From Odiellus spinosus (Eukaryota; Arthropoda; Arachnida; Opiliones; Phalangiidae), in NCBI GenBank assembly GCA_963920705.1, contig OY987240.1, forward strand, positions 8,411,676 to 8,475,675: 64,000 bases of DNA. Reading direction: 5' to 3'. The translations under genes were made by a program, and so were the position numbers. Below the pieces are notes generated by a model. It made no database searches. It saw nothing but the letters and a program-made list of their open reading frames with translations, and was not told where the DNA came from. This document shows positions 1-64,000 of this stretch, piece by piece; within the stretch, counting starts at the first letter, position 1, and each line of letters begins with the position of its first letter.

Positions 1-47
1 CTTATTATGTTTAAATAATCACGAGAGGCATATAAAATAAGTTTATT

Positions 48-394
48 CAGAAGCCGATGAAACCCTCCTTTGAAGTCTATTACTCCCGGGTCTCGTCTAC
101 CCCTCTCTGTATGGGTTAGTCTCAAAAAGCGCGATTCGTACGCCTCCTAACGGTAGATATTTTCGGGGCGGGAGTTCGTCCGGCGAATATCTCTATCAAC
201 CTTTGAGTTCGTCGACCAAACGTCGTCGTATGTGGGAAGAGAGAATTTCCAATTTTCCGTAGGCATGGGTGTATGAAGTAGGACCCCTCCGATCTCGTAA
301 AATTTGTAATTTTACCTATACAGAGAGGGGCGAGAGGATCGCTATATGGAACATTAGAGTAGTAGACTTCAAAGGAGGGTTTCATCGGCTTCTG
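48..394 (+). mobile_element. Family A MITE, copy 1
   Basis: Non-autonomous DNA transposon with terminal inverted repeats of about 37 bp that begin CAGAAGCCGATGAAACCCTC, flanked by the 7-bp target duplication gtttatt (41-47 and 395-401). The two ends differ just inside the TIR: one continues with CCCGGGTCT, the other with AATGTTC, which gives the element an orientation; this copy is plus. A subterminal CCTCTCTGTATGGGT is also inverted. It is slightly longer (347 bp) than the 337-bp norm. Short ORFs inside (starting MKPSFEVYYS) are only translations of the TIR. The superfamily is not certain; 7-bp TSDs and CA..TG ends resemble P-like elements. Confidence 0.93.
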
Positions 395-401
395 GTTTAT
401 T

Positions 402-3400
402 ACATATAAGATATATTTAATTACCTTGAAAACTTCAGCCGTCTTTGGTTTACCCATGAGTTCCGTGAGAACTTCCACAGTCCTTTAATATAAAATAAAA
501 ATTAATTTCAATTCTTCCCACGAATTCTATGTATTTTAGAAAAATAAATAGCTGGTTTATCTAGGATGGTATAGACAATTACGTGGAATTGGAGGACAAA
601 TAAGTTAAATATGAAAACAAAATGGTAGACCCTTAGGCTAAATTAGTGGGCAGTTAAGTTAAATACGAAAACAGGTAAATTGGTAAACGGGCAATAGGAG
701 GGTCGCCTAGCCTTTGGTAGTTAGGCTGTTTAGCTCCTGAGCATTCACCCTATTTTGGTCTTCCTTCTGGCAGGGTTTTCAATCGCTCCCGGACTCCGCC
801 CATATTAGTAACGTCTAATCACGAGGTAAAAGCGACACTACTCTATTTTGGCAGAGAAAATATACCAAAGGACGGTATAGAAGGTAAGAAGGAGAGGTTT
901 AAAAATGGCACGAGCGAAATTCGGTCCTTCTATTTCCGGTTATAACGTCAGATCTTGGGTCCAATCACAGGTAAGCAATGGCAGCAGCTTCACGAATGAA
1001 AGACACCGGAATAGTGGAGATATCTAAAATGAGTTTAAAACAAGAGTGGCGCCCGTCCCATTCTAGTAATGCCTGTACAAACGAAGGACCTATTCCTCTG
1101 GTATATTAACTCTGATTTTGGTCTTTGGTTCTGCCGAACTTCGCGTGCCCCCAGCCAGCTTGAAGGGACTATCTGCGATTTTTCAAATCCCCTTTAAAGT
1201 CGCCTTCTTTTCTAGCTTAGCAGACGACGTACAAAACAAATTGTACAGTCAAAGCTAGGCTGCGTGCGTAGGGGAAGAGTATTTTAAAGGGGCAGGTTTT
1301 AGAGCAGATAGGGCCTTTAAAGGGTACTATCTGCGTTGACCATAACAAATTGTATAGTCAATGAAAGGCTGTTTGCATAAGGGAGGATAATGATTTTAAA
1401 TGGGCAAATTTCAGAGCGGATAAGGCCTTTAAGTGAAAATGAAGGATAACGTAGGAAATTTAAAAGAAATAAATACCTGGGATAATTTGTGCAGTATTGA
1501 GTGTAAATGGCAAATCCATTACTATGTTGAACAAACGCTCTAGCGACAGCTACAGGATCAAAACCACATCGTTCCAAATCGGAAAGGAACATGCTAAAAA
1601 TAGAAAAATAAAAAATATTAAATTTAAAGGAATAGTATAACTTCATTTATAACACGATATTTTGAGATTAAGAACAATATTACAGCCATAATTGTCCTAC
1701 AAAAATCAAGGTTACGTCACCAAAAATCGACTTTTCAAGTTGAAGAATTTTTTACCAATTTCACTTTAGTCAAAAAACCAGAAATGGAATCTTTTGGTTA
1801 CGTTTCTCTTTTAGGGAAATTTACATAAAAATTGATAAATTTTGTTGAACTTGTTATAAGTATAATAAATTTGTTTGTTTTAAAGATTAATTCAAAGTAT
1901 ATTATATTGGTATAATTTTGAGATATTTTGAAATATAATTAAGTATTAGTAAAATTTAATTAATAATAAACAATTTGCCTGAACTTTAATTGAGATCTGT
2001 TCAGTCAGCATCCCTAGTCAATGATTCGATTTTAGACTTCTATCTTAATTATAATTTGACATATTATCAATTTCGTATTCAAATTGTGCTTCCAGTAAAT
2101 TCTAAATGATGGCGCCACTATATATGATTGACAATTACTCCTTCCCGACTGTCAATCATTCTTTCGCGTCTATTCATTCGTGGTCATCGTGACGTTTTCT
2201 CTACGGGGGGTCAACAATTTTAGTTCGGGCATTTATATAGATTGTTAATCAGCTTCTTCCAGTAATAAATTAAAACTGTCACCATAAATATGGAGATTTT
2301 TAGCGTTCCTATACCCTGATTCACAATCAAATTAAAGTTCGCGAAAAATCCTCTAGATGTCGCCACAATATCTAAGCTGATAACTAAAATGTTATAGTAG
2401 TTTTTTTTATAACCATCAATGCTTATTAATAAGCAAGATTCATTTTTGACTAAAAAGCTCATGACGTCGTAGCATTGTCCTAAATAACTAAATATCTCAG
2501 TTATAAGCAGTTGATTTTTGGGGAAACTAACGAATTAATTCTGACTAGATTGTGGTATACTATGCCTTGCTTTAAATAATTAAATTGGTTGATTCTATAT
2601 TTACTTTACATACAAAAATTTATCAGATTTTTTATATACATTTAACTAAATTATATGGTGCCATAATATTTTTAAGTTTTTAACTCAAGAAAAAGCTTGT
2701 GTTAAGAGGTAACGGAAAAATATTCTAAATTCCTCGAGTGTTCCTGTTTTGCTAAAAACCATATATCCTTTCCTTTTCAACACTTATTTTTAAGTTTTTT
2801 TTTTTTCTTTTCTTTTTAAAGAATTTTATTTTTTGAAATTTTTTAAACTTCCCAGGTAGCTTAAACATCGAGTTTAAAACGAGTAATCAAAGCGTATCTG
2901 ATATAAGAAGCGGAAAGCTTTTTGTGATAAAAAAAGGCACTAATGGAAAACCCACCCACGTAATGCCAGATTAAACAAGTTGGACATATATGGCTATTTA
3001 AAATCCTGTTTCACACAAGGACTTTTATGTTTTTAGTGATAAATCTCATGAAAAGTATTTGCAGAATTATTCTCTTGGTAATAATAACGTCCAAACCTAA
3101 CCTTGGTACACACTAAAACCAGAGATTATCTGCGATTTCCAAAGCCCATTTATAGGGAGACGGCATACAGCCAAGAGGGAAAGGAAGTCTGACTTCACGT
3201 AACCCCCTTACTGAGGGAGCGTTTGTAGGGAATAATACTGTAACTCCCTCACTAAGGCGGATGACACTGAGGTGAGAGATAGAAGCCAATGACGTTTCAA
3301 TGTCTTCCTTGCCGACTCCCCATAGTCGACTACTTTTCTTGCTTAGAAGACGACGTTTGTTATCGTATATTGTACAGTCAAAGCCAAACTGTGTGTGTAA

Positions 3401-3716
3401 GTGACTGGCATTTTAAAAGGGAGAATAAGTAAAAACTAGAAATCGACATGACGTCTTGTTTTTTAACTTCGCTCGCGTCGATTTTAAACGTAGTGGCATA
3501 CATGTCCTTTGGGCCAGAGCTTTATACTCCTTTTATACCCCCTGGTAAAGTATTGTAACCCCAGATTCTGGAGTAATTCGTTAACTGACGCTATCGAGTC
3601 GAAACTCGCCCTAAATCACTAAAGTCACCCCTCCTAAAAAAGCGACTTCTTTAATGGTACAAATTTCTGGAAATATTTTAAAAATTGTTCCGTTTTTCAC
3701 TGGTTATTTTCCTTGA
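402..3716. other. Gene-poor spacer with weak dispersed repeats
   Basis: No coding exon supported. Two diverged copies of a dispersed sequence are visible, around 1190-1440 and 3120-3440, sharing the motifs ATTGTACAGTCAAAGC and ATCTGCGATTT. Further in, 1700-3000 is AT-rich with poly-T/poly-A runs and no structure I can name. Confidence 0.5.
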
Positions 3717-3723
3717 ATATAAC

Positions 3724-4060
3724 CAGAAGCCGATGAAACCCTCCTTTGAAGTCTACTACTCCAATGTTCCATATAGCGCTCCTCTCTGTATGGGTAAAAT
3801 TCACGATTTTACGAGTTAGAAGGGGTCCTACTTCATCCCCCCTGTCTACGCAAAATTGGAAATTCTCTCTCTCCACATACGACGACGTTTTTTGGACGAA
3901 CTCCGAGGCTGCTAGAGATATTCGCTCGACGAGCTCCCGCTCCGAAAACATCTACCGTTAGGAGGCGTACGGATCGCGGCTTTTGAGAATAACCCATACA
4001 GAGAGGGGTAGACAAGACCCGGGAGTAATAGACTTCAAAGGAGGGTTTCATCGGCTTCTG
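3724..4060 (-). mobile_element. Family A MITE, copy 2
   Basis: Standard 337-bp copy in minus orientation, with perfect 7-bp target duplication atataac (3717-3723 and 4061-4067). Both ends carry the GAAGCCGATG terminus. Confidence 0.93.
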
Positions 4061-4067
4061 ATATAAC

Positions 4068-4478
4068 CCGTTTCAAATTGAAATTCGGCTTACAGCAGAG
4101 GTATACCTATTGCTATTTCTTTACAGTTTAATTTTGAAATTACAAAGAGAGTTCCGAATCTTATTTCCAAGAAATAACCAGGTACTCCTATCATAAAATG
4201 GGAGAAAGATTTTCGCGCGATTTTGGCAAACGCGCAAGTCCTCCGGCGTTTAGTGTTGCAAATTTAATAAAAAAATAATAATTGAATAAATATTTTTATT
4301 AAGTTATTACGCTATATTGTGATGTTATTGAAAATGGAAAATGACGGAGCATATAGAGATGTAAAAAAAAATATGATTAAGAAAGACACTTTTTCAAAGT
4401 GCGTGGTTGAGAAGTTACGAATGGCTTAATTTCGCTGAAATTGACAAAGTAAAATGCGGCCTAATTTGTATGTACCCC
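4068..4478. other. AT-rich spacer
   Basis: Nothing recognisable; simple AT-rich sequence between a MITE and a minisatellite. Confidence 0.5.
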
Positions 4479-5226
4479 TTTCGCCCAAAATTATCTATTC
4501 CCATTTCGCCCAAGGCATTTTTTGCCCAAAATTATCTATTCCTATTTCGCCCAAGGCATTTTTTGCCCAAAATTATCTATTCCCATTTCGCCCAAGGCAT
4601 TTGTCGCCCAAAATTATCTATTCCCATTTCGCCCAAGGCATTTTTTGCCCAAAATTATCTATTCACATTTCGCCCAAGGCATTTGTCGCCTAAAATTATC
4701 TATTTCCATTTCGCCCAATCCTACTTCGCCCAAACTTATTATTTGGCCCCAAATTATCGATTCACAATTCGCCCAAACTAAATTTATTAGGTTAGATTAG
4801 GTTATCAAATAAAGTAAATGGTTCTTTAGATACATCAAAAAGTGCGTGCAGAAATAATTAAACGGGCCCGAGGAACCGTGCAAAAGGAAATTGTTCCCGA
4901 AGGCTTACCTTCTCTGTATCAAGCTAAGTCAAGTCTCTACAGATGTCGAAACACATCCAACTAATGCCGAAACCCGTGGAGACAGATTAATCTTAGGAGT
5001 GGATTGGGCGAAATGAGAAATGGACGAAATGGGAATTCAATGGTGATATGGCATTAGGCTAAATAGGATTGGGCCAATCGGGAATTCGGTGAAATGAGAT
5101 TGGGCGAAATGGGAATTAGGTGAAATGAGATTGGGCGAAACGGGAATTAGGTGAAATGAGATTGGGCGAAATGGGAATTAGGTGAAATGAAATTGGGTGA
5201 GATAAAATTGGGCCAAATTGGGGTAG
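4479..5226. repeat. Fold-back minisatellite element with TTAGG core
   Basis: The left arm (4479-4780) is about six copies of a 41-bp unit built on TTTCGCCCAA and AAATTATCTATTC. The right arm (about 5002-5226) is a 31-bp unit built on TTGGGCGAAATGGGAATT, essentially the reverse complement of the left-arm theme. Between them, near 4786-4806, is a TTAGGTTAGATTAGGTTA core. Inverted arms made of short tandem repeats resemble fold-back (FB) transposons. ORFs here are periodic artefacts. Confidence 0.65.
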
Positions 5227-5344
5227 ACCGAATAATTTAGTAGCTTGACTTAATAAAAATGAATATCAAAACCTGGCATTCTTAAGTGTCCTTTAACGGC
5301 CAAAACAATGCAAGGGTAAATGTAGAAACTAACAAAACTACCGG

Positions 5345-5760
5345 CACATCTGCCTAACAGAGATCGTACAACGCTGCGCTGTAGCGATATTCCTCTTCCC
5401 ATAACGCCCCTTTGATGTCGACAAACTGCGGGTTGATGGTAGCGCCATCTCCGAGTCCGTGATAATTCGTGGCTTTAACAGCGTCTCCTTCAGGTTCCCA
5501 CTTCACCTCACCTAGAGACTGGAGGTTACGTGTGTTACGCGTGCGTATTTGGTTTATAAACATACGCAAATTGATCTAATTTGCAAAATTAGGATAACGT
5601 GTTCCGCGCGTATTTAAAACCGGCGCTAATTTGAAATCTTTTAACCCTTAAAAAAACACGTATTATTAATTATCTATTTTGGTAGATGGCGGCAGCTTCG
5701 CGAATAATTGACTGCCAGAGTGACCTGGCAACCCTGAAAGTTCTTCACCCTCGGTACATA
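5345..5760 (-). repeat. Dispersed repeat family G, copy 1
   Basis: Diverged copy of a repeat also found at 31600-31965, 42060-42469 and in part at 28130-28215. Shared landmarks (reverse-complemented here) are AAATACGCACG, GCGTGACCTCCAGTCTCGAG and GCTGGCGCCATCTAC. No TIR or TSD was found. It has no convincing coding content. Confidence 0.6.
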
Positions 5761-6373
5761 ATATTTTTTCGGTAAAATGCCCTTGTTTACACGCTATCGA
5801 ATTCAGCGAAAAAAATTTTAAAAGCTACAATTAGCCAATTATGATCAAAACATTGGGACGACCAAAATTTAAACATTCTCCTTATAAATAAAACTTTTCT
5901 AAGAATTAAAATTCAAAGTTGGGTATGATTTTAATTTCTCATCCTTGTTCGATAACTTCTCTTATCACGCACCCACTACCGCGATGACGTCACAAATTCA
6001 AGTAGCGGATAAATTCATAAATAATACTTGAACTCCTACAATTATTTGTAAATATAGCATTATAAAGTAAAACAAAGGGAATCTTTTGTTCTTCGAGACT
6101 TAGGCGACGATTCGAAAATTCTCATCTGACGAAATTCCCTCGCCTCCGAACGTAATTAGCCACGAGATTCTCGTTGAATTATGCTAGGGCGACCTAATGT
6201 CGGACTGATAATTTCGATAACACCCCGAGAGAGTTGCAAAAGATTTTTTTTTAAATAATCCCACGTTTAAATTTAAAAATTACAATTTTCGAACAGTTCA
6301 AAAGCGTGAAATTGAAGTGAGCAGCTGTCACCAATTTTTTCGATTTCCTTTAGATTATTTATTTTGTTTTATC
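5761..6373. other. Spacer without recognised features
   Basis: AT-rich sequence; nothing supported beyond simple runs. Confidence 0.5.
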
Positions 6374-6380
6374 ATACTAT

Positions 6381-6798
6381 CAGAGGTATATAATAACCCC
6401 CTTCGGGGGGAAGTATGAAAGACCCTATACTACCAATGCTAAAAATCACGAACAACAAGAGCCCGCTGCTGACTATCTAGGCCACTAGCTCGCGCTGGAC
6501 TTCTCAATGTCGCTACTCTAGTAAATGGTCTTTGTATAAACAAGACGGCTCGATTTGTGTTTAGAACTTCCGGTCTCGGGAGTCAGGCTGTCTGTTAAAA
6601 CGGAGTCGAAGGTTTACTTCGGCTCGCGAGTTCCGGAAGCGCGCGTAGGGAAAATTTAGTGAGGTTCAAAATGGTGTAACTATTTTTTGGGAGTAAAGCG
6701 GTGTGTCGATCCGCCGCGATTTACGCCGGGCACTCGTTGTTCGTCGATTTTGCCTACCTTTCATACTTCCCCCCGAAGGGGGTTATTATATACCTCTG
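6381..6798 (+). mobile_element. Family B MITE, copy 1
   Basis: Element of 418 bp with TIRs of about 41 bp starting CAGAGGTATATAATAACC, flanked by the 7-bp duplication atactat (6374-6380 and 6799-6805). Each TIR contains the hairpin CCCCCTTCGGGGG, a UUCG tetraloop when read as RNA. The unique interior has no credible ORF. The end architecture (CAG.. plus 7-bp TSD) matches family A, so the same class of transposase probably mobilised both. Confidence 0.93.
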
Positions 6799-6805
6799 AT
6801 ACTAT

Positions 6806-7536
6806 TAAATTATTCAAAATTATATAGGTCAAAAATATATGGGTCAATTTTTTCGATATATGACGTGTATTATTTCTGGAAGTATTTTCAAATTTCGATC
6901 TTACAGGTTGACCACCATTTGGAGTCCTGTTCTTATGGATACGAGCCAATCTTAAATGAACTCACATTAAATCTAATTACGAAATAAGGCAATTAGGTAG
7001 TTGTATCATTGTCTACCTCAAGAGTCACAATTTTGAATGACTATTGCAAATATATGGCGTATCCCTCCGCCGTAGTTTCAATTCTGGTCTCTATTCTTGG
7101 TTACTTTAACGTTGACCACGATGACGTCTGCTTTCAGACAAGGTGTCATTAATAAAATTTACTAATACACGTTTGATTTTTCTAAACCATATTTATTAAT
7201 GGTATTACTTATTACTGTTTTAGTGTTTTATCAACAAAATATGTCTTTTGATTTTTCCTTCAGCCTAACTTTAACGATATTTTCGTTCGAAAGGAAGGCG
7301 TTTCTGGATAAAGTACTTTTATGAAAAATATTTCGTTTAAGTGACTTATCACGTGTGAATCAACTGTAGGCTCTACAATAGCGTATTGTCAAGACGTATA
7401 ATAGAGTGAATTTGTATTTTAAACATTCCGAAAATGTTAATTATAAAATACGTATTTATTGTCGCGGTAATTTTTTTCTGTTCCGCTCATGTATGCCTAC
7501 ATATGTTGCATAACCGTTTTTATGATCTTTCCGTAA
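6806..7536. other. Spacer with a fragment of repeat family H
   Basis: Positions about 6880-6960 match the family H repeat (landmark CAGGTTGACCACCATTT, opposite strand to 15.9-16.3 kb). The rest shows nothing recognisable. Confidence 0.45.
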
Positions 7537-7543
7537 ATGCTAA

Positions 7544-7880
7544 CAGAAGCCGATGAAACCCTCCTTTGAAGTCTATTACTTCCGGGTCTTGTCTACCCCT
7601 CTCTGTATGGGTTATTCTCAAAAGGCGCGATTCGTACGCCTCCTAACGGTAGATGTTTTCGGAGCGGGAGTTCGTCGAGCGAATATCTTTAGCAGCCTCG
7701 GAGTTCGTCCAAAAAACGTCGTCGTTTGTGGAGAGAGAGAATTTCCAATTTTCCGTAGACAGGGGGGATGAAGTAGGACCCCTTCTAACTCGTAAAATTG
7801 GGAATTTTACCCATACAGAGAAGAGCGCTATATGGAACATTGGAGTAGTAGACTTCAAAGGAGGGTTTCATCGGCTTCTG
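7544..7880 (+). mobile_element. Family A MITE, copy 3
   Basis: Plus-orientation 337-bp copy with perfect TSD atgctaa (7537-7543 and 7881-7887). Confidence 0.93.
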
Positions 7881-7887
7881 ATGCTAA

Positions 7888-8574
7888 TCAAAAAGTTGAT
7901 ATTGCGGGTGCCATCTTGTTCGAATGTTGCTAACTTCGTCACGAAATCACGTGGCTTTAAGGTTATACAGGGCAGAGGGTCAGAGGGGTCGGAAGTCCCG
8001 ACCTTGAGAGCTGACACCTGGATATACAAGAAATGCTCGGTGCTCACGAGCGCTATGAGCTTTACGAGCTGATGACGTCGATGGCAACATGGCCTAAGTA
8101 AGCTCCAACTTTTTTGTGATAGCAACCATTTCCATAAATTTGAGTTCGTGAAAAATCCGTGAGAGCCTCGCTTAAAAGAGGAAACAATTTTTTTTTTAAT
8201 TAAATCTCCAACGCAACTTTGTCCCACATTTGTTAATGTATTCTTTAGCATAGTAACATACATAATATAATTTTGACATTTATAATTTGAATATTTGTAA
8301 AAGGAAAATGTCAATCATAGTGGGACATCAGTCAAATATCCAATGATTTCAATTTCAATTAAGAAAATTCGTTCTAAACTGGGTAAAAATGGACCCATTT
8401 GGAAAATTAAACGAACGACCATTTCTATTTACGCAAAAAAAAAACAATATATTTACAGTTCTTTTTATAAGAATTGGGGTAGAACTAATCTGAGGGTAAA
8501 AATATATATTTGCGGAGAAAAAAAAATTTCGTTTTAATTTTCAGACTCTTGGAAATGTTCACGTGTTAACATAA
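7888..8574. other. Spacer without recognised features
   Basis: Short ORFs on both strands lack splice context and related copies in the window; I see no supported gene. Confidence 0.45.
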
Positions 8575-8581
8575 GTTATAG

Positions 8582-8918
8582 CAGAAGCCGATGAAACCCT
8601 CCTTTGAAGTGTATTACTCCCGGGTCTCGTCTACCCCTCTCTGTATGGGTTAGTTTCAAAAAGCGCGATTCGTACGCCTCCTAACGGTAGATATTTTCAG
8701 AGCGGGAGTTCGTCGAGCGAATATCTCTAGCAGCCTGGGACTTCGTCAATAAAACGTCGTCGTTTGTGGAGAGAGAGAATTTCCAATTTTCCGTAGACAG
8801 GGGGTATGAAGTAGGACCCCTTCGATCTCGTAAAATTGTGAATTTTACCCATACAGAGAGGAGCGCTATATCGAACATTAGAGTAGTAGACTTCAAAGGA
8901 GGGTTTCATCTACTTCTG
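8582..8918 (+). mobile_element. Family A MITE, copy 4 (hybrid ends)
   Basis: Plus-orientation 337-bp copy with TSD gttatag (8575-8581 and 8919-8925). Its left terminus is the GAAGCCGATG type but its right terminus is the GAAGTAGATG type. Confidence 0.92.
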
Positions 8919-8925
8919 GTTATAG

Positions 8926-9670
8926 TTAAGAGTCCCAGGATCGATGGAAGCCATCTAACGCGTATGTATCTCCACCTAATAGGGATTTATTGCTAGAGAT
9001 TTTACAGTAAATCCAAGTTGAATGGAAATGAAATTTCATTTCTTGTACTGTCAATATAAATATGAAATATGACCGATGACGCTTACAAATAAACTTTGTT
9101 GGAAAATGAAAGAAGTGAACTTTTCTTGCCAATTCATACGAACACCCTAGAAAATGACAACTCAACGCGCTATTCAACATTCGAAATACAATTTTAAACA
9201 AAAACTATTGAGGGCGACATTTAACGCATAATTGGAAGTTAAAGGTTTAACCTCGAGCCCGCTCCCTAGAACTAATCAATACCTCTTATTTGACGATGAT
9301 TTATTAGGTTTTAAAAACTTCACCCAATCGTAAAAATGAAAATTAATCGAAAACGATATTTCGAAATTGACACGATTTTCCCGTCGAAATTATTTAGAAA
9401 ATTAGGATAAACACGTTCGTGTTTATCCCTTTATCTGAACTCGAATTTCATCAGAAACCGTAATGTCTTTTCCAATGGACCCGCGGCGCTTGATAACTGA
9501 AAGCGTCGTCGTCGTCGTCGTCGTCGTTTCCCTCTTCCCACCGTCCACTGAATTCGAATTAATACAGACAAAGGTACTTTTGAAAAAATTTGATAAGACT
9601 TCGATCAGGTACAAGAGTATCTCTAGTTAAACACAGATTTCAATAATGAAATGTTGATTAAGTATACGAA
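8926..9670. other. Spacer with a short GTC microsatellite
   Basis: A (GTC)n run of about eight units lies near 9506-9530. Nothing else is recognised. Confidence 0.5.
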
Positions 9671-10070
9671 GTAATAGAAAGTAAGGTACCTGAATGGGTT
9701 ACAAAAGGGTGAAATCTTAAGCTTAGCCGAGCTTTACTAATTGCTTCAAAATGAATAAACGAAAATTTTATTTCTTAAACAGTAGAATGATAAGGAATAT
9801 CCATCGAATTCGAGTTAATAGAAAGTAAGGCGCCTGAATGGGTTACAAAAGGGTGAAATCATAAGCTTAGCCGAGCTTTATTAATTGCTTCAAAATGGTA
9901 AACAAAATTTTATTTCTTAAACAGTAGAATGATAATGAATATCCATCGAATTCGAGTTAATAGAGAGACAGATGAATGTATGGGTGACGAAAAGGGTAAA
10001 ACATATAACTAGCCGAGCTTTATTAATTGGCTTTAAATTGATAAACAAAAATTGATTTTATTAAACAGTT
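9671..10070. repeat. Tandem triplication, period about 143 bp
   Basis: Three adjacent, progressively diverged units starting near 9673, 9816 and 9958. Each has a TAATAGA start, a GAATGGGTTACAAAAGGGTG-like segment, TAGCCGAGCTTTA and TTTCTTAAACAGTAGAATGA. The third unit is the most diverged. No coding potential is visible. Confidence 0.75.
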
Positions 10071-10989
10071 GATAAGTTTTTTTTAATGGCATTTTTTATC
10101 GTTAACGGAAAATTGCATTTATTGGGTTCTTTTACTAGGGTAACCCTCTTCAGCCGTCTAATTTTGACTATTATGTCATATCATGAGTATCCCATTATAT
10201 TCACCCTAATTCACCGTAATTAAAAAGTTGGAATGATTTTCTTATCATTTGATTTTTTAACTTTAATAATATATCTCTTCTCGGCCTATATAAACGAGAT
10301 TTGCATATTCAGTACTCACAGATGCACTGTACCAATGCGTGGTTTACGTTAGCGTTTAAAATTGTGGGGAGCCCTCTCGTTTGTGCAATGGTGACGTCTT
10401 CGATTGTTTAGGCAATCGTTTCTCACCTATATTTCGGTGATAAGAGACTCATTTCTCACGATCTTTTGGGTAGAGTACTCGAATAAACCGAAGCGATTGA
10501 ATGTAAATCGCCTTGCCTAGAAATGTGGCCAATATAATATAGTAAGTCACTGTAAAAACATTTCACTATGAGAGTTCTAGGGATTAAATATCACTCGAGT
10601 TGGACTTCATATCCTGCCAAGTGCTCGATTACACGTGAAATTTATAGTTTAACGTTTTCAATCTCTACTTTATTTTTTAAAATACTTGAGTTTTGCGACT
10701 AGGATGTGCTTTAGATCCAATAGCTTCGTCATTACAACTACGTAATAACGTTGCTATTAAGTAGTTGACCAATTATTGAAGTCTGTATCTAAATCACGTC
10801 TAACTCAATTATAATAAAAAATAAAGATTTAGAATTTTAAATAGGATATACGAAACGGAAATTGATGTCGGCGAGTTAAATAAACGGCCACATACTTCTG
10901 GCCTCCAGAATTATGTTCTCATGCTGCTTTAAAGAATTGTTTCGCTTTCCATGCTCATTTTTTGTCGATGCGATTCAATATTATAAATT
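10071..10989. other. Spacer without recognised features
   Basis: No TIR pairs, tandem repeats or supported exons seen. Confidence 0.45.
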
Positions 10990-11455
10990 TAATCTCTAGC
11001 TCGGTCTAGCCCGTCCCTCTTGTAATATTTTAGGTAAGGCTAGGTTAGTTAATCCCTCGACCTCCCCCGTCCATCTGGTAATCTTTAAGGTGAGGTTAGG
11101 TTAGTTAATCCCTCTAATTAGCCAATCCTTCCAACTAGTTAATCCTTAGCTCGGGCTATTTGTAATATTTTAGGTAAGGCTAGGTTAGGTTAGTTAATTC
11201 CTCGAATTAGCCCATCGTTCCAACTAGTTAATCCCTCGGGTTACCCATTCCATCAAGTAATCTTTAAGGTTAAATTAGGTTAATTAAACACTGGAAATAG
11301 CCCATCCCTCCAACTAGGTAATCCCTACAACTCGGGCTAACCCGTTCCTCTTGTAGTATTTTAGGTAAGATTAGTTTAGGTTAGTTAATCAATTGAACTA
11401 GCCCATCCCTGTTTTACAACTTAGGTAAGGTTAGGTTAGTTAATCTCTGCCTTTC
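10990..11455. repeat. Tandem array of TTAGGTTAGTTAATC-containing units
   Basis: Diverged units of roughly 65-100 bp, each with AGGTTAGGTTAGTTAATC followed by CTCGAACTAGCCCATCC-like sequence. This is the reverse complement of the core found between the inverted arms at 12.6 kb and 56.7 kb (CTAGTTCGAGTGATTAACT then AACCTAACCT), so the three loci share one repeat family. It is interspersed, not a telomere. Confidence 0.7.
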
Positions 11456-11625
11456 GAGATTTGTACCAGGGTCTCAATTACGAATAGATTGAAGCCTCAA
11501 TTAAACGCTTTAATTTTTATTCAGCATTAGTAAGAATTAAAGTTCAATAAACCTATAAAGCAAAATAGTGAAATGTGGAAAAGGTGTATATTTTTGGAGA
11601 AAAAAGGACAGAAATTGGACAGAAA

Positions 11626-12132
11626 TTATACAAAAAAGAGGTTGCTTCGCACCCTTAAAAAAACTCTTTATCTAACTCGAATCAAACCCGTGAAGGGACA
11701 GAAATTATTTGTTAGAGAAAGAGCAATTTCATATCTTTAAAATTATAGTTAGTAGATTTAGTCTACTACTTCAAAGATTTTATTACTATTATATATTTTC
11801 CAAAAAACGGATAAAGACGACCTAGTTAACCATCCTCTCCCATTGATGTTTATTTTAAATTCTATCAGTATCACTAATAAAATTAGCTAAAGATGGAGTT
11901 CCTTTAATGTATATATATATTTATCATTAGTCCTAGGTCGTCTTTATCCGTTTTTTGGAAAATATATAATAGTAATAAAATCTTTGAAGTAGTAGACTAA
12001 ATCTACTAACTATAATTTTAAAGATATGAAATTGCTCTTTCTCTAACAAATAATTTCTGTCCCTTCACGGGTTTGATTCGAGTTAGATAAAGAGTTTTTT
12101 TAAGGGTGCGAAGCAACCTCTTTTTTGTATAA
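11626..12132. repeat. Near-perfect 200-bp inverted repeat
   Basis: Arms 11626-11825 and 11933-12132 are reverse complements with almost no mismatches, separated by 107 bp. The outer ends read ATTATACAAAAAAGAGG. No clear target duplication flanks it, so this may be a fold-back element, or a recent inverted duplication. No ORF is supported. Confidence 0.85.
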
Positions 12133-12457
12133 TAAAATAATCATCGAGTATTGGTTCTTTTTAATTTAAATTCTACGAGGACTTCGAAGCTTTCAAGTGA
12201 TAATAAAATTATAGATTGTACAGTGATTATTTTTCTAGGACAGGGTTGGAGCAGATCGTTTATTCCTGATAAATATAGCCGTTTAAATCAGAGAAATTTC
12301 AACAATTTTACTTGAAAAGCTTGATCTACCAATTTTTTAATCATCAGTTTTAACCATCTTAAATATTTTTAATTATTTTACGGTATATGTTGTTCATTCT
12401 CTGGTCACAACGCCACTGTCTAGCATAGTAAGCCGTGATTTTTTGGGTTTGCGTCCG
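12133..12457. other. AT-rich spacer
   Basis: Nothing recognised. Confidence 0.5.
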
Positions 12458-12818
12458 GTTGCGCAGTTTCCCATTTGCGCATTTTCATTTGCGCATTTTC
12501 ATTTGCGCATTTTCATTTGCGCATTTTCATTTGCGCAGTAGCCATTTGAGCGGTTTCCCATTTGCGCAGTTTGCCATTCGAGTTGTCCACAAGAATGAGA
12601 GGCTAGTTCGAGTGATTAACTAACCTAACCTAACTTCTAATATAACAAGAGGGACAGGCTACTTCGAGTGATTAACTAACCCAACCTAACGTAACCTAAC
12701 ATAACATGAAAATGAACACTGTGCAAATGAAAAAAGCGCAAATGGAAACTGCGGAAATGGAAAACTGCGCAAATGAAAAACTGCGCAAAAGGAAACTGCT
12801 CAATTGGAACCTTACCAT
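12458..12818. repeat. Fold-back minisatellite with TTAGG core, short copy
   Basis: The left arm (about 12458-12560) is repeats of CATTTGCGCATTTT. The right arm (about 12705-12818) is the inverted theme GCGCAAATGGAAACTGC. The core between them has two GAGTGATTAACTAACCTAACC blocks. The same core and arm themes recur in expanded form at 55.3-56.9 kb. Confidence 0.7.
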
Positions 12819-12852
12819 TTTAAGAATAACGATGTGAGCAGTGGGTCTGTAT

Positions 12853-13015
12853 CGAGGGGCTAACCAGTCGCGAGATCTGTACAAAATGTCACCTGTAATC
12901 AGGTGAAGTCTTTCGAAATCTTGCGCGACGTCCCGAGAATCTCGGCGAAGTCTCAAGAATCTCGTTGAAGTCTGAAGTCAGGTGTACAAATTTTTACCTA
13001 GTGGTTAGCCCCTTG
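12853..13015. mobile_element. Small TIR element with 8-bp TSD
   Basis: A 163-bp insertion with short TIRs, C(G/A)AGGGGCTAACCA at each end, and perfect duplication gtctgtat (12845-12852 and 13016-13023). An 8-bp TSD is what hAT-type elements make, but the ends lack the usual CAGGG. Non-coding. Confidence 0.7.
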
Positions 13016-13043
13016 GTCTGTATATCTGTGTTATGTACCAAGT

Positions 13044-13360
13044 CAGAAATAGATGAACCGAAATTATCAACGAGAGCTTAGATTGGGAAATGCATTTTAT
13101 TTGGAGTGAATGGGGAGGGTAAGCACTGGGGGAATGGGCTTCCTCGGCCTCAATGAAATACCGAGGAGGATCTTGGGAAACTGATCGCCCCACGTAGCGA
13201 CGGCTGCAAACCAAGCCAGGTGGCGCATTCAACGTTTCTCGGCTAGGCGAAATTCCGCGGGGGAGGGGGCTACAACTGTCGTCTAAGAGAGGGGAAACGG
13301 AGAACTTGCCTGTGGCGTTAGAGGAATAGCTCGTTGATAATTTCGGTTCATCTATTTCTG
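13044..13360. mobile_element. Family F MITE
   Basis: A 317-bp element with TIRs of about 32 bp starting CAGAAATAGATGAACCG and perfect 7-bp TSD accaagt (13037-13043 and 13361-13367). It is the only copy in the window. Its ends follow the same CAG.. plus 7-bp rule as families A and B. Confidence 0.85.
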
Positions 13361-13367
13361 ACCAAGT

Positions 13368-13949
13368 TTTATCTTATTTCGTCTAATTTACTGAAAATAA
13401 ACAAGAGCATCTCCCTGAAAACAATTGTTCTTTAATTGTTGGACTGTGAGAAAGAATAATTGAATAAAATGGGCTTTTATACTAGATTCGTCAATTTTTT
13501 TGGGACAATTTCAAAATTCCCTGGCTTTTCCCTGATTTTTCGAATCGATTTGGCATTTCAATAACCCTTTAACTTATTCGTACCGTAGCAGACTGAAATA
13601 TGAGGCCACGTAATTTCGCGAAGTGGTAAAAAACCGAAAAATGAAAACTTTGTTGGCGCCATAAATACGGCGAGGCTTAAGAAATCGCAGCTGGGTCTCT
13701 TTTTTTTTTTAAAAAAAATGAAAAAAAAAAAAAGGTTTTTAAAAGAACTTTGAACCCGTTTTTTCCGTCCCGCGTACGAATATCAAAAGTTTCGTTACTT
13801 CCAGGGAAAAAAAATACCTCTAATTCTACATAATTATTCTAAAGACAACGAAAAAAGCACCTTTTTTGGCCAAAAATCTTGATTGAGAACGGGGCTTAAT
13901 AATAGTAACCTTTAATTGCAGAATTATTTAGATTTGATTGATCATTTCC
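13368..13949. other. Spacer with homopolymer runs
   Basis: A poly-T/poly-A hairpin lies near 13700-13735. Nothing else is supported. Confidence 0.5.
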
Positions 13950-13956
13950 GTAGCAC

Positions 13957-14292
13957 CAGAAGCCGATGAAACCCTCCCTTGAAGTCTACTACTCCAATGT
14001 TCGATATAGCGCTCCTCTCTGTATGGGTAAAATTCACAATTTTACGAGTTAGAAGGGGTCCTACTTCATCCCTCCTGTCTACGGAAAATTGGAAATTCTC
14101 TCTCTACACAAACGACGACGTTTTTGGACGAACTCCAAGGCTGCTAGAGATATTCGCTCGACGAACTCCCGCTCCGAAAACATCTACCGTTAGGAGGCGT
14201 ACGAATCGCGCCTTTTGAGAATAACCCATACAGAGAGGGGTAGACAAGACCAGGGAGTAATAGACTTCAAAGGAGGGTTTCATCGGCTTCTG
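13957..14292 (-). mobile_element. Family A MITE, copy 5
   Basis: Minus-orientation 336-bp copy. Its TSD is gtagcac on the left and gtagcat on the right (one mismatch), suggesting a slightly older insertion. Confidence 0.9.
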
Positions 14293-14299
14293 GTAGCAT

Positions 14300-15405
14300 A
14301 TAGGGTCTCGACGAGTTTTCGGGATGACGAAGATCAAAAGGCGAAAACTTTACCGTCCCATTAATTTGTAATTATATCCGATTCGGCAAATTCCTAGCGT
14401 TTTTCGTGACAAATTAAGGAAGTCAAGGAATTTATATTGATTAATGAAGACGAAATAATTCTATGATTTTGCACTTAGTTAAAGGGCCCGAGTGAAAAAA
14501 CATACGTGTTTGCGTAATAAAACAGTTGAGGGCAAATTTTTGACATTTCAACAATTTCCTCGTTTTGTTTACTAAATTAGCTGCATATCAAGGTTAGTAA
14601 AGAGACAGGTTAGGCAGATTCTGACGTCAGCCGGAAGTTACCTAGCGCGCAGCCATCTTCCAAATTCCTTTGACAATTGCTAGATGGCGGTTTATATTGT
14701 AATTACGGCGGGAATTTCAAACTAATATCCAATATGTTGTTTCCAATGAACGTTGCCAGGTGGCACTTAGTAAGTCGATTGTCATATAGCATAGGTAACG
14801 CTTTAACGGGTTCGTTCTTCAACCATAACCAAAGAATTGGAAGCTATCTTAAGCGACGTTCTACATTTTTCAAGCTTCTGGCTCTTACTGTCTCAACTGT
14901 ATGTTCACGAATTTCACGTCAACTACATATTACACGTTAAAAACTTCAATCTTCCTAGAAAACTTTAACCCTATCTTTTGTATTTTGAAACTTTACATTT
15001 ATTTTACAATTAATCATTTTTGAGGTAGCCTGCAACTTTGTCGCGAAATATTATTATTATTCAGGAAGTGTCTGAAAAGATTTCAAAATATCGCGGATCT
15101 TTAGATTTTGGCATTCAAATTAATAAAATCCCGCGACATTCACTCTTTGAATCGCGCTAATTCCCGTTTTTGATTATTTTTAGCCGCGTCCAATAGCGTG
15201 TCGCGCGGATATTTAACTTCCGGTCAAAGGTATACAGGAGAGTCTTTTTATTAGTCGGAGGTTCTCGTTTTAAAGCAACGCGCAAAATCTGCGCCTTTTC
15301 GATTTGATTTGCGCAATTCAAACAAATACAGTTTCTGAATGTTTAAGTCTTATCGTTTAATGGAGGCTGAGATTAAATTGTGCGCCCTAATTTGTTGATA
15401 AAACA
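14300..15405. other. Spacer without recognised features
   Basis: An 87-codon ORF (14677-14940) has no splice context or related copy here; no gene is supported. Confidence 0.45.
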
Positions 15406-15412
15406 GTAATAC

Positions 15413-15830
15413 CAGAGGTATATAATAACCCCCTTCGGGGGGAAGTATGAAAGCCCCAATACTACCAATGCTAAAAATCACGAACAACAAGAGCCCGCTG
15501 CTGACTATCTAGGCCACTAGCTCGCGCTGTACTTCACAATGTCGCTACTCTAGTAAATGGTCTTTGTATAAACAAGGCGGCTCGATTTGTGTTTAGAACT
15601 TCCTGTCTCGGGAGTCAGGCTGTCTGTTAAAATGGAGTCGAAGGTTGACTTCGGCTCGCGAGTTCCGGAAGCGCGCGTAGGGAAAATTTAGTGAGGTTCA
15701 AAATGGTGTAACTATTTTTTGGGAGTAAAGCGGTGTGTCGATCCGCCGCGATTTACGCCGGGCATTCGTTGTTCGTCGATTTTGCCTACCTTTCATACTT
15801 CCCCCCGAAGGGGGTTATTATATACCTCTG
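15413..15830 (+). mobile_element. Family B MITE, copy 2
   Basis: A 418-bp plus-orientation copy with TSD gtaatac (15406-15412 and 15831-15837). Both TIR hairpins are intact. It sits immediately upstream of a family H repeat. Confidence 0.93.
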
Positions 15831-15874
15831 GTAATACACATATATAAAAATTCATTCTTTCCCTCAAATATTTT

Positions 15875-16300
15875 TTACTCCACTTAATTACCCCAAAATT
15901 AAGGTTTAAAGTCAACGTTTTCACCATCATGTTCCATGTAGTCTTAAGTTTATGTTAGATGGCGCCACAGTCTCCGAATACTTTTGCTCGAATTGTCATC
16001 AATTTTTATGGGAAGTGTGGCGCCACCTCTCGGGGACTCGCTTGTATATATAATATTGGAATAAAAAGACGAGATTTGATTGGCTCCCATCCCCTTATCT
16101 CCAGAGAGGGATTCAAAATGGTGGTTGTCCCGTCGTATATTCGAAATTTAAAAGTACTACAGTTTTTTCGCAAAATAACTATTTTTGTACTAAATAACAT
16201 ATTTCATGGTCTTAGAAATCGAAAAATTAGGTTTTCGAGTATTAAACAAGATCTCCTTCCGTCTCCCTTTAAATTCGCGGGATAAATTTGAAGAGTTACC
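15875..16300 (+). repeat. Dispersed repeat family H, copy 1
   Basis: Related to 41165-41480 (same strand) and 45178-45900 (opposite strand). Landmarks are TTAGATGGCGCCACAGTC, GTGGCGCCACCT, GATTGGCTC and ATTCAAAATGG.GGT. The 108-codon ORF here is not conserved in the other copies, so it is not called as a gene. Confidence 0.65.
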
Positions 16301-16949
16301 CAAATCGAGCCCTACTGGGAAATAATTCGTCTAAGGCGAAACCCTGACTGACATAAATCAGAATCAGGCTTTGAAATATCCACTTTCACCTACCCTATCC
16401 TTCGAATAATAAAGTGGTGAAATTAAATCATCCCATCACCCCTTATCTGTCAATTCTTTAAAAAATAAATAAGAAAGGGGGGGGACTTGAATTGGTTGCA
16501 CCGCGGTACTGACCTGTTAAATCTGTAGATGTCTTCGATATTTCCGAAAAGTTCGGTGAAATCCGATTCACTGATCTTGGCGTCACGACCCGTGGTTGGA
16601 ATTCGTTTCAGATAACCCTGTAAAGATAATAAAAAAAGGAGATCTCTTTAGAATGCCATTGATCACGTTTTAAAGCTAAGTTGGAAGAAATATTTTACGG
16701 TACATTTGATTCGTGGCCAGAATCGTAGCGTAAACATACATTCTGCTGTACAATTTTAGCGCCATTTTCACAAGCCTAAGCGCAAATACTCTTTTTACTA
16801 TTCGACATATTTTTGGTATTAAGAACGTATAATAGCGCAATTGAAGCCAAGGCTTTTTTATTTTGAATGGTTACTTCCATTTTAAATACTGAAATTTAAT
16901 GACTTTATTTCAGCCAAGTATTAAGCCTCGCCACAAGTTCATGATGTTT
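16301..16949. other. Spacer without recognised features
   Basis: No supported exon, TIR pair or tandem repeat. Confidence 0.45.
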
Positions 16950-16956
16950 ATAGCAT

Positions 16957-17236
16957 CAAGGAGGATTAGACAAGGAGAAGAAATGTGGGGACGGCGCGGT
17001 TCCTACTGCGTCGGCCTAAACTCCCACTCTGGGAGAACGGGGGTAGAGACGTTTCGTGGTAAAATGTTGTCGCGTGGGTAAAACGAATCCTTTATGAGAC
17101 GCGCTAGCTAGCGACCACGTGACAACGGTTTACCTCGAGAATTTCCTATCCCCCTTTCCACCCGAGTGGGAGGTTGGCTCTTCTCTCTCTAACTCAACGC
17201 AGCCCCACATTTCCTCTCCTTGTCTAATCCTCCTTG
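16957..17236. mobile_element. Family C MITE, copy 1
   Basis: A 280-bp element with TIRs of about 36 bp beginning CAAGGAGGATTAGACAAGG and perfect 7-bp TSD atagcat (16950-16956 and 17237-17243). A second, right-truncated copy is at 40878. The interior includes the palindrome GCGCTAGCTAGCG and is non-coding despite two short ORFs. Confidence 0.87.
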
Positions 17237-17530
17237 ATAGCATACAGGAAGAAAAAACCAAATGTAAAGTTCAGTTCAGACCTTTTTTTTTTAAAAAATT
17301 GGGCCTTCTAATCTGAATTTTTATAATTAAAAATCGAATTATGGCGTGAATTCGGGAAAATTGCATTAGGAGCTGGGCAATTTTTGCGTCTCTGTGTCAC
17401 TGTGTGAAAACGAAGTTGTACAGCAAAAGTTGGGCGAGGGTTTTCAGCAAAAATCCTATAGTCTTAATGGGCCTTAAGTATAGATTATATTATCAATTTC
17501 AACTACGGATTCTAGGCACTAATCGAAGGC

Positions 17531-17868
17531 CAGAAGTAGATGAAACCCTCCTTTGAAGTCTACTACTCCAATGTTCCACATAGCGCTCCTCTCTGTATGG
17601 GTAAAATTCTAAATTTTACGAGATCGGTGGGGTCCTACTTCATACCCCCCTGTCTACGGAAAATTGGAAATTCTCTCTCTCCACAAACGACGACGTTTTT
17701 TGGACGAACTCCAAGGCTGCTAAAGATATTAGCTCGACGATCTCCCACTCCGAAAATATCTACCGTTAGGAGGCGTACGAATCGCGCTTTTTGAAACTAA
17801 CCCATACAGAGAGGGGTAGACAAGACCAGGGAGTAATAGACTTCAAAGGAGGGTTTCATCGGCTTCTG
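17531..17868 (-). mobile_element. Family A MITE, copy 6 (hybrid ends)
   Basis: Minus-orientation copy with TSD cgaaggc (17524-17530 and 17869-17875). The left terminus is the GAAGTAGATG type, the right terminus the GCCGATG type. Confidence 0.92.
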
Positions 17869-17875
17869 CGAAGGC

Positions 17876-19452
17876 TTATTATTAGATATAGTTTAAATTA
17901 GACCCAGTGTTTTTGGGTGATTATATATTTGAAATCCTTTAGTGGGTGGTCTTAATGTTATTTCCTGGCTAAAACCAAATTTGTTGAATGGGATATGGAG
18001 GTCACTGAATGTAAGCTCGCGGATAATGCTAGATCTATAATAAAAACTCCTACTCAAAGAGCGTGGGCAATTATTTTTCTTTCTTAGCTTCTCAATTTTA
18101 TTTTATCAAAGAGTTTAACTTATCCTAGCCCTTAAAATTTGTATCTCAAATATATCTTTCTTGACAGTTTTTTTCTTAATTCTTAGGCAACCTTGTTCGA
18201 GACTTCCGTTTTTTAAAATTTTTTTTTGGAGGGATATTCTATCCTAAAAAAAATCCTGACTTATCTAGTTCTGTAGTACATGACCCCAAAGGGAAATTAC
18301 GACGCTACCAATTTTTTAAAGGAAAAGCCTTACATATAAAATAATTAAATTTTATGTTAAAGTAATTAACAGTTAATAATTAATCTTAGTCCTGAAATAG
18401 ATACGCTAAGTTTAAATTTAAATAGAAGAGTTTTTATCCAGATGGAGAAATTCGAGAAAAATGAGTTGCTGATACCACAGCTAAATAATGCTTTATTTAC
18501 TGGCGCTGATATCAATGAATAATCGTACGAAAATAGCGTGTGACTGCGACCTCTTTTATTTGATGGTTTCGTAATTTCAAAAATTAATATATCCTTCAAA
18601 GCAAACTTTACGGAGGACCCCCAGATGTTGGTCGCGACTAACGCCCTCTAACGGCCCAAGCAATGCCTGGGTAAAAGTAACAAGTGGTTTTTAGTCTATA
18701 AAGATGAAACAGAACAGATTTAGATTCCAGCAATATTTTAAAATGTCCTTGAAATTATCCAGGTTTGTACGAAGCCTGTCTTAGGCTGCAACAACTTAAA
18801 TGAATTTTCCGTGGAGTATACCTTTATTATTTATTAACAAGGCAAATTTGACAATTCTTCAACTGAAGGAAATCTTTACGTAATAAAATTTGACGTTTGA
18901 CACGTGTAGAACATTTGAAAAAAAAAAAAAAAAAAAAATGGTTTAAAAAAAAACTTTCCTGTGGGCATAAACCTACATATATTTTTATGTATATTTAGAG
19001 TTTTAATGGGAATTTTTGCAAACCACGGACACGAAGCTACCACACTACTCTAGGGGGTCTCTTTTTAGATCCGTTTATATATTTTTACTATTTTTAAAGC
19101 AACGCCGCTGTTTGAGATAAAGATTATGGAATAATATTTTTTTATCAAGGGTGATTGACATCTTAAGATTTGGCCGCGCATCTAACGTACTACAACGTGC
19201 CAATCATACTTTGCTCTACTCTAAAGGCTACAATTTTCGTGTTAAAGGAAGACATGCGGAAAAACATATTTCGTCCAAATCAGCATTGAAATGAAAGCAA
19301 TGTAGGATGGTCTAAAAAGTGTACATACAAAATTACACTCCACAAAAAGTCAACGGTTTTCTCTTAAAGACGATTTAAAATTCGCGTGTTTAACTTTTCA
19401 CGCTATTCTGACGTCAGTAATTACCCCATATGATTGCCATCTAGCGTCCATC
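17876..19452. other. Gene-poor AT-rich spacer
   Basis: An A-run of about 20 lies near 18917. I see no supported gene or element. Confidence 0.5.
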
Positions 19453-20344
19453 TCTCTTGGTAATCGTCAATAATCTTCGAAGGGTAATAGCCAAAAATCT
19501 TGTGGTAATCGCCAAGAATCTTCGGTAATCCCCAATAATCTTCGGTAATTACCGGTAATCTTCAATAATTACTGGTAATATTCGGTAATTATCAGTAATC
19601 ACCCATAATCACCGATAATCCACGGTAATCACCAATAATCACCGATAATCACCGGTAATCACCGGCAATCACCGATAATCACCGGTAATCACCGGCAATC
19701 ACCGATAATCACCGATAATCACCGGTAATCACCGATAATCTTCGGTAATCACCGATAATCACCGGTAATCACCGATAATCTTCGGTAATCACCGATAATC
19801 TTCGGTAATCACCGATAATCTTATGGTAATCACCGATAATCTTATGGTAATCACCGATAATCTTATGGTAATCACCGATAATCTTATGGTAATCACCGAT
19901 AATCTTATGGTAATCACCGATAATCTTATGGTAATCACCGATAATCTTATGGTAATCACCGATAATCTTATGGTAATCACCGATAATCTTATGGTAATCA
20001 CCGATAATCTTATGGTAATCACCGATAATCTTATGGTAATCACCGATAATCTTATGGTAATCACCGATAATCTTATGGTAATCACCGATAATCTTATGGT
20101 AATCACCGATAATCTTATGGTAATCACCGATAATCTTATGGTAATCACCGATAATCTTATGGTAATCACCGATAATCTTATGGTAATCATCGATAATCTT
20201 ATGGTAATCACCGATAAATCTATGGTAATCACCGCTAATTTTATGGTAATCACCGATAATCTTATGGTAATCACCGATAATCTTATGGTAATCACCGATA
20301 AATCTATGGTAATCACCGCTAATTTTATGGTAATCAACGGTATA
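19453..20344. repeat. Minisatellite, 21-bp unit
   Basis: Positions 19453-19805 are degenerate 10-11-bp GGTAATCACC/GATAATC units; 19806-20340 resolve into a regular 21-bp unit TTATGGTAATCACCGATAATC, about 25 copies. Because 21 is divisible by three, both strands show long open frames (about 190 codons of MVITDNL or RLSVITI); these are artefacts. The array shows a gradient from degenerate to homogenised. Confidence 0.95.
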
Positions 20345-21348
20345 AAATTAAAATTGCCAAGAGACAATATATTATATTTTTATACGAAATACAAAATAAA
20401 CATTCACTGATTGGACGAGAAGTCGCTGTGGCGAAATTCAAACACATGTTCAAGATATAAAGTATGAAAAAAATTGAGAAAAAACTTAACTTAAGAAAAT
20501 TCACACGCTTCCATTAAATATATAATTATAATTAATAATTAAAATTCCATTATCAAAATAACCATAACGAACTGAAACGTAAATTAAATTGGAAGGGTTC
20601 TATAGAATTATACTAAACCTTACATCTTGGCGATGAAAAAAATGTTACGAGAAATTTGTATACATTCATATTTCAATGGATTTTGATTTTAAATTAATGC
20701 AAATATTCCAAGCGTAACCGAAAATGAAATTATAAAACTTTAAATAAAAATATAACGCGAAAAACCGCAAGGTTAATAGATTTAAATTACCGTGAAATTT
20801 ATCCGCGTTTCACTAAATTATTCGCGCGTGTAAGCGTGGCAAGAAAAAAATGTTTTAACTTGTTTTTATATATATATTATTCTTTTTATAAGTTTATTTT
20901 AGCGTGAAATAAATGCAAATCAAGTGGTTTACTAATTTTTAATCTTTTAGGACCACAGAACCGTTCACGTAGTCAGGGACGGTCTGCGGATAAAAGAAAA
21001 TTGGAAAAGGTTCGTTGACAACTCGAGTCAATTTCTATAGTATGAGGTAGAGTAAACGGGTGATTTTTGTTTGACCTTGAAGGGAGCTTTCGCGTCAAAT
21101 CAAAGTTGAAGGTTAAATCGAGCTTTTCATTTGACCCTCCACGTTATCAGGCTTCGAGTTGATTGATAACGGGCATAATGAGTGTCCATTTTGATTCAGC
21201 AAATTCTGGTGTGGATTTCCAAAGAATGCTCTTCAGAGAGGCTAATGCTAATTCTACGCCTACAACGCTCCATATTTGTTCTTAGAGGAAGAGTAGCTAG
21301 AGTTCTAAATCGGTAATTTACGTTGTAAATTACCACAGTAATTTATGA
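20345..21348. other. AT-rich spacer
   Basis: No supported gene. The sequence TAATTTACGTTGTAAATTA just before the next MITE is a short palindrome. Confidence 0.45.
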
Positions 21349-21355
21349 TCTGCCC

Positions 21356-21670
21356 CAGAAGTAGATGAAACCCTCCTTTGAAGTCCACTACTCTAATGTT
21401 CGATATAGCGCTCCTCTCTGTATGGGTAAAATTCCCAATTTTACGAGATCGGAGGGGTCCTACTTCATACCCCCCTGTCTACGGAAAATTGGAAATTCTC
21501 TCTCTCCACAAACGACGACTGCTAGAGATATTCGCTCGACGAACTCCCGCTCCTAAAATATCTACCGTTAGGAGGCGTACGAATCGCGCTTTTTGAAACT
21601 AACCCATACAGAGAGGGGTAGACAAGACCAGGGAGTAATAGACTTCAAATGAGGGTTTCATCGGCTTCTG
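21356..21670 (-). mobile_element. Family A MITE, copy 7 (internal deletion)
   Basis: A 315-bp minus-orientation copy with TSD tctgccc (21349-21355 and 21671-21677). It lacks about 23 bp of the centre (the GTTTTTTGGACGAACTCC segment). The left terminus is the GAAGTAGATG type. Confidence 0.92.
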
Positions 21671-21677
21671 TCTGCCC

Positions 21678-22426
21678 TCAAATTTAAAATTTTAAATTTA
21701 TCGCTTCAAAAGTGAAACAAAGTCTATTTCTCAATATTCGTGCTTGGCGTCGTTAATGACACGTTAATGTAATTTATGATTTGAAATATGTCCATTCTAA
21801 TAAATTTTCGCGTCATAAGTAGGGCCAACGAACGTAGAAAATGGATTAAATATCTTATTTGATCATCGATTGATCGACTTTCAAATTATCGAAACCCCTT
21901 TTTTTTTTTTGTTCAATTAATAGATCGGAATGCTTAAGTATGGATCATTTTACATTCGATCATTTCGATCAAAATCTGTACAAATTTGGTGTCTAATAGA
22001 CTTTTGATATTTTAGATTGTCTCTCATCGTAATTTTATCTCCGAAGAGGCTTAAAATAAATTCTAATCGAGAGAAAAGATCTTAAATTTCAAGAAATTCA
22101 AAACCAACATTAAGTAAACGGGATTAAAAAATCGCCCACTTCTACCGTAAAAATTTACCGCTATCTTAAATGAAAAGGGTATTTGGCTACTACTCGAGTT
22201 CAAAAACGTATACCTTAAGTCAAGGTTAAATTAATATACTGCTAAGACGATATAAAAGAGGGGCGAAATTGGATACATACAGAATTTATCTATCAAAAGA
22301 ATAGGGAATCGTTGATTTTTTACGTAACTTGTTTTTAATTTTGGTTTAAAAGAGAAGTGGCATCTTTTATTAGTGTGAATATCCCCAGAATAATACGAGT
22401 AGTAACAAAAGTCTATTATTATCTAT
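21678..22426. other. AT-rich spacer
   Basis: Nothing supported. Confidence 0.45.
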
Positions 22427-23258
22427 AAAATAGGAGAAATAATGCTAAATTATAGGAGAAATAATGCTAAAATTATAGGAGAAATAATGCTAAAATTATA
22501 GGAGAAATAATGCTAAAATTATAGGAGAAATAATGCTAAAATTATAGGAGAAATAATGCTAAAATAATAGGAGAAATAATGCTAAAATTATAGGAGAAAT
22601 AATGATAAAATTATAGGAGAAATAATGATAAAATTATAGGAGAAATAATGATAAAATTATAGGAGAAATAATGATAAAATTATAGGAGAAATAACGCTAA
22701 AATTATAGGAGAAATAACGCTAAAATTATAGGAGAAATAACGCTAAAATTATAGGAGAAATAATGCTAAAATTATAGGAGAAATAATGCTAAAATTATAG
22801 GAGAAATAATGCTACAATTATAGGAGAAATAACGCTAAAATTATAGGAGAAATAACGCTAAAATTATAGGAGAAATAACGCTAAAATTATAGGAGAAATA
22901 ACGCTAAAATTATAGGAGAAATAACGCTAAAATTATAGGAGAAATAATGCTAAAATTATAGGAGAAATAATGCTAAAATTATAGGAGAAATAATGCTAAA
23001 ATTATAGGAGAAATAATGCTAAAATTATAGGAGAAATAATGCTAAAATTATAGGAGAAATAATGCTAAAATTATAGGAGAAATAATGCTAAAATTATAGG
23101 AGAAATAATGCTAAAATTATAGGAGAAATAATGCTAAAATTATAGGAGAAATAATGCTAAAATTATAGGAGAAATAATGCTAAAATTATAGGAGAAATAA
23201 TGCTAAAATTATAGGAGAAATAATGCTTAAATTATAGGAGAAATAATGCTAAAATTTT
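22427..23258. repeat. Minisatellite, 23-bp unit
   Basis: About 36 copies of AGGAGAAATAATGCTAAAAT plus TAT. Variants occur in blocks: AATGAT near 22590-22680, AACGCT near 22690-22745 and 22830-22935, and AATGCT elsewhere, which suggests local amplification of segments. Degenerate edge units continue to about 23345 and end next to AGGTTAGGTTAG. Confidence 0.95.
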
Positions 23259-23589
23259 AGGAGATACACACCAAAATAGGAATTAAGGGAGATATACACT
23301 AACATTATAGGAAATTATAGGAGAAATACACCGAAATTGTGGGAAAATATAAGTAAGGTTAGGTTAGTTTAATTTTTATAGTAGTGTGCGAATGCTCGAA
23401 ATGTTTTGATCGCTCGATCAAACTTTTACTTTTTTTTTATGTGGCGCAAGATTTAGCATATCTAATGACAAGTAAAACGTGACATCCAGGGAAAAATTAT
23501 TTCTAACTTTATTCCCTTGAATAACGTTTCGCGTTTTTCATAAAAAACATTTTATAAACCTCGTTAATTAATAACCGAATGGTTTCTGT

Positions 23590-23877
23590 CTGATTATTAA
23601 AATAATAAGAGTTAATCGAAATTATCTCTAATCTCGGTCGTACAGTTTCCTTTTTATAGGTTCGGCTAATTAACTAATTGTAGCGTTAATAAGGAGTAAA
23701 TGTACATCGCCAACAAAACGTTTCCTTCCCTTCAAAAATATTAATTATTAATTTTGATTATCTGATCGTTTCAACTTCCGGTTCTTGGGTATATTTTAAA
23801 ACTAAAACAGCCAAGAAAATTATTTAATCTTTGGTAAGGTTTCGATCAAGTCGAACGCCTAGCTCGAAGAAGACATC
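23590..23877 (+). promoter_or_regulatory. Conserved 5' flank of peptide-precursor gene 1
   Basis: This flank is shared with those of the other three paralogues (about 27405-27630, 31000-31263, 36215-36454). Shared blocks include TTAATCGAAAT, GGCTAATTAACTAA and, next to the start codon, AACTCGAAGAAGACATCATG. An AT-rich GTATATTTTAAAA near 23789 could act as a TATA element. Promoter function is inferred from conservation and position only. Confidence 0.5.
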
Positions 23878-26137
23878 ATGAAGGCAATTGTGTCTTCATT
23901 AATTGTGGTGGTGGCCCTTGCGGTACAGAATTGCGACGCCTTTTGTCGTAAGTCAAATTTAAATTGTCAATTAAATTAAAACCGGGAAAGGATTAAGTGT
24001 GTGATCTTCAACGTCGTCCACTTATATTTGATACTGTCTTCCCCATTGGTCATATCTTGACGCCCCAAGACAAGATAGAACAATACCGACTAATCAAAGT
24101 GATTCGTAGATGAAGAGTCTACGAGTCCTCTATATTAGTGCCCGTGTAAGATTTAATTTCGATCCGATAATAGGTTTCTTTAAAAAAATGAGTCGAAAAT
24201 TCTAAATGATTTCGTTTATCAGAGATTTTTGACTCATAGTCCTGGTCGATTTGCCGGAAATGGGCCCTTGTCTCATAGCCGCGCCGCCATCTTTTTTTAG
24301 TAACAGGTTGCCAGACTATTTCTAATTTTATTTCCCACAAACCAAATTCAGGTTGTTAGTCCAACGCTTCCTATATGATAAAGTATAGGAGGCGTTGTTT
24401 AGTCTGTAGCTATTTTCACACTACAAAAAGATGGCGGACGATCACGTGACAAAAAGTTTTCCCCGCCAAAATTTTCGCGAGGTTCTCTAGACTTCCGGTT
24501 TTGGAAATCGACCAGGACTATTTAGATATCTAGAACACATCCACATTGCGTTATATCTTTCAGTAAGCACCTCGCGTTAACCACGTTCGAGGGAACTTGG
24601 CATGGGCTAGTAAAATCTTCTATACGAGGTTTAACATTTGAGTTTCAATCTCCCTCAAGTTTTCCCCCTCTGGAATAGAGGTATAACTATACTTTAACCT
24701 TATTATTGACCTTCGTCGATGTCAATAGGTGAAATTATAAGAGATCCCGAGGCGGCGACAGTCGTAGGAGAATGCCAAGAAAAGAATATGCCAGCCGAAG
24801 TGAGTTCATTTACGCGTGTATTTTTCGCTATTATATTATACGGAGTAATTAATTTTTAATTTTCAGTTCATGGATACGCTGATACAATGCGTCAACGGAC
24901 GTTTAGATCGCCAAGTGTCGTGGGGAGAGTTTTTCACCGCATTGTGTACTGACGAGACGCCAACGGAAGTAGGCATAAATATAGAAATATTAGATTTTTA
25001 ACTACCTGAAATTATAGTTTCGCTTAAATATTTTCTTTCAGATCAGAGCCTGCCTCGACGAACAAGCAAGTTACGTCCAGCAAAATGCAAGATTACTTAT
25101 TCAAAATCGTTCATTAGGCCTATGTTCCAGACAGACGACCATTAAGCTTAAGCCATCTACAGATTAACCCGTTTTAAAGCGTCCTGATTATCAAGCGCTA
25201 AAACGAGCTAATGCGTAGAGCCGGGGTTTATATAGTTTCCACAAGTGCTCCAAAAATCCTGTTAATTACGTTCGAATAATTTTGGGCCCGCCGAAGCTGC
25301 AAATATTTGCGCGGGAAACAAAAAACGTGACATTTCGCGCACTCGTGGAAACTAAGCATAAACAGACCAAGTTTAAAACTGACCCCGTGTTATAGGACTA
25401 TTTATTGTATTTCGTCTCTTAATTAATTTCCCTATTTAAAAATTATATTTCAGAGAGCAAAGTTAATTGAAGGATCAGATAAAGCGGACGTAAGTTGTTT
25501 TTGTCTCGATTCATTTTAAGAATTATAATTTGACTCGATGGCATTGCCGTTTCTTTTATGTTAGGAATGCATAGAAAGTCGACTAGGCAATGAGGAAGAA
25601 AGCGCGGATGCGGATCGAAGAAAACGCCGCTCTGCTTTCGCTGACGCATTGTCCCTCAAGAAACGAAGCGCTTACAGAAAACGACGCTCTCCATTCGCTG
25701 ACGCATTGTCCATCAAGAAACGAAGCGCTTACAGAAAACGCCGCGCTCCATTCGCTGACGCCTTGTCCATCAAGAAACGAAGCGCTTACAGAAAACGCCG
25801 CGCTCCATTCGCCGATGCCTTGTCCCTCAAGAAACGAAGCGTTTACAGAAAACGCCGCGCTCCATTCGCCGACGCCTTGTCCCTCAAGAAACGAAGCGCT
25901 TACAGAAAACGCCGCTCTCCATTCGCTGACGCCTTGTCCCTCAAAAAACGAAGTGTTTACAGAAAACGCCGCTCTCCATTCGCCGACGCCTTGTCCCTCA
26001 AGAAACGAAGCGCTTACAGAAAACGCCGCGCTCCATTCGCTGACGCCTTTTCCTTCGAGAAACGAAGCGTCAACAGAAAACGCCGATCTCCTTTCGCTCA
26101 AATCGTTTTTAGGAAACGCCGCTCGCCTTCCGCTTAG
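23878..26137 (+). CDS. Secreted multi-copy peptide precursor, gene 1
   Basis: Six exons: 23878-23947, 24729-24799, 24867-24968, 25042-25086, 25454-25489, 25565-26137 (298 aa). Residues 1-21 form a signal peptide (MKAIVSSLIVVVALAV then NCDA). Residues 22-110 hold six cysteines (23, 39, 55, 74, 85, 110) with spacings 15, 15, 18, 10 and 24. From about residue 128 come repeats of (S/A)PFADALSL-KKR-S(A/V)Y-RKRR: eight near-full units, one degraded unit and a stub. KKR and RKRR are typical furin/prohormone-convertase sites, so short peptides are probably released after secretion. No amidation glycine precedes the sites. Intron 4 uses a GC donor (25087). The start fits the signal peptide and conserved upstream context. 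AATAAA follows at 26264. The family is not recognised; a neuropeptide, antimicrobial, venom or salivary role all remain possible. Confidence 0.8.
24362..24397. mobile_element. 36-bp remnant of a family E element in intron 1 of gene 1
   Basis: Only the two TIR tips remain: CAACGCTTCCTATA and TATAGGAGGCGTTG joined by 8 bp, flanked by gttagtc (24355-24361) and tttagtc (24398-24404), a 7-bp TSD with one mismatch. It matches the tips of the full element at 58404-58706. It reads as an excision or internal-deletion remnant. Confidence 0.8.
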
Positions 26138-26263
26138 GCGAATTTCTTCCAAATAAGAATCGGTTAAGCACGCTTCGTAAGCGCGTACCACTTAACATTA
26201 ATTCTTTAATTTGTAAACAGCCAAGTTATAAAATTAATTTTGTATTTTTAAACGTTCAAATAT

Positions 26264-26269
26264 AATAAA
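26264..26269 (+). terminator. Poly(A) signal of gene 1
   Basis: AATAAA within CAAATATAATAAAATGCAAT, 127 bp past the stop codon. The same sequence follows genes 2 and 3. Confidence 0.65.
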
Positions 26270-26357
26270 ATGCAATTGATAAATAATGCTATTTATTTTG
26301 GATATATTAGCCTAAAATATTTCATTTAATATATATATATATATATAATATTTTTCT

Positions 26358-26621
26358 ATGGCGCCCGTCTTTGGCAAGCATTTCACAAAGTTGCGTCTTT
26401 TTTGCGCAGCCGATACCCGGAAAATAGGCTTAGCTGGATTCATGGAGATCCCGAATTGGTTCGCATTGATGGGTCAGAGATCAATAAGCAAAGGCCCGTC
26501 GTTAAGGCGAGATCTCCGTGAGACTTCCAATAACATTCGATTGGCCTTTTTTCCAAGTAAGTTTTTAAATGTATTTCTAGTTTAATATTTTTAATGTTTT
26601 ACAGGGCTATTTAAGCGATAA
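26358..26621 (+). CDS. Candidate two-exon small ORF
   Basis: Tentative. An ATG at 26358 opens 66 codons to a GTAAGT donor at 26557. A short intron ends TTTTACAG (26604), and the joined frame adds RLFKR before TAA (26619-26621), with an AATAAA a few bases further on. The putative product is about 71 aa, basic, with one cysteine and no signal peptide; it ends FFPRLFKR. It could also be the 3' end of a longer gene or chance. No paralogous copy follows genes 2-4, and no family is recognised. Confidence 0.25.
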
Positions 26622-26954
26622 GAAATCAATAATAAATATATTTTTGTTAGATTGCATTCTCATAGGAATCGTCTTATCCGCGAGTGTAGTGGGCCAATTT
26701 AATGATCAACGATGGCAGTTTGAGTAACTTTTAAAACCGTATTTAGTGACGTCAACATCGTTACTAAAGACTACGTTCACATTAGAATCTTTGAAGTTTC
26801 GAGATTTCAAATCAACTTTTAAAGCTAATTATTCCGTTTTTCTACAAAAAAATCTCTATATATTTAACCTTATTAAGGTTTTCAACCGGTATTAATAATA
26901 AAATAACTAAGGGAAGGGATGGGGAGGTGAGGGTGGAGTTGCGGACGGACGTAC
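26622..26954. other. 3' flank of gene 1 unit
   Basis: Includes CTTATTAAGGTTTTCAACC (about 26871-26889), which is also found near 30650 after gene 2, so the duplicated unit extends this far. Confidence 0.5.
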
Positions 26955-26961
26955 GTACAGT

Positions 26962-27380
26962 CAGAGGTATATAATAACCCCCTTCGGGGGGAAGTATGAA
27001 AGGTAGGCAAAATCGACGAACAACGAGTGCCCGGCGTAAATCCCGGCGGATCGACACACCGCTTTACTCCCAAAAAATAGTTACACCATTTTGAACCTCA
27101 CTAAATTTTCCCTACGCGCGCTTCCGGAACTCGCGAGCCGAAGTCAACCTTCGACTCCATTTTAACAGACAGCCTGACTCCCGAGACAGGAAGTTCTAAA
27201 CACAAATCGAGCCGTCTTGTTTATACAAAGACCATTTACTAGAGTAGCGACATTGAGAAGTCCAGCGCGAGCTAGTGGACTAGATAGTCAGCAGCGGGCT
27301 CTTGTTGTTCGTGATTTTTAGCATTGGTAGTATAGGGGCTTTCATACTTCCCCCCGAAGGGGATTTATTATATACCTCTG
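26962..27380 (-). mobile_element. Family B MITE, copy 3
   Basis: A 419-bp minus-orientation copy between genes 1 and 2, with TSD gtacagt (26955-26961 and 27381-27387). It lies just before the conserved 5' flank of gene 2 and is absent from the matching position of the other units. Confidence 0.93.
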
Positions 27381-27404
27381 GTACAGTACATTGCATTGTA
27401 TTAT

Positions 27405-27630
27405 ATTTTGATAAGAGTATCTAAATTAACCGTAATCTCGGTATATTTTATGTTAATTAACTAACTGGAGTCTAATTAGTTTCAATATATCACCTACAAA
27501 ACACGTCCGCCCCTTCAATAATAATCTAATCATACAAACTTCCCGTGCAAGGATGTGTATTTAAATTAAAACCGCCAAGGAAATTGGAAATTATTTATTC
27601 ATTGGTTAGGTCCAACTCGAAGAAGACATC
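27405..27630 (+). promoter_or_regulatory. Conserved 5' flank of gene 2
   Basis: Shares CCGTAATCTCGG, TTAATTAACTAACTGGAGTC, TTTCAATATATCACC and the AACTCGAAGAAGACATCATG block with the other units. Promoter role is inferred. Confidence 0.45.
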
Positions 27631-30314
27631 ATGAAGGCAATTTTGGTTTCATTGATTGTGGTGGTGTCCGTTGCCTTACGGAATTGCGAACCCTTTTGTA
27701 GTAAGCCAAATTTCAATTATCATTTACATTAAGTACTAAGGACTAAGATCAAAATAAGAAAAAGTAAAGTCTCGATCAGAATTCGAGCTTTTTAAGGTCT
27801 CCATCCAATATGTCTGAAGCCTTTTTTAAAGTTTCCCGTTGCGTATCTCGACGACCAAAATCCCACATAGAACCTGAGCTCTTAATGATATGCCCTCTTT
27901 GGGAAAAATGACTTCCCAAGACGGGGGTAATCAGTGGAAAGACCGAGAATTCCTCGTTAAGGTTCTCCCTTACCGAAAAATGTTAGTCAGAACTGAAAAG
28001 GTCCTCAAGAACCCTACAAAGGTCTTGGCGAAGTCTTAAAGACATAATGAAAGACTTCCCCAAGATCTCTTAAGACAACATAAGACACCCGAAAGACTTC
28101 CAAGATCTCTTAAGATTAACTTTTTTTGGTTAGGACTATCACTCTGACCGTTAATTATTTGCGAAGCTGGCGCCATCTACCAAAATGGGTAATCCCCCAC
28201 AAATACGTGTCTGCGATAAACATATCTAAAGAGCAGCGTTTTAAGACTTTTGGATATAACACTGAATCCCAAAGTTTCGCGCTAGGCGATCCAGCATCGT
28301 TCTTTGCACTGTAAAACCGGGCTTCGATAAATTTCCTCCGTGACCAGCTTGTCACACGAACGAAAGCTTTCTCGCGTAGTTACTGTTATTTAAACAGTAA
28401 ATTATTCCTTTAATAAAATTAGAGTCTACGAGTTTTCGATCTTAGTGCACGTGTAAGATTTCCATCCGTAAATAGTTTTTTTTTTGACATGGCTATAGAA
28501 GAGCAGTCGATGTAAGTTCCCGCTTGGCAATTCCATTAACTCATTTTGGTTGTCCTGACATCCGGAAATAGGAGGGAAAATAGCAAAGCGTGAACTTCTT
28601 TTTGCTAACCAAGGGGAAGCTCAGTGAAACAGGCAGACGAAATCCTAGGTCTTTAATTTACCCATTAATTCGCGCGTCATATCTTTCTGTGGCGTTGTTC
28701 GGAGTCTGGGAATTTGCGCGGAATAATAACATCACATACACTAGATGTACCACTGATTATCAATCTAGCTGGACATTTTTCCATTACGATAATCGTTGAG
28801 TTATTAACGAGCTTCAATAAATTGTGTATAGATGATATTAGAGCTGATCCCGAGGCGGCGCTGGTCGTGGGAGAATGTGAAGTAAAGCATATGCCAGCCG
28901 AAGTTAGTTCGAGTAGCTTTTTTGGCTACATACCGGAGTGGTGTTGTATTCGTACTGATTGGAGTAAATTGCATCTAATTTTCAGTTTATGGATACGCTG
29001 ATGCAATGCGTCAGCGGACGTTTAGGCCGCCAATTGTCGTGGGGCGAGTTTTTCACCGAACTGTGTACCGGTGATTTGAGACGAGTTGTAAATATCGAAA
29101 TATTAGATTTTAACCGCGTGGGCCCTGAAATTATAGTTTTGACACAATTTCAATTGTTTTTCAGGTCAATAACTGTGTCAAGGAACAAAGTATTGAACAG
29201 GCAAGATTATTCAATTTAAAATTACCAAGTTGAGACCTTTATCGCGTTATGATCGATGAAATCGATACTGATTAACACGAGTTCACGCGTAAAGTATCCG
29301 GCTTTGTTTCCACAGTTCGCGATAAACGTAAGGAGTTTGGGGAATCCTGGGAGTGGTTCAAATTGAATGGATGTATACCTATGACGTTCTAGGAATCACG
29401 TGACTAAATGACGCAATAGTCAACCGCGAGATCAAGTTTAGGCGTGGCTAAATCTTTATACTACAAAGGCTATTCCTTCACATTATGGCCTATTTTCATT
29501 ACGCCTTTTCGTTATATCTAGTGGAAACTAAGCTTAAGCAGACCTTTTAAAACAGAAACCGTGTTATAAGACCATTACGAATTTTTCACGAACTCCACAT
29601 GGTAATTGAGGCATAAAATTTAGAATATGGCATTTTATTAGTATGATAAAACTAAAAATATAATCCAGATGCATTCGAAAAAATGGTGACAGCTGCTCAG
29701 AAATAAGAGTATTTCGTCTCTAAAATTATTTGTCCATATTTAAATTTGATTTTTAGCAAGCCGAAATGACGGAAAGAAAATTTATGGACGCAATTATTAA
29801 AGCAGACGTAAGTTCGTGTTAAGGCGACTTATTTTAAGGATCATAATTTGATTCGATGACACTGCCATCATTTGGATGTTAGGAATGCATAGCTACTCGA
29901 CTACACAATGGGGAAGTAAGCGCGGATGCCGACCTAAGAAAACGGCGCTCTCCATTCGCTGACGCCTTGTCTGTCAACAAACGAAGCGTTTACAGAAAAC
30001 GGCGCTCTCCATTCGCTGACGCATTGTCCCTCAAGAAACGAAGCGTTTACAGAAAACGGCGCTCTCCATTCGCTGACGCCTTGTCCCTCAAGAAACGAAG
30101 CGTTTACAGAAAACGGCGCTCTCCATTCGCCGACGCCTTGTCCCTCAACAAACGAAGCGTTTACAGAAAACGGCGCTCTCCATTCGCTGACGCCTTGTCC
30201 CTCAAGATACGAAGCTTTTACAGAAAACGGCGCTCTCCATTCGCTGACGCCTTGTCACTCAAGAAACGAAGTGCGGACGCTAAAGCGAATATTTTCGAGA
30301 CGCGAATCGGCTAG
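27631..30314 (+). CDS. Secreted multi-copy peptide precursor, gene 2
   Basis: Six exons: 27631-27700, 28832-28902, 28986-29087, 29165-29200, 29757-29807, 29883-30314 (253 aa). The signal peptide (MKAILVSLIVVVSVALRN) and all six cysteines are kept. The residue pair before the last exon-1 PFC is EP rather than DA, so the cleavage site may shift. Exon 5 is 15 bp longer than in genes 1, 3 and 4 (17 codons). The repeat exon has six SPFADALS(L/V) units. Two KKR sites are altered to NKR and one to KIR, so those junctions may process less well. Intron 4 has a GC donor after CAG (29201). The C-terminus ends NIFETRIG. Intron 1 (1131 bp) contains a fragment of repeat family G. Confidence 0.8.
28130..28215 (+). 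repeat. Repeat family G fragment in intron 1 of gene 2
   Basis: Matches GAAGCTGGCGCCATCTACC and flanking sequence of the fuller copies at 31.6 and 42.1 kb. Confidence 0.5.
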
Positions 30315-30419
30315 GCACGCTTGGTAAGCGCGTACCACTTAACGTTAATTCTTGAATTTGTAAACAAAACAGCCAAGTTATAAAAATAAATGTTTTGTAT
30401 ATTTTAAACGGTCAAATAT

Positions 30420-30425
30420 AATAAA
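30420..30425 (+). terminator. Poly(A) signal of gene 2
   Basis: AATAAA in the same context as gene 1 (ATATAATAAAATGCAATTG), about 105 bp after the stop. Confidence 0.6.
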
Positions 30426-30674
30426 ATGCAATTGATAAATAAAGCCATTTATTTTGATTGTTCGGTGGGGTTAAATGCGAGCTTAAAAAGGAAGACTTTT
30501 TGCCCTGAAAAGTAACTTTTTCTTCATAATTAAAGGTAACTTTTTTGGCCAAAAAAGTCTATATTGAAAACGAGGCTTTAAACTTTTTACAATTTTGTCC
30601 TTTCTAATAACGTTTAAAAAAGGTTACGATTAACTATTATTTTTAACCGTATTAAGGTTTTCAATCCGTATCAA

Positions 30675-30990
30675 CAAGAATCCATTCAGGTTCCATAAGA
30701 ATATGGGAGCGTAGCTCTAGCCTCTGGTACCATCCTCCCAAACTTTGTAACAAAAGTTCGTCCCCAATTTTCGCAACATTTGTACGCTTAGATCTTTTTT
30801 CGGTCGGCTCCATTTTTATTACCCAAAATATTATGTCAAGGTCGTTAGTGGCGCGGGTTAATAATAGATGGCAGGAGCGATTTACTTGAAAAATCGATTC
30901 GAAGCGGACGAACTTTCGCTACAAAGTTTGGGAGGATGGTTATTGAATCGCGGCCCTCCCATATTCTTATGGAACCTGAATGGATTCTTG
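30675..30990. mobile_element. Family D MITE
   Basis: A 316-bp element between genes 2 and 3. TIRs of about 35 bp begin CAAGAATCCATTCAGGTTCC and the 7-bp TSD is gtatcaa (30668-30674 and 30991-30997), both perfect. A second inner inverted pair (ACCATCCTCCCAAACTTTG and its complement) makes it strongly self-complementary. Non-coding, single copy here. Confidence 0.88.
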
Positions 30991-30999
30991 GTATCAATT

Positions 31000-31263
31000 A
31001 ATTATAAAATAATAAGACCTAATCGAAATTATCCGTAATCTGGGTCGAACAGTTTGTTTTTCATTTGTTCGGCTAATTAACTTATACGAGTCTCAATTAG
31101 TTTCAATATATCACCTATAACACACTTCCGCCCCTTCAATAATAATCTAATCGTTTCAACATCCCGTACAAGAGTGTATTTTTAATATTAAAACAGAATT
31201 CATTTATTTTTAATCCTTGTTAAGGTTTCGATCGAGTCAAACGCCTAACTCGAAGAAGACATC
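31000..31263 (+). promoter_or_regulatory. Conserved 5' flank of gene 3
   Basis: Carries the shared blocks CTAATCGAAATTATC, GTTCGGCTAATTAACT, TTTCAATATATCACC and AACTCGAAGAAGACATCATG. Promoter role is inferred. Confidence 0.45.
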
Positions 31264-34200
31264 ATGAAGACAATTTTGGTTTCATTGATTGTGGTGGTGG
31301 CTATTGTGGTACGCAATTGCGACGCCTTTTGTAGTAAGTCAAAGTTAAATTATCAATTAAATTGTAAACGGGGAAAGATTAAGATCAAAATTAGGAATTG
31401 CGAACTTATTATGGTCCCCATCCGATATGTCTGAAGCCCATAATACTCAATGTCGTCCGATTATATTCCCCATTGGTCATATCTCGACGGCCCAAAGACC
31501 ACATAGGACCAGAGATCTTACAACGATGAGTTATAGAGATACGTCCCTTACGGGGATAATTGGTGGAAAGACCCAAAATTCCGGGTTAAGGTTCTATCGC
31601 TCTGACTGTTAAATATTCGAAGCTGTCAGCGCCATCTACCGAAATGAGTAATCGGCCACAAATACGGGTTTTTAAAGGTTTAAGAGAGATTTCAAATTTG
31701 TGTTTATTTTATCATTTTTTTCAAATATGCGCAATTATTTAGATCATTTTGCGTATTTTTGTAAACCAAATACGCACGAGTCACACGCGTGACCTCCAGT
31801 CTCGAGGTAGGTGTGGTGGAAAGAGGGGAGGTAGTGTCAAAGCCACGTATTATCTTCGACGACTCATAGATGGCGCTTCAATCTACCCGAGGTTTGTTGA
31901 CAACAGAGGGTTTGGGAAGATGCGTCTCTACAGCGCAGCGATGTAAGATCTCTGCTAGTAATGCTCCAAAACGTGTTATGTCAACTCCCAGTAGAGTTTT
32001 TCAAGGCTTAAGAGATTTCAAATTCGCGTTTTTTTTTAATACGCGCGGAACGCATTACGATATAATTGTTGACATATTAACGAGCTTCAATGAATTGTCT
32101 ATAGGTGAAATCAGAGCTGATCCCGAGGCTGCACTGGTCGTTGGAGAATGCCAATCAAAGCATATGCCAGCCGAAGTTAGTTGGAGTAGTTTTTTAGGCT
32201 ACACATCGAAATGTTATTATATCGTACGGATTGGAGTAATTTTAAATCTAATTTTCAGTTCATGGATACGCTGATACAATGCGTCAGCGAACGATTAGGC
32301 CGCCAAGTGTCGTGGGGTGAGTTTTTCGCCGCATTGTGTACCGGGGTTTCGAGAGAAGAAGTAAATATCCAAATATTAGATTTTAACCGAGTGGGCCCTT
32401 AAATTATAGTTTCTTTCAGATCGATAGCTGTCTCGTGGAACTACATATTGAAAGCGAGGAACAGGCAAGATTAATTATTCAAATTAAAACTACTAAGTTT
32501 AAAGAAGCTTCTACAGCTCGAGCTGATTCAATGAAATCGATACTGATTATAACTCTCTAAAGCCGTGTTGATACTAAAGACTTTGAAACCGTTTTAGAAA
32601 GGTCAAAATCATAAAATTTTGAGGCTGTAAAGATCATTTCTCAAAATATATAATTATTTTCTTGAAAAACGGTTTGAAAAATCTCTAGTAAGAACCAGAA
32701 GCCGATGAAACCCTCCTTTGAAGTCTATTACTCCCGGGTCTTGTCTACCCCTCTCTGTATGGGTTATTCTGAAAAAGCGCGATTCGTACGCCTCCTAACG
32801 GTAGATGTTTTCAGAGCGAGAGCTCGTCGAGCGAATATCTCTAGCAGCCTTGGAGTTCGTCCAAAAAACGTCGTCGTTTGTGGAGAGAGAGAATTTCCAA
32901 TTTTCCGTAGACAGGGGGGTATGAAGTAGGACCCCTTATAACTCGTAAAATTGTGAATTTTACCCATACAGAGAGGAGCGCTATATGGAACATTAGAGTA
33001 GTATACTTCAAAGGAGGGTTTCATCGGCTTCTGTAAGAACGTATCTCAAGACGAGTTCGTGACTTCGTGTGTAAAGTACACGGTTTCGTTTCCACTACCA
33101 CGTGCCAATTGCCGCGATTTTCACCTTGACAATAATCATAAGGAGTAGAAGGTTCGGGGAATCCAAGGAGCGGTCAAAATGGGCATGTTAGTTCCGTTTC
33201 CGGCACTCGCTAAATGCCTGTATACGTATTACATCACGTGACTAAATGACGCTATCGCATCTTCGGGGATAATAGTCAACGGCACAATCAAGAACATTAG
33301 AGGTCGGGGGTTTGGACAAGATACAAAAGGCTACTCTGTTTATTGTCTATGTTTTCATTATGGGAAAACTATTGATGGTCACGCTTCACGGGACTTAGTA
33401 CAGTGGAAGGCTGGCGAAGCGCTTAAAGCGAAGTATGCCGATCAATGGTGAAAACTAAGCTTAAACGGACCATTTAAACCGATAATATCATTTAAAAAGA
33501 GATTGCCAAGGATTTTTTCAAAAAAGACCAAGTAGCTTATTCGGAAAGACCCTAAAAAAAGCAATTAAAAAAATAACCACAGTAGAGCCTAGAGTTGATT
33601 CTCGCGCGTTCTGGCACAAGTGATAAGATCGCTTTCGCGTGGTCTTTTTCATAAAAGTACTTAATTCTGATCAAGTTAACAACCTTTCGTACGAAAATTA
33701 TAGTTAATTACGTTCCAGACATAAACATTTTCATTTTGAAGTTATTTTCCTCTAACGTCAGCCCAAAGGTATATCTTTTGAATATGGCGTTTTGATAGTA
33801 TCATAAAATATAATCCAGAGTCATTAGAATTTACTTTAAGTATATTTCATCTCTAAAATTCTTTGTCCATATTTAAACTTGATTATAGGAAGCAGAGATA
33901 ACGGAAGCATCTAATAAAGCAGACGTAAGTTCGTATTGTGGCGACTTATTTTAAGATTCGTAATTTGATTCGATGACATTGCCATCATTTGGATGTTAGG
34001 AATGCATAGCTACTCGACTACACAATGGAGAAGAAAGTACGGATGCCGATCGAAGAAAACGGCGCTCTCCATTCGCTGACGCCTTGTCCCTCAAGAAACG
34101 AAGCGTTTACAGAAAACGGCGCTCTCCATTCGCTGACGCATTGTCCCTCAAGAAACGAAGCGTTTACAGAAAACGGCGCTCTCCATTCGCTCCCGCCTTG

Positions 34201-34395
34201 TCCCTCAAGAAACGAAGCGTTTACAGAAAACGCCGCTCTCCATTCGCTGACGCATGGTCCCTCAAGAAACGAAGCGTTTACAGAAAACGGCGCTCTCCAT
34301 TCGCTAACGCCTTGTCCCTCAAGAAACGAAGCGTTTACAGAAAACGCCGCTCTCCATTCGCTGACGCCTTGTCCTTCAAGAAACGAAGCGTTTAG
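31264..34395 (+). CDS. Secreted multi-copy peptide precursor, gene 3
   Basis: Six exons: 31264-31333, 32105-32175, 32259-32360, 32420-32464, 33889-33924, 34000-34395 (239 aa). The signal peptide MKTILVSLIVVVAIVV and six cysteines are retained. The last exon gives six repeats: SPFADALSL, SPFADALSL, SPFAPALSL, SPFADAWSL, SPFANALSL and SPFADALSF. The frame stops at TAG (34393-34395), where every other unit has TAC (Tyr of SVY). The frame beyond would end one repeat later at TAA, so the loss is small. Intron 4 has a GC donor (32465) and is the longest (1424 bp), because it holds a family A MITE. Intron 1 carries a family G repeat. Confidence 0.8.
31600..31965 (+). repeat. Dispersed repeat family G, copy 2, in intron 1 of gene 3
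   Basis: Same landmarks as 42.06-42.47 kb: CAGCGCCATCTACCG, CCAAATACGCACG, CGCGTGACCTCCAGTCTCGA and a TGGCGCT.CAATC segment. Short ORFs inside are not conserved. Confidence 0.65.
32696..33033 (+). mobile_element. Family A MITE, copy 8, in intron 4 of gene 3
   Basis: A 338-bp plus-orientation copy with perfect TSD taagaac (32689-32695 and 33034-33040). It is absent from intron 4 of the three paralogues, so it inserted after duplication. Confidence 0.93.
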
Positions 34396-34493
34396 AGAAA
34401 ACGGCGCTCTCCATTCGCTGGCGCATAAAGAAAAGAAACGTCTTTAGAGTAGTTTGGAAACTAAATTTATTTTTTTTTTAAACGGTGAAATAT

Positions 34494-34499
34494 AATAAA
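34494..34499 (+). terminator. Poly(A) signal of gene 3
   Basis: AATAAA within GAAATATAATAAAATGCAAT, about 100 bp past the stop. Confidence 0.6.
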
Positions 34500-34749
34500 A
34501 TGCAATTGATAAATAATACTATTTAATTTGGTTTATTGTAGTTAAATTCGTGGATGGAGGGATGGTTAAACTTTTTTTGCTTAAAAAGTTTTAAATGGTC
34601 TAGTGGGATGCGGCTTCGGAGAAGTAGCCTAGGCCCTAGGTTAAGAAATATCTATGAGAGAAATTTTTTCATTTTCATGGTAGAGTGTAGATGGCCGAAT
34701 AAACTTGAAACAAATTTACGTGGCGTTTAGAATTATCGTGATATCTGGA

Positions 34750-34785
<36 letters not shown>

Positions 34786-35637
34786 TGATTGCTATAAATG
34801 ACACAAAGTTTAAATAGATTAAGGGATTAGTTGCAATTCCAAATTACACCTGGGTAGAATTTAAAAACCATTAAGGTAATTAACAGTAGTTCAAACTAAA
34901 AACTAGTTGGGAAACCAAAATGTCCCTCCCCGAGTAGCACGTGGTCTAATCTAACAAAGTTTATTTCATTCATAAATTGGACTGAGGAATTTATTCAGTG
35001 ATTTATAATCCTGTACGATATTATCAAAAGTCTATTACTTTATTCCGTAAAAGTAAACATTGCTTAATAATATCAGAAAAGGTTGTTTTACTTCGTAACC
35101 CTTCACTTAAAACTAGAAATAAAACTCATCACCCCTATCTGGCTCGAGCGATTTGGAATCTTCCTCGATATTTTGAGTTGCGAAAGAAGGAGGGAATTTC
35201 GGTGGGGCGCGCTTGGCTATATTGTCTTGGTTCGTAAGTCGACCGCAAAATAGTACCAACTACCTTTCTAATATATAATAAGTTTGGCGATTCTGGAGCC
35301 AACTTTATCTGCTTATTTTTTTTTTCTTTTTTTTTTGCTAGGCCTAATTTTTAAAATCATTTATTAAAAGCAAAATAAATGGTAAGCCTAAAACGGTAAT
35401 TAGTTTATTTGTCGAATGAAATTGAATACGTTTAAACGCAATGTCCTTCCTACGACTGACGACACTCTCGAAGCTATCGTCACTCGAATATCGTGAGCAA
35501 CCTAGTTCAAACCGGACAAAGCAAACTTTATTCTTTCAACGAAACAATCATTTGTTTCTTGAACGTCGACTTTCCATGCAAAAATTATTGTCTGTCTTTT
35601 AAATTTAAATCATGTTGCAATATGTTTTCATTTTTAC
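34500..35637. other. Intergenic spacer, genes 3-4
   Basis: Contains an A-run of about 30 near 34753. No exon is supported; the 79-codon ORF at 34998 has no context. Confidence 0.5.
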
Positions 35638-35644
35638 GTTATCC

Positions 35645-36066
35645 CAGAGGTATATAATAACCCCCCTCGGGGGGGAAGTATGAAAAGTAGGCAAAATCGA
35701 CGAACAACGAGTGCCCGGCGTAAATCGCGGCGAATCGACACACCGCTTTACTCCCAAAAAATAGTTACACCATTTTGAACCTCACTAAATTTTCCTTACG
35801 CGCACTTCCGGAACTCGCGAGCTTAAGTCAACCTTCGACTCCATTTTAACAGACATCCTGACTGCTGAGACATGAAGTTCTAAACACAAATCGAGCCGTC
35901 TTGTTTATACAAAGACCATTTACTAGAGTATAGCGACATTGAGAAGTCCAGCGCGAGCTAGTGGCCTAGATAGTCAGCAGCGGGCTCTTGTTGTTCGTGA
36001 TTTTTAGCATTGGTAGTATAGCGGTTTTCATACTTCCCCCCGAAGGGGGTTTATTATATACCTCTG
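35645..36066 (-). mobile_element. Family B MITE, copy 4
   Basis: A 422-bp minus-orientation copy upstream of gene 4, with TSD gttatcc (35638-35644 and 36067-36073). The left TIR hairpin reads CCCCCCTCGGGGGG, so the UUCG loop is altered at that end. Confidence 0.92.
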
Positions 36067-36214
36067 GTTATCCGTATTGTCGTGCCAACCACGTATTAGA
36101 GGCTTTGCTTCAGCGGTTGCCCGTAAAGATATTATTGATTAATTTCAAACTTGAGAAATAAAATTATCGAAGATAGATCTATTAAGGTGACGTGATATTT
36201 TGAATCGCGACCTT

Positions 36215-36454
36215 GCGTATAAAAATAATCAGAATTAATCGAAATGATCTATAATCTCGGTAGAGCAGTTTCCTTTATAGGGTCGACAAATTAATTAACT
36301 AATTGGAGATCCAATGAGTTGGTATATATTACTTGTACAAAAACGTATCCGCTCACTCATTAATAATAATATTATAATCTAATCGTTCCATTTTAGAAAC
36401 TATTTAATCTTTGGTAAGGTTTCGATCGAGCCGAACGCCTAACTCGAAGAAGAC
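36215..36454 (+). promoter_or_regulatory. Conserved 5' flank of gene 4
   Basis: Carries AATTAATCGAAAT, ATAATCTCGGTA, TAATTAACTAATTGGAG and AACTCGAAGAAGACATG. The last block lacks the CAT duplicate found before the ATG in genes 1-3. Promoter role is inferred. Confidence 0.45.
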
Positions 36455-38329
36455 ATGAAGGCAGTTGTGGCTTCACTGATTGTGGTGGTGGCCGTTACGG
36501 TACGCAATTGCGACGCCTTTTGTCGTAAGTCAAACTTAAATTTTCAATTAAATTAAAATCGGGACAGAACTAAGAGCAAGATGAACGGAAAGTCTTGTTA
36601 TAGAATGCTAGCTTATTAAGGTCACCATCTCATATGTTTGAAGCCTTCTCAAAGCTTCTTTCCCGTTGCGTGAGATCTTCAATGCAGTTCACTTATATTT
36701 GATAATGTCTTCCCCATTGGTCATATCTTGATGGCCACAAAGACACGAAAGAACAGTACCGACGACGCTATTCACCTAATCATAGTGGCTCGTAGAGAAA
36801 AGTCAACGAGTCCCTCGATATTACTGCCCGTGTATGATTGAATTTCAATCCGTGGCAGAGTTGCTCTCGGTCATGCCCATGGATAATAGATAGGAGTTAA
36901 GTTCTCGCTGCGCAATTCCTTTCCTAATTCCGGTCTACAGCGAAGCGGGACCTGCTGCCTTCGTGCGCAGTTCATCTATGACGTATATATGACGCGGCAT
37001 TGCTCGCTCGGGTTCTGGGGTTGTTGTCGCAACCTTAATCACTTCCTATACGAGGTTTATCATTGAATAAATTTCCCTTAAGTTTTCCTATCACGGCGAA
37101 TCCTAGCTCTGGGACAGAGATATAACTAAAACCTTCGATAATGTACTAACGAACTTCAACGATGTTAATATAGATGATATTAGAAGAGATCCCGAGGCGG
37201 CGGTGGTCGTGGGAGAATGCACGCGTGAGAATCTGCCGGCCGAAGTTAGTTCATTCACGATATGAGAGTGATCATAAGGAATTATATTCTAGGATAGGAA
37301 TAATCAATATTTCATTTTCAGTTCACGGATACATTGATACAATGCGTCAACGGACGTTCGGGTCGCCAAGTGTCGTGGAGAGAGGTTTTAATCGCGTGGT
37401 GTAGTCTAGATTCGACAGAAATGAGCGAAACGTTAGATTTTTGCTTCGAATCGCTAAGCGGTTACTCCGAGAAAAATGTAAGATTACTTATTCGTCTTTA
37501 TAGTCCTTTTATTTCTTCGATTAAGTTTTATACGTAATAGCCCGTTTTTAAGCGTCACGCAAGTTTATCGACACCGATTATCAAGCGCTAAAAAGATCAA
37601 AAGCCGAATGCACACTGACCCGCAATTCACACCCATAGGTTTACGTCGGCACGCGAGCGTGAAACTCGCTAAAAACGGGTCTTCGCGCATCCGGCTTAAC
37701 ACGTGCATAGATTTTACGCCCGTAAAGAAAAGCTTTTAAACTGACGCCGTGTCATAGGTCCTTTTATAGTATTTCCTCTATTAATTTATGTATACTTATT
37801 TATAATCTAATTTCAGGAAGCAGAGTTGTTTGAAGGATCTGATAAAGCAGACGTAAGTTCGTATTATCGCGACTTATTTTAAGAATCGTAATTTGACTCG
37901 ACGACATTGCCATCATTTGGATGTTAGGAATGCCTAGATACTCGACTACACAAAGGGGAAGAAAGCGAGGATGCGGCTCGAAGAAAACGCCGCTCTCCAT
38001 TCGCTGATGCCTTGTCCCTCAAAAAACGAAGCGTTTACAGAAAACGCCGCTCTCCATTCGCTGACGCATTGTCCCTCAAGAAACGAAGCGTTTACAGAAA
38101 ACGCCGCTCTCCATTCGCTGACGCATGGTCCCTCAAGAAACGACACCTTCTTAGAACACAGCGCTTTTCTTTCGCTGACGCACTGAACCTCAAGAAACGA
38201 AGCGTTTATAGAAAGCGGCGCTCTCCCTTGGCTGGCGCATTGTCCCTCAAGAAACGAAACGCGGAAGCCGCTAATTACAACAGAAGAAAGCCAAAACGAC
38301 GAACTCCATTTGGTCGAGTCGACGGCTAG
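36455..38329 (+). CDS. Secreted multi-copy peptide precursor, gene 4 (intron-loss paralogue)
   Basis: Five exons: 36455-36524, 37174-37244, 37322-37477, 37817-37852, 37928-38329 (244 aa). The signal peptide is MKAVVASLIVVVAVTV. Exons 3 and 4 of the paralogues are fused here. The former intron is shortened and reads in frame as about MSETLDF, so the fourth-to-fifth cysteine spacing is 13 instead of 10. The following donor is GT (37478), not GC. The repeat exon is more diverged: two SPFADALSL, SPFADAWSL, FSFADALNL and SPLAGALSL, with one linker changed to HLLRTQR. It ends in a basic tail (RRKPKRR then TPFGRVDG). It is the most divergent family member, yet all cysteines and the frame are kept. 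Confidence 0.77.
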
Positions 38330-38604
38330 GCACGCTTCGTAAGGGCTTAACACTAAATCATGATTCATGAATTTGAAAACAAAACTGCCAAGACTGAAAA
38401 ATAATTTTCTTATTTTTAAATCGTCAAATTGATAAACATGCCATTAATTTTGGTTAATCGAAATTAAATTGATGGATTAAACTTTTACTTTTCATCCCGA
38501 TAAAGAGATTAGAACGATTTAATTTTAACCGATTAAAAACGTATAGTGTTTTTGAATAACAGGAGAGGTGCCGCGTGACCCACTTAGCGTATTTTTCTTT
38601 ACAG
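38330..38604. other. 3' flank of gene 4
   Basis: Aligned with the other genes, the ATAATAAAATGCAATT segment is deleted here, leaving only GATAAA at about 38430. Gene 4 may therefore use a weaker or different poly(A) site. Confidence 0.45.
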
Positions 38605-38748
38605 CCACCAGGAAGTGATAATCGAACAAACACCCTTTTGAAAAGGATTGGAAAGAGACGAAACGGGAATAATACGTTTTCTAAGTTACGAAGCGTTTGC
38701 GCGTTGACTGAGCAAGGAGGAGATTATCACGTCTCGGTTGTCATTTAA
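38605..38748 (+). CDS. Candidate terminal coding exon
   Basis: Tentative. A strong acceptor (ATTTTTCTTTACAG) is followed by 47 open codons and TAA. The translation begins PPGSDNRTNTLLKRIGKRR and ends EQGGDYHVSVVI, with dibasic sites and one cysteine. An AATAAA lies near 38931. No upstream exon with a compatible donor was identified, and no copy follows genes 1-3. It could be the end of a longer unrelated gene, an alternative 3' exon of gene 4, or chance. Confidence 0.3.
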   Translation, partial: PPGSDNRTNTLLKRIGKRRNGNNTFSKLRSVCALTEQGGDYHVSVVI

Positions 38749-39225
38749 GCCAAATTATTATTCGCTGTTTATACTCTCGTAAAATCTTTTAATTCGTTTC
38801 TAAGTCGAATTTCTTACTTCCCTTTCATTGGGTTTCTTTGATCCGGTCATTATTTGGCACTTAAAGATCGCCTAGACAGACGCCATCCCAGATTTGGTAT
38901 CAGCGGGAGCCACGGGGCCGCCTTCCCGTTTAATAAATGGGCGCCGACAAGCTTCTTTGACAGACAAATGTGACCGCAATTATTACGTTCGAATAAAAGG
39001 TCATACGACCTATATTTTACAACGATGAAAGGGGTATGGTGTTCGAGAATACATAAATTATAGATAAATGACATTCGAACAAATTAGTCTTAGGATGAGG
39101 AACCTTTTGACGCGTCTTTTAGATCCTAAAAAAGGGAATAGAATTAGAAGAACTCCATTATTTTTGAGAGACAATCTTACAATCAGCGCTAAATTTCGTG
39201 GAGTAAATTTGAACCCTATAAGGGA
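38749..39225. other. Spacer
   Basis: No further exon or element is supported. Confidence 0.45.
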
Positions 39226-39232
39226 GTAGTAC

Positions 39233-39571
39233 CAGAAGCCGATGAAACCCTCCTTTGAAGTCTACTACTCCAATGTTCCATATAGCGCTCCTCTCTGTAT
39301 GGGTAAAATTCACAATTTTACGAGTTAGAAGGGGTCCTACTTCATCCCCCCTGTGTCTACGGAAAATTGGAAATTCTCTCTCTCCACAAACGACGTCGTT
39401 TTTTGGACGAACTCCGAGGCTGCTAGAGATATTCGCTCAACGAGCTCCCGCTCCGAAAACATCTACCGTTAGGAGGCGTACGAATCGCGCCTTTTGAGAA
39501 TAACCCGTACAGAGAGGGGTAGACAAGACCAGGGAGTAATAGACTTCAAAGGAGGGTTTCATCGGCTTCTG
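39233..39571 (-). mobile_element. Family A MITE, copy 9
   Basis: A 339-bp minus-orientation copy with TSD gtagtac (39226-39232 and 39572-39578). Confidence 0.93.
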
Positions 39572-39578
39572 GTAGTAC

Positions 39579-40718
39579 CTATAGCCCTTTCTTTAGATTA
39601 AGTATGAAACTAAAGTCACGTTTTCAATAAAGATTGTTTTAGGGGGGGGGGGGCAAGTAAAGAGCATTATTCGCTAGATAGGTAAAACTTTTAAAGAATG
39701 AATGAAACAAATTTTTAGATGATAATCACTTAGACCTGACAGTTTCTTCGCTAGTTCGATAATGTTAAAAATCTTATAACTGACGTAATTTTATGACTGA
39801 CAAGCTTTTAGTTGAAGAGGCGCCAAAACGTTTCCACACTTTATTTCGCGAAATGAGTTTAGGATAAGTGGGGCTAGGCGACATGGAGTCATCGAAAATA
39901 AGTTAATTAATCAACCCTTGGAAGTAAATATATAATACATAGTTAGAAACACGCACGATCGAACGTATCAATGAAAATTCGTTTAGCAAGGTCAGATCCC
40001 TTTCTCCGGGCCTCGAACAAAGAATCTTGCCAAAACGTCACTCAAGCGTAACTGACACGTAACAGCTAGGAAGCAAGAATCTATCACAGCGAAAAATACA
40101 TTTGAAACAATGTATTCATGGATAATTTTTATATTTTTAATTGTTTTATCTAATATTTTAAATTTGTTAATATTATGTTAATTAATCCATGACGTATCAG
40201 TTTATTTAATTCAAATAATTAATAATCGCCAATTAAATCACGAGAAATTTTAAAATCTGCTAAATGCTTTAAACATAAATTGGTTTTACTATTCATTTAA
40301 TTGAATAACCGTAGAATTTCGGATTACATTTTAAATGATTCAATTTGGACCATTTTTGGCAAAATTTGAATGGGTATACCGATTTCTTTGGTTATTCTAT
40401 GAAATGGAAAGTAAAAACGACGTCACGCTTCTGGGAACTTGGCACGAACTCAATTTACTTTTAGCCCCATTTTCAATACAGATTTTTTAGCCAAAAAAGT
40501 AACTTTTTCCTTCGTAACTATTGAAATTTACTTTAGTTATGACGTAAAAATTACTCGATTGAAAACGCGCTTTTATAAGCTACACAATTCGTTTTCAATA
40601 ATTTTTAAAGTCAACTTATATCTTAATATTATATTTCTCCTAATTCCTTAGTTTCTTTATCACTACAAAATAACGACTCTTGAGAAATTTGGAAGAAGAG
40701 ATCTTTTATAAGCTGTAA
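39579..40718. other. AT-rich spacer
   Basis: A G-run of about 12 lies near 39643. No supported gene or element. Confidence 0.5.
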
Positions 40719-40720
40719 TA

Positions 40721-40871
40721 CCCTTTTCAGACGAAGCGTAACTAACCGGTTTAATCAGATTTAACCATGGTTTAATCACAATTAACCTTGGGTTTATTGC
40801 AATGAGAAGGCTATGCAAACCTCGGTTAAATCTGGTTAACCCACGGCTAATTACGCCTCGTTTGAAGAGGG
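40721..40871. mobile_element. Possible TA-flanked MITE
   Basis: Imperfect TIRs CCCTTTTCAGACGAAGCGTA and (inverted) CCCTCTTCAAACGAGGCGTA, bordered by TA on both sides. The interior is a series of GGTTTAATC/GGTTAA motifs. TA duplication suggests a Tc1/mariner-type source, but the TIRs are diverged. It abuts the family C copy at 40878. Confidence 0.5.
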
Positions 40872-40877
40872 TATAAA

Positions 40878-41145
40878 CAAGAAGGATCAGATAAGGAGAG
40901 GAAAAGTGGGAACGGCGCGGCTCCTACTGCGTCGGCCTAAACTCCCACTCTGGGAGAATGGGGGTAGAGATGCTTCGTGGTAAATTGTTGTCGCGTGGGT
41001 AAAACGAATCCTTTATGAGACGCGCTAGCTAGCGACCACGTGACAACAGTTTACCTCGAGAATTTCCTATCCCCCTTTCCACCCGAGTGGGAGGTTGGCT
41101 CTTCTCTCTCTAACTCAACGCAGTCCCACTTTTCCTCTCCTTATA
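40878..41145. mobile_element. Family C MITE, copy 2 (right end damaged)
   Basis: Highly similar to 16957-17236 over the interior. The left TIR is recognisable (CAAGAAGGATCAGATAAGG), but the right end stops at CTCTCCTTATA, losing the outer part of the TIR and the TSD. Confidence 0.75.
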
Positions 41146-41164
41146 TAAGGGGCTTAAAGGGGAA

Positions 41165-41480
41165 AGTCTTACGCGTTACGTTAGATGGCGCCGCAGTCAC
41201 TCAAATTGATATAAATTTTTATATGAATGGTGGCGCCACCTTTGTGGGCTTAATGCCGCTTGTATATAAAATATTGGAATAATAAGACCACATTTGATTG
41301 GCTCGTATCTCTATATCTCCCAAGCGTGATTCAAAATGGCGGTCGACCTGTTTAAGTTCGAAATTTTAAATAACTTATTTAAATACAGGTTTAGATTTTA
41401 TTTCGTACTAAATACCATAAATCTAAGAAATCTAAAAATTACGTTAACGCATATTACACATGATTTCCTTTCCTCTAAAC
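41165..41480 (+). repeat. Dispersed repeat family H, copy 2
   Basis: Carries TTAGATGGCGCCGCAGTCAC, GGTGGCGCCACCT, GATTGGCTCGTATC and TTCAAAATGGCGGTCGACC. Only partly similar to the copies at 15.9 and 45.2 kb; no ends defined. Confidence 0.6.
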
Positions 41481-41941
41481 ACTTTTAAGCGTAGGATCGG
41501 CTTATATTAGGACAGGAAAACTTAAAATAGCGTCGCTATTTGTGGCTCCGATGTCATCTAAAAGTTGACACCCAGAGAATACGGTACATCCAATGATATA
41601 CCCATGTTCTGTACGTGGCTACGAATATCAGAAGCTTGTCTTGAGATTTATACGTTGCGGATTTAGTGTAAAAGAAGGTTTTTCTTTCAAGTATGATCGA
41701 CGTTTACACTTTGAATTACCGGTGAGTGCGTCAACGCGAGGCGAAGTTTGGGTTCATGAAAAACTTGAAAACTTTTTCATATTTTTAAGTTCGCTTTTTA
41801 TCGTTCTCACGCGTATAAGTAGTCGCTAGCGGACGTTGGTTGACGCTCCTTTTACAAGTACAAGCCTCAACAAATGGTATACCTCGAGCTAATTAACTTG
41901 AATGTAACCTAAGGCAAGTTTTCAATCAAGACGCTTTTAGC

Positions 41942-41977
<36 letters not shown>

Positions 41978-42059
41978 TTTTCATCAAAATTAAGTTATAT
42001 TTCTATAGTTACGATGGAAAGGTCACTTTTAAATTGGCCAAAAAACAGGGCTAACCAAT
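41481..42059. other. Spacer
   Basis: An A-run of about 30 lies near 41945. The 78-codon ORF at 41593 has no supporting context. Confidence 0.45.
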
Positions 42060-42469
42060 GCTGCGCATCTTTCGGGTTAAAATGACTTCTAGAGACGAGT
42101 GGCACTATTCGCGGGACAGCCCTAACTGGTGGCAAGACCCAGAATTCCATATCATGGTCCTATCACTCTAAAGTCAATTATTCGCGAAGCTGGCGCCATC
42201 TACGGAAATGGATAATCCAACACAAAGTGTTTTTCAAGCCTTAATTAATATCGGATTCGCGACTGTTTCAAGCACGCGCGGAACACATATTTTAGCAAAT
42301 TAGATCAATTTGCATTGTTTTAGAAACCAAATACGCACGTATCACACGCGTGACCTCCAGTCTCGAGGTAGGTGGGGTGGATAGGGAAGAGGTGGTGTCA
42401 AAGCCACTTATTAAACCCCGACTCAGATATGGCGCTACAATCAACCCGCGGTTTGTCGACTAGGGCTAC
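42060..42469 (+). repeat. Dispersed repeat family G, copy 3
   Basis: Carries CGAAGCTGGCGCCATCTACG, AACCAAATACGCACG and GCGTGACCTCCAGTCTCGAG. It is directly followed by a family E element. Confidence 0.65.
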
Positions 42470-42476
42470 GTTGTAA

Positions 42477-42681
42477 CAACGCCTCCTATATTTAATCAAA
42501 GCCAGTGCACGTTCCTGAAGCGGGAGAGGACTTTAACTCGTATAGAATTGTCATTATATCTCGATAGGTGGCGGGATCATGGAGGGATTTTGTGGACGCG
42601 TCCCTCTATAGTGGAAAACTGGCGATCTAAATTTCCCCGTTTGGAATATTTTTCCCGCGTGCACTGACTTTGATAAAATTG
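42477..42681. mobile_element. Family E MITE, copy 2 (decayed right end)
   Basis: The left TIR starts CAACGCCTCCTATATTTAAT. The right TIR lacks the ATAGGAGGCG segment but still ends TTG. The 7-bp TSD gttgtaa is perfect (42470-42476 and 42682-42688). 205 bp, non-coding. Confidence 0.8.
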
Positions 42682-42712
42682 GTTGTAAGATGTCTGCACT
42701 AATTGATTTCGC

Positions 42713-43049
42713 CAGAAGCCGATGAAACCCTCCTTTGAAGTCTATTACTCCCTGGTCTTGTCTACCCCTCTCTGTATGGGTTATTCTCAAAACGCGCGAT
42801 TCGTACGCCTCCTAACGGTAGATGTTTTCGGAGCGGGAGCTCGTCGAGCGAATATCTCTAGCAGCCTTGGAGTTCGTCCAAAAAACGTCGTCGTTTGTGG
42901 AGAGAGAGAATTTCCAATTTTCCGTAGACAGGGGGGATGAAGTAGGACCCCTTCTAACTCGTAAAATGGGGAATTTTACCCATACAGAGAGGAGCGCTAT
43001 ATGGAACATTGGAGTAGTAGACTTCAAAGGAGGGTTTCATCGGCTTCTG
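42713..43049 (+). mobile_element. Family A MITE, copy 10
   Basis: A 337-bp plus-orientation copy with TSD atttcgc (42706-42712 and 43050-43056), only about 30 bp from a family E element. Confidence 0.93.
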
Positions 43050-43056
43050 ATTTCGC

Positions 43057-43704
43057 GCTAAGTTTGCCTTTCCTGGAAATTCAAATTTCTCTCGATAGGG
43101 TCTTGAGAATTTCAAATCTTATTTCCGAGTAAACTGTTGAATATTTGTTGAGTGAAATTTTGAATGGGAGCTTTTTATACCATAATCAACCCAGCATTTC
43201 AATAGATTTGGACAACGAAATTTATTTGACTGCCTTTTTTACTTTTAAAAGAAATATATGAATGCTTTATATTGTTTCGCGAATAGCAATATAATGAATG
43301 TTTTTCGGCTCAACTGTCACTGAACGGCAAGGTCGAACATATATCAAGTGGAAATAAAGGCGGATCAAGTTATCAAGGTTTCCATCGCATATATTAAGTT
43401 TCAAATAGTCTATTCAAGTGGATAAATATAGGCCTAGAGTTTCCAGAAGGTGTTCGAGCCAGTTTATATTATATCAAAATTATTTTATCTTGAAAAAAAA
43501 ACAAAAAAAAAAAAAACAAAGGCACGTTAATATACCTTATTTGGGAATACACAAATGGTAGAGTAGAACTCAATTTTTACAATGTTTTAAAGGGGATATT
43601 CAGAGAGCATTCGATCGAAATGGACTAATTAGCATTAATCTATCGGAGAATAATGGGTATATTTCCATTAAATCGACAGACTTTTCAGATCCATTAGATC
43701 GAAA
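43057..43704. other. AT-rich spacer
   Basis: A-rich runs near 43494-43518. Nothing else is supported. Confidence 0.5.
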
Positions 43705-43711
43705 GTTCTAT

Positions 43712-44048
43712 CAGAAGCCAATGAAACCCTCCTTTGAAGTCTACTACTCTAATGTTCCACATAGCGCTCCTCTCTGTATGGGTAAAATTCCCAATTTTAC
43801 GAGATCGGAGGGGTCCTACTTCATACCCCCCTGTCTACGGATAATTGGAAATTCTCTCTCTCCACAAACGACGACGTTTTTTGACGAACTCCAAGGCTGC
43901 TAGAGATATTCGCTGGATGAACTCCCGCTCCGAAAATATCTACCGTTAGGAGGCGTACGAATCACGCTTTTTGAAACTAACCCATACAGAGAGGGGTAGA
44001 CAGGACCCGGGAGTAATAGACTTCAAAGGAGGGTTTCATCTACTTCTG
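43712..44048 (-). mobile_element. Family A MITE, copy 11 (hybrid ends)
   Basis: Minus-orientation 337-bp copy with TSD gttctat (43705-43711 and 44049-44055). The right terminus is the GAAGTAGATG type; the left reads GAAGCCAATG. Confidence 0.92.
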
Positions 44049-44055
44049 GTTCTAT

Positions 44056-44580
44056 TAAAAATAATTTGGCGATTTTCGAGTGAAGTTTAGTTAAATTGTA
44101 CCACGATCTAGTTACTGTAACTGTAGCCTAAAATAAAAGTAAAACTTCTTCGGAATTCCCTAGGCCTACGACCCCCTCACTTTTACCTTGATTTTAAATG
44201 GGCCTGACCCTAAAAGAAATACACTAGCGTGTTAGAGTCCACAATATATTAAAAAATAATTTCGAAAAAACAGGACTAAACTGAAATTGGTAGAGGAAAA
44301 ATACGGAAAATTTTCCAATTAAAATAGGCCTCGGTCATTTTCCGGCTTACATTCATTGGTAATATTCCTAGGTAGAACCAAACCCTCGCAAACTGATCTT
44401 GAACAACTTATGAAGAGTCAATTAAATTTGAAAACTTTAAAAAAAAGGCACCAATACCTTTACAGTAATTACACAAAGCCAAGAATCTAAACTGTAACCC
44501 TAATAATTTAGCCTCCAACAGAAGTCGTTCCAATAGAAGTCTAGACAACGGGAAAGGGCGAGGTCGAGTGATACGCGATG
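44056..44580. other. Spacer
   Basis: No supported gene or element. Confidence 0.45.
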
Positions 44581-44581
44581 T

Positions 44582-45003
44582 CAGAGGTATATAATAACAC
44601 CCTTCGGGGGGGGGGGATGTATGAAAGGTAGGCAAAATCGACGAACAACAAGTGCCCGGCGTAAATCGCGGCGGATCGGCACACCGCTTTACTCCCAAAA
44701 AATAGTTACACCATTTTGAACCTGACTAAATTTTCCCTACGCGCACTTCCGGAACTCGCGAGCTGAAGTCAACCTTCGACTCCATTTTAACAGACAGCCT
44801 GACTCCTGAGACAGGAAGTTCTAAACACGAATCGAGCCGTCTTGTTTATACAAAGACCATTTACTAGAGTAGCGACATTGAGAAGTCCAGCGCGAGCTAG
44901 TGGCCTAGATAGTCAGCAGCGGGCTCTCGTTGTTCGTGATTTTTAGCATTGGTAGTATAGGGGCTTTCATACTTCCCCCGAAGGGGGTTATTATATACCT
45001 CTG
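44582..45003 (-). mobile_element. Family B MITE, copy 5 (no matching TSD)
   Basis: A 422-bp minus-orientation copy. The left TIR hairpin is disrupted (ACACCCTTCGGGG with extra G residues). The flanks gcgatgt and agaaacg do not match, unlike other B copies. This suggests an old insertion or a rearranged end. Confidence 0.88.
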
Positions 45004-45177
45004 AGAAACGTTATATTTGCGAACACGGTTGAAGTGCTATTAGACAGCTCCATTTTGTTAAAATTTAGTATTTGGCCCCTAATAATAATAAAATTTTTGA
45101 ATTGAATGAAAACTGGCCTCCGTAATTCCGTATCCAAGCAACAAAATAAACTCCCGTTTAAGTGGAGACTGAAGTAA

Positions 45178-45900
45178 TTACAAATGGTGCGTAATACGCG
45201 ATAACTTAATTTTTAGATTTCTTAGACCATAAAATATGGTATTTAGTACAAAACCAAAGTATCTCAAATAGTTAAATCGCGAAAGTACCTTTAAATTTCG
45301 AACTTGCAGGTTGACCACCATTTTGAATCCCGCTCTGGAGATAAAAGGAAACGAGCCAATCAATTATATATCTATATTATATATAGATGCGGAATTAAGC
45401 CCCAAAAGGTGGCGCCACATTTCCCATAAAATCGATATCAATTGGAGCAAAAGTATTCGGAGACTGTGGCGCCATCTAAGGTAACACGGATGACTTTCCC
45501 AGAGGTAAAATCTGAATGGTTCGTATCCAGGGACGGAAATAAATTTTTCTTATTGGACAAATGTCCAGTAACCCCCCCCCTTAAAAATTCAAAAGTTATT
45601 GGACATTTAACAAAATTACCGGACAATGCTACATTTCCTGTATTGAAAAGTACTTTTTTTTTATCGGACATTTGTCCAGTGACCCCCTCTTAAAAATAAA
45701 AAGTTATCGGACATTTGGAAAATTTATCGGACAAATGACCAGTGACTTGTGCTTATTTCCGTCCCTGTTCGTATCCCCTTTTCTACATGGAACAAAATGG
45801 TGGACGATTTATATAAGTCAGGAAGGGGGTTATGACGCTGACTTTAAACCTTAATTTGGGGCCCTTGACTTAATTCCCCTTGACACGTGTTTTGACACGC
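45178..45900 (-). repeat. Dispersed repeat family H, copy 3, split by a hAT-like element
   Basis: Reverse-strand copy of the repeat at 15875-16300: CAGGTTGACCACCATTTTGAA, GGTGGCGCCACAT, ACTGTGGCGCCATCTAAGG. Homology resumes after the insertion at 45528-45767 (landmark TGACTTTAAACCTTAATTTGG). This is the longest copy. Confidence 0.65.
45528..45767. mobile_element. hAT-like MITE
   Basis: A 240-bp element with TIRs CAGGGACGGAAATAA, a typical hAT terminus (CAGGG), and perfect 8-bp TSD ttcgtatc (45520-45527 and 45768-45775). The interior repeats CGGACATTTGTCCAGT-like palindromes next to C-runs. It is nested in a family H repeat and so is younger than it. ORFs across it are spurious. Confidence 0.88.
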
Positions 45901-46518
45901 GCCATTGTACGAGGGAACCAATCAAACAAGTTATTTGGGGCGGTACAAAAGCTATATCGTATTCCATCGATAAATTCAAACCGATACTTAAAATTGCCCG
46001 ATATCGTTTTAAGCGCCATCTATTTACGGTATCATCTTCGTAAACCAATTTATTATATAGTTTCAACTGCAGCCCCTTGATTTTCATCTTCACCCACCCT
46101 TTAATTTATTTTACAAAATGGTAAAAGGTTAAGTCGGATTGATACACAATGTTACATTTCACAGATAAAAATAGTCCTTGGCAATTCTTCTTGGATGTGA
46201 GAATATACTTAGGAATGGGGGAGTAAGTACACGGAAGTTTCAATTTGACCTTTTAACCTTTCCCAGCGAGGACCTTTTTCTAGCGCCTTCTAAAAACCAC
46301 TTTCGGATCATAGTCGAGAAAAAAAAAACGGAATAAAATCACGAAGCAAATAAAAGGGGGCTCTTTTTTAATACCGAATAACATTTAGAAAAAACAAGAT
46401 GGTCTACATTTTAGCCACGTTAGTTACGCGACGTCACGACGTTTTCGGGGCAGAAGTAATTAAGTTCTTTATTAAAAAGCGGCCAAAGGTACAAGTTGCA
46501 AATACCTTGCTTTCCATG
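45901..46518. other. Spacer
   Basis: No supported gene or element. Confidence 0.45.
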
Positions 46519-47715
46519 ATGACATGGCTCTCCCTTTATTATTCCTACTTCATGATTGGACGTCTGGCTCTCCCTTTATTATCCTACTCCATGATTTTAC
46601 CTTTGGCTCTCCCTTTATTATCCCTACTCCATTATTTTACGTCCGTTTCTCCCTTTATTATCCTAATTCCATGATTTTACCTTTGGCTCTCCGTTTATTA
46701 TCCCTACTCCATTATTTTACCTCTGGCTCTCCCTTTATTATCCTAATTCCATGATTTTACCTTTGGCTCTCCGTTTATTATCCCTATTCCATTATTTTAC
46801 GTCTGCCTCTCCCTTTATTATCCCTACTCCATGATTTGACGTCTGCCTCTCCCTTTATTATCCCTACTCCATGATTTGACGTCTGCCTCTCCCTTTATTA
46901 TCCCTACTCCATGATTTGACGTCTGCCTCTCCCTTTATTATCCCTACTCCATGATTTGACGTCTGCCTCTCCCTTTATTATCCCTACTCCATGATTTGAC
47001 GTCTGCCTCTCCCTTTATTATCCCTACTCCATGATTTGACGTCTGCCTCTCCCTTTATTATCCCTACTCCATGATTTGACGTCTGCCTCTCCCTTTATTA
47101 TCCCTACTCCATGATTTGACGTCTGGCTCTCCCTTTATTATCCTACTCCATGATTTTACCTTTGGCTCTCCCTTTATTTTCCCTACTCCATAATTTTACG
47201 TCTGTTTCTCCCTTTATTATCCCTACTCCATTATTTTACCTCTGGCTCTCCCTTTATTATCCTAATTCCATGATTTTACCTTTGGCTCTCCGTTTATTAT
47301 CCCTATTCCATTATTTTACGTCTGCCTCTCCCTTTATTATTCCTACTCCATGATTGGACGTCTGGCTCTCCCTTTATTATCCCTACTCCATCATTTGACG
47401 TCTGCCTCTCCCTTTATTATCCCTACTCCATGATTTGACGTCTGCCTCTCCCTTTATTATCCCTACTCCATGATTTGGCGTCTGGCTCTCCCTTTATTAT
47501 CCCAACTCCATGATTTGGCGTCTGGCTCTCCCTTTATTATCCCTACTCCATCATTTGGCGTCGGGCTCTCCCTTTATTATCCCTACTCCATGATTTGACG
47601 TTTGGCTCTCCCTTTATTATCCCTATTCCATGATTTTATCTCCGGCTCTCTTTATTATCCCTACTCCAATTTGTCTCTGACTCCTCTTTATTATCCCTAC
47701 TCCATGGCTCTCCCT
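46519..47715. repeat. Minisatellite, 40-bp unit
   Basis: About 30 copies built on CTCTCCCTTTATTATCCCTA plus CTCCATGATTTGACGTCTGC. The block 46800-47115 is almost identical units; both flanks are more variable (TTTTACCTTTGG or GGACGTCTGG variants). Variant units 46560-46800 recur near 47110-47300, as if a segment had been duplicated. Short ORFs are periodic artefacts. Confidence 0.95.
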
Positions 47716-48659
47716 TAATCATCCATACTCCACGAATTTTCGCAGAGACCCCGTTTCCTCTGACAGTTTCGAATAAGCATCCTTTGACACGTAGTCATGG
47801 TCACGTTAGTTTCGAAAAAACATTCTTTCGCGTAACTAAAAAAAGGCCCCGTTTAAAAACTTTTTCAACAAAATCTTGCGTAACACGTATTAAAGGCCGA
47901 ACTTTCTGTTGAGGGGTTCTCCTAGTACGGAAAATTTACCGTACCATTCGAGCTCGAGCAACAATAGCGGATCGTGGAACTGAAAATCGCGGTTCTACTA
48001 GTACGGAAGACCGAGGTTTAGGGGTTCTCCTAGTACGGAAGATGGACAATAGTAAAATTTTCCCTACTGAAAGAAATGGGCTATGGTACAGAAGACCGAT
48101 GTACAGAAAATTGTACAGAAAATGAAAAAGAAATTTATACTAGTATTTCCCGAAATAAAACGAACGAATTCAAAGGCGCGATAGGATAGATGTATGACTA
48201 GCCCTAAAAAAGCATTTGCAATATTAGTTATATTACGTCCGGTTTTTCAGATGTTCTGAATATTTCGTTTATCTCATCCGTAATAGGCAGCACGCGAATG
48301 CACCTTCAAGCATTTCTAATCGAGTTAATATTCTTTTAGACAGAGAGCCTAGTATAATTCTCTTCGTGGAATACCAGCTAGGCCCAATTTTAGGGTTAGG
48401 AGGGCTCCCGCTCCGGCTCGCGAACATTATTGGCCCCCTGAGACATTCGGACAAAGCATGCACTCTGTTCATAGTAGTTGCTCATACAAGCGTTATCATA
48501 GGTAGCGAGAGATAGCTAGTACACGGGTACTTATAAATTCAACTACAGCATAATTGGGCGCATTAACTCTTAAAAGACGAACGGACTGACGGCGGAATTC
48601 TTTTCAAAATCGCGACGGGTAAGAAACTTTGCGTAAATAAGTGGGACGGTTTGAAAGTT

Positions 48660-49323
48660 TTTAGTTTTGACTCGTGCTTCGCTTTATTTCTCTATTTTTG
48701 TTCGAGTGCATTTTGAAAAGCATAGCTGTAGCCGAGGCGAATGACTCGGAAACACATTTCATCGGAGAGTACGAAGTTAGACTTTCCACTATCTCCAAGA
48801 AACAGATTTTGACAATAAACACCAATGGGCATAATATGAACTCTGTCAATACCACTTTTTGAAGCTGGAACCATGACAAATTTCTCAATATCGTAAATAT
48901 TTAGATTTAGGACTACAAAATTTAATCAGAAATTTTATTTTATTTTCTATTGTAATATACCTAGTGCTTAGTATTTAAAATTCATCTTCAGACGAGCTAT
49001 CTGAATCATTTCTTGAAATAAAAGAATTTTACGCAATCACTTGGAGGACATTTAGACAGCATTCCCCATATTTCATAACGTGATGAAATCATGAACCGAA
49101 TCTGAATTAGTCCCCGAGGTTATAAGAACACAAAGCCTGACTGCCCAACTAGGGGAGAGAAGAGTTGGTCTCGTGACCTATCCTTACGAAGTAGGCTATT
49201 CAAATAAAGTAATTCGGGAGAGACGTAGTGTACTGATTTGAAAGCGGGAGGCGAAGTAGCGACACTTATAACTTCAAAAGGTTTCTTAGAAGAGATATTA
49301 TAAAGCCATGGCACATGTATCAA
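48660..49323 (-). pseudogene. Left coding arm of the TTAA element (degenerate)
   Basis: Reads on the minus strand away from the centre. It includes PASKSGIDRVHIMPIGVYCQ, GKSNFVLSDEMCFRV and a C-terminal QNALEQK, matching the right arm with mainly conservative or silent changes. Upstream, a one-base difference after the PPSDC codons shifts the frame relative to the right arm. A piece with LLYLNSLLRK ends at a stop after FVFL. Function is unknown; homologous to 49387-50216. Confidence 0.5.
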
Positions 49324-49386
49324 TATGTCACAGGACGGACGTAGTCAAATCCACTGTGGTGCCATAACTCTATTTTTACTCCACAT

Positions 49387-50216
49387 ATGGCACTAATTAC
49401 AAAAAGCGGCGAGGGTGGTTGTCCGCTTACCCTGAGATCGTGGACGCCGACCCCTCCCGAAAATGTTATCTCTCTCTTCATAGACACCGGGTGGAAAGGT
49501 CGTAAATTACTCTATTTGAATGGCCTAGTTCGTAAGAATAGGTTTCTCCCCTATTTGGGCAGCCAGGCTTTGTGTTCTTATAACCTTAGGGACCAATTCC
49601 ATTTCCAGATTCGGTTCATGATTTCATCACGTTATGAAATATGGGGAATGTTGTCCAAATGTCCTCCAAGTGATTGCGCCAATTCTTTTATTTCAAGAAA
49701 TGATTCAGATAGTTCGTCTGAAGATGAATTTTAAATAATTAAAAATTTAAAATTTATACAAAGAATTCTTAGTGCACCATTTTCATTTTATTTAAAAGCA
49801 ATAAATAAAAACAACCCGACTAGTTTCGGCTAATTGCGAGTATCGCTGCCATCATTATGAATTTTAAATACTAAGCGCTATATGACAATAGAAAATAAAA
49901 TAAAAATTTCTGATTTAATTTTGTAGTACTAAATCTAAATATTGAGAGATTTTACATGATCAAATTAGGTTTGGTTCCAGCTTCAAAAAGTGGTGAAAGT
50001 GTTATTGACAGAGTTCATATTTTCCCCATTGGTGTTTATTGTCAAAATCTGTTTCTTGGAGATAATGGAAAGTCTAACTTCGTACTCTCCGAAGAAATGT
50101 GTTTCCGAGTTGGGTGCAGTTCGGAAAAACCTCTTTTATTCCCTTTGTATTTAACACGTGTTTTAATTCGCCTCGGCTACAGCTATACTTTGCAAAATGC
50201 ACTCGAACAAAAATAG
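49387..50216 (+). pseudogene. Right coding arm of the TTAA element
   Basis: Two open blocks. 49387-49734 (115 codons) ends in an acidic tail, RNDSDSSSEDEF. 49956-50216 (86 codons) holds IDRVHIFPIGVYCQNLFLGD and ends QNALEQK, with a 16-18-codon in-frame insert (about GCSSEKPLLFPLYLTRVL) absent from the left arm. No family is recognised. The frame-preserving similarity between arms suggests it once encoded a protein. Confidence 0.45.
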
Positions 50217-50637
50217 AGAAATATAGCTAGTCACAAACTAAAATTTTTACAACCGTCCCACTTATTTACTCAAATATTCAGAACATCTGAAAAACCAGAC
50301 GTAATATTGCGAATGCTTTTAGGGCTAGTCATGCATCTCTCCTATCGCGCCTTTGAATTCGTTCGTTTTATCTCGGGAAATACTAGTATAAATTTCTTTT
50401 TCATTTTCTGTACAATTTTCTGTACATCGGTCTTCTGTACTATAGCCCATTTTTTTTCAGTAGGGAAAATGTTACTATTGTCCATCTTCCGTACTAGGAG
50501 AACCCCTAAACCTCGGTCTTCCGTACTAGTAGAACCGCGATTTTCAGTTCCACGATCCTCTATTGTTGCTCGAGCTCGAATGGTACGGTAAATTTTCCGT
50601 ACTAGGAGAACCCCTCAACAGAAAGTTCGGCCTTTAA

Positions 50638-52171
50638 GTAATTTCTATTAAAAAAAATATGAAAAACGGAGTAATGACGGAGTCGCGTCTATGACTGTAG
50701 CGTTGGTAACGAAGAAATAATATTAGGTGCCATGGCAGTATTTTGGGATGAAATTAAAAAACACGTAAAAGGGGGTATGATTGATGTCTGGAGTGATTGC
50801 GTTGTGGGAGAAAGAGGCCTATGAAAAAGCACTAACAATGGAGGAGTGGTTGCTTATATCGCTTTAACTTAAGATGGGAAACCCGTGAAGATTAATATTT
50901 ATTCAATTATGAAATTATACGAGCCATCTATATATTTTTATGGACAGAATCAAAAATCACAGCTAAATTATGATCCGTATTTTAACTTTGAGTATACTTT
51001 TAAGGGATCATCCGTAAATGAGTAATTAATTGGCAACTCTTGAACGACAACCCGTACGACAAAATGTCATAACACAATTTCGACTCATAATGACCCCCAT
51101 AGAAGCGGCGGAACTTCGGTTCTACCACCATTTTTCGAAGACCCTGTGTACGAAATTCCACTTTCAAAATTGTCCTTTTTTCGCTTAAAATTAGTTTAGG
51201 AAAAATGGGTTTTAACGTAAAAATAGTCCACAACTAACAATATGGTTATTTTCCGGGACAATCGGAATTTACAATATATGAAAGGGCGCGGCGGATTTAT
51301 ACCCAAGGTTAAATCTCGTAGGGAAAGAAATAGTCATTACGAACTGCTTTTGAACACGCCAATAAAATTAAATGGCAAAAATGGAGCGTTACATTTGACG
51401 ATCGGCCCATAACTATGAATGCTGCCGCGATGACTGAATATCCTTATAAATAGAAAGATTGTTAAAATAATTTGAGATAATTTCAAATTATACGGAAATG
51501 AAATATAATGTAATTTTTTCGTAAACTTGAAATGATTGAGGTTACGTCATTTGAATTTAGAAATTCAAATTTATATTATCTTGTTGAACAAGTTTTTTCA
51601 TGATTTTCGTTGGGAGACGAGAAAACAATTGAATTGTAAATAATTGGATAAGATTTAAATAGCAGTTTTGACTGAACGAGTTTCTGGCCCACCCTGAATT
51701 ATTATTTCATATTATATCAAATCAAAGAACATTTTTTCTTAAAGAGATAGTACCACGCAAGTCGATAGGTTTTAAAATGGGTGGGGGGGTCCTAACAATG
51801 CAAACATTTTCATGGTTATTATAAGAAAGTCGGATTTAAGGTTTATTTTTATTTTATTATTATTTTTTTTTTTTTACTTTGGTGGTGGTAGGCTCAAAAA
51901 CTATTAATTTACAATTTCTGTACGTCCGTAACCTTTTTCAAAATGTTCTAGGAGGTTTCAGCTAGGAATATAATACTCGTGCCTCTGGAACAGAAAATTG
52001 TATTCCCCCAACACGAGCCGCGCGATTCATCTACGGCTGACTCGGCCGAGCCAAAAATCGACGGACATAGTAGGTAGCGCCATCATATGATAGGCGTAAG
52101 AAGCTCGAAATATATAATAAAATATATAATATGTAATAAAATTAGTCTGCTATATAGTATTTCAAATTAAA
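50638..52171. other. Spacer with decayed coding-like traces
   Basis: Stretches near 50740-50900 and 51240-51440 look vaguely coding but are broken by stops. No family is assigned. The rest is AT-rich. Confidence 0.35.
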
Positions 52172-52249
52172 ATGAGGATATATTGCTGTTTCGATAATTG
52201 TCGTAGCGATTTTAGCTGCCAGAAGAATTTAACTTTTCATAAAGTTTAA
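52172..52249 (+). pseudogene. THAP-domain-like N-terminal fragment
   Basis: A 25-codon ORF with MRIYCCFDNCRS at its start and LTFHK at its end resembles the start of a THAP zinc finger (C-x4-C early, then a FHKFP-type motif). The frame then meets TAA, although GT after CATAAA could be a donor. THAP domains occur in P-element and Kolobok transposases and in host proteins. This may be a relic of an autonomous transposon. Very short, so tentative. Confidence 0.3.
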
Positions 52250-52905
52250 AAACCTGTACGAAAATAGTAATTTAGTTTCTAAATTTTTCCGTTAGGTGGC
52301 AGTCTATAGTTATGTCACGCACATTTCAGTATGCCGTTCATGTAACGCTTGCTTTCTTCTCCAGAGGTCCCCCTTCATCCTCCTAGGTTTCAGAAAAGTC
52401 TGGAGAGGTCTAGAGAATTATGGAAAGTTATAGGTCTGAAAATTACGCAAACTTCTAGAAAAATTAAAATTCTGGAAAATAGTAAAAAATCTAGAAAATT
52501 CTAGCACATTGTGAAAAATTAATTTTGGAAAGATCTGGAAAGTGCCACGTGACTTTACACGGGTTTTTGCTAATTCATACGAAAACATAGAAAGAAAATT
52601 ACTTCTATTTTTCGAAACTTTAAATCTTTTTGGCTCTCTAAAATTTAGGTTGATGACGGGAAAGGCTGAAAAAAAAAATGTTTTTGGTTGCCCTGGTTAC
52701 GACTCCGGTCGGTTTCGCCTAAGGGAAATACGAGCCTCATCATCTTTCCTACCCCCTGTAAAGGACTCATTAAAGCTTGCAGGCAAATATTCTGTAATTT
52801 GATTAGTCACGGATGCGCTTTCTAGCGAAGTCATTTTTTATCAGAACGTATAACTATTCCTTTAAATGTTAGATAACATAAATCATTATGTCTCGCGTTT
52901 GTAAA
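52250..52905. other. Spacer
   Basis: Repeated TCTAGAAAATT/TCTGGAAA motifs at about 52395-52545 form a weak simple-sequence region. No supported gene. Confidence 0.45.
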
Positions 52906-52912
52906 TTATTAT

Positions 52913-53253
52913 CAGAAGCCGATGAAACCCTCCTTTGAAGTCTATTACTCCCGGTTCTTGTCTACCCCTCTCTGTATGGGTTAGTTTCAAAAAGCGTGAT
53001 TCGTACGCCTCCTAACGGTAGATATTTTCGGAGCGGGAGTTCGTCGAGCGAATATCTCTAGCAGCCTCGGAGTTCGTCAAAAAAACGTCGTCGTTTGTGG
53101 AGAGAGAGAGAATTTCCAATTTTCCGTAGACCGGGGGGTATGAAGTAGGACCCTTCCGATCTCGTAAAAATTGCAAATTTTACCCATACAGAGAGGAGCG
53201 CTATATCGAACATTAGAGTAGTAGACTTCAAAGGAGGGTTTCCTCGGCTTCTG
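52913..53253 (+). mobile_element. Family A MITE, copy 12 (no matching TSD)
   Basis: Plus-orientation copy with one substitution in the right TIR (CCTCGGCTTCTG). The flanks ttattat and catctac do not match, unlike the other twelve copies. Confidence 0.88.
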
Positions 53254-53554
53254 CATCTACCAAAATAGTTAATTTCTCTGACGATTTGGGCTTATTTTCA
53301 AATTCCGCGACTTTTTCCTGACCTTTTGGGCTAATTTCCAAATTCTCCGCCTTTTCCAGATTATCCGTGTCCCTCGTTTACCACGACCAGGGGGGTTGAC
53401 GCTCGCGAACTCGGGTGTACAAAATACTTGAACTCTTTGCACTATCAAAGCTAAACTCAGTGAACTCAAGTGTACAGGGAATTCAAGAGTATCTGACCCC
53501 CTCGATCACGACTGTCTACAATCGAAATGACATTGCGTCTGTGCCAGTAAATTC
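53254..53554. other. Spacer between two family A copies
   Basis: 300 bp between opposite-orientation copies 12 and 13. No gene supported. Confidence 0.5.
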
Positions 53555-53561
53555 ATCTAAT

Positions 53562-53898
53562 CAGAAGCCGATGAAACCCTCCTTTGAAGTCTACTACTCC
53601 AATGTTCGATATAGCGCTCCTCTCTGTATGGGTAAAATTCCCAATTTTACGAGTTAGAAGGGGTCCTACTTCATCCCCCCTGTCTACGGAAAATTGAAAA
53701 TTCTCTCTCTCCACAAACGACGACGTTTTTTGGACGAACTCCGAGGCTGCTAGAGATTTTCGCTCGACGAACTCCCGCTCCGAAAACATCTACCGTTAGG
53801 AGGCGTACGGATCGCGCCTTTTGAGAATAACCCATACAGAGAGGGGTAGACAAGACCCGGGAGTAATAGACTTCAAAGGAGGGTTTCATCGGCTTCTG
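53562..53898 (-). mobile_element. Family A MITE, copy 13
   Basis: Minus-orientation 337-bp copy with TSD atctaat (53555-53561 and 53899-53905). Confidence 0.93.
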
Positions 53899-53905
53899 AT
53901 CTAAT

Positions 53906-54418
53906 TTATTCTCGTTTGATATTAATTTCCGGTAAAAGTGTTTGGATGGATCCGAGTTTAATTATTTAAGTTTTTAAGGGCACCACGAATAATAATAAAT
54001 CGTTAATTTAAGCCGCGTTAAAACCTCTATTCTCGTTTGACGTAAATTAATTGGTCTGGATAAACAATAAAGAAGGTATATTAATAAAGAAAAATAATAC
54101 CGGTTAGTTAAGATTTTGTTTAAAATTCTGGTCAAAATAGCGTACGTCTAAGGAAGTAGGTAGCGCACGATATTGACCCTTGAACTTGACGGTTTATAGA
54201 AGGAATGAAAAAAATGCCGATTCTGAATTAATTAATTTCGGGTATTTTAAAGGTGATGGGGAGGGAGATTAAACGGACGCCAATGAACTTTGATATTTTT
54301 CGCAAATTTCTTCAATGTTTAACGTAAATTTCGAAATTGCGCGTGTTCTTACAGCGCGGGAAATAAAATTTGCTTCCGGCACTAAATAACCCAGTTGCAC
54401 CTTTATAGAAACTTAAAT
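53906..54418. other. AT-rich spacer
   Basis: Nothing supported. Confidence 0.45.
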
Positions 54419-54905
54419 GGAGAATGAAAGGCCAAAACAACCTATTTTTAATCGATTAAGAATGCTTAAATAATGAGAAAAACAATAATATAACTCACCA
54501 AAAATATTTCCTTATTTTATAATCAATTTCCAAAGTTCCGAAACTTGCGGATGCTAAGCCTTGGCTGCCTAGCTCGGCGAACTAGGCGAGCACGAGCCGT
54601 ATTTTTTTTTTTTTTTTTAATATTCCAGTCTGATCTAGTCGCCAATCACGAGCGAGTACGCGTATTTTTAAAATACGCGTACTTGCTCGTGATTGGCGAC
54701 AAGAACAGCAGCGAATATTGTAAAAAAAAATAGAGGTCGTGCTAGCCTAGTTCACCGAGCTAGGCAGCCAAGGCTTAGCATCGGAACTTTGGAAATTAAT
54801 TCAAAAATATAACGAAATATTTTTGTTGAGTTACACTGTTGTTTTTCTCATTATTTTAACATTCTTAATCAATTAAAAATAGGTTGTTTTGGCCTTTGAT
54901 TCTCC
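54419..54905. repeat. Large palindrome, about 490 bp
   Basis: Arms of about 240 bp meet at about 54665 around GCGTATTTTTAAAATACGC. The inner arms (TGCTAAGCCTTGGCTGCCTA, GCCAATCACGAGC) are close to perfect; the outer arms (GGCCAAAACAACCTATTTTTA) are more diverged. No TSD was identified. Probably a fold-back element or a recent inverted duplication. Confidence 0.85.
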
Positions 54906-55277
54906 CTTTAATGCCCACCTCCAAACAATACAATTGTTTGTTTATTGTTGTATCTCGGTGTAATAATTCAAACTAGGCTCCAAGTATCCATTTAAATTCA
55001 ATTTTAAAACAGACTCTTTTGTCTTAATTCGCGTCGAAGATGATAAGAGTGTTATCATTTATTTGAATTGCGAAAACATGGTTGCGTAACGGAGTATTAG
55101 AATCACCAAGCCCTCGAGCCGCTTACAATTGATACGAGAGTTCTTATCGTTCGAAATATTATAGCTTATAATTCCGATAGGGACAAAAACCAGACTCAGC
55201 AAGTATCGGGTTACGAAAACACAATTCTCATTTACAAATTCATATCAGGGATGTTCCGTATCATCTTAACGTACTTT
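54906..55277. other. Spacer
   Basis: Nothing supported. Confidence 0.45.
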
Positions 55278-56915
55278 ATCTGGTGTCCATTTGCGCAATT
55301 TTTCCATTTGCGCAATTTTTCCATTTGCGCAATTTTTCCATTTGCGCAATTTTTCCATTTGCGCAATTTTTCCATTTGCGCAATTTTTCCATTTGCGCAA
55401 TTTTTCCATTTGCGCAATTTTTCCATTTGCGCGGTTTTCCATTTGCGCAATTTTTCCATTTGCGCGGTTTTCCATTTGCGCGGTTTTCCATTTGCGCAAT
55501 TTTTCCATTTGCGCAATTTTTCCATTTGCGCAATTTTTCCATTTGCGCAATTTTTCCATTTGCGCAATTTTTCCATTTGCGCAATTTTTCCATTTGCGCG
55601 GTTTTCCATTTGCGCAATTTTTCCATTTGCGCAATTTTTCCATTTGCGCAATTTTTCCATTTGCGCAATTTTTCCATTTGCGCAATTTTTCCATTTGCGC
55701 AATTTTTCCATTTGCGCAATTTTTCCATTTGCGCAATTTTTCCATTTGCGCAATTTTTCCATTTGCGCAATTTTTCCATTTGCGAAATTTTTCCATTTGC
55801 GCAATTTTTCCATTTGCGCAATTTTTCCATTTGCGCAATTTTTCCATTTGCGCAATTTTTCCATTTGCGCAATTTTTCCATTTGCGCAATTTTTCCATTT
55901 GCGCAATTTTTCCATTTGCGCAATTTTTCCATTTGCGCAATTTTTCCATTTGCGCAATTTTTCCATTTGCGCAATTTTTCCATTTGCGCAATTTTTCCAT
56001 TTGCGCAATTTTTCCATTTGCGCAATTTTTCCATTTGCGCAATTTTTCGATTTGCGCAATTTTTCCATTTGCGAAATTTTTCCATTTGCGAAATTTTTCC
56101 ATTTGCGCAATTTTTCCATTTGCGCAATTTTTCCATTTGCGCAATTTTTCCATTTGCGCAATTTTTCCATTTGCGCGGTTTTCCATTTGCGCAATTTTTC
56201 CATTTGCGCAATTTTTCCATTTGCGCAATTTTTCCATTTGCGCAATTTTTCCATTTGCGCAATTTTTCCATTTGCGCAATTTTTCCATTTGCGCGGTTTT
56301 CCATTTGCGCAATTTTTCCATTTGCGCAATTTTTCCATTTGCGCAATTTTTCCATTTGCGCAATTTTTCCATTTGCGCAATTTTTCCATTTGCGCAATTT
56401 TTCCATTTGCGCAATTTTTCCATTTGCGCAATTTTTCCATTTGCGCAATTTTTCCATTTGCGCAATTTTTCCATTTGCGAAATTTTTCCATTTGCGCAAT
56501 TTTTCCATTTGCGCAATTTTTCCATTTGCGCAATTTTTCCATTTGCGCAATTTTTCCATTTGCGCAATTTTTCCATTTGCGCAATTTTTCCATTTGCGCA
56601 ATTTTTCCATTTGCGCAATTTTTCCATTTGCGCAATTTTTCCATTTGCGCAATTTTTCCATTTGCGCGGATTTCTATTTGCGCGGTTTTCTATTTGCGCG
56701 GATTTCCATTCGAGCTGTCCACAAGAGGGACAGGCTAGTTCGAGTGATTAACTAACCTAACCTCGCCTAACGTAACCTAACATAAACTGCAAATGAAAAA
56801 AGCGCAAATGGAAACTGCGGAAATGGAAGCCTGCGGAAATGAAAAACTGCGCAAAAGGAAATGCGCTTGTGGGAACTGCGCAAAAGGGAACTGCGCAATT
56901 TAAACCTTACCTTTA
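55278..56915. repeat. Expanded fold-back minisatellite, 17-bp unit, TTAGG core
   Basis: The left arm (55278-56700) is about 83 copies of CCATTTGCGCAATTTTT, with scattered 16-bp CGCGGTTTT variants and a few GCGAAA variants. The core (about 56705-56785) is GGCTAGTTCGAGTGATTAAC followed by TAACCTAACC. The right arm (56785-56915) is the inverted, degenerate theme GCGCAAATGGAAACTG. The core matches 12.6 kb. Because 17 is not a multiple of three, up to 495-codon ORFs appear in six frames; none is a gene. Confidence 0.93.
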
Positions 56916-57279
56916 TTGCCAAAACTTATGATCATTTTATTGCAATTTGAAGAATATTTTAATGATATCATATAGTGAAATGTTAAGGAACCAATCAATG
57001 TGATAGCTTAGGTTTGGTTTCGTTATAAGACCGCACACATTTCATTGAAAAGACTCAAATTCCAATCCAAAGCTACCTCACTTCCCTTTCAAAGCGGCCA
57101 CTATTTCCCAAAATCCCTTTTTTTAGATTTTCTTCTCGAAATATAGCGGCTCTTAATAGAGCAGCTACCGCTTTGGGTAACTACTGATATAGGGAGAGCG
57201 AATGGTCTCTGAAAACTAGTTAATTTGAATCGATTTAGAATTTGCTCCGATACAAAAATGGAAATTTCAAACATTTTGG
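56916..57279. other. Spacer
   Basis: Nothing supported. Confidence 0.45.
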
Positions 57280-57286
57280 ATTTAAA

Positions 57287-57704
57287 CAGAGGTATATAAT
57301 AACCCCCTTCGGGGGGAAGTATGAAAGCCCCTATACTACCATTGCTAAAAATCACGAACAACAAGAGCCCGCTGCTGACTATCTAGGCCACTAGCTCGCG
57401 CTGGACTTCTCAATGTCGCTACTCTAGTAAATGGTCTTTGTATAAACAAGACGGCTCGATTTGCGTTTAGAACTTCCTGTCTCGGGAGTCAGGCTGTCTG
57501 TTAAAATGGAGTCGAAGGTTGACTTCGGCTCGCGAGTTCCGGAAGCGCGCGTAGGGAAAATTTAGTGAGGTTCAAAATGGCGTAACTATTTTTTGGGAGT
57601 AAAGCGGTGTGTCGATCCGCCGCGATTTACGCCGGGCACTCGTTGTTCGTCGATTTTGCCTACCTTTCATACTTCCCCCCGAAGTGGGTTATTATATACC
57701 TCTG
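57287..57704 (+). mobile_element. Family B MITE, copy 6
   Basis: A 418-bp plus-orientation copy with TSD atttaaa (57280-57286 and 57705-57711). The right hairpin has one change (GAAGTGGG). Confidence 0.93.
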
Positions 57705-57711
57705 ATTTAAA

Positions 57712-58396
57712 ATATTCAAATTGCTATAAAAGAGGTTTGTTTTAATTCGTCTACTAGTTCACGTTGGAGTCACTTTGTCTAGCTAGGATATCAGACAAAT
57801 GGTCAAACTTATCGTGAAAAACATTGTATTTTTCACTGGAAATAACTTGCTTTGAATTACGAGGTATTCCGCGTTTAAAATAACGAATTATAATACTAAT
57901 CGGGTTACTTAGCGTAATGGTCAAAGCCGCGGCGCATTGATACAAAATAATAAACCTCAAAGTATAAAATAGTTCGATAATTTTGTTCGTTGAAATAAAA
58001 ATGATTTAAATTCAATATTCTTTCATATGGCCTCTTTTTTTCTCAAACTTATTACATTATTGAAAGGAATTCACTGAACCATTGAAAAACACGTTTCTCT
58101 ATTAAAATTTAGTCCTTTCTGAAATTGCAATTAAATATATATTAAAAGAAAAATGGTTTTATATATCAATGCTTCTTTTTTCAAATAAATCTATTTTTAG
58201 GAGAAAACATTTAACTGAAATATCAATAGCTATTGTGTATGTCAGATATATTTGTGAAAGATGGTTCAAGTGTTTTGCCCTACTTTTACGACATATTTAT
58301 AACGCGCTATTTACATAAGAAAACGATTATCACTTGAAGTATATTTAAAGTGATACTGTCACCAATGTTGTTTTTCGAGTGACTATGGATTATGTT
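57712..58396. other. AT-rich spacer
   Basis: Nothing supported. Confidence 0.45.
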
Positions 58397-58403
58397 GTTA
58401 GAT

Positions 58404-58706
58404 CAACGCCTCCTATATTTTATCAAAGCCAGTGCACGCGGGGAAAATCATTCTACAAGAGGAAATCTAAGTCGGCAATTTTCCCCGATAGAGGCGCGAT
58501 TAACCAACGATTTTTGCAGACGCGTCTCTCCCGTTACCGTGGCCACCCGAGGGGGTCGGGTGGCCACGGTAACGGGAGAGACGCGTCTGCAAAAATCGTT
58601 GGTTAATCGCGCCTCTATCGGGGAAAAATTACAATCTTATTACAAGCTAAAGTCCCCTCCTGCTTCTGGAGCGTGCACTGGCTTTGATAAAATATAGGAG
58701 GCGTTG
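58404..58706. mobile_element. Family E MITE, copy 1, with central hairpin
   Basis: A 303-bp element with TIRs of about 36 bp from CAACGCCTCCTATATTTTAT and perfect 7-bp TSD gttagat (58397-58403 and 58707-58713). The centre (about 58479-58630) is a second, near-perfect palindrome with arms of about 70 bp around GGGGG, including GAGACGCGTCTGCAAAAAT. The ORFs inside are spurious. Confidence 0.9.
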
Positions 58707-58713
58707 GTTAGAT

Positions 58714-59512
58714 ATATCATAAGCCTATTAATTCTTCACCCGTAAGTTTGATTTCCCCATAGAGCCCTTCGTATTCAACACTAAACTGTAGCACTGCCTT
58801 CTGTAATACTAGGCCACGAAATGCCAACTACAATCTTTTTTTCTTGACATTTTTAATTTGCAATTTGTCCGAGATAGATGTCACTTTCCTGATGTATGAA
58901 TAGCCAATCGCGAGTCTCGCGTCGCCAAGAGCCAATCGCGATAAGGCTCTATCGAAGTAAGATCGTAGAACTCCTAGCGACATCTAGGTGATAACGTAGA
59001 GATCTTGATTTAAATTTACGATTTGATTTAGAACTCGCTTTCAATGCAATTTAAAAATCACCGTTTAATTATTAAAATTAAATCCTAATTAATTTATTCT
59101 CCATTATTAACCTAAAATTCGTATCTATTTTATAATTTTCGGCCTACATTTGAATTTCCCGCTTTTTTTTAACCTCAAGAAAGCGACGTCTAACGATATT
59201 TTTGAAATCGGTAACACCACCCCCTTGCTTTTCCTAGGGATAGGCATAGTATTAAAGAAGGCAGTGACGGGAGAGAGAGATAGAACCCACCACTACGCCA
59301 CCTCGAGGAAACACCTAATTTATTCTCCCTATCCCCTACCCCGCGTCATTCCTCTGGGATGTCCCAGCGCGCGTTGGGAGAGTTTCGAGCTACCACCGCT
59401 AGATGGAGTTGAGTCGCGAGATTGGACAGTTATTAGCTTAACGCTAAAACGACCCTCGTTTCTAACTTACGGGTGAAAAATAGGCTTATGCTTTTATCAT
59501 AGAATTATTAAA
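58714..59512. other. Spacer
   Basis: A 108-codon ORF (59150-59476) has no supporting context. Nothing else is recognised. Confidence 0.4.
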
Positions 59513-59518
59513 TTGTAC

Positions 59519-59936
59519 CAGAGGTATATAATAACCCCCTTCGGGGGGAAGTATGAAAGGTAGGCAAAATCGACGAACAACGAGTGCCCGGCGTAAATCG
59601 CGGCGGATCGACACACCGCTTTACTCCCAAAAAATAGTTACACCATTTTGAACCTCACTAAATTTTCCCTACGCGCGCTTCCGGAACTCGCGAGCTTAAG
59701 TCAACCTTCGACTCCATTTTAACAGACATCCTGACTGCTGAGACAGGAAGTTCTAAACACAAATCGAGCCGTCTTGTTTATACAAAGACCATTTACTAGA
59801 GTAGCGACATTGAGAAGTCCAGCGCGAGCTAGTGGCCTAGATAGTCAGCAGCGGGCTCTCGTTGTTCGTGATTTTTAGCATTGGTAGTATAGGGGCTTTC
59901 ATACTTCCCCCCGAAGGGGGTTATTATATACCTCTG
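59519..59936 (-). mobile_element. Family B MITE, copy 7
   Basis: A 418-bp minus-orientation copy. The TSD is attgtac (left) versus attctac (right), one mismatch. Both hairpins are intact. Confidence 0.92.
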
Positions 59937-60319
59937 ATTCTACTATTAATTGTATACCTTTCTACAAATTTTGAAGATTTAAATTTAAAAAGAATATTAA
60001 AGATTAAAATCATATAGAATACACAGACTTAAACTTAATCGTGGTGGGTTTGTTTTTAATCGTGCTAAACTAATCCGCACTAATTAATCTCAATCGCGAT
60101 TAAAATTACGTGATAATTATACACGAAGTGCCTCTTTTAATCCCAAACATCCAAATTTGGACGTGTCACGATCTCGCGACCGTTATCGAAACAACGATTT
60201 CATTATGTTTCTAAAACTAAAACTATTATAACAATGGTTCCTCATTGGGAGTATTAAGTTAACTAAGAAAATCGTGAATGAATTCGAACCAAAAGAGATT
60301 AAGATTTCGAGTCCCTGCC

Positions 60320-60352
<33 letters not shown>

Positions 60353-60560
60353 TTTGGAAGTCGTATATCATACTCTAGCAACATCGATAAATAGACGCGA
60401 TATATAAACAAAACCACGATTTGTGACTAAAATAAAAACTAATTTAAATTTAAAAATAAAAATTTAAGATAAAAAAAAAAAAGATCAAGGCCTTGCCACG
60501 AATTTTCATATTTTTTCTTCTCTCTCAATTACAGTCTCGAATATTGTTCGTAGCAATAAA
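59937..60560. other. AT-rich spacer
   Basis: A T-run of about 30 lies near 60320. Nothing else is supported. Confidence 0.5.
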
Positions 60561-61716
60561 TATAAAGCAGCTGAGTTTGTTTTAAAGATACACTGAAATT
60601 GAATCCTCAATTTCAATTTGTAGAAATTCCGTCCCTCCCTCCCGACTCAAAATATCGAGGAAAAGTCCAAATGACTAGATCCAGACAGGGGTGATGACTT
60701 TTTTTGTCTATTTTTAAGTGATGGGCTATAAAGCAGCTGAGTTTGTTTTAAAGATACACTGAAATTGAATCCTCAATTTCAATTTGTAGAAATTACGTCC
60801 CTCCCTCCCTATTCCAAATATCGAGGAAGAGTTCAAATGACTAGATCGAGACAGGGGTGATGACGTTTTTGTCTATTTTAAGTGATGGGCTAAAAAGCAG
60901 CTGAGTTTGTTTTAAAGATACACTGAAATTGAATCCTCAATTTCAATTTGTAGAGATTACGTCCCTCCCTCCCGACTCAAAATATCGAGGAAGAGTCCAA
61001 ATGACTAGATCCAGACAGGGGTGATGACTTTTTTGTCTATTTTTAAGTGATGGGCTATAAAGCAGCTGAGTTTGTTTTAAAGATGCACTAAAATTGAATC
61101 CTCAATTTCAATTTGTAGAGATTACGTCCCTCCCTCCCTACTCCAAATATCGAGGAAGAGTCCAAATGACTAGATCCAGACAGGGGTGATGATTTTTTGT
61201 ATATTTTAAGTGATGGGCTATTAAGGAGCTGAGTTTGTTTTAAAGATACACTGAAATTGAAGGCTCAATTTCAATTTGTAGAAACTCCGTCCCTCCCTCC
61301 CTACTCCAAATATAGAGGAAGAGTCCAAATGACTAGATCCAGACAGGGGTGATGACTTTTTTTGTCTATTTTAAGTGATGGGCTATAAAGCAGCTGAGTT
61401 TGTTTTAAAGATACACTGAAATTGAAGGCTCAATTTCAATTTGTAGAAATTCCGTCCCTCCCTCCCTACTCCAAATATCGAGAAAGAGTCCAAATGACTA
61501 GATCCAGACAGGGGTGATGACTCTTTTGTCTATTTTTAAGTGATGGGCTATAAAGCAGCTGAGTTTGTTTTAAAGATACACTGAAACTGAAGGCTTAATT
61601 TCAATTTGTAGAAATTCCGTCCCTCCCTCCCGACTCAAAATTTAGAGGAAGAGTCCAAATGACTAGATCCAGACAGGGGTGATGACTTTTTTGTCTATTT
61701 TTAAGTGATGGGCTAT
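60561..61716. repeat. Satellite-like tandem array, seven units of about 165 bp
   Basis: Units start near 60561, 60728, 60890, 61058, 61219, 61384 and 61550. Each carries AAGCAGCTGAGTTTGTTTTA, a GAAATTGAA/TTTCAATTTG hairpin, CGTCCCTCCCTCCC and GACAGGGGTGATGA. Units differ by a few per cent. No ORF is conserved across units. Confidence 0.95.
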
Positions 61717-62796
61717 GACGTAAAACTGGACCTTTACTGATAGTATTAAACTACAGGGCATTGTTTACTTTTATGACATAAATTGATACACTTTAGATAT
61801 TAGAGTTAGGTGAACTAAGCAGTTCTGTCAATAAAATGGAGTAATTACACTAAGAAACCCTGGAGTGGTTTTTAAATGTATTTGATGAAACAACCCATTT
61901 AGACCATATATGGCCACACCTAAATGTCCCCCATTTCCCTGAATTTCACCAATTGTTTTAAAATTCCCTGATATTCCGAGTTACAAAAAAAATAATTCAA
62001 GTTTCAAATTATGTTTCGATAATAATAAGGTAATTCATAGTCCCTTTGAAATTTGGGCGCGATTTTTGAATATTATTCAGTGGCAGCAGTCCAAGGTTAT
62101 TTTAACAGAGGGAGGGCCAATAACTGGGGAGAAAGGGAAATAAGAAAGAGTGATGAAGTTAAGTTATTTTTTTAATCGGGGGAGGAACTTTAACGATTCT
62201 AATTTTAATGTAATATCGTGACTGTACTTGTAGCCCGGCCGCCATTATCTTAAGTTTATTATACGCGCAACTCCCATTTATATTGTTCCCAATTACAAGG
62301 CGCCATTCGCGAAAGTCTAGAAGTATTTACGAACTTTATAAAACACCATATAATGAAATATAATGTCGATATAAACATATTTGAGTAACCATATATCATA
62401 GCCTCAGGAACAACAGGTTTCCTTATTTAAATTCAAAGGGCGAGTCTTAGGGAAAAATTATTATTTTAATTGGGCCTTGTTAAATTTAATCCCGCCAAGC
62501 TTGCGAATTTAATCAGGATGAATGGATCAATCATATTAAAAGAAATTATTGATTTAGTTAATTATTTTTTAATTATTCGTAGCGCAGGAACATATTTTAA
62601 TTTCACTTCTCTTATTACCATCGAATAATCTATTTTTGACAATTTTACAAAAAGAAAAAAAGCACCGGATTTTGTAAAAATTAAGGGGAAAAAGCCAGAA
62701 AATTAGTTATTTCAATTCTTTCTCATAACTTAGCTGTTGACATTAATAAAAATTAACTCAAAGTAGACACTCAACTTATTTGTGACGACATTTCTA
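61717..62796. other. AT-rich spacer between arrays
   Basis: Nothing supported. Confidence 0.5.
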
Positions 62797-64000
62797 CACC
62801 TTTCTAAACCATTCTAGACCATTCCATTCTAAGCCATTCTAGACCATTCCATTCTAAGCCATTCTAGATCATCCTACATCATCCTAAACCATCCTACATC
62901 GTCCTACATCATCCTAAGCCATCCTAAACCATCCTACATCGTCCTACATCATCCTAAGCCATCCTAAGCCATCCTAAGCCATCCTAAGCCATCCTAAGCC
63001 ATCCTAAGCCATCCTAAGCCATCCTAAGCCATCCTAAGCCATCCTAAGCCATCCTAAGCCATCCTAAGCCATCCTAAACCATCCTAAGCCATCCTAAACC
63101 ATCCTAAACCATCCTAAGCCATCCAAAACCATCCTACATCGTCCTACATCGTCCTACGCCATCCTAAGCCATCCTAAGCCATCCTAAGCCATCCTAAGCC
63201 ATCCTAAGCCATCATCCTAAGCCATCCTAAGCCATCCTAAGCCATCCTAAGCCATCCTAAGCCATCCTAAGCCGTCCTAAGCCATCCTAAGCCGTCCTAA
63301 GCCGTCCTAAGCCGTCCTAAACCGTCCTAAGCCGTCCTAAACCGTCCTACATCGTCCTACATCGTCCTACATCGTCCTACATCGTCCTACGCCATCCTAA
63401 GCCATCCTAAACCATCCTAAGCCATCCTAAGCCATCCTAAGCCATCATCCTAAGCCATCATCCTAAGCCATCCTAAGCCATCCTAAGCCATCCTAAGCCA
63501 TCCTAAGCCATCCTAAGCCATCCTAAGCCATCCTAAGCCATCCTAAGCCATCCTAAGCCATCCTAAGCCATCCTAAGCCATCCTAAGCCATCCTAAACCA
63601 TCCTAAACCATCCTAAACCATCCTAAACCATCCTAAACCATCCTAAACCATCCTAAACCATCCTAAACCATCCTAAACCATCCTAAACCATCCTAATCCA
63701 TCCTAATCCATCCTAATCCATCCTAATCCATCCTAATCCATCCTAATCCATCCTAATCCATCCTTATCCATCCTAATCCATCCTAATCCATCCTAATCCA
63801 TCCTAATCCATCCTTATCCATCCTAATCCATCCTTATCCATCCTAATCCATCCTAATCCATCCTTATCCATCCTTATCCATCCTAATCCATCCTAATCCA
63901 TCCTTATCCATCCTAATCCATCCTTATCCATCCTAATCCATCCTAATCCATCCTAATCCATCCTAATCCATCCTAATCCATCCTAATCCATCCTAATCCA
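62797..64000. repeat. 10-bp minisatellite (CATCCTAAGC type), runs off the window
   Basis: About 120 decamers. It begins with CATTCTAGAC/CATTCTAAGC types, then blocks of CCATCCTAAG, with inserts of CGTCCTACAT, then a switch to CCATCCTAAA (about 63595) and finally CCATCCTAAT/CCATCCTTAT (from about 63690). The array is not complete in this window. Confidence 0.95.

Follow-up and report, generated by a model that had tools for sequence, protein, structure and literature searches.

A tandem cluster of four harvestman genes predicted to encode secreted precursors of repeated nonapeptides

Four tandem-duplicated genes of the harvestman Odiellus spinosus (assembly GCA_963920705.1, contig OY987240.1, positions 8,411,676 to 8,475,675, a stretch of 64,000 nucleotides referred to below as the window) probably encode secreted precursors that are processed into a cysteine domain and many nonapeptides, the latter most likely acting in the extracellular space; this reading is drawn from the DNA sequence. 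The genes have open frames, a hydrophobic N-terminus, an acidic domain with six cysteines and tandem 19-residue units with basic sites. This layout is of an already known kind; the family itself matched nothing in the searched collections, which contain few animal proteins. If expressed, the genes would form a peptide family, so far only predicted and unannotated, that is open to immediate testing by specialists: the predicted product sequences are distinctive enough to be sought by mass spectrometry, and the four diverged, adjacent copies permit a direct test of how the peptide array and the cysteine domain differ in evolutionary rate.

The cluster consists of four same-strand genes arranged in tandem, which are diverged copies of one gene (positions are those of the window):

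23878-26137, + strand: gene 1, exons of 70, 71, 102, 45, 36 and 573 nt
23878..23947, +: gene 1 exon 1, predicted signal-peptide exon, 70 nt
24729..24799, +: gene 1 exon 2, 71 nt
24867..24968, +: gene 1 exon 3, 102 nt
25042..25086, +: gene 1 exon 4, 45 nt, GC donor
25454..25489, +: gene 1 exon 5, 36 nt
25565..26137, +: gene 1 repeat exon, 9 units of 57 nt from 25619
27631-30314, + strand: gene 2, exons of 70, 71, 102, 36, 51 and 432 nt
27631..27700, +: gene 2 exon 1, 70 nt
28832..28902, +: gene 2 exon 2, 71 nt
28986..29087, +: gene 2 exon 3, 102 nt
29165..29200, +: gene 2 exon 4, 36 nt, GC donor
29757..29807, +: gene 2 exon 5, 51 nt
29883..30314, +: gene 2 repeat exon, 6 units from 29937
31264-34395, + strand: gene 3, exons of 70, 71, 102, 45, 36 and 396 nt
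31264..31333, +: gene 3 exon 1, 70 nt
32105..32175, +: gene 3 exon 2, 71 nt
32259..32360, +: gene 3 exon 3, 102 nt
32420..32464, +: gene 3 exon 4, 45 nt, GC donor
33889..33924, +: gene 3 exon 5, 36 nt
34000..34395, +: gene 3 repeat exon, 6 units from 34054
36455-38329, + strand: gene 4, exons of 70, 71, 156, 36 and 402 nt
36455..36524, +: gene 4 exon 1, 70 nt
37174..37244, +: gene 4 exon 2, 71 nt
37322..37477, +: gene 4 fused exon 3+4, 156 nt, intron 3 absent, GT donor
37817..37852, +: gene 4 exon 5 equivalent, 36 nt
37928..38329, +: gene 4 repeat exon, 5 units from 37982, the last three degenerate

The matching exon lengths and phases, six cysteines and repeat exon that the initial annotation ascribed to these same-strand genes were recovered in 4/4 gene models. 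Intron phases are common to all four (1, then 0); acceptors are AG and donors GT, except that exon 4 of genes 1-3 is followed by a GC donor. The lengths of about 45 and about 36 bp originally given for the two short exons hold as approximations, the real lengths differing only in steps of three. In both of these exons, indels are confined to multiples of three, while introns 2 and 3 show other lengths. In gene 4, which lacks intron 3, exons 3 and 4 are fused with retention of the frame and of the fifth cysteine, and the join contains about 20 nt that align to the 5' end of intron 3 in genes 1-3. An Rfam scan of the window returned 0 matches. Of the 127 ORFs of at least 70 aa, 10 were compared with Pfam and gave no match at E 0.1; a 28-base segment of an abundant short element matched no viral or genome contig exactly, and a TTAGG-type telomere repeat occurred only as isolated 10-13-mers. 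When neutral drift was simulated to the observed divergence, one frame stayed open in 11.5% of runs, and the four N-terminal frames all stayed open in 0/20000; together with the frames open across 5-6 exons in 4/4 genes, this upholds the earlier view that the genes are protein-coding.

The precursors of genes 1-4 comprise 298, 253, 239 and 244 residues, respectively. All four begin with a hydrophobic segment (best 12-residue mean 2.95-3.59; signal cleavage judged by eye), in keeping with the secreted type first proposed. The mature part contains six cysteines conserved across the four genes, whose spacing behind the presumed signal peptide is 15-15-18-10-24 in genes 1 and 3, 15-15-18-10-26 in gene 2 and 15-15-18-13-24 in gene 4; a seventh conserved cysteine lies at the border of the signal peptide. 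This cysteine domain is acidic (charge -9 to -16) and the repeat tail cationic (+33 to +54).

The last exon is built of 57-nt units, each encoding 19 residues, with 9, 6, 6 and 5 units in genes 1-4 (26 in total), matching the 5-9 copies counted initially; Tandem Repeats Finder scored the arrays at 379-771. We class four units as degenerate (unit 9 of gene 1 and units 3-5 of gene 4), and the frame of gene 3 stops inside the spacer of its sixth unit, with another unit-like stretch beyond. An R-X-X-R site is present in 26/26 units, its stricter R-X-[KR]-R form in 25/26 and a [K/R]-R site in 25/26. We count against the preferred explanation the sites that have been lost, namely one KR site in gene 2, and the degeneration of units in genes 1 and 4. 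Among the 26 units we recorded 41 distinct amino-acid changes, each counted once per gene. None of the 41 fell on the three key arginines of the cutting sites, as against 5.7 expected (P=0.002), and the spacer received 14 against 7.0 expected. Two further results weigh against the preferred explanation: the nonapeptide core received 21 of the changes versus 18.8 expected, pointing to no conservation beyond mutability, and the arginine test weakens when the four degenerate units are removed (0/17, P=0.08). Only 4/19 unit positions are invariant, three of them being the key arginines. Concerted evolution of units within genes was not detected among 22 units (4.3 vs 4.7 differences per 57 nt; permutation P 0.075). 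A glycine precedes the basic site in 0/26 units, as read by eye, and therefore no amidation is predicted. On the whole, the near-universal sites and unchanged arginines favor the multi-peptide processing predicted by the initial annotation.

Selection differs along the N-terminal part. Exons 2-3 show constraint, with an omega of 0.44 (bootstrap 0.26-0.72), and exons 4-5 appear unconstrained (omega 1.07, or 2.73 by codon likelihood). Of the selection originally claimed for the cysteine domain, the part covered by exons 2-3 thus stands. The whole domain averages 0.70 by counting (bootstrap 0.49-1.03) and 0.97 by codon likelihood, and therefore comes in part close to the neutral value that had been named as one half of a case against these genes; we count this average against the preferred explanation, yet no neutral run kept the four frames. 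Exons 4-5 evolve faster than intron 3 (for exon 4, P 0.0074, 0.00027 and 0.015 in three pairs), but they do not outpace intron 4, of which the ends were sampled (P 0.12-0.42). The proposal that exons 4-5 outrun neutral sequence fails against this second control, and relaxed constraint is therefore as good an explanation as positive selection. The excess in the GY model (2 delta lnL 5.3) comes from one of six regions tested, is uncorrected and lies in a gappy stretch.

Searches for homologues were made in protein collections that contain few animal proteins. There, the full precursor gave no match at E<=1 among the 7997 best candidates, residues 1-128 none at E<=10 among 98 candidates and the alignment of the four N-terminal parts none at E<=10 among 1482 candidates. 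In IMG/VR, 16 stretches fitted the pattern and 0 were confirmed. The four precursors reached the cut-off of no Pfam family, nor did their N-terminal parts, for which the best was MukF_M (E 0.011, in 1/4 members); the best PDB values (E 2.2 and 0.78) are not meaningful, and text searches of the accessible literature found no paper with the peptide or cysteine-domain strings. Insect odorant-binding proteins also have six cysteines, with C2-x3-C3 and C5-x8-C6 spacing. We rejected them as relatives given that spacings of 15-15-18-10/13-24/26 do not fit and no Pfam match was found.

Under the preferred reading, the signal peptide would be removed, and the cysteine domain would fold with three disulfides and be released by a cut at the first RKRR site. 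Furin/PC-type convertases would cut both sites in each unit, so that each precursor would yield many copies of a nonapeptide (e.g. SPFADALSL) plus discarded tripeptide spacers. Through repetition of the unit, each transcript would supply one peptide at a higher dose, and the freed peptides would most likely act outside the cell.

Several other explanations were weighed against this one. That the genes are decaying duplicates, or their repeat a sequence without a product, is highly improbable: gene 3 stops early relative to its array, the units of gene 4 are degenerate and the mean omega of the cysteine domain nears 1 by codon likelihood, but four open frames, their absence from the neutral runs and the constraint on exons 2-3 all speak to the contrary. 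The tail might instead remain unprocessed, as a secreted polycationic repeat binding a polyanion, matrix or membrane, with arginines kept for charge. Its strong positive charge and low complexity would suit such a role, but charge leaves the invariant P4, P1 and KR P1 arginines unexplained, lysines elsewhere being variable, and we regard this as quite unlikely. Multi-copy neuropeptide precursors carry short repeated peptides between dibasic sites, and the present units, many near-identical short copies with two basic sites each, resemble them in this respect. A hormone precursor from which PC2/amontillado-type enzymes release nonapeptides that act on a receptor is nevertheless unlikely, as the family differs from these precursors in lacking the amidation glycine in all 26 units, in forming four diverged tandem genes and in its large cysteine domain; an omega near 1 in exons 4-5 is also unusual for a hormone, and the core is no more conserved than expected.

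An immune function is a doubtful though somewhat better founded alternative, in which the units would be antimicrobial peptides amplified in one precursor and the acidic cysteine domain, placed ahead of the cationic tail, their propiece. Duplication with uneven selection is usual among immune genes, and cutting at the RXRR sites only would give a 15-mer of charge +2; however, the fully cut 9-mer has a charge of -1 and a helical moment of only 0.31, and no Pfam family supports the idea at its cut-off. The 600 bp upstream of the four genes contain 0 strict kB-type sites, which carries little weight with <1 expected in all, and a loose Relish pattern lies at background there (17 found vs about 18 expected, at low power). 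Apidaecins are cationic and proline-rich, whereas the trimmed peptides here are neither, and a cysteine domain is present. What is shared with the apidaecin precursors of bees is the amplification of one short peptide in many copies, as far as the accessible part of PMC8423362 describes them. The same part describes Baramicin A of Drosophila as a secreted precursor with several related tandem peptides between RXRR furin sites, a build that the present precursors match (PMC8423362). They differ from that description (PMC8423362) in their near-identical 9-mers of charge -1 when trimmed, in the six-cysteine domain in front and in the second basic site per unit; in the comparison with Pfam families, no sequence relation to it was found.

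Returning to processed nonapeptides, the rapid change of exons 4-5 next to a core that is conserved makes an exocrine (venom, saliva or accessory-gland) or defence product a somewhat better fit than a conserved internal hormone, which is the weakest step of the proposal. Extending it, we tentatively consider a new animal family that joins a dose-amplifying nonapeptide array to a carrier-like domain with six cysteines, in which a loop encoded by exons 4-5 diversifies rapidly. The two products of one precursor would act together in a secretion, exocrine or defensive, that is directed at other organisms; this is a possibility on which we would place limited weight. In layout, to which this comparison is confined, the venom peptide genes of the ant Tetramorium bicarinatum have 2-3 exons, and the accessible part of their account describes no multi-copy unit exon (PMC10800049). 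According to the same text, they too form local clusters of tandem duplicates that keep their exon structure and short exons, with an occasional GC-AG intron, features that the harvestman cluster shares (PMC10800049).

The four genes lie in tandem on the plus strand between positions 23878 and 38329 of the window, and are predicted to be built as multi-copy peptide precursors, in which a signal-like segment is followed by an acidic six-cysteine domain and a strongly basic tail of 57-nt (19-residue) units.

23878-26137, plus strand: gene 1; 298 residues; domain charge -13, tail +54; 9 units; exons 4 and 5 of 45 and 36 nt
27631-30314, plus strand: gene 2; 253 residues; domain charge -9, tail +33; 6 units; exons 4 and 5 of 36 and 51 nt
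31264-34395, plus strand: gene 3; 239 residues; domain charge -16, tail +38; 6 units; exons 4 and 5 of 45 and 36 nt
36455-38329, plus strand: gene 4; 244 residues; domain charge -14, tail +34; 5 units; exon 4 equivalent of 54 nt, exon 5 of 36 nt

Exon 1 (70 nt, signal-like), exon 2 (71 nt) and exon 3 (102 nt) are followed by two short exons, whose length differences are exclusively multiples of three, and a long last exon. The first intron is in phase 1 and the remainder in phase 0. Genes 1-3 carry a GC donor at exon 4, where gene 4 has GT, and the final intron measures 75 nt in every gene. The flanks align partially between copies on both the promoter side, including a AAGAAGACAT stretch upstream of the start codon, and the 3' side. 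The N-terminal parts share 61-69% identity with gene 1 (147-150 residues compared), with six cysteines after the presumed signal peptide and a seventh at its border. Gene 4 lacks intron 3, its flanking exons being fused at 37322-37477; the fused exon contains about 20 nt aligning with the 5' end of intron 3 of genes 1-3, and the fifth cysteine is retained, preceded by three extra residues. Intron 3 seems to have been lost through an internal deletion, leaving a short remnant in the coding frame.

In a neutral simulation starting from a 126-codon consensus of the N-terminal coding regions of the four genes (each lineage changed by 13%, indels excluded), all four frames remained open in 0 of 20000 runs, and a single frame in 11.5% of lineages. 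The arrays are plain tandem repeats, and hence the fact that they stay in frame adds no independent support. The gene 3 frame stops within the spacer of the sixth unit, with another unit-like stretch farther on.

The unit consensus is RKRR-SPFADALSL-K-KR-SVY, with the exact core SPFADALSL in 11 of 26 units (counted by eye). An R-X-X-R site is present in all 26 units, and R-X-[KR]-R and [KR]R in 25 each. Entering each amino-acid change once per gene, with expectations from codon mutability, yields 41 distinct changes. The P4 and P1 arginines of the first site, together with the P1 arginine of the second, are hit by none of them, where 5.7 hits were expected (P 0.002). The result is 0/37 (P 0.004) when each change is entered once overall, and 0/17 (P 0.08) without the four degenerate units (gene 1 unit 9 and gene 4 units 3-5). 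The tripeptide spacer carries 14 changes (7.0 expected, P 0.006) and the nonapeptide core 21 against 18.8 expected, indicating that the core is not specially conserved. By this test, the signature of constraint is shown only at the cutting sites, with none on the letters of the peptide. Comparing the units by counting gives a pN/pS of 0.53 inside genes and 0.47 across them.

Selection along the N-terminal part is given below.

Omega by region (counting, six gene pairs pooled, bootstrap range; codon likelihood, 2 delta lnL against omega 1)
Signal exon: 0.98 (0.33-5.78)
Exons 2-3: 0.44 (0.26-0.72); likelihood 0.58, 3.4
Exons 4-5: 1.07 (0.50-2.08); likelihood 2.73, 5.3, one of six regions tested, with no multiple-testing correction
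Exon 6 start: 0.79 (0.25-3.74)
Whole mature domain: 0.70 (0.49-1.03); likelihood 0.97, 0.02

Among genes 1-3, exon 4 has diverged further than intron 3 in all three pairs (Fisher P 0.0074, 0.00027, 0.015), but shows no excess over the two ends sampled from intron 4 (P 0.12-0.42), nor does exon 5 over those ends (P 0.19-0.95); exons 4-5 are therefore either unconstrained or diversifying. The last intron is less diverged, and thus the introns of these genes do not share one common rate.

Convertase specificities, the odorant-binding cysteine spacing and the amidation rule are general knowledge. Given the uneven selection and the absence of an amidation signal, we slightly favor an outward-acting peptide over a hormone. 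No relatives of these genes were found in Pfam, PDB, IMG/VR or the protein collection searched, and the peptide and domain strings had no occurrence in the literature searched. These collections are mainly prokaryotic and viral, so the negative result says little on animals. Among systems compared from the literature, the nearest in build, with no membership implied, is Baramicin A, in whose description related tandem peptides are separated by RXRR furin sites, and this build is termed rare though not unique, apidaecin being given as the first case (PMC8423362). Ant venom peptide genes are described as tandem duplicates with retained exon structure and one GC-AG intron (PMC10800049), again without implying membership.

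A short element of about 420 bp with CAGAGGTATATAA ends has seven copies in the window, flanked by exact 7-bp target duplications in five, by one matching at 6/7 bases in another and by none in the last.

6381-6798, 15413-15830, 26962-27380, 35645-36066: copies 1-4 of the ~420-bp element
44582-45003, 57287-57704, 59519-59936: copies 5-7 of the ~420-bp element
19606-20336, 46525-47706, 55286-56699, 60561-61716, 62792-64000: arrays other than the 23-bp satellite at 22430-23264

An element of about 340 bp with CAGAAGCCGATGAAACCC ends has about 13 copies (32696-33033 and 12 other places), one of them inside intron 4 of gene 3, with 7-bp duplications at two of the copies inspected. A 23-bp satellite of 36 copies (22430-23264) ends about 600 bp upstream of gene 1.
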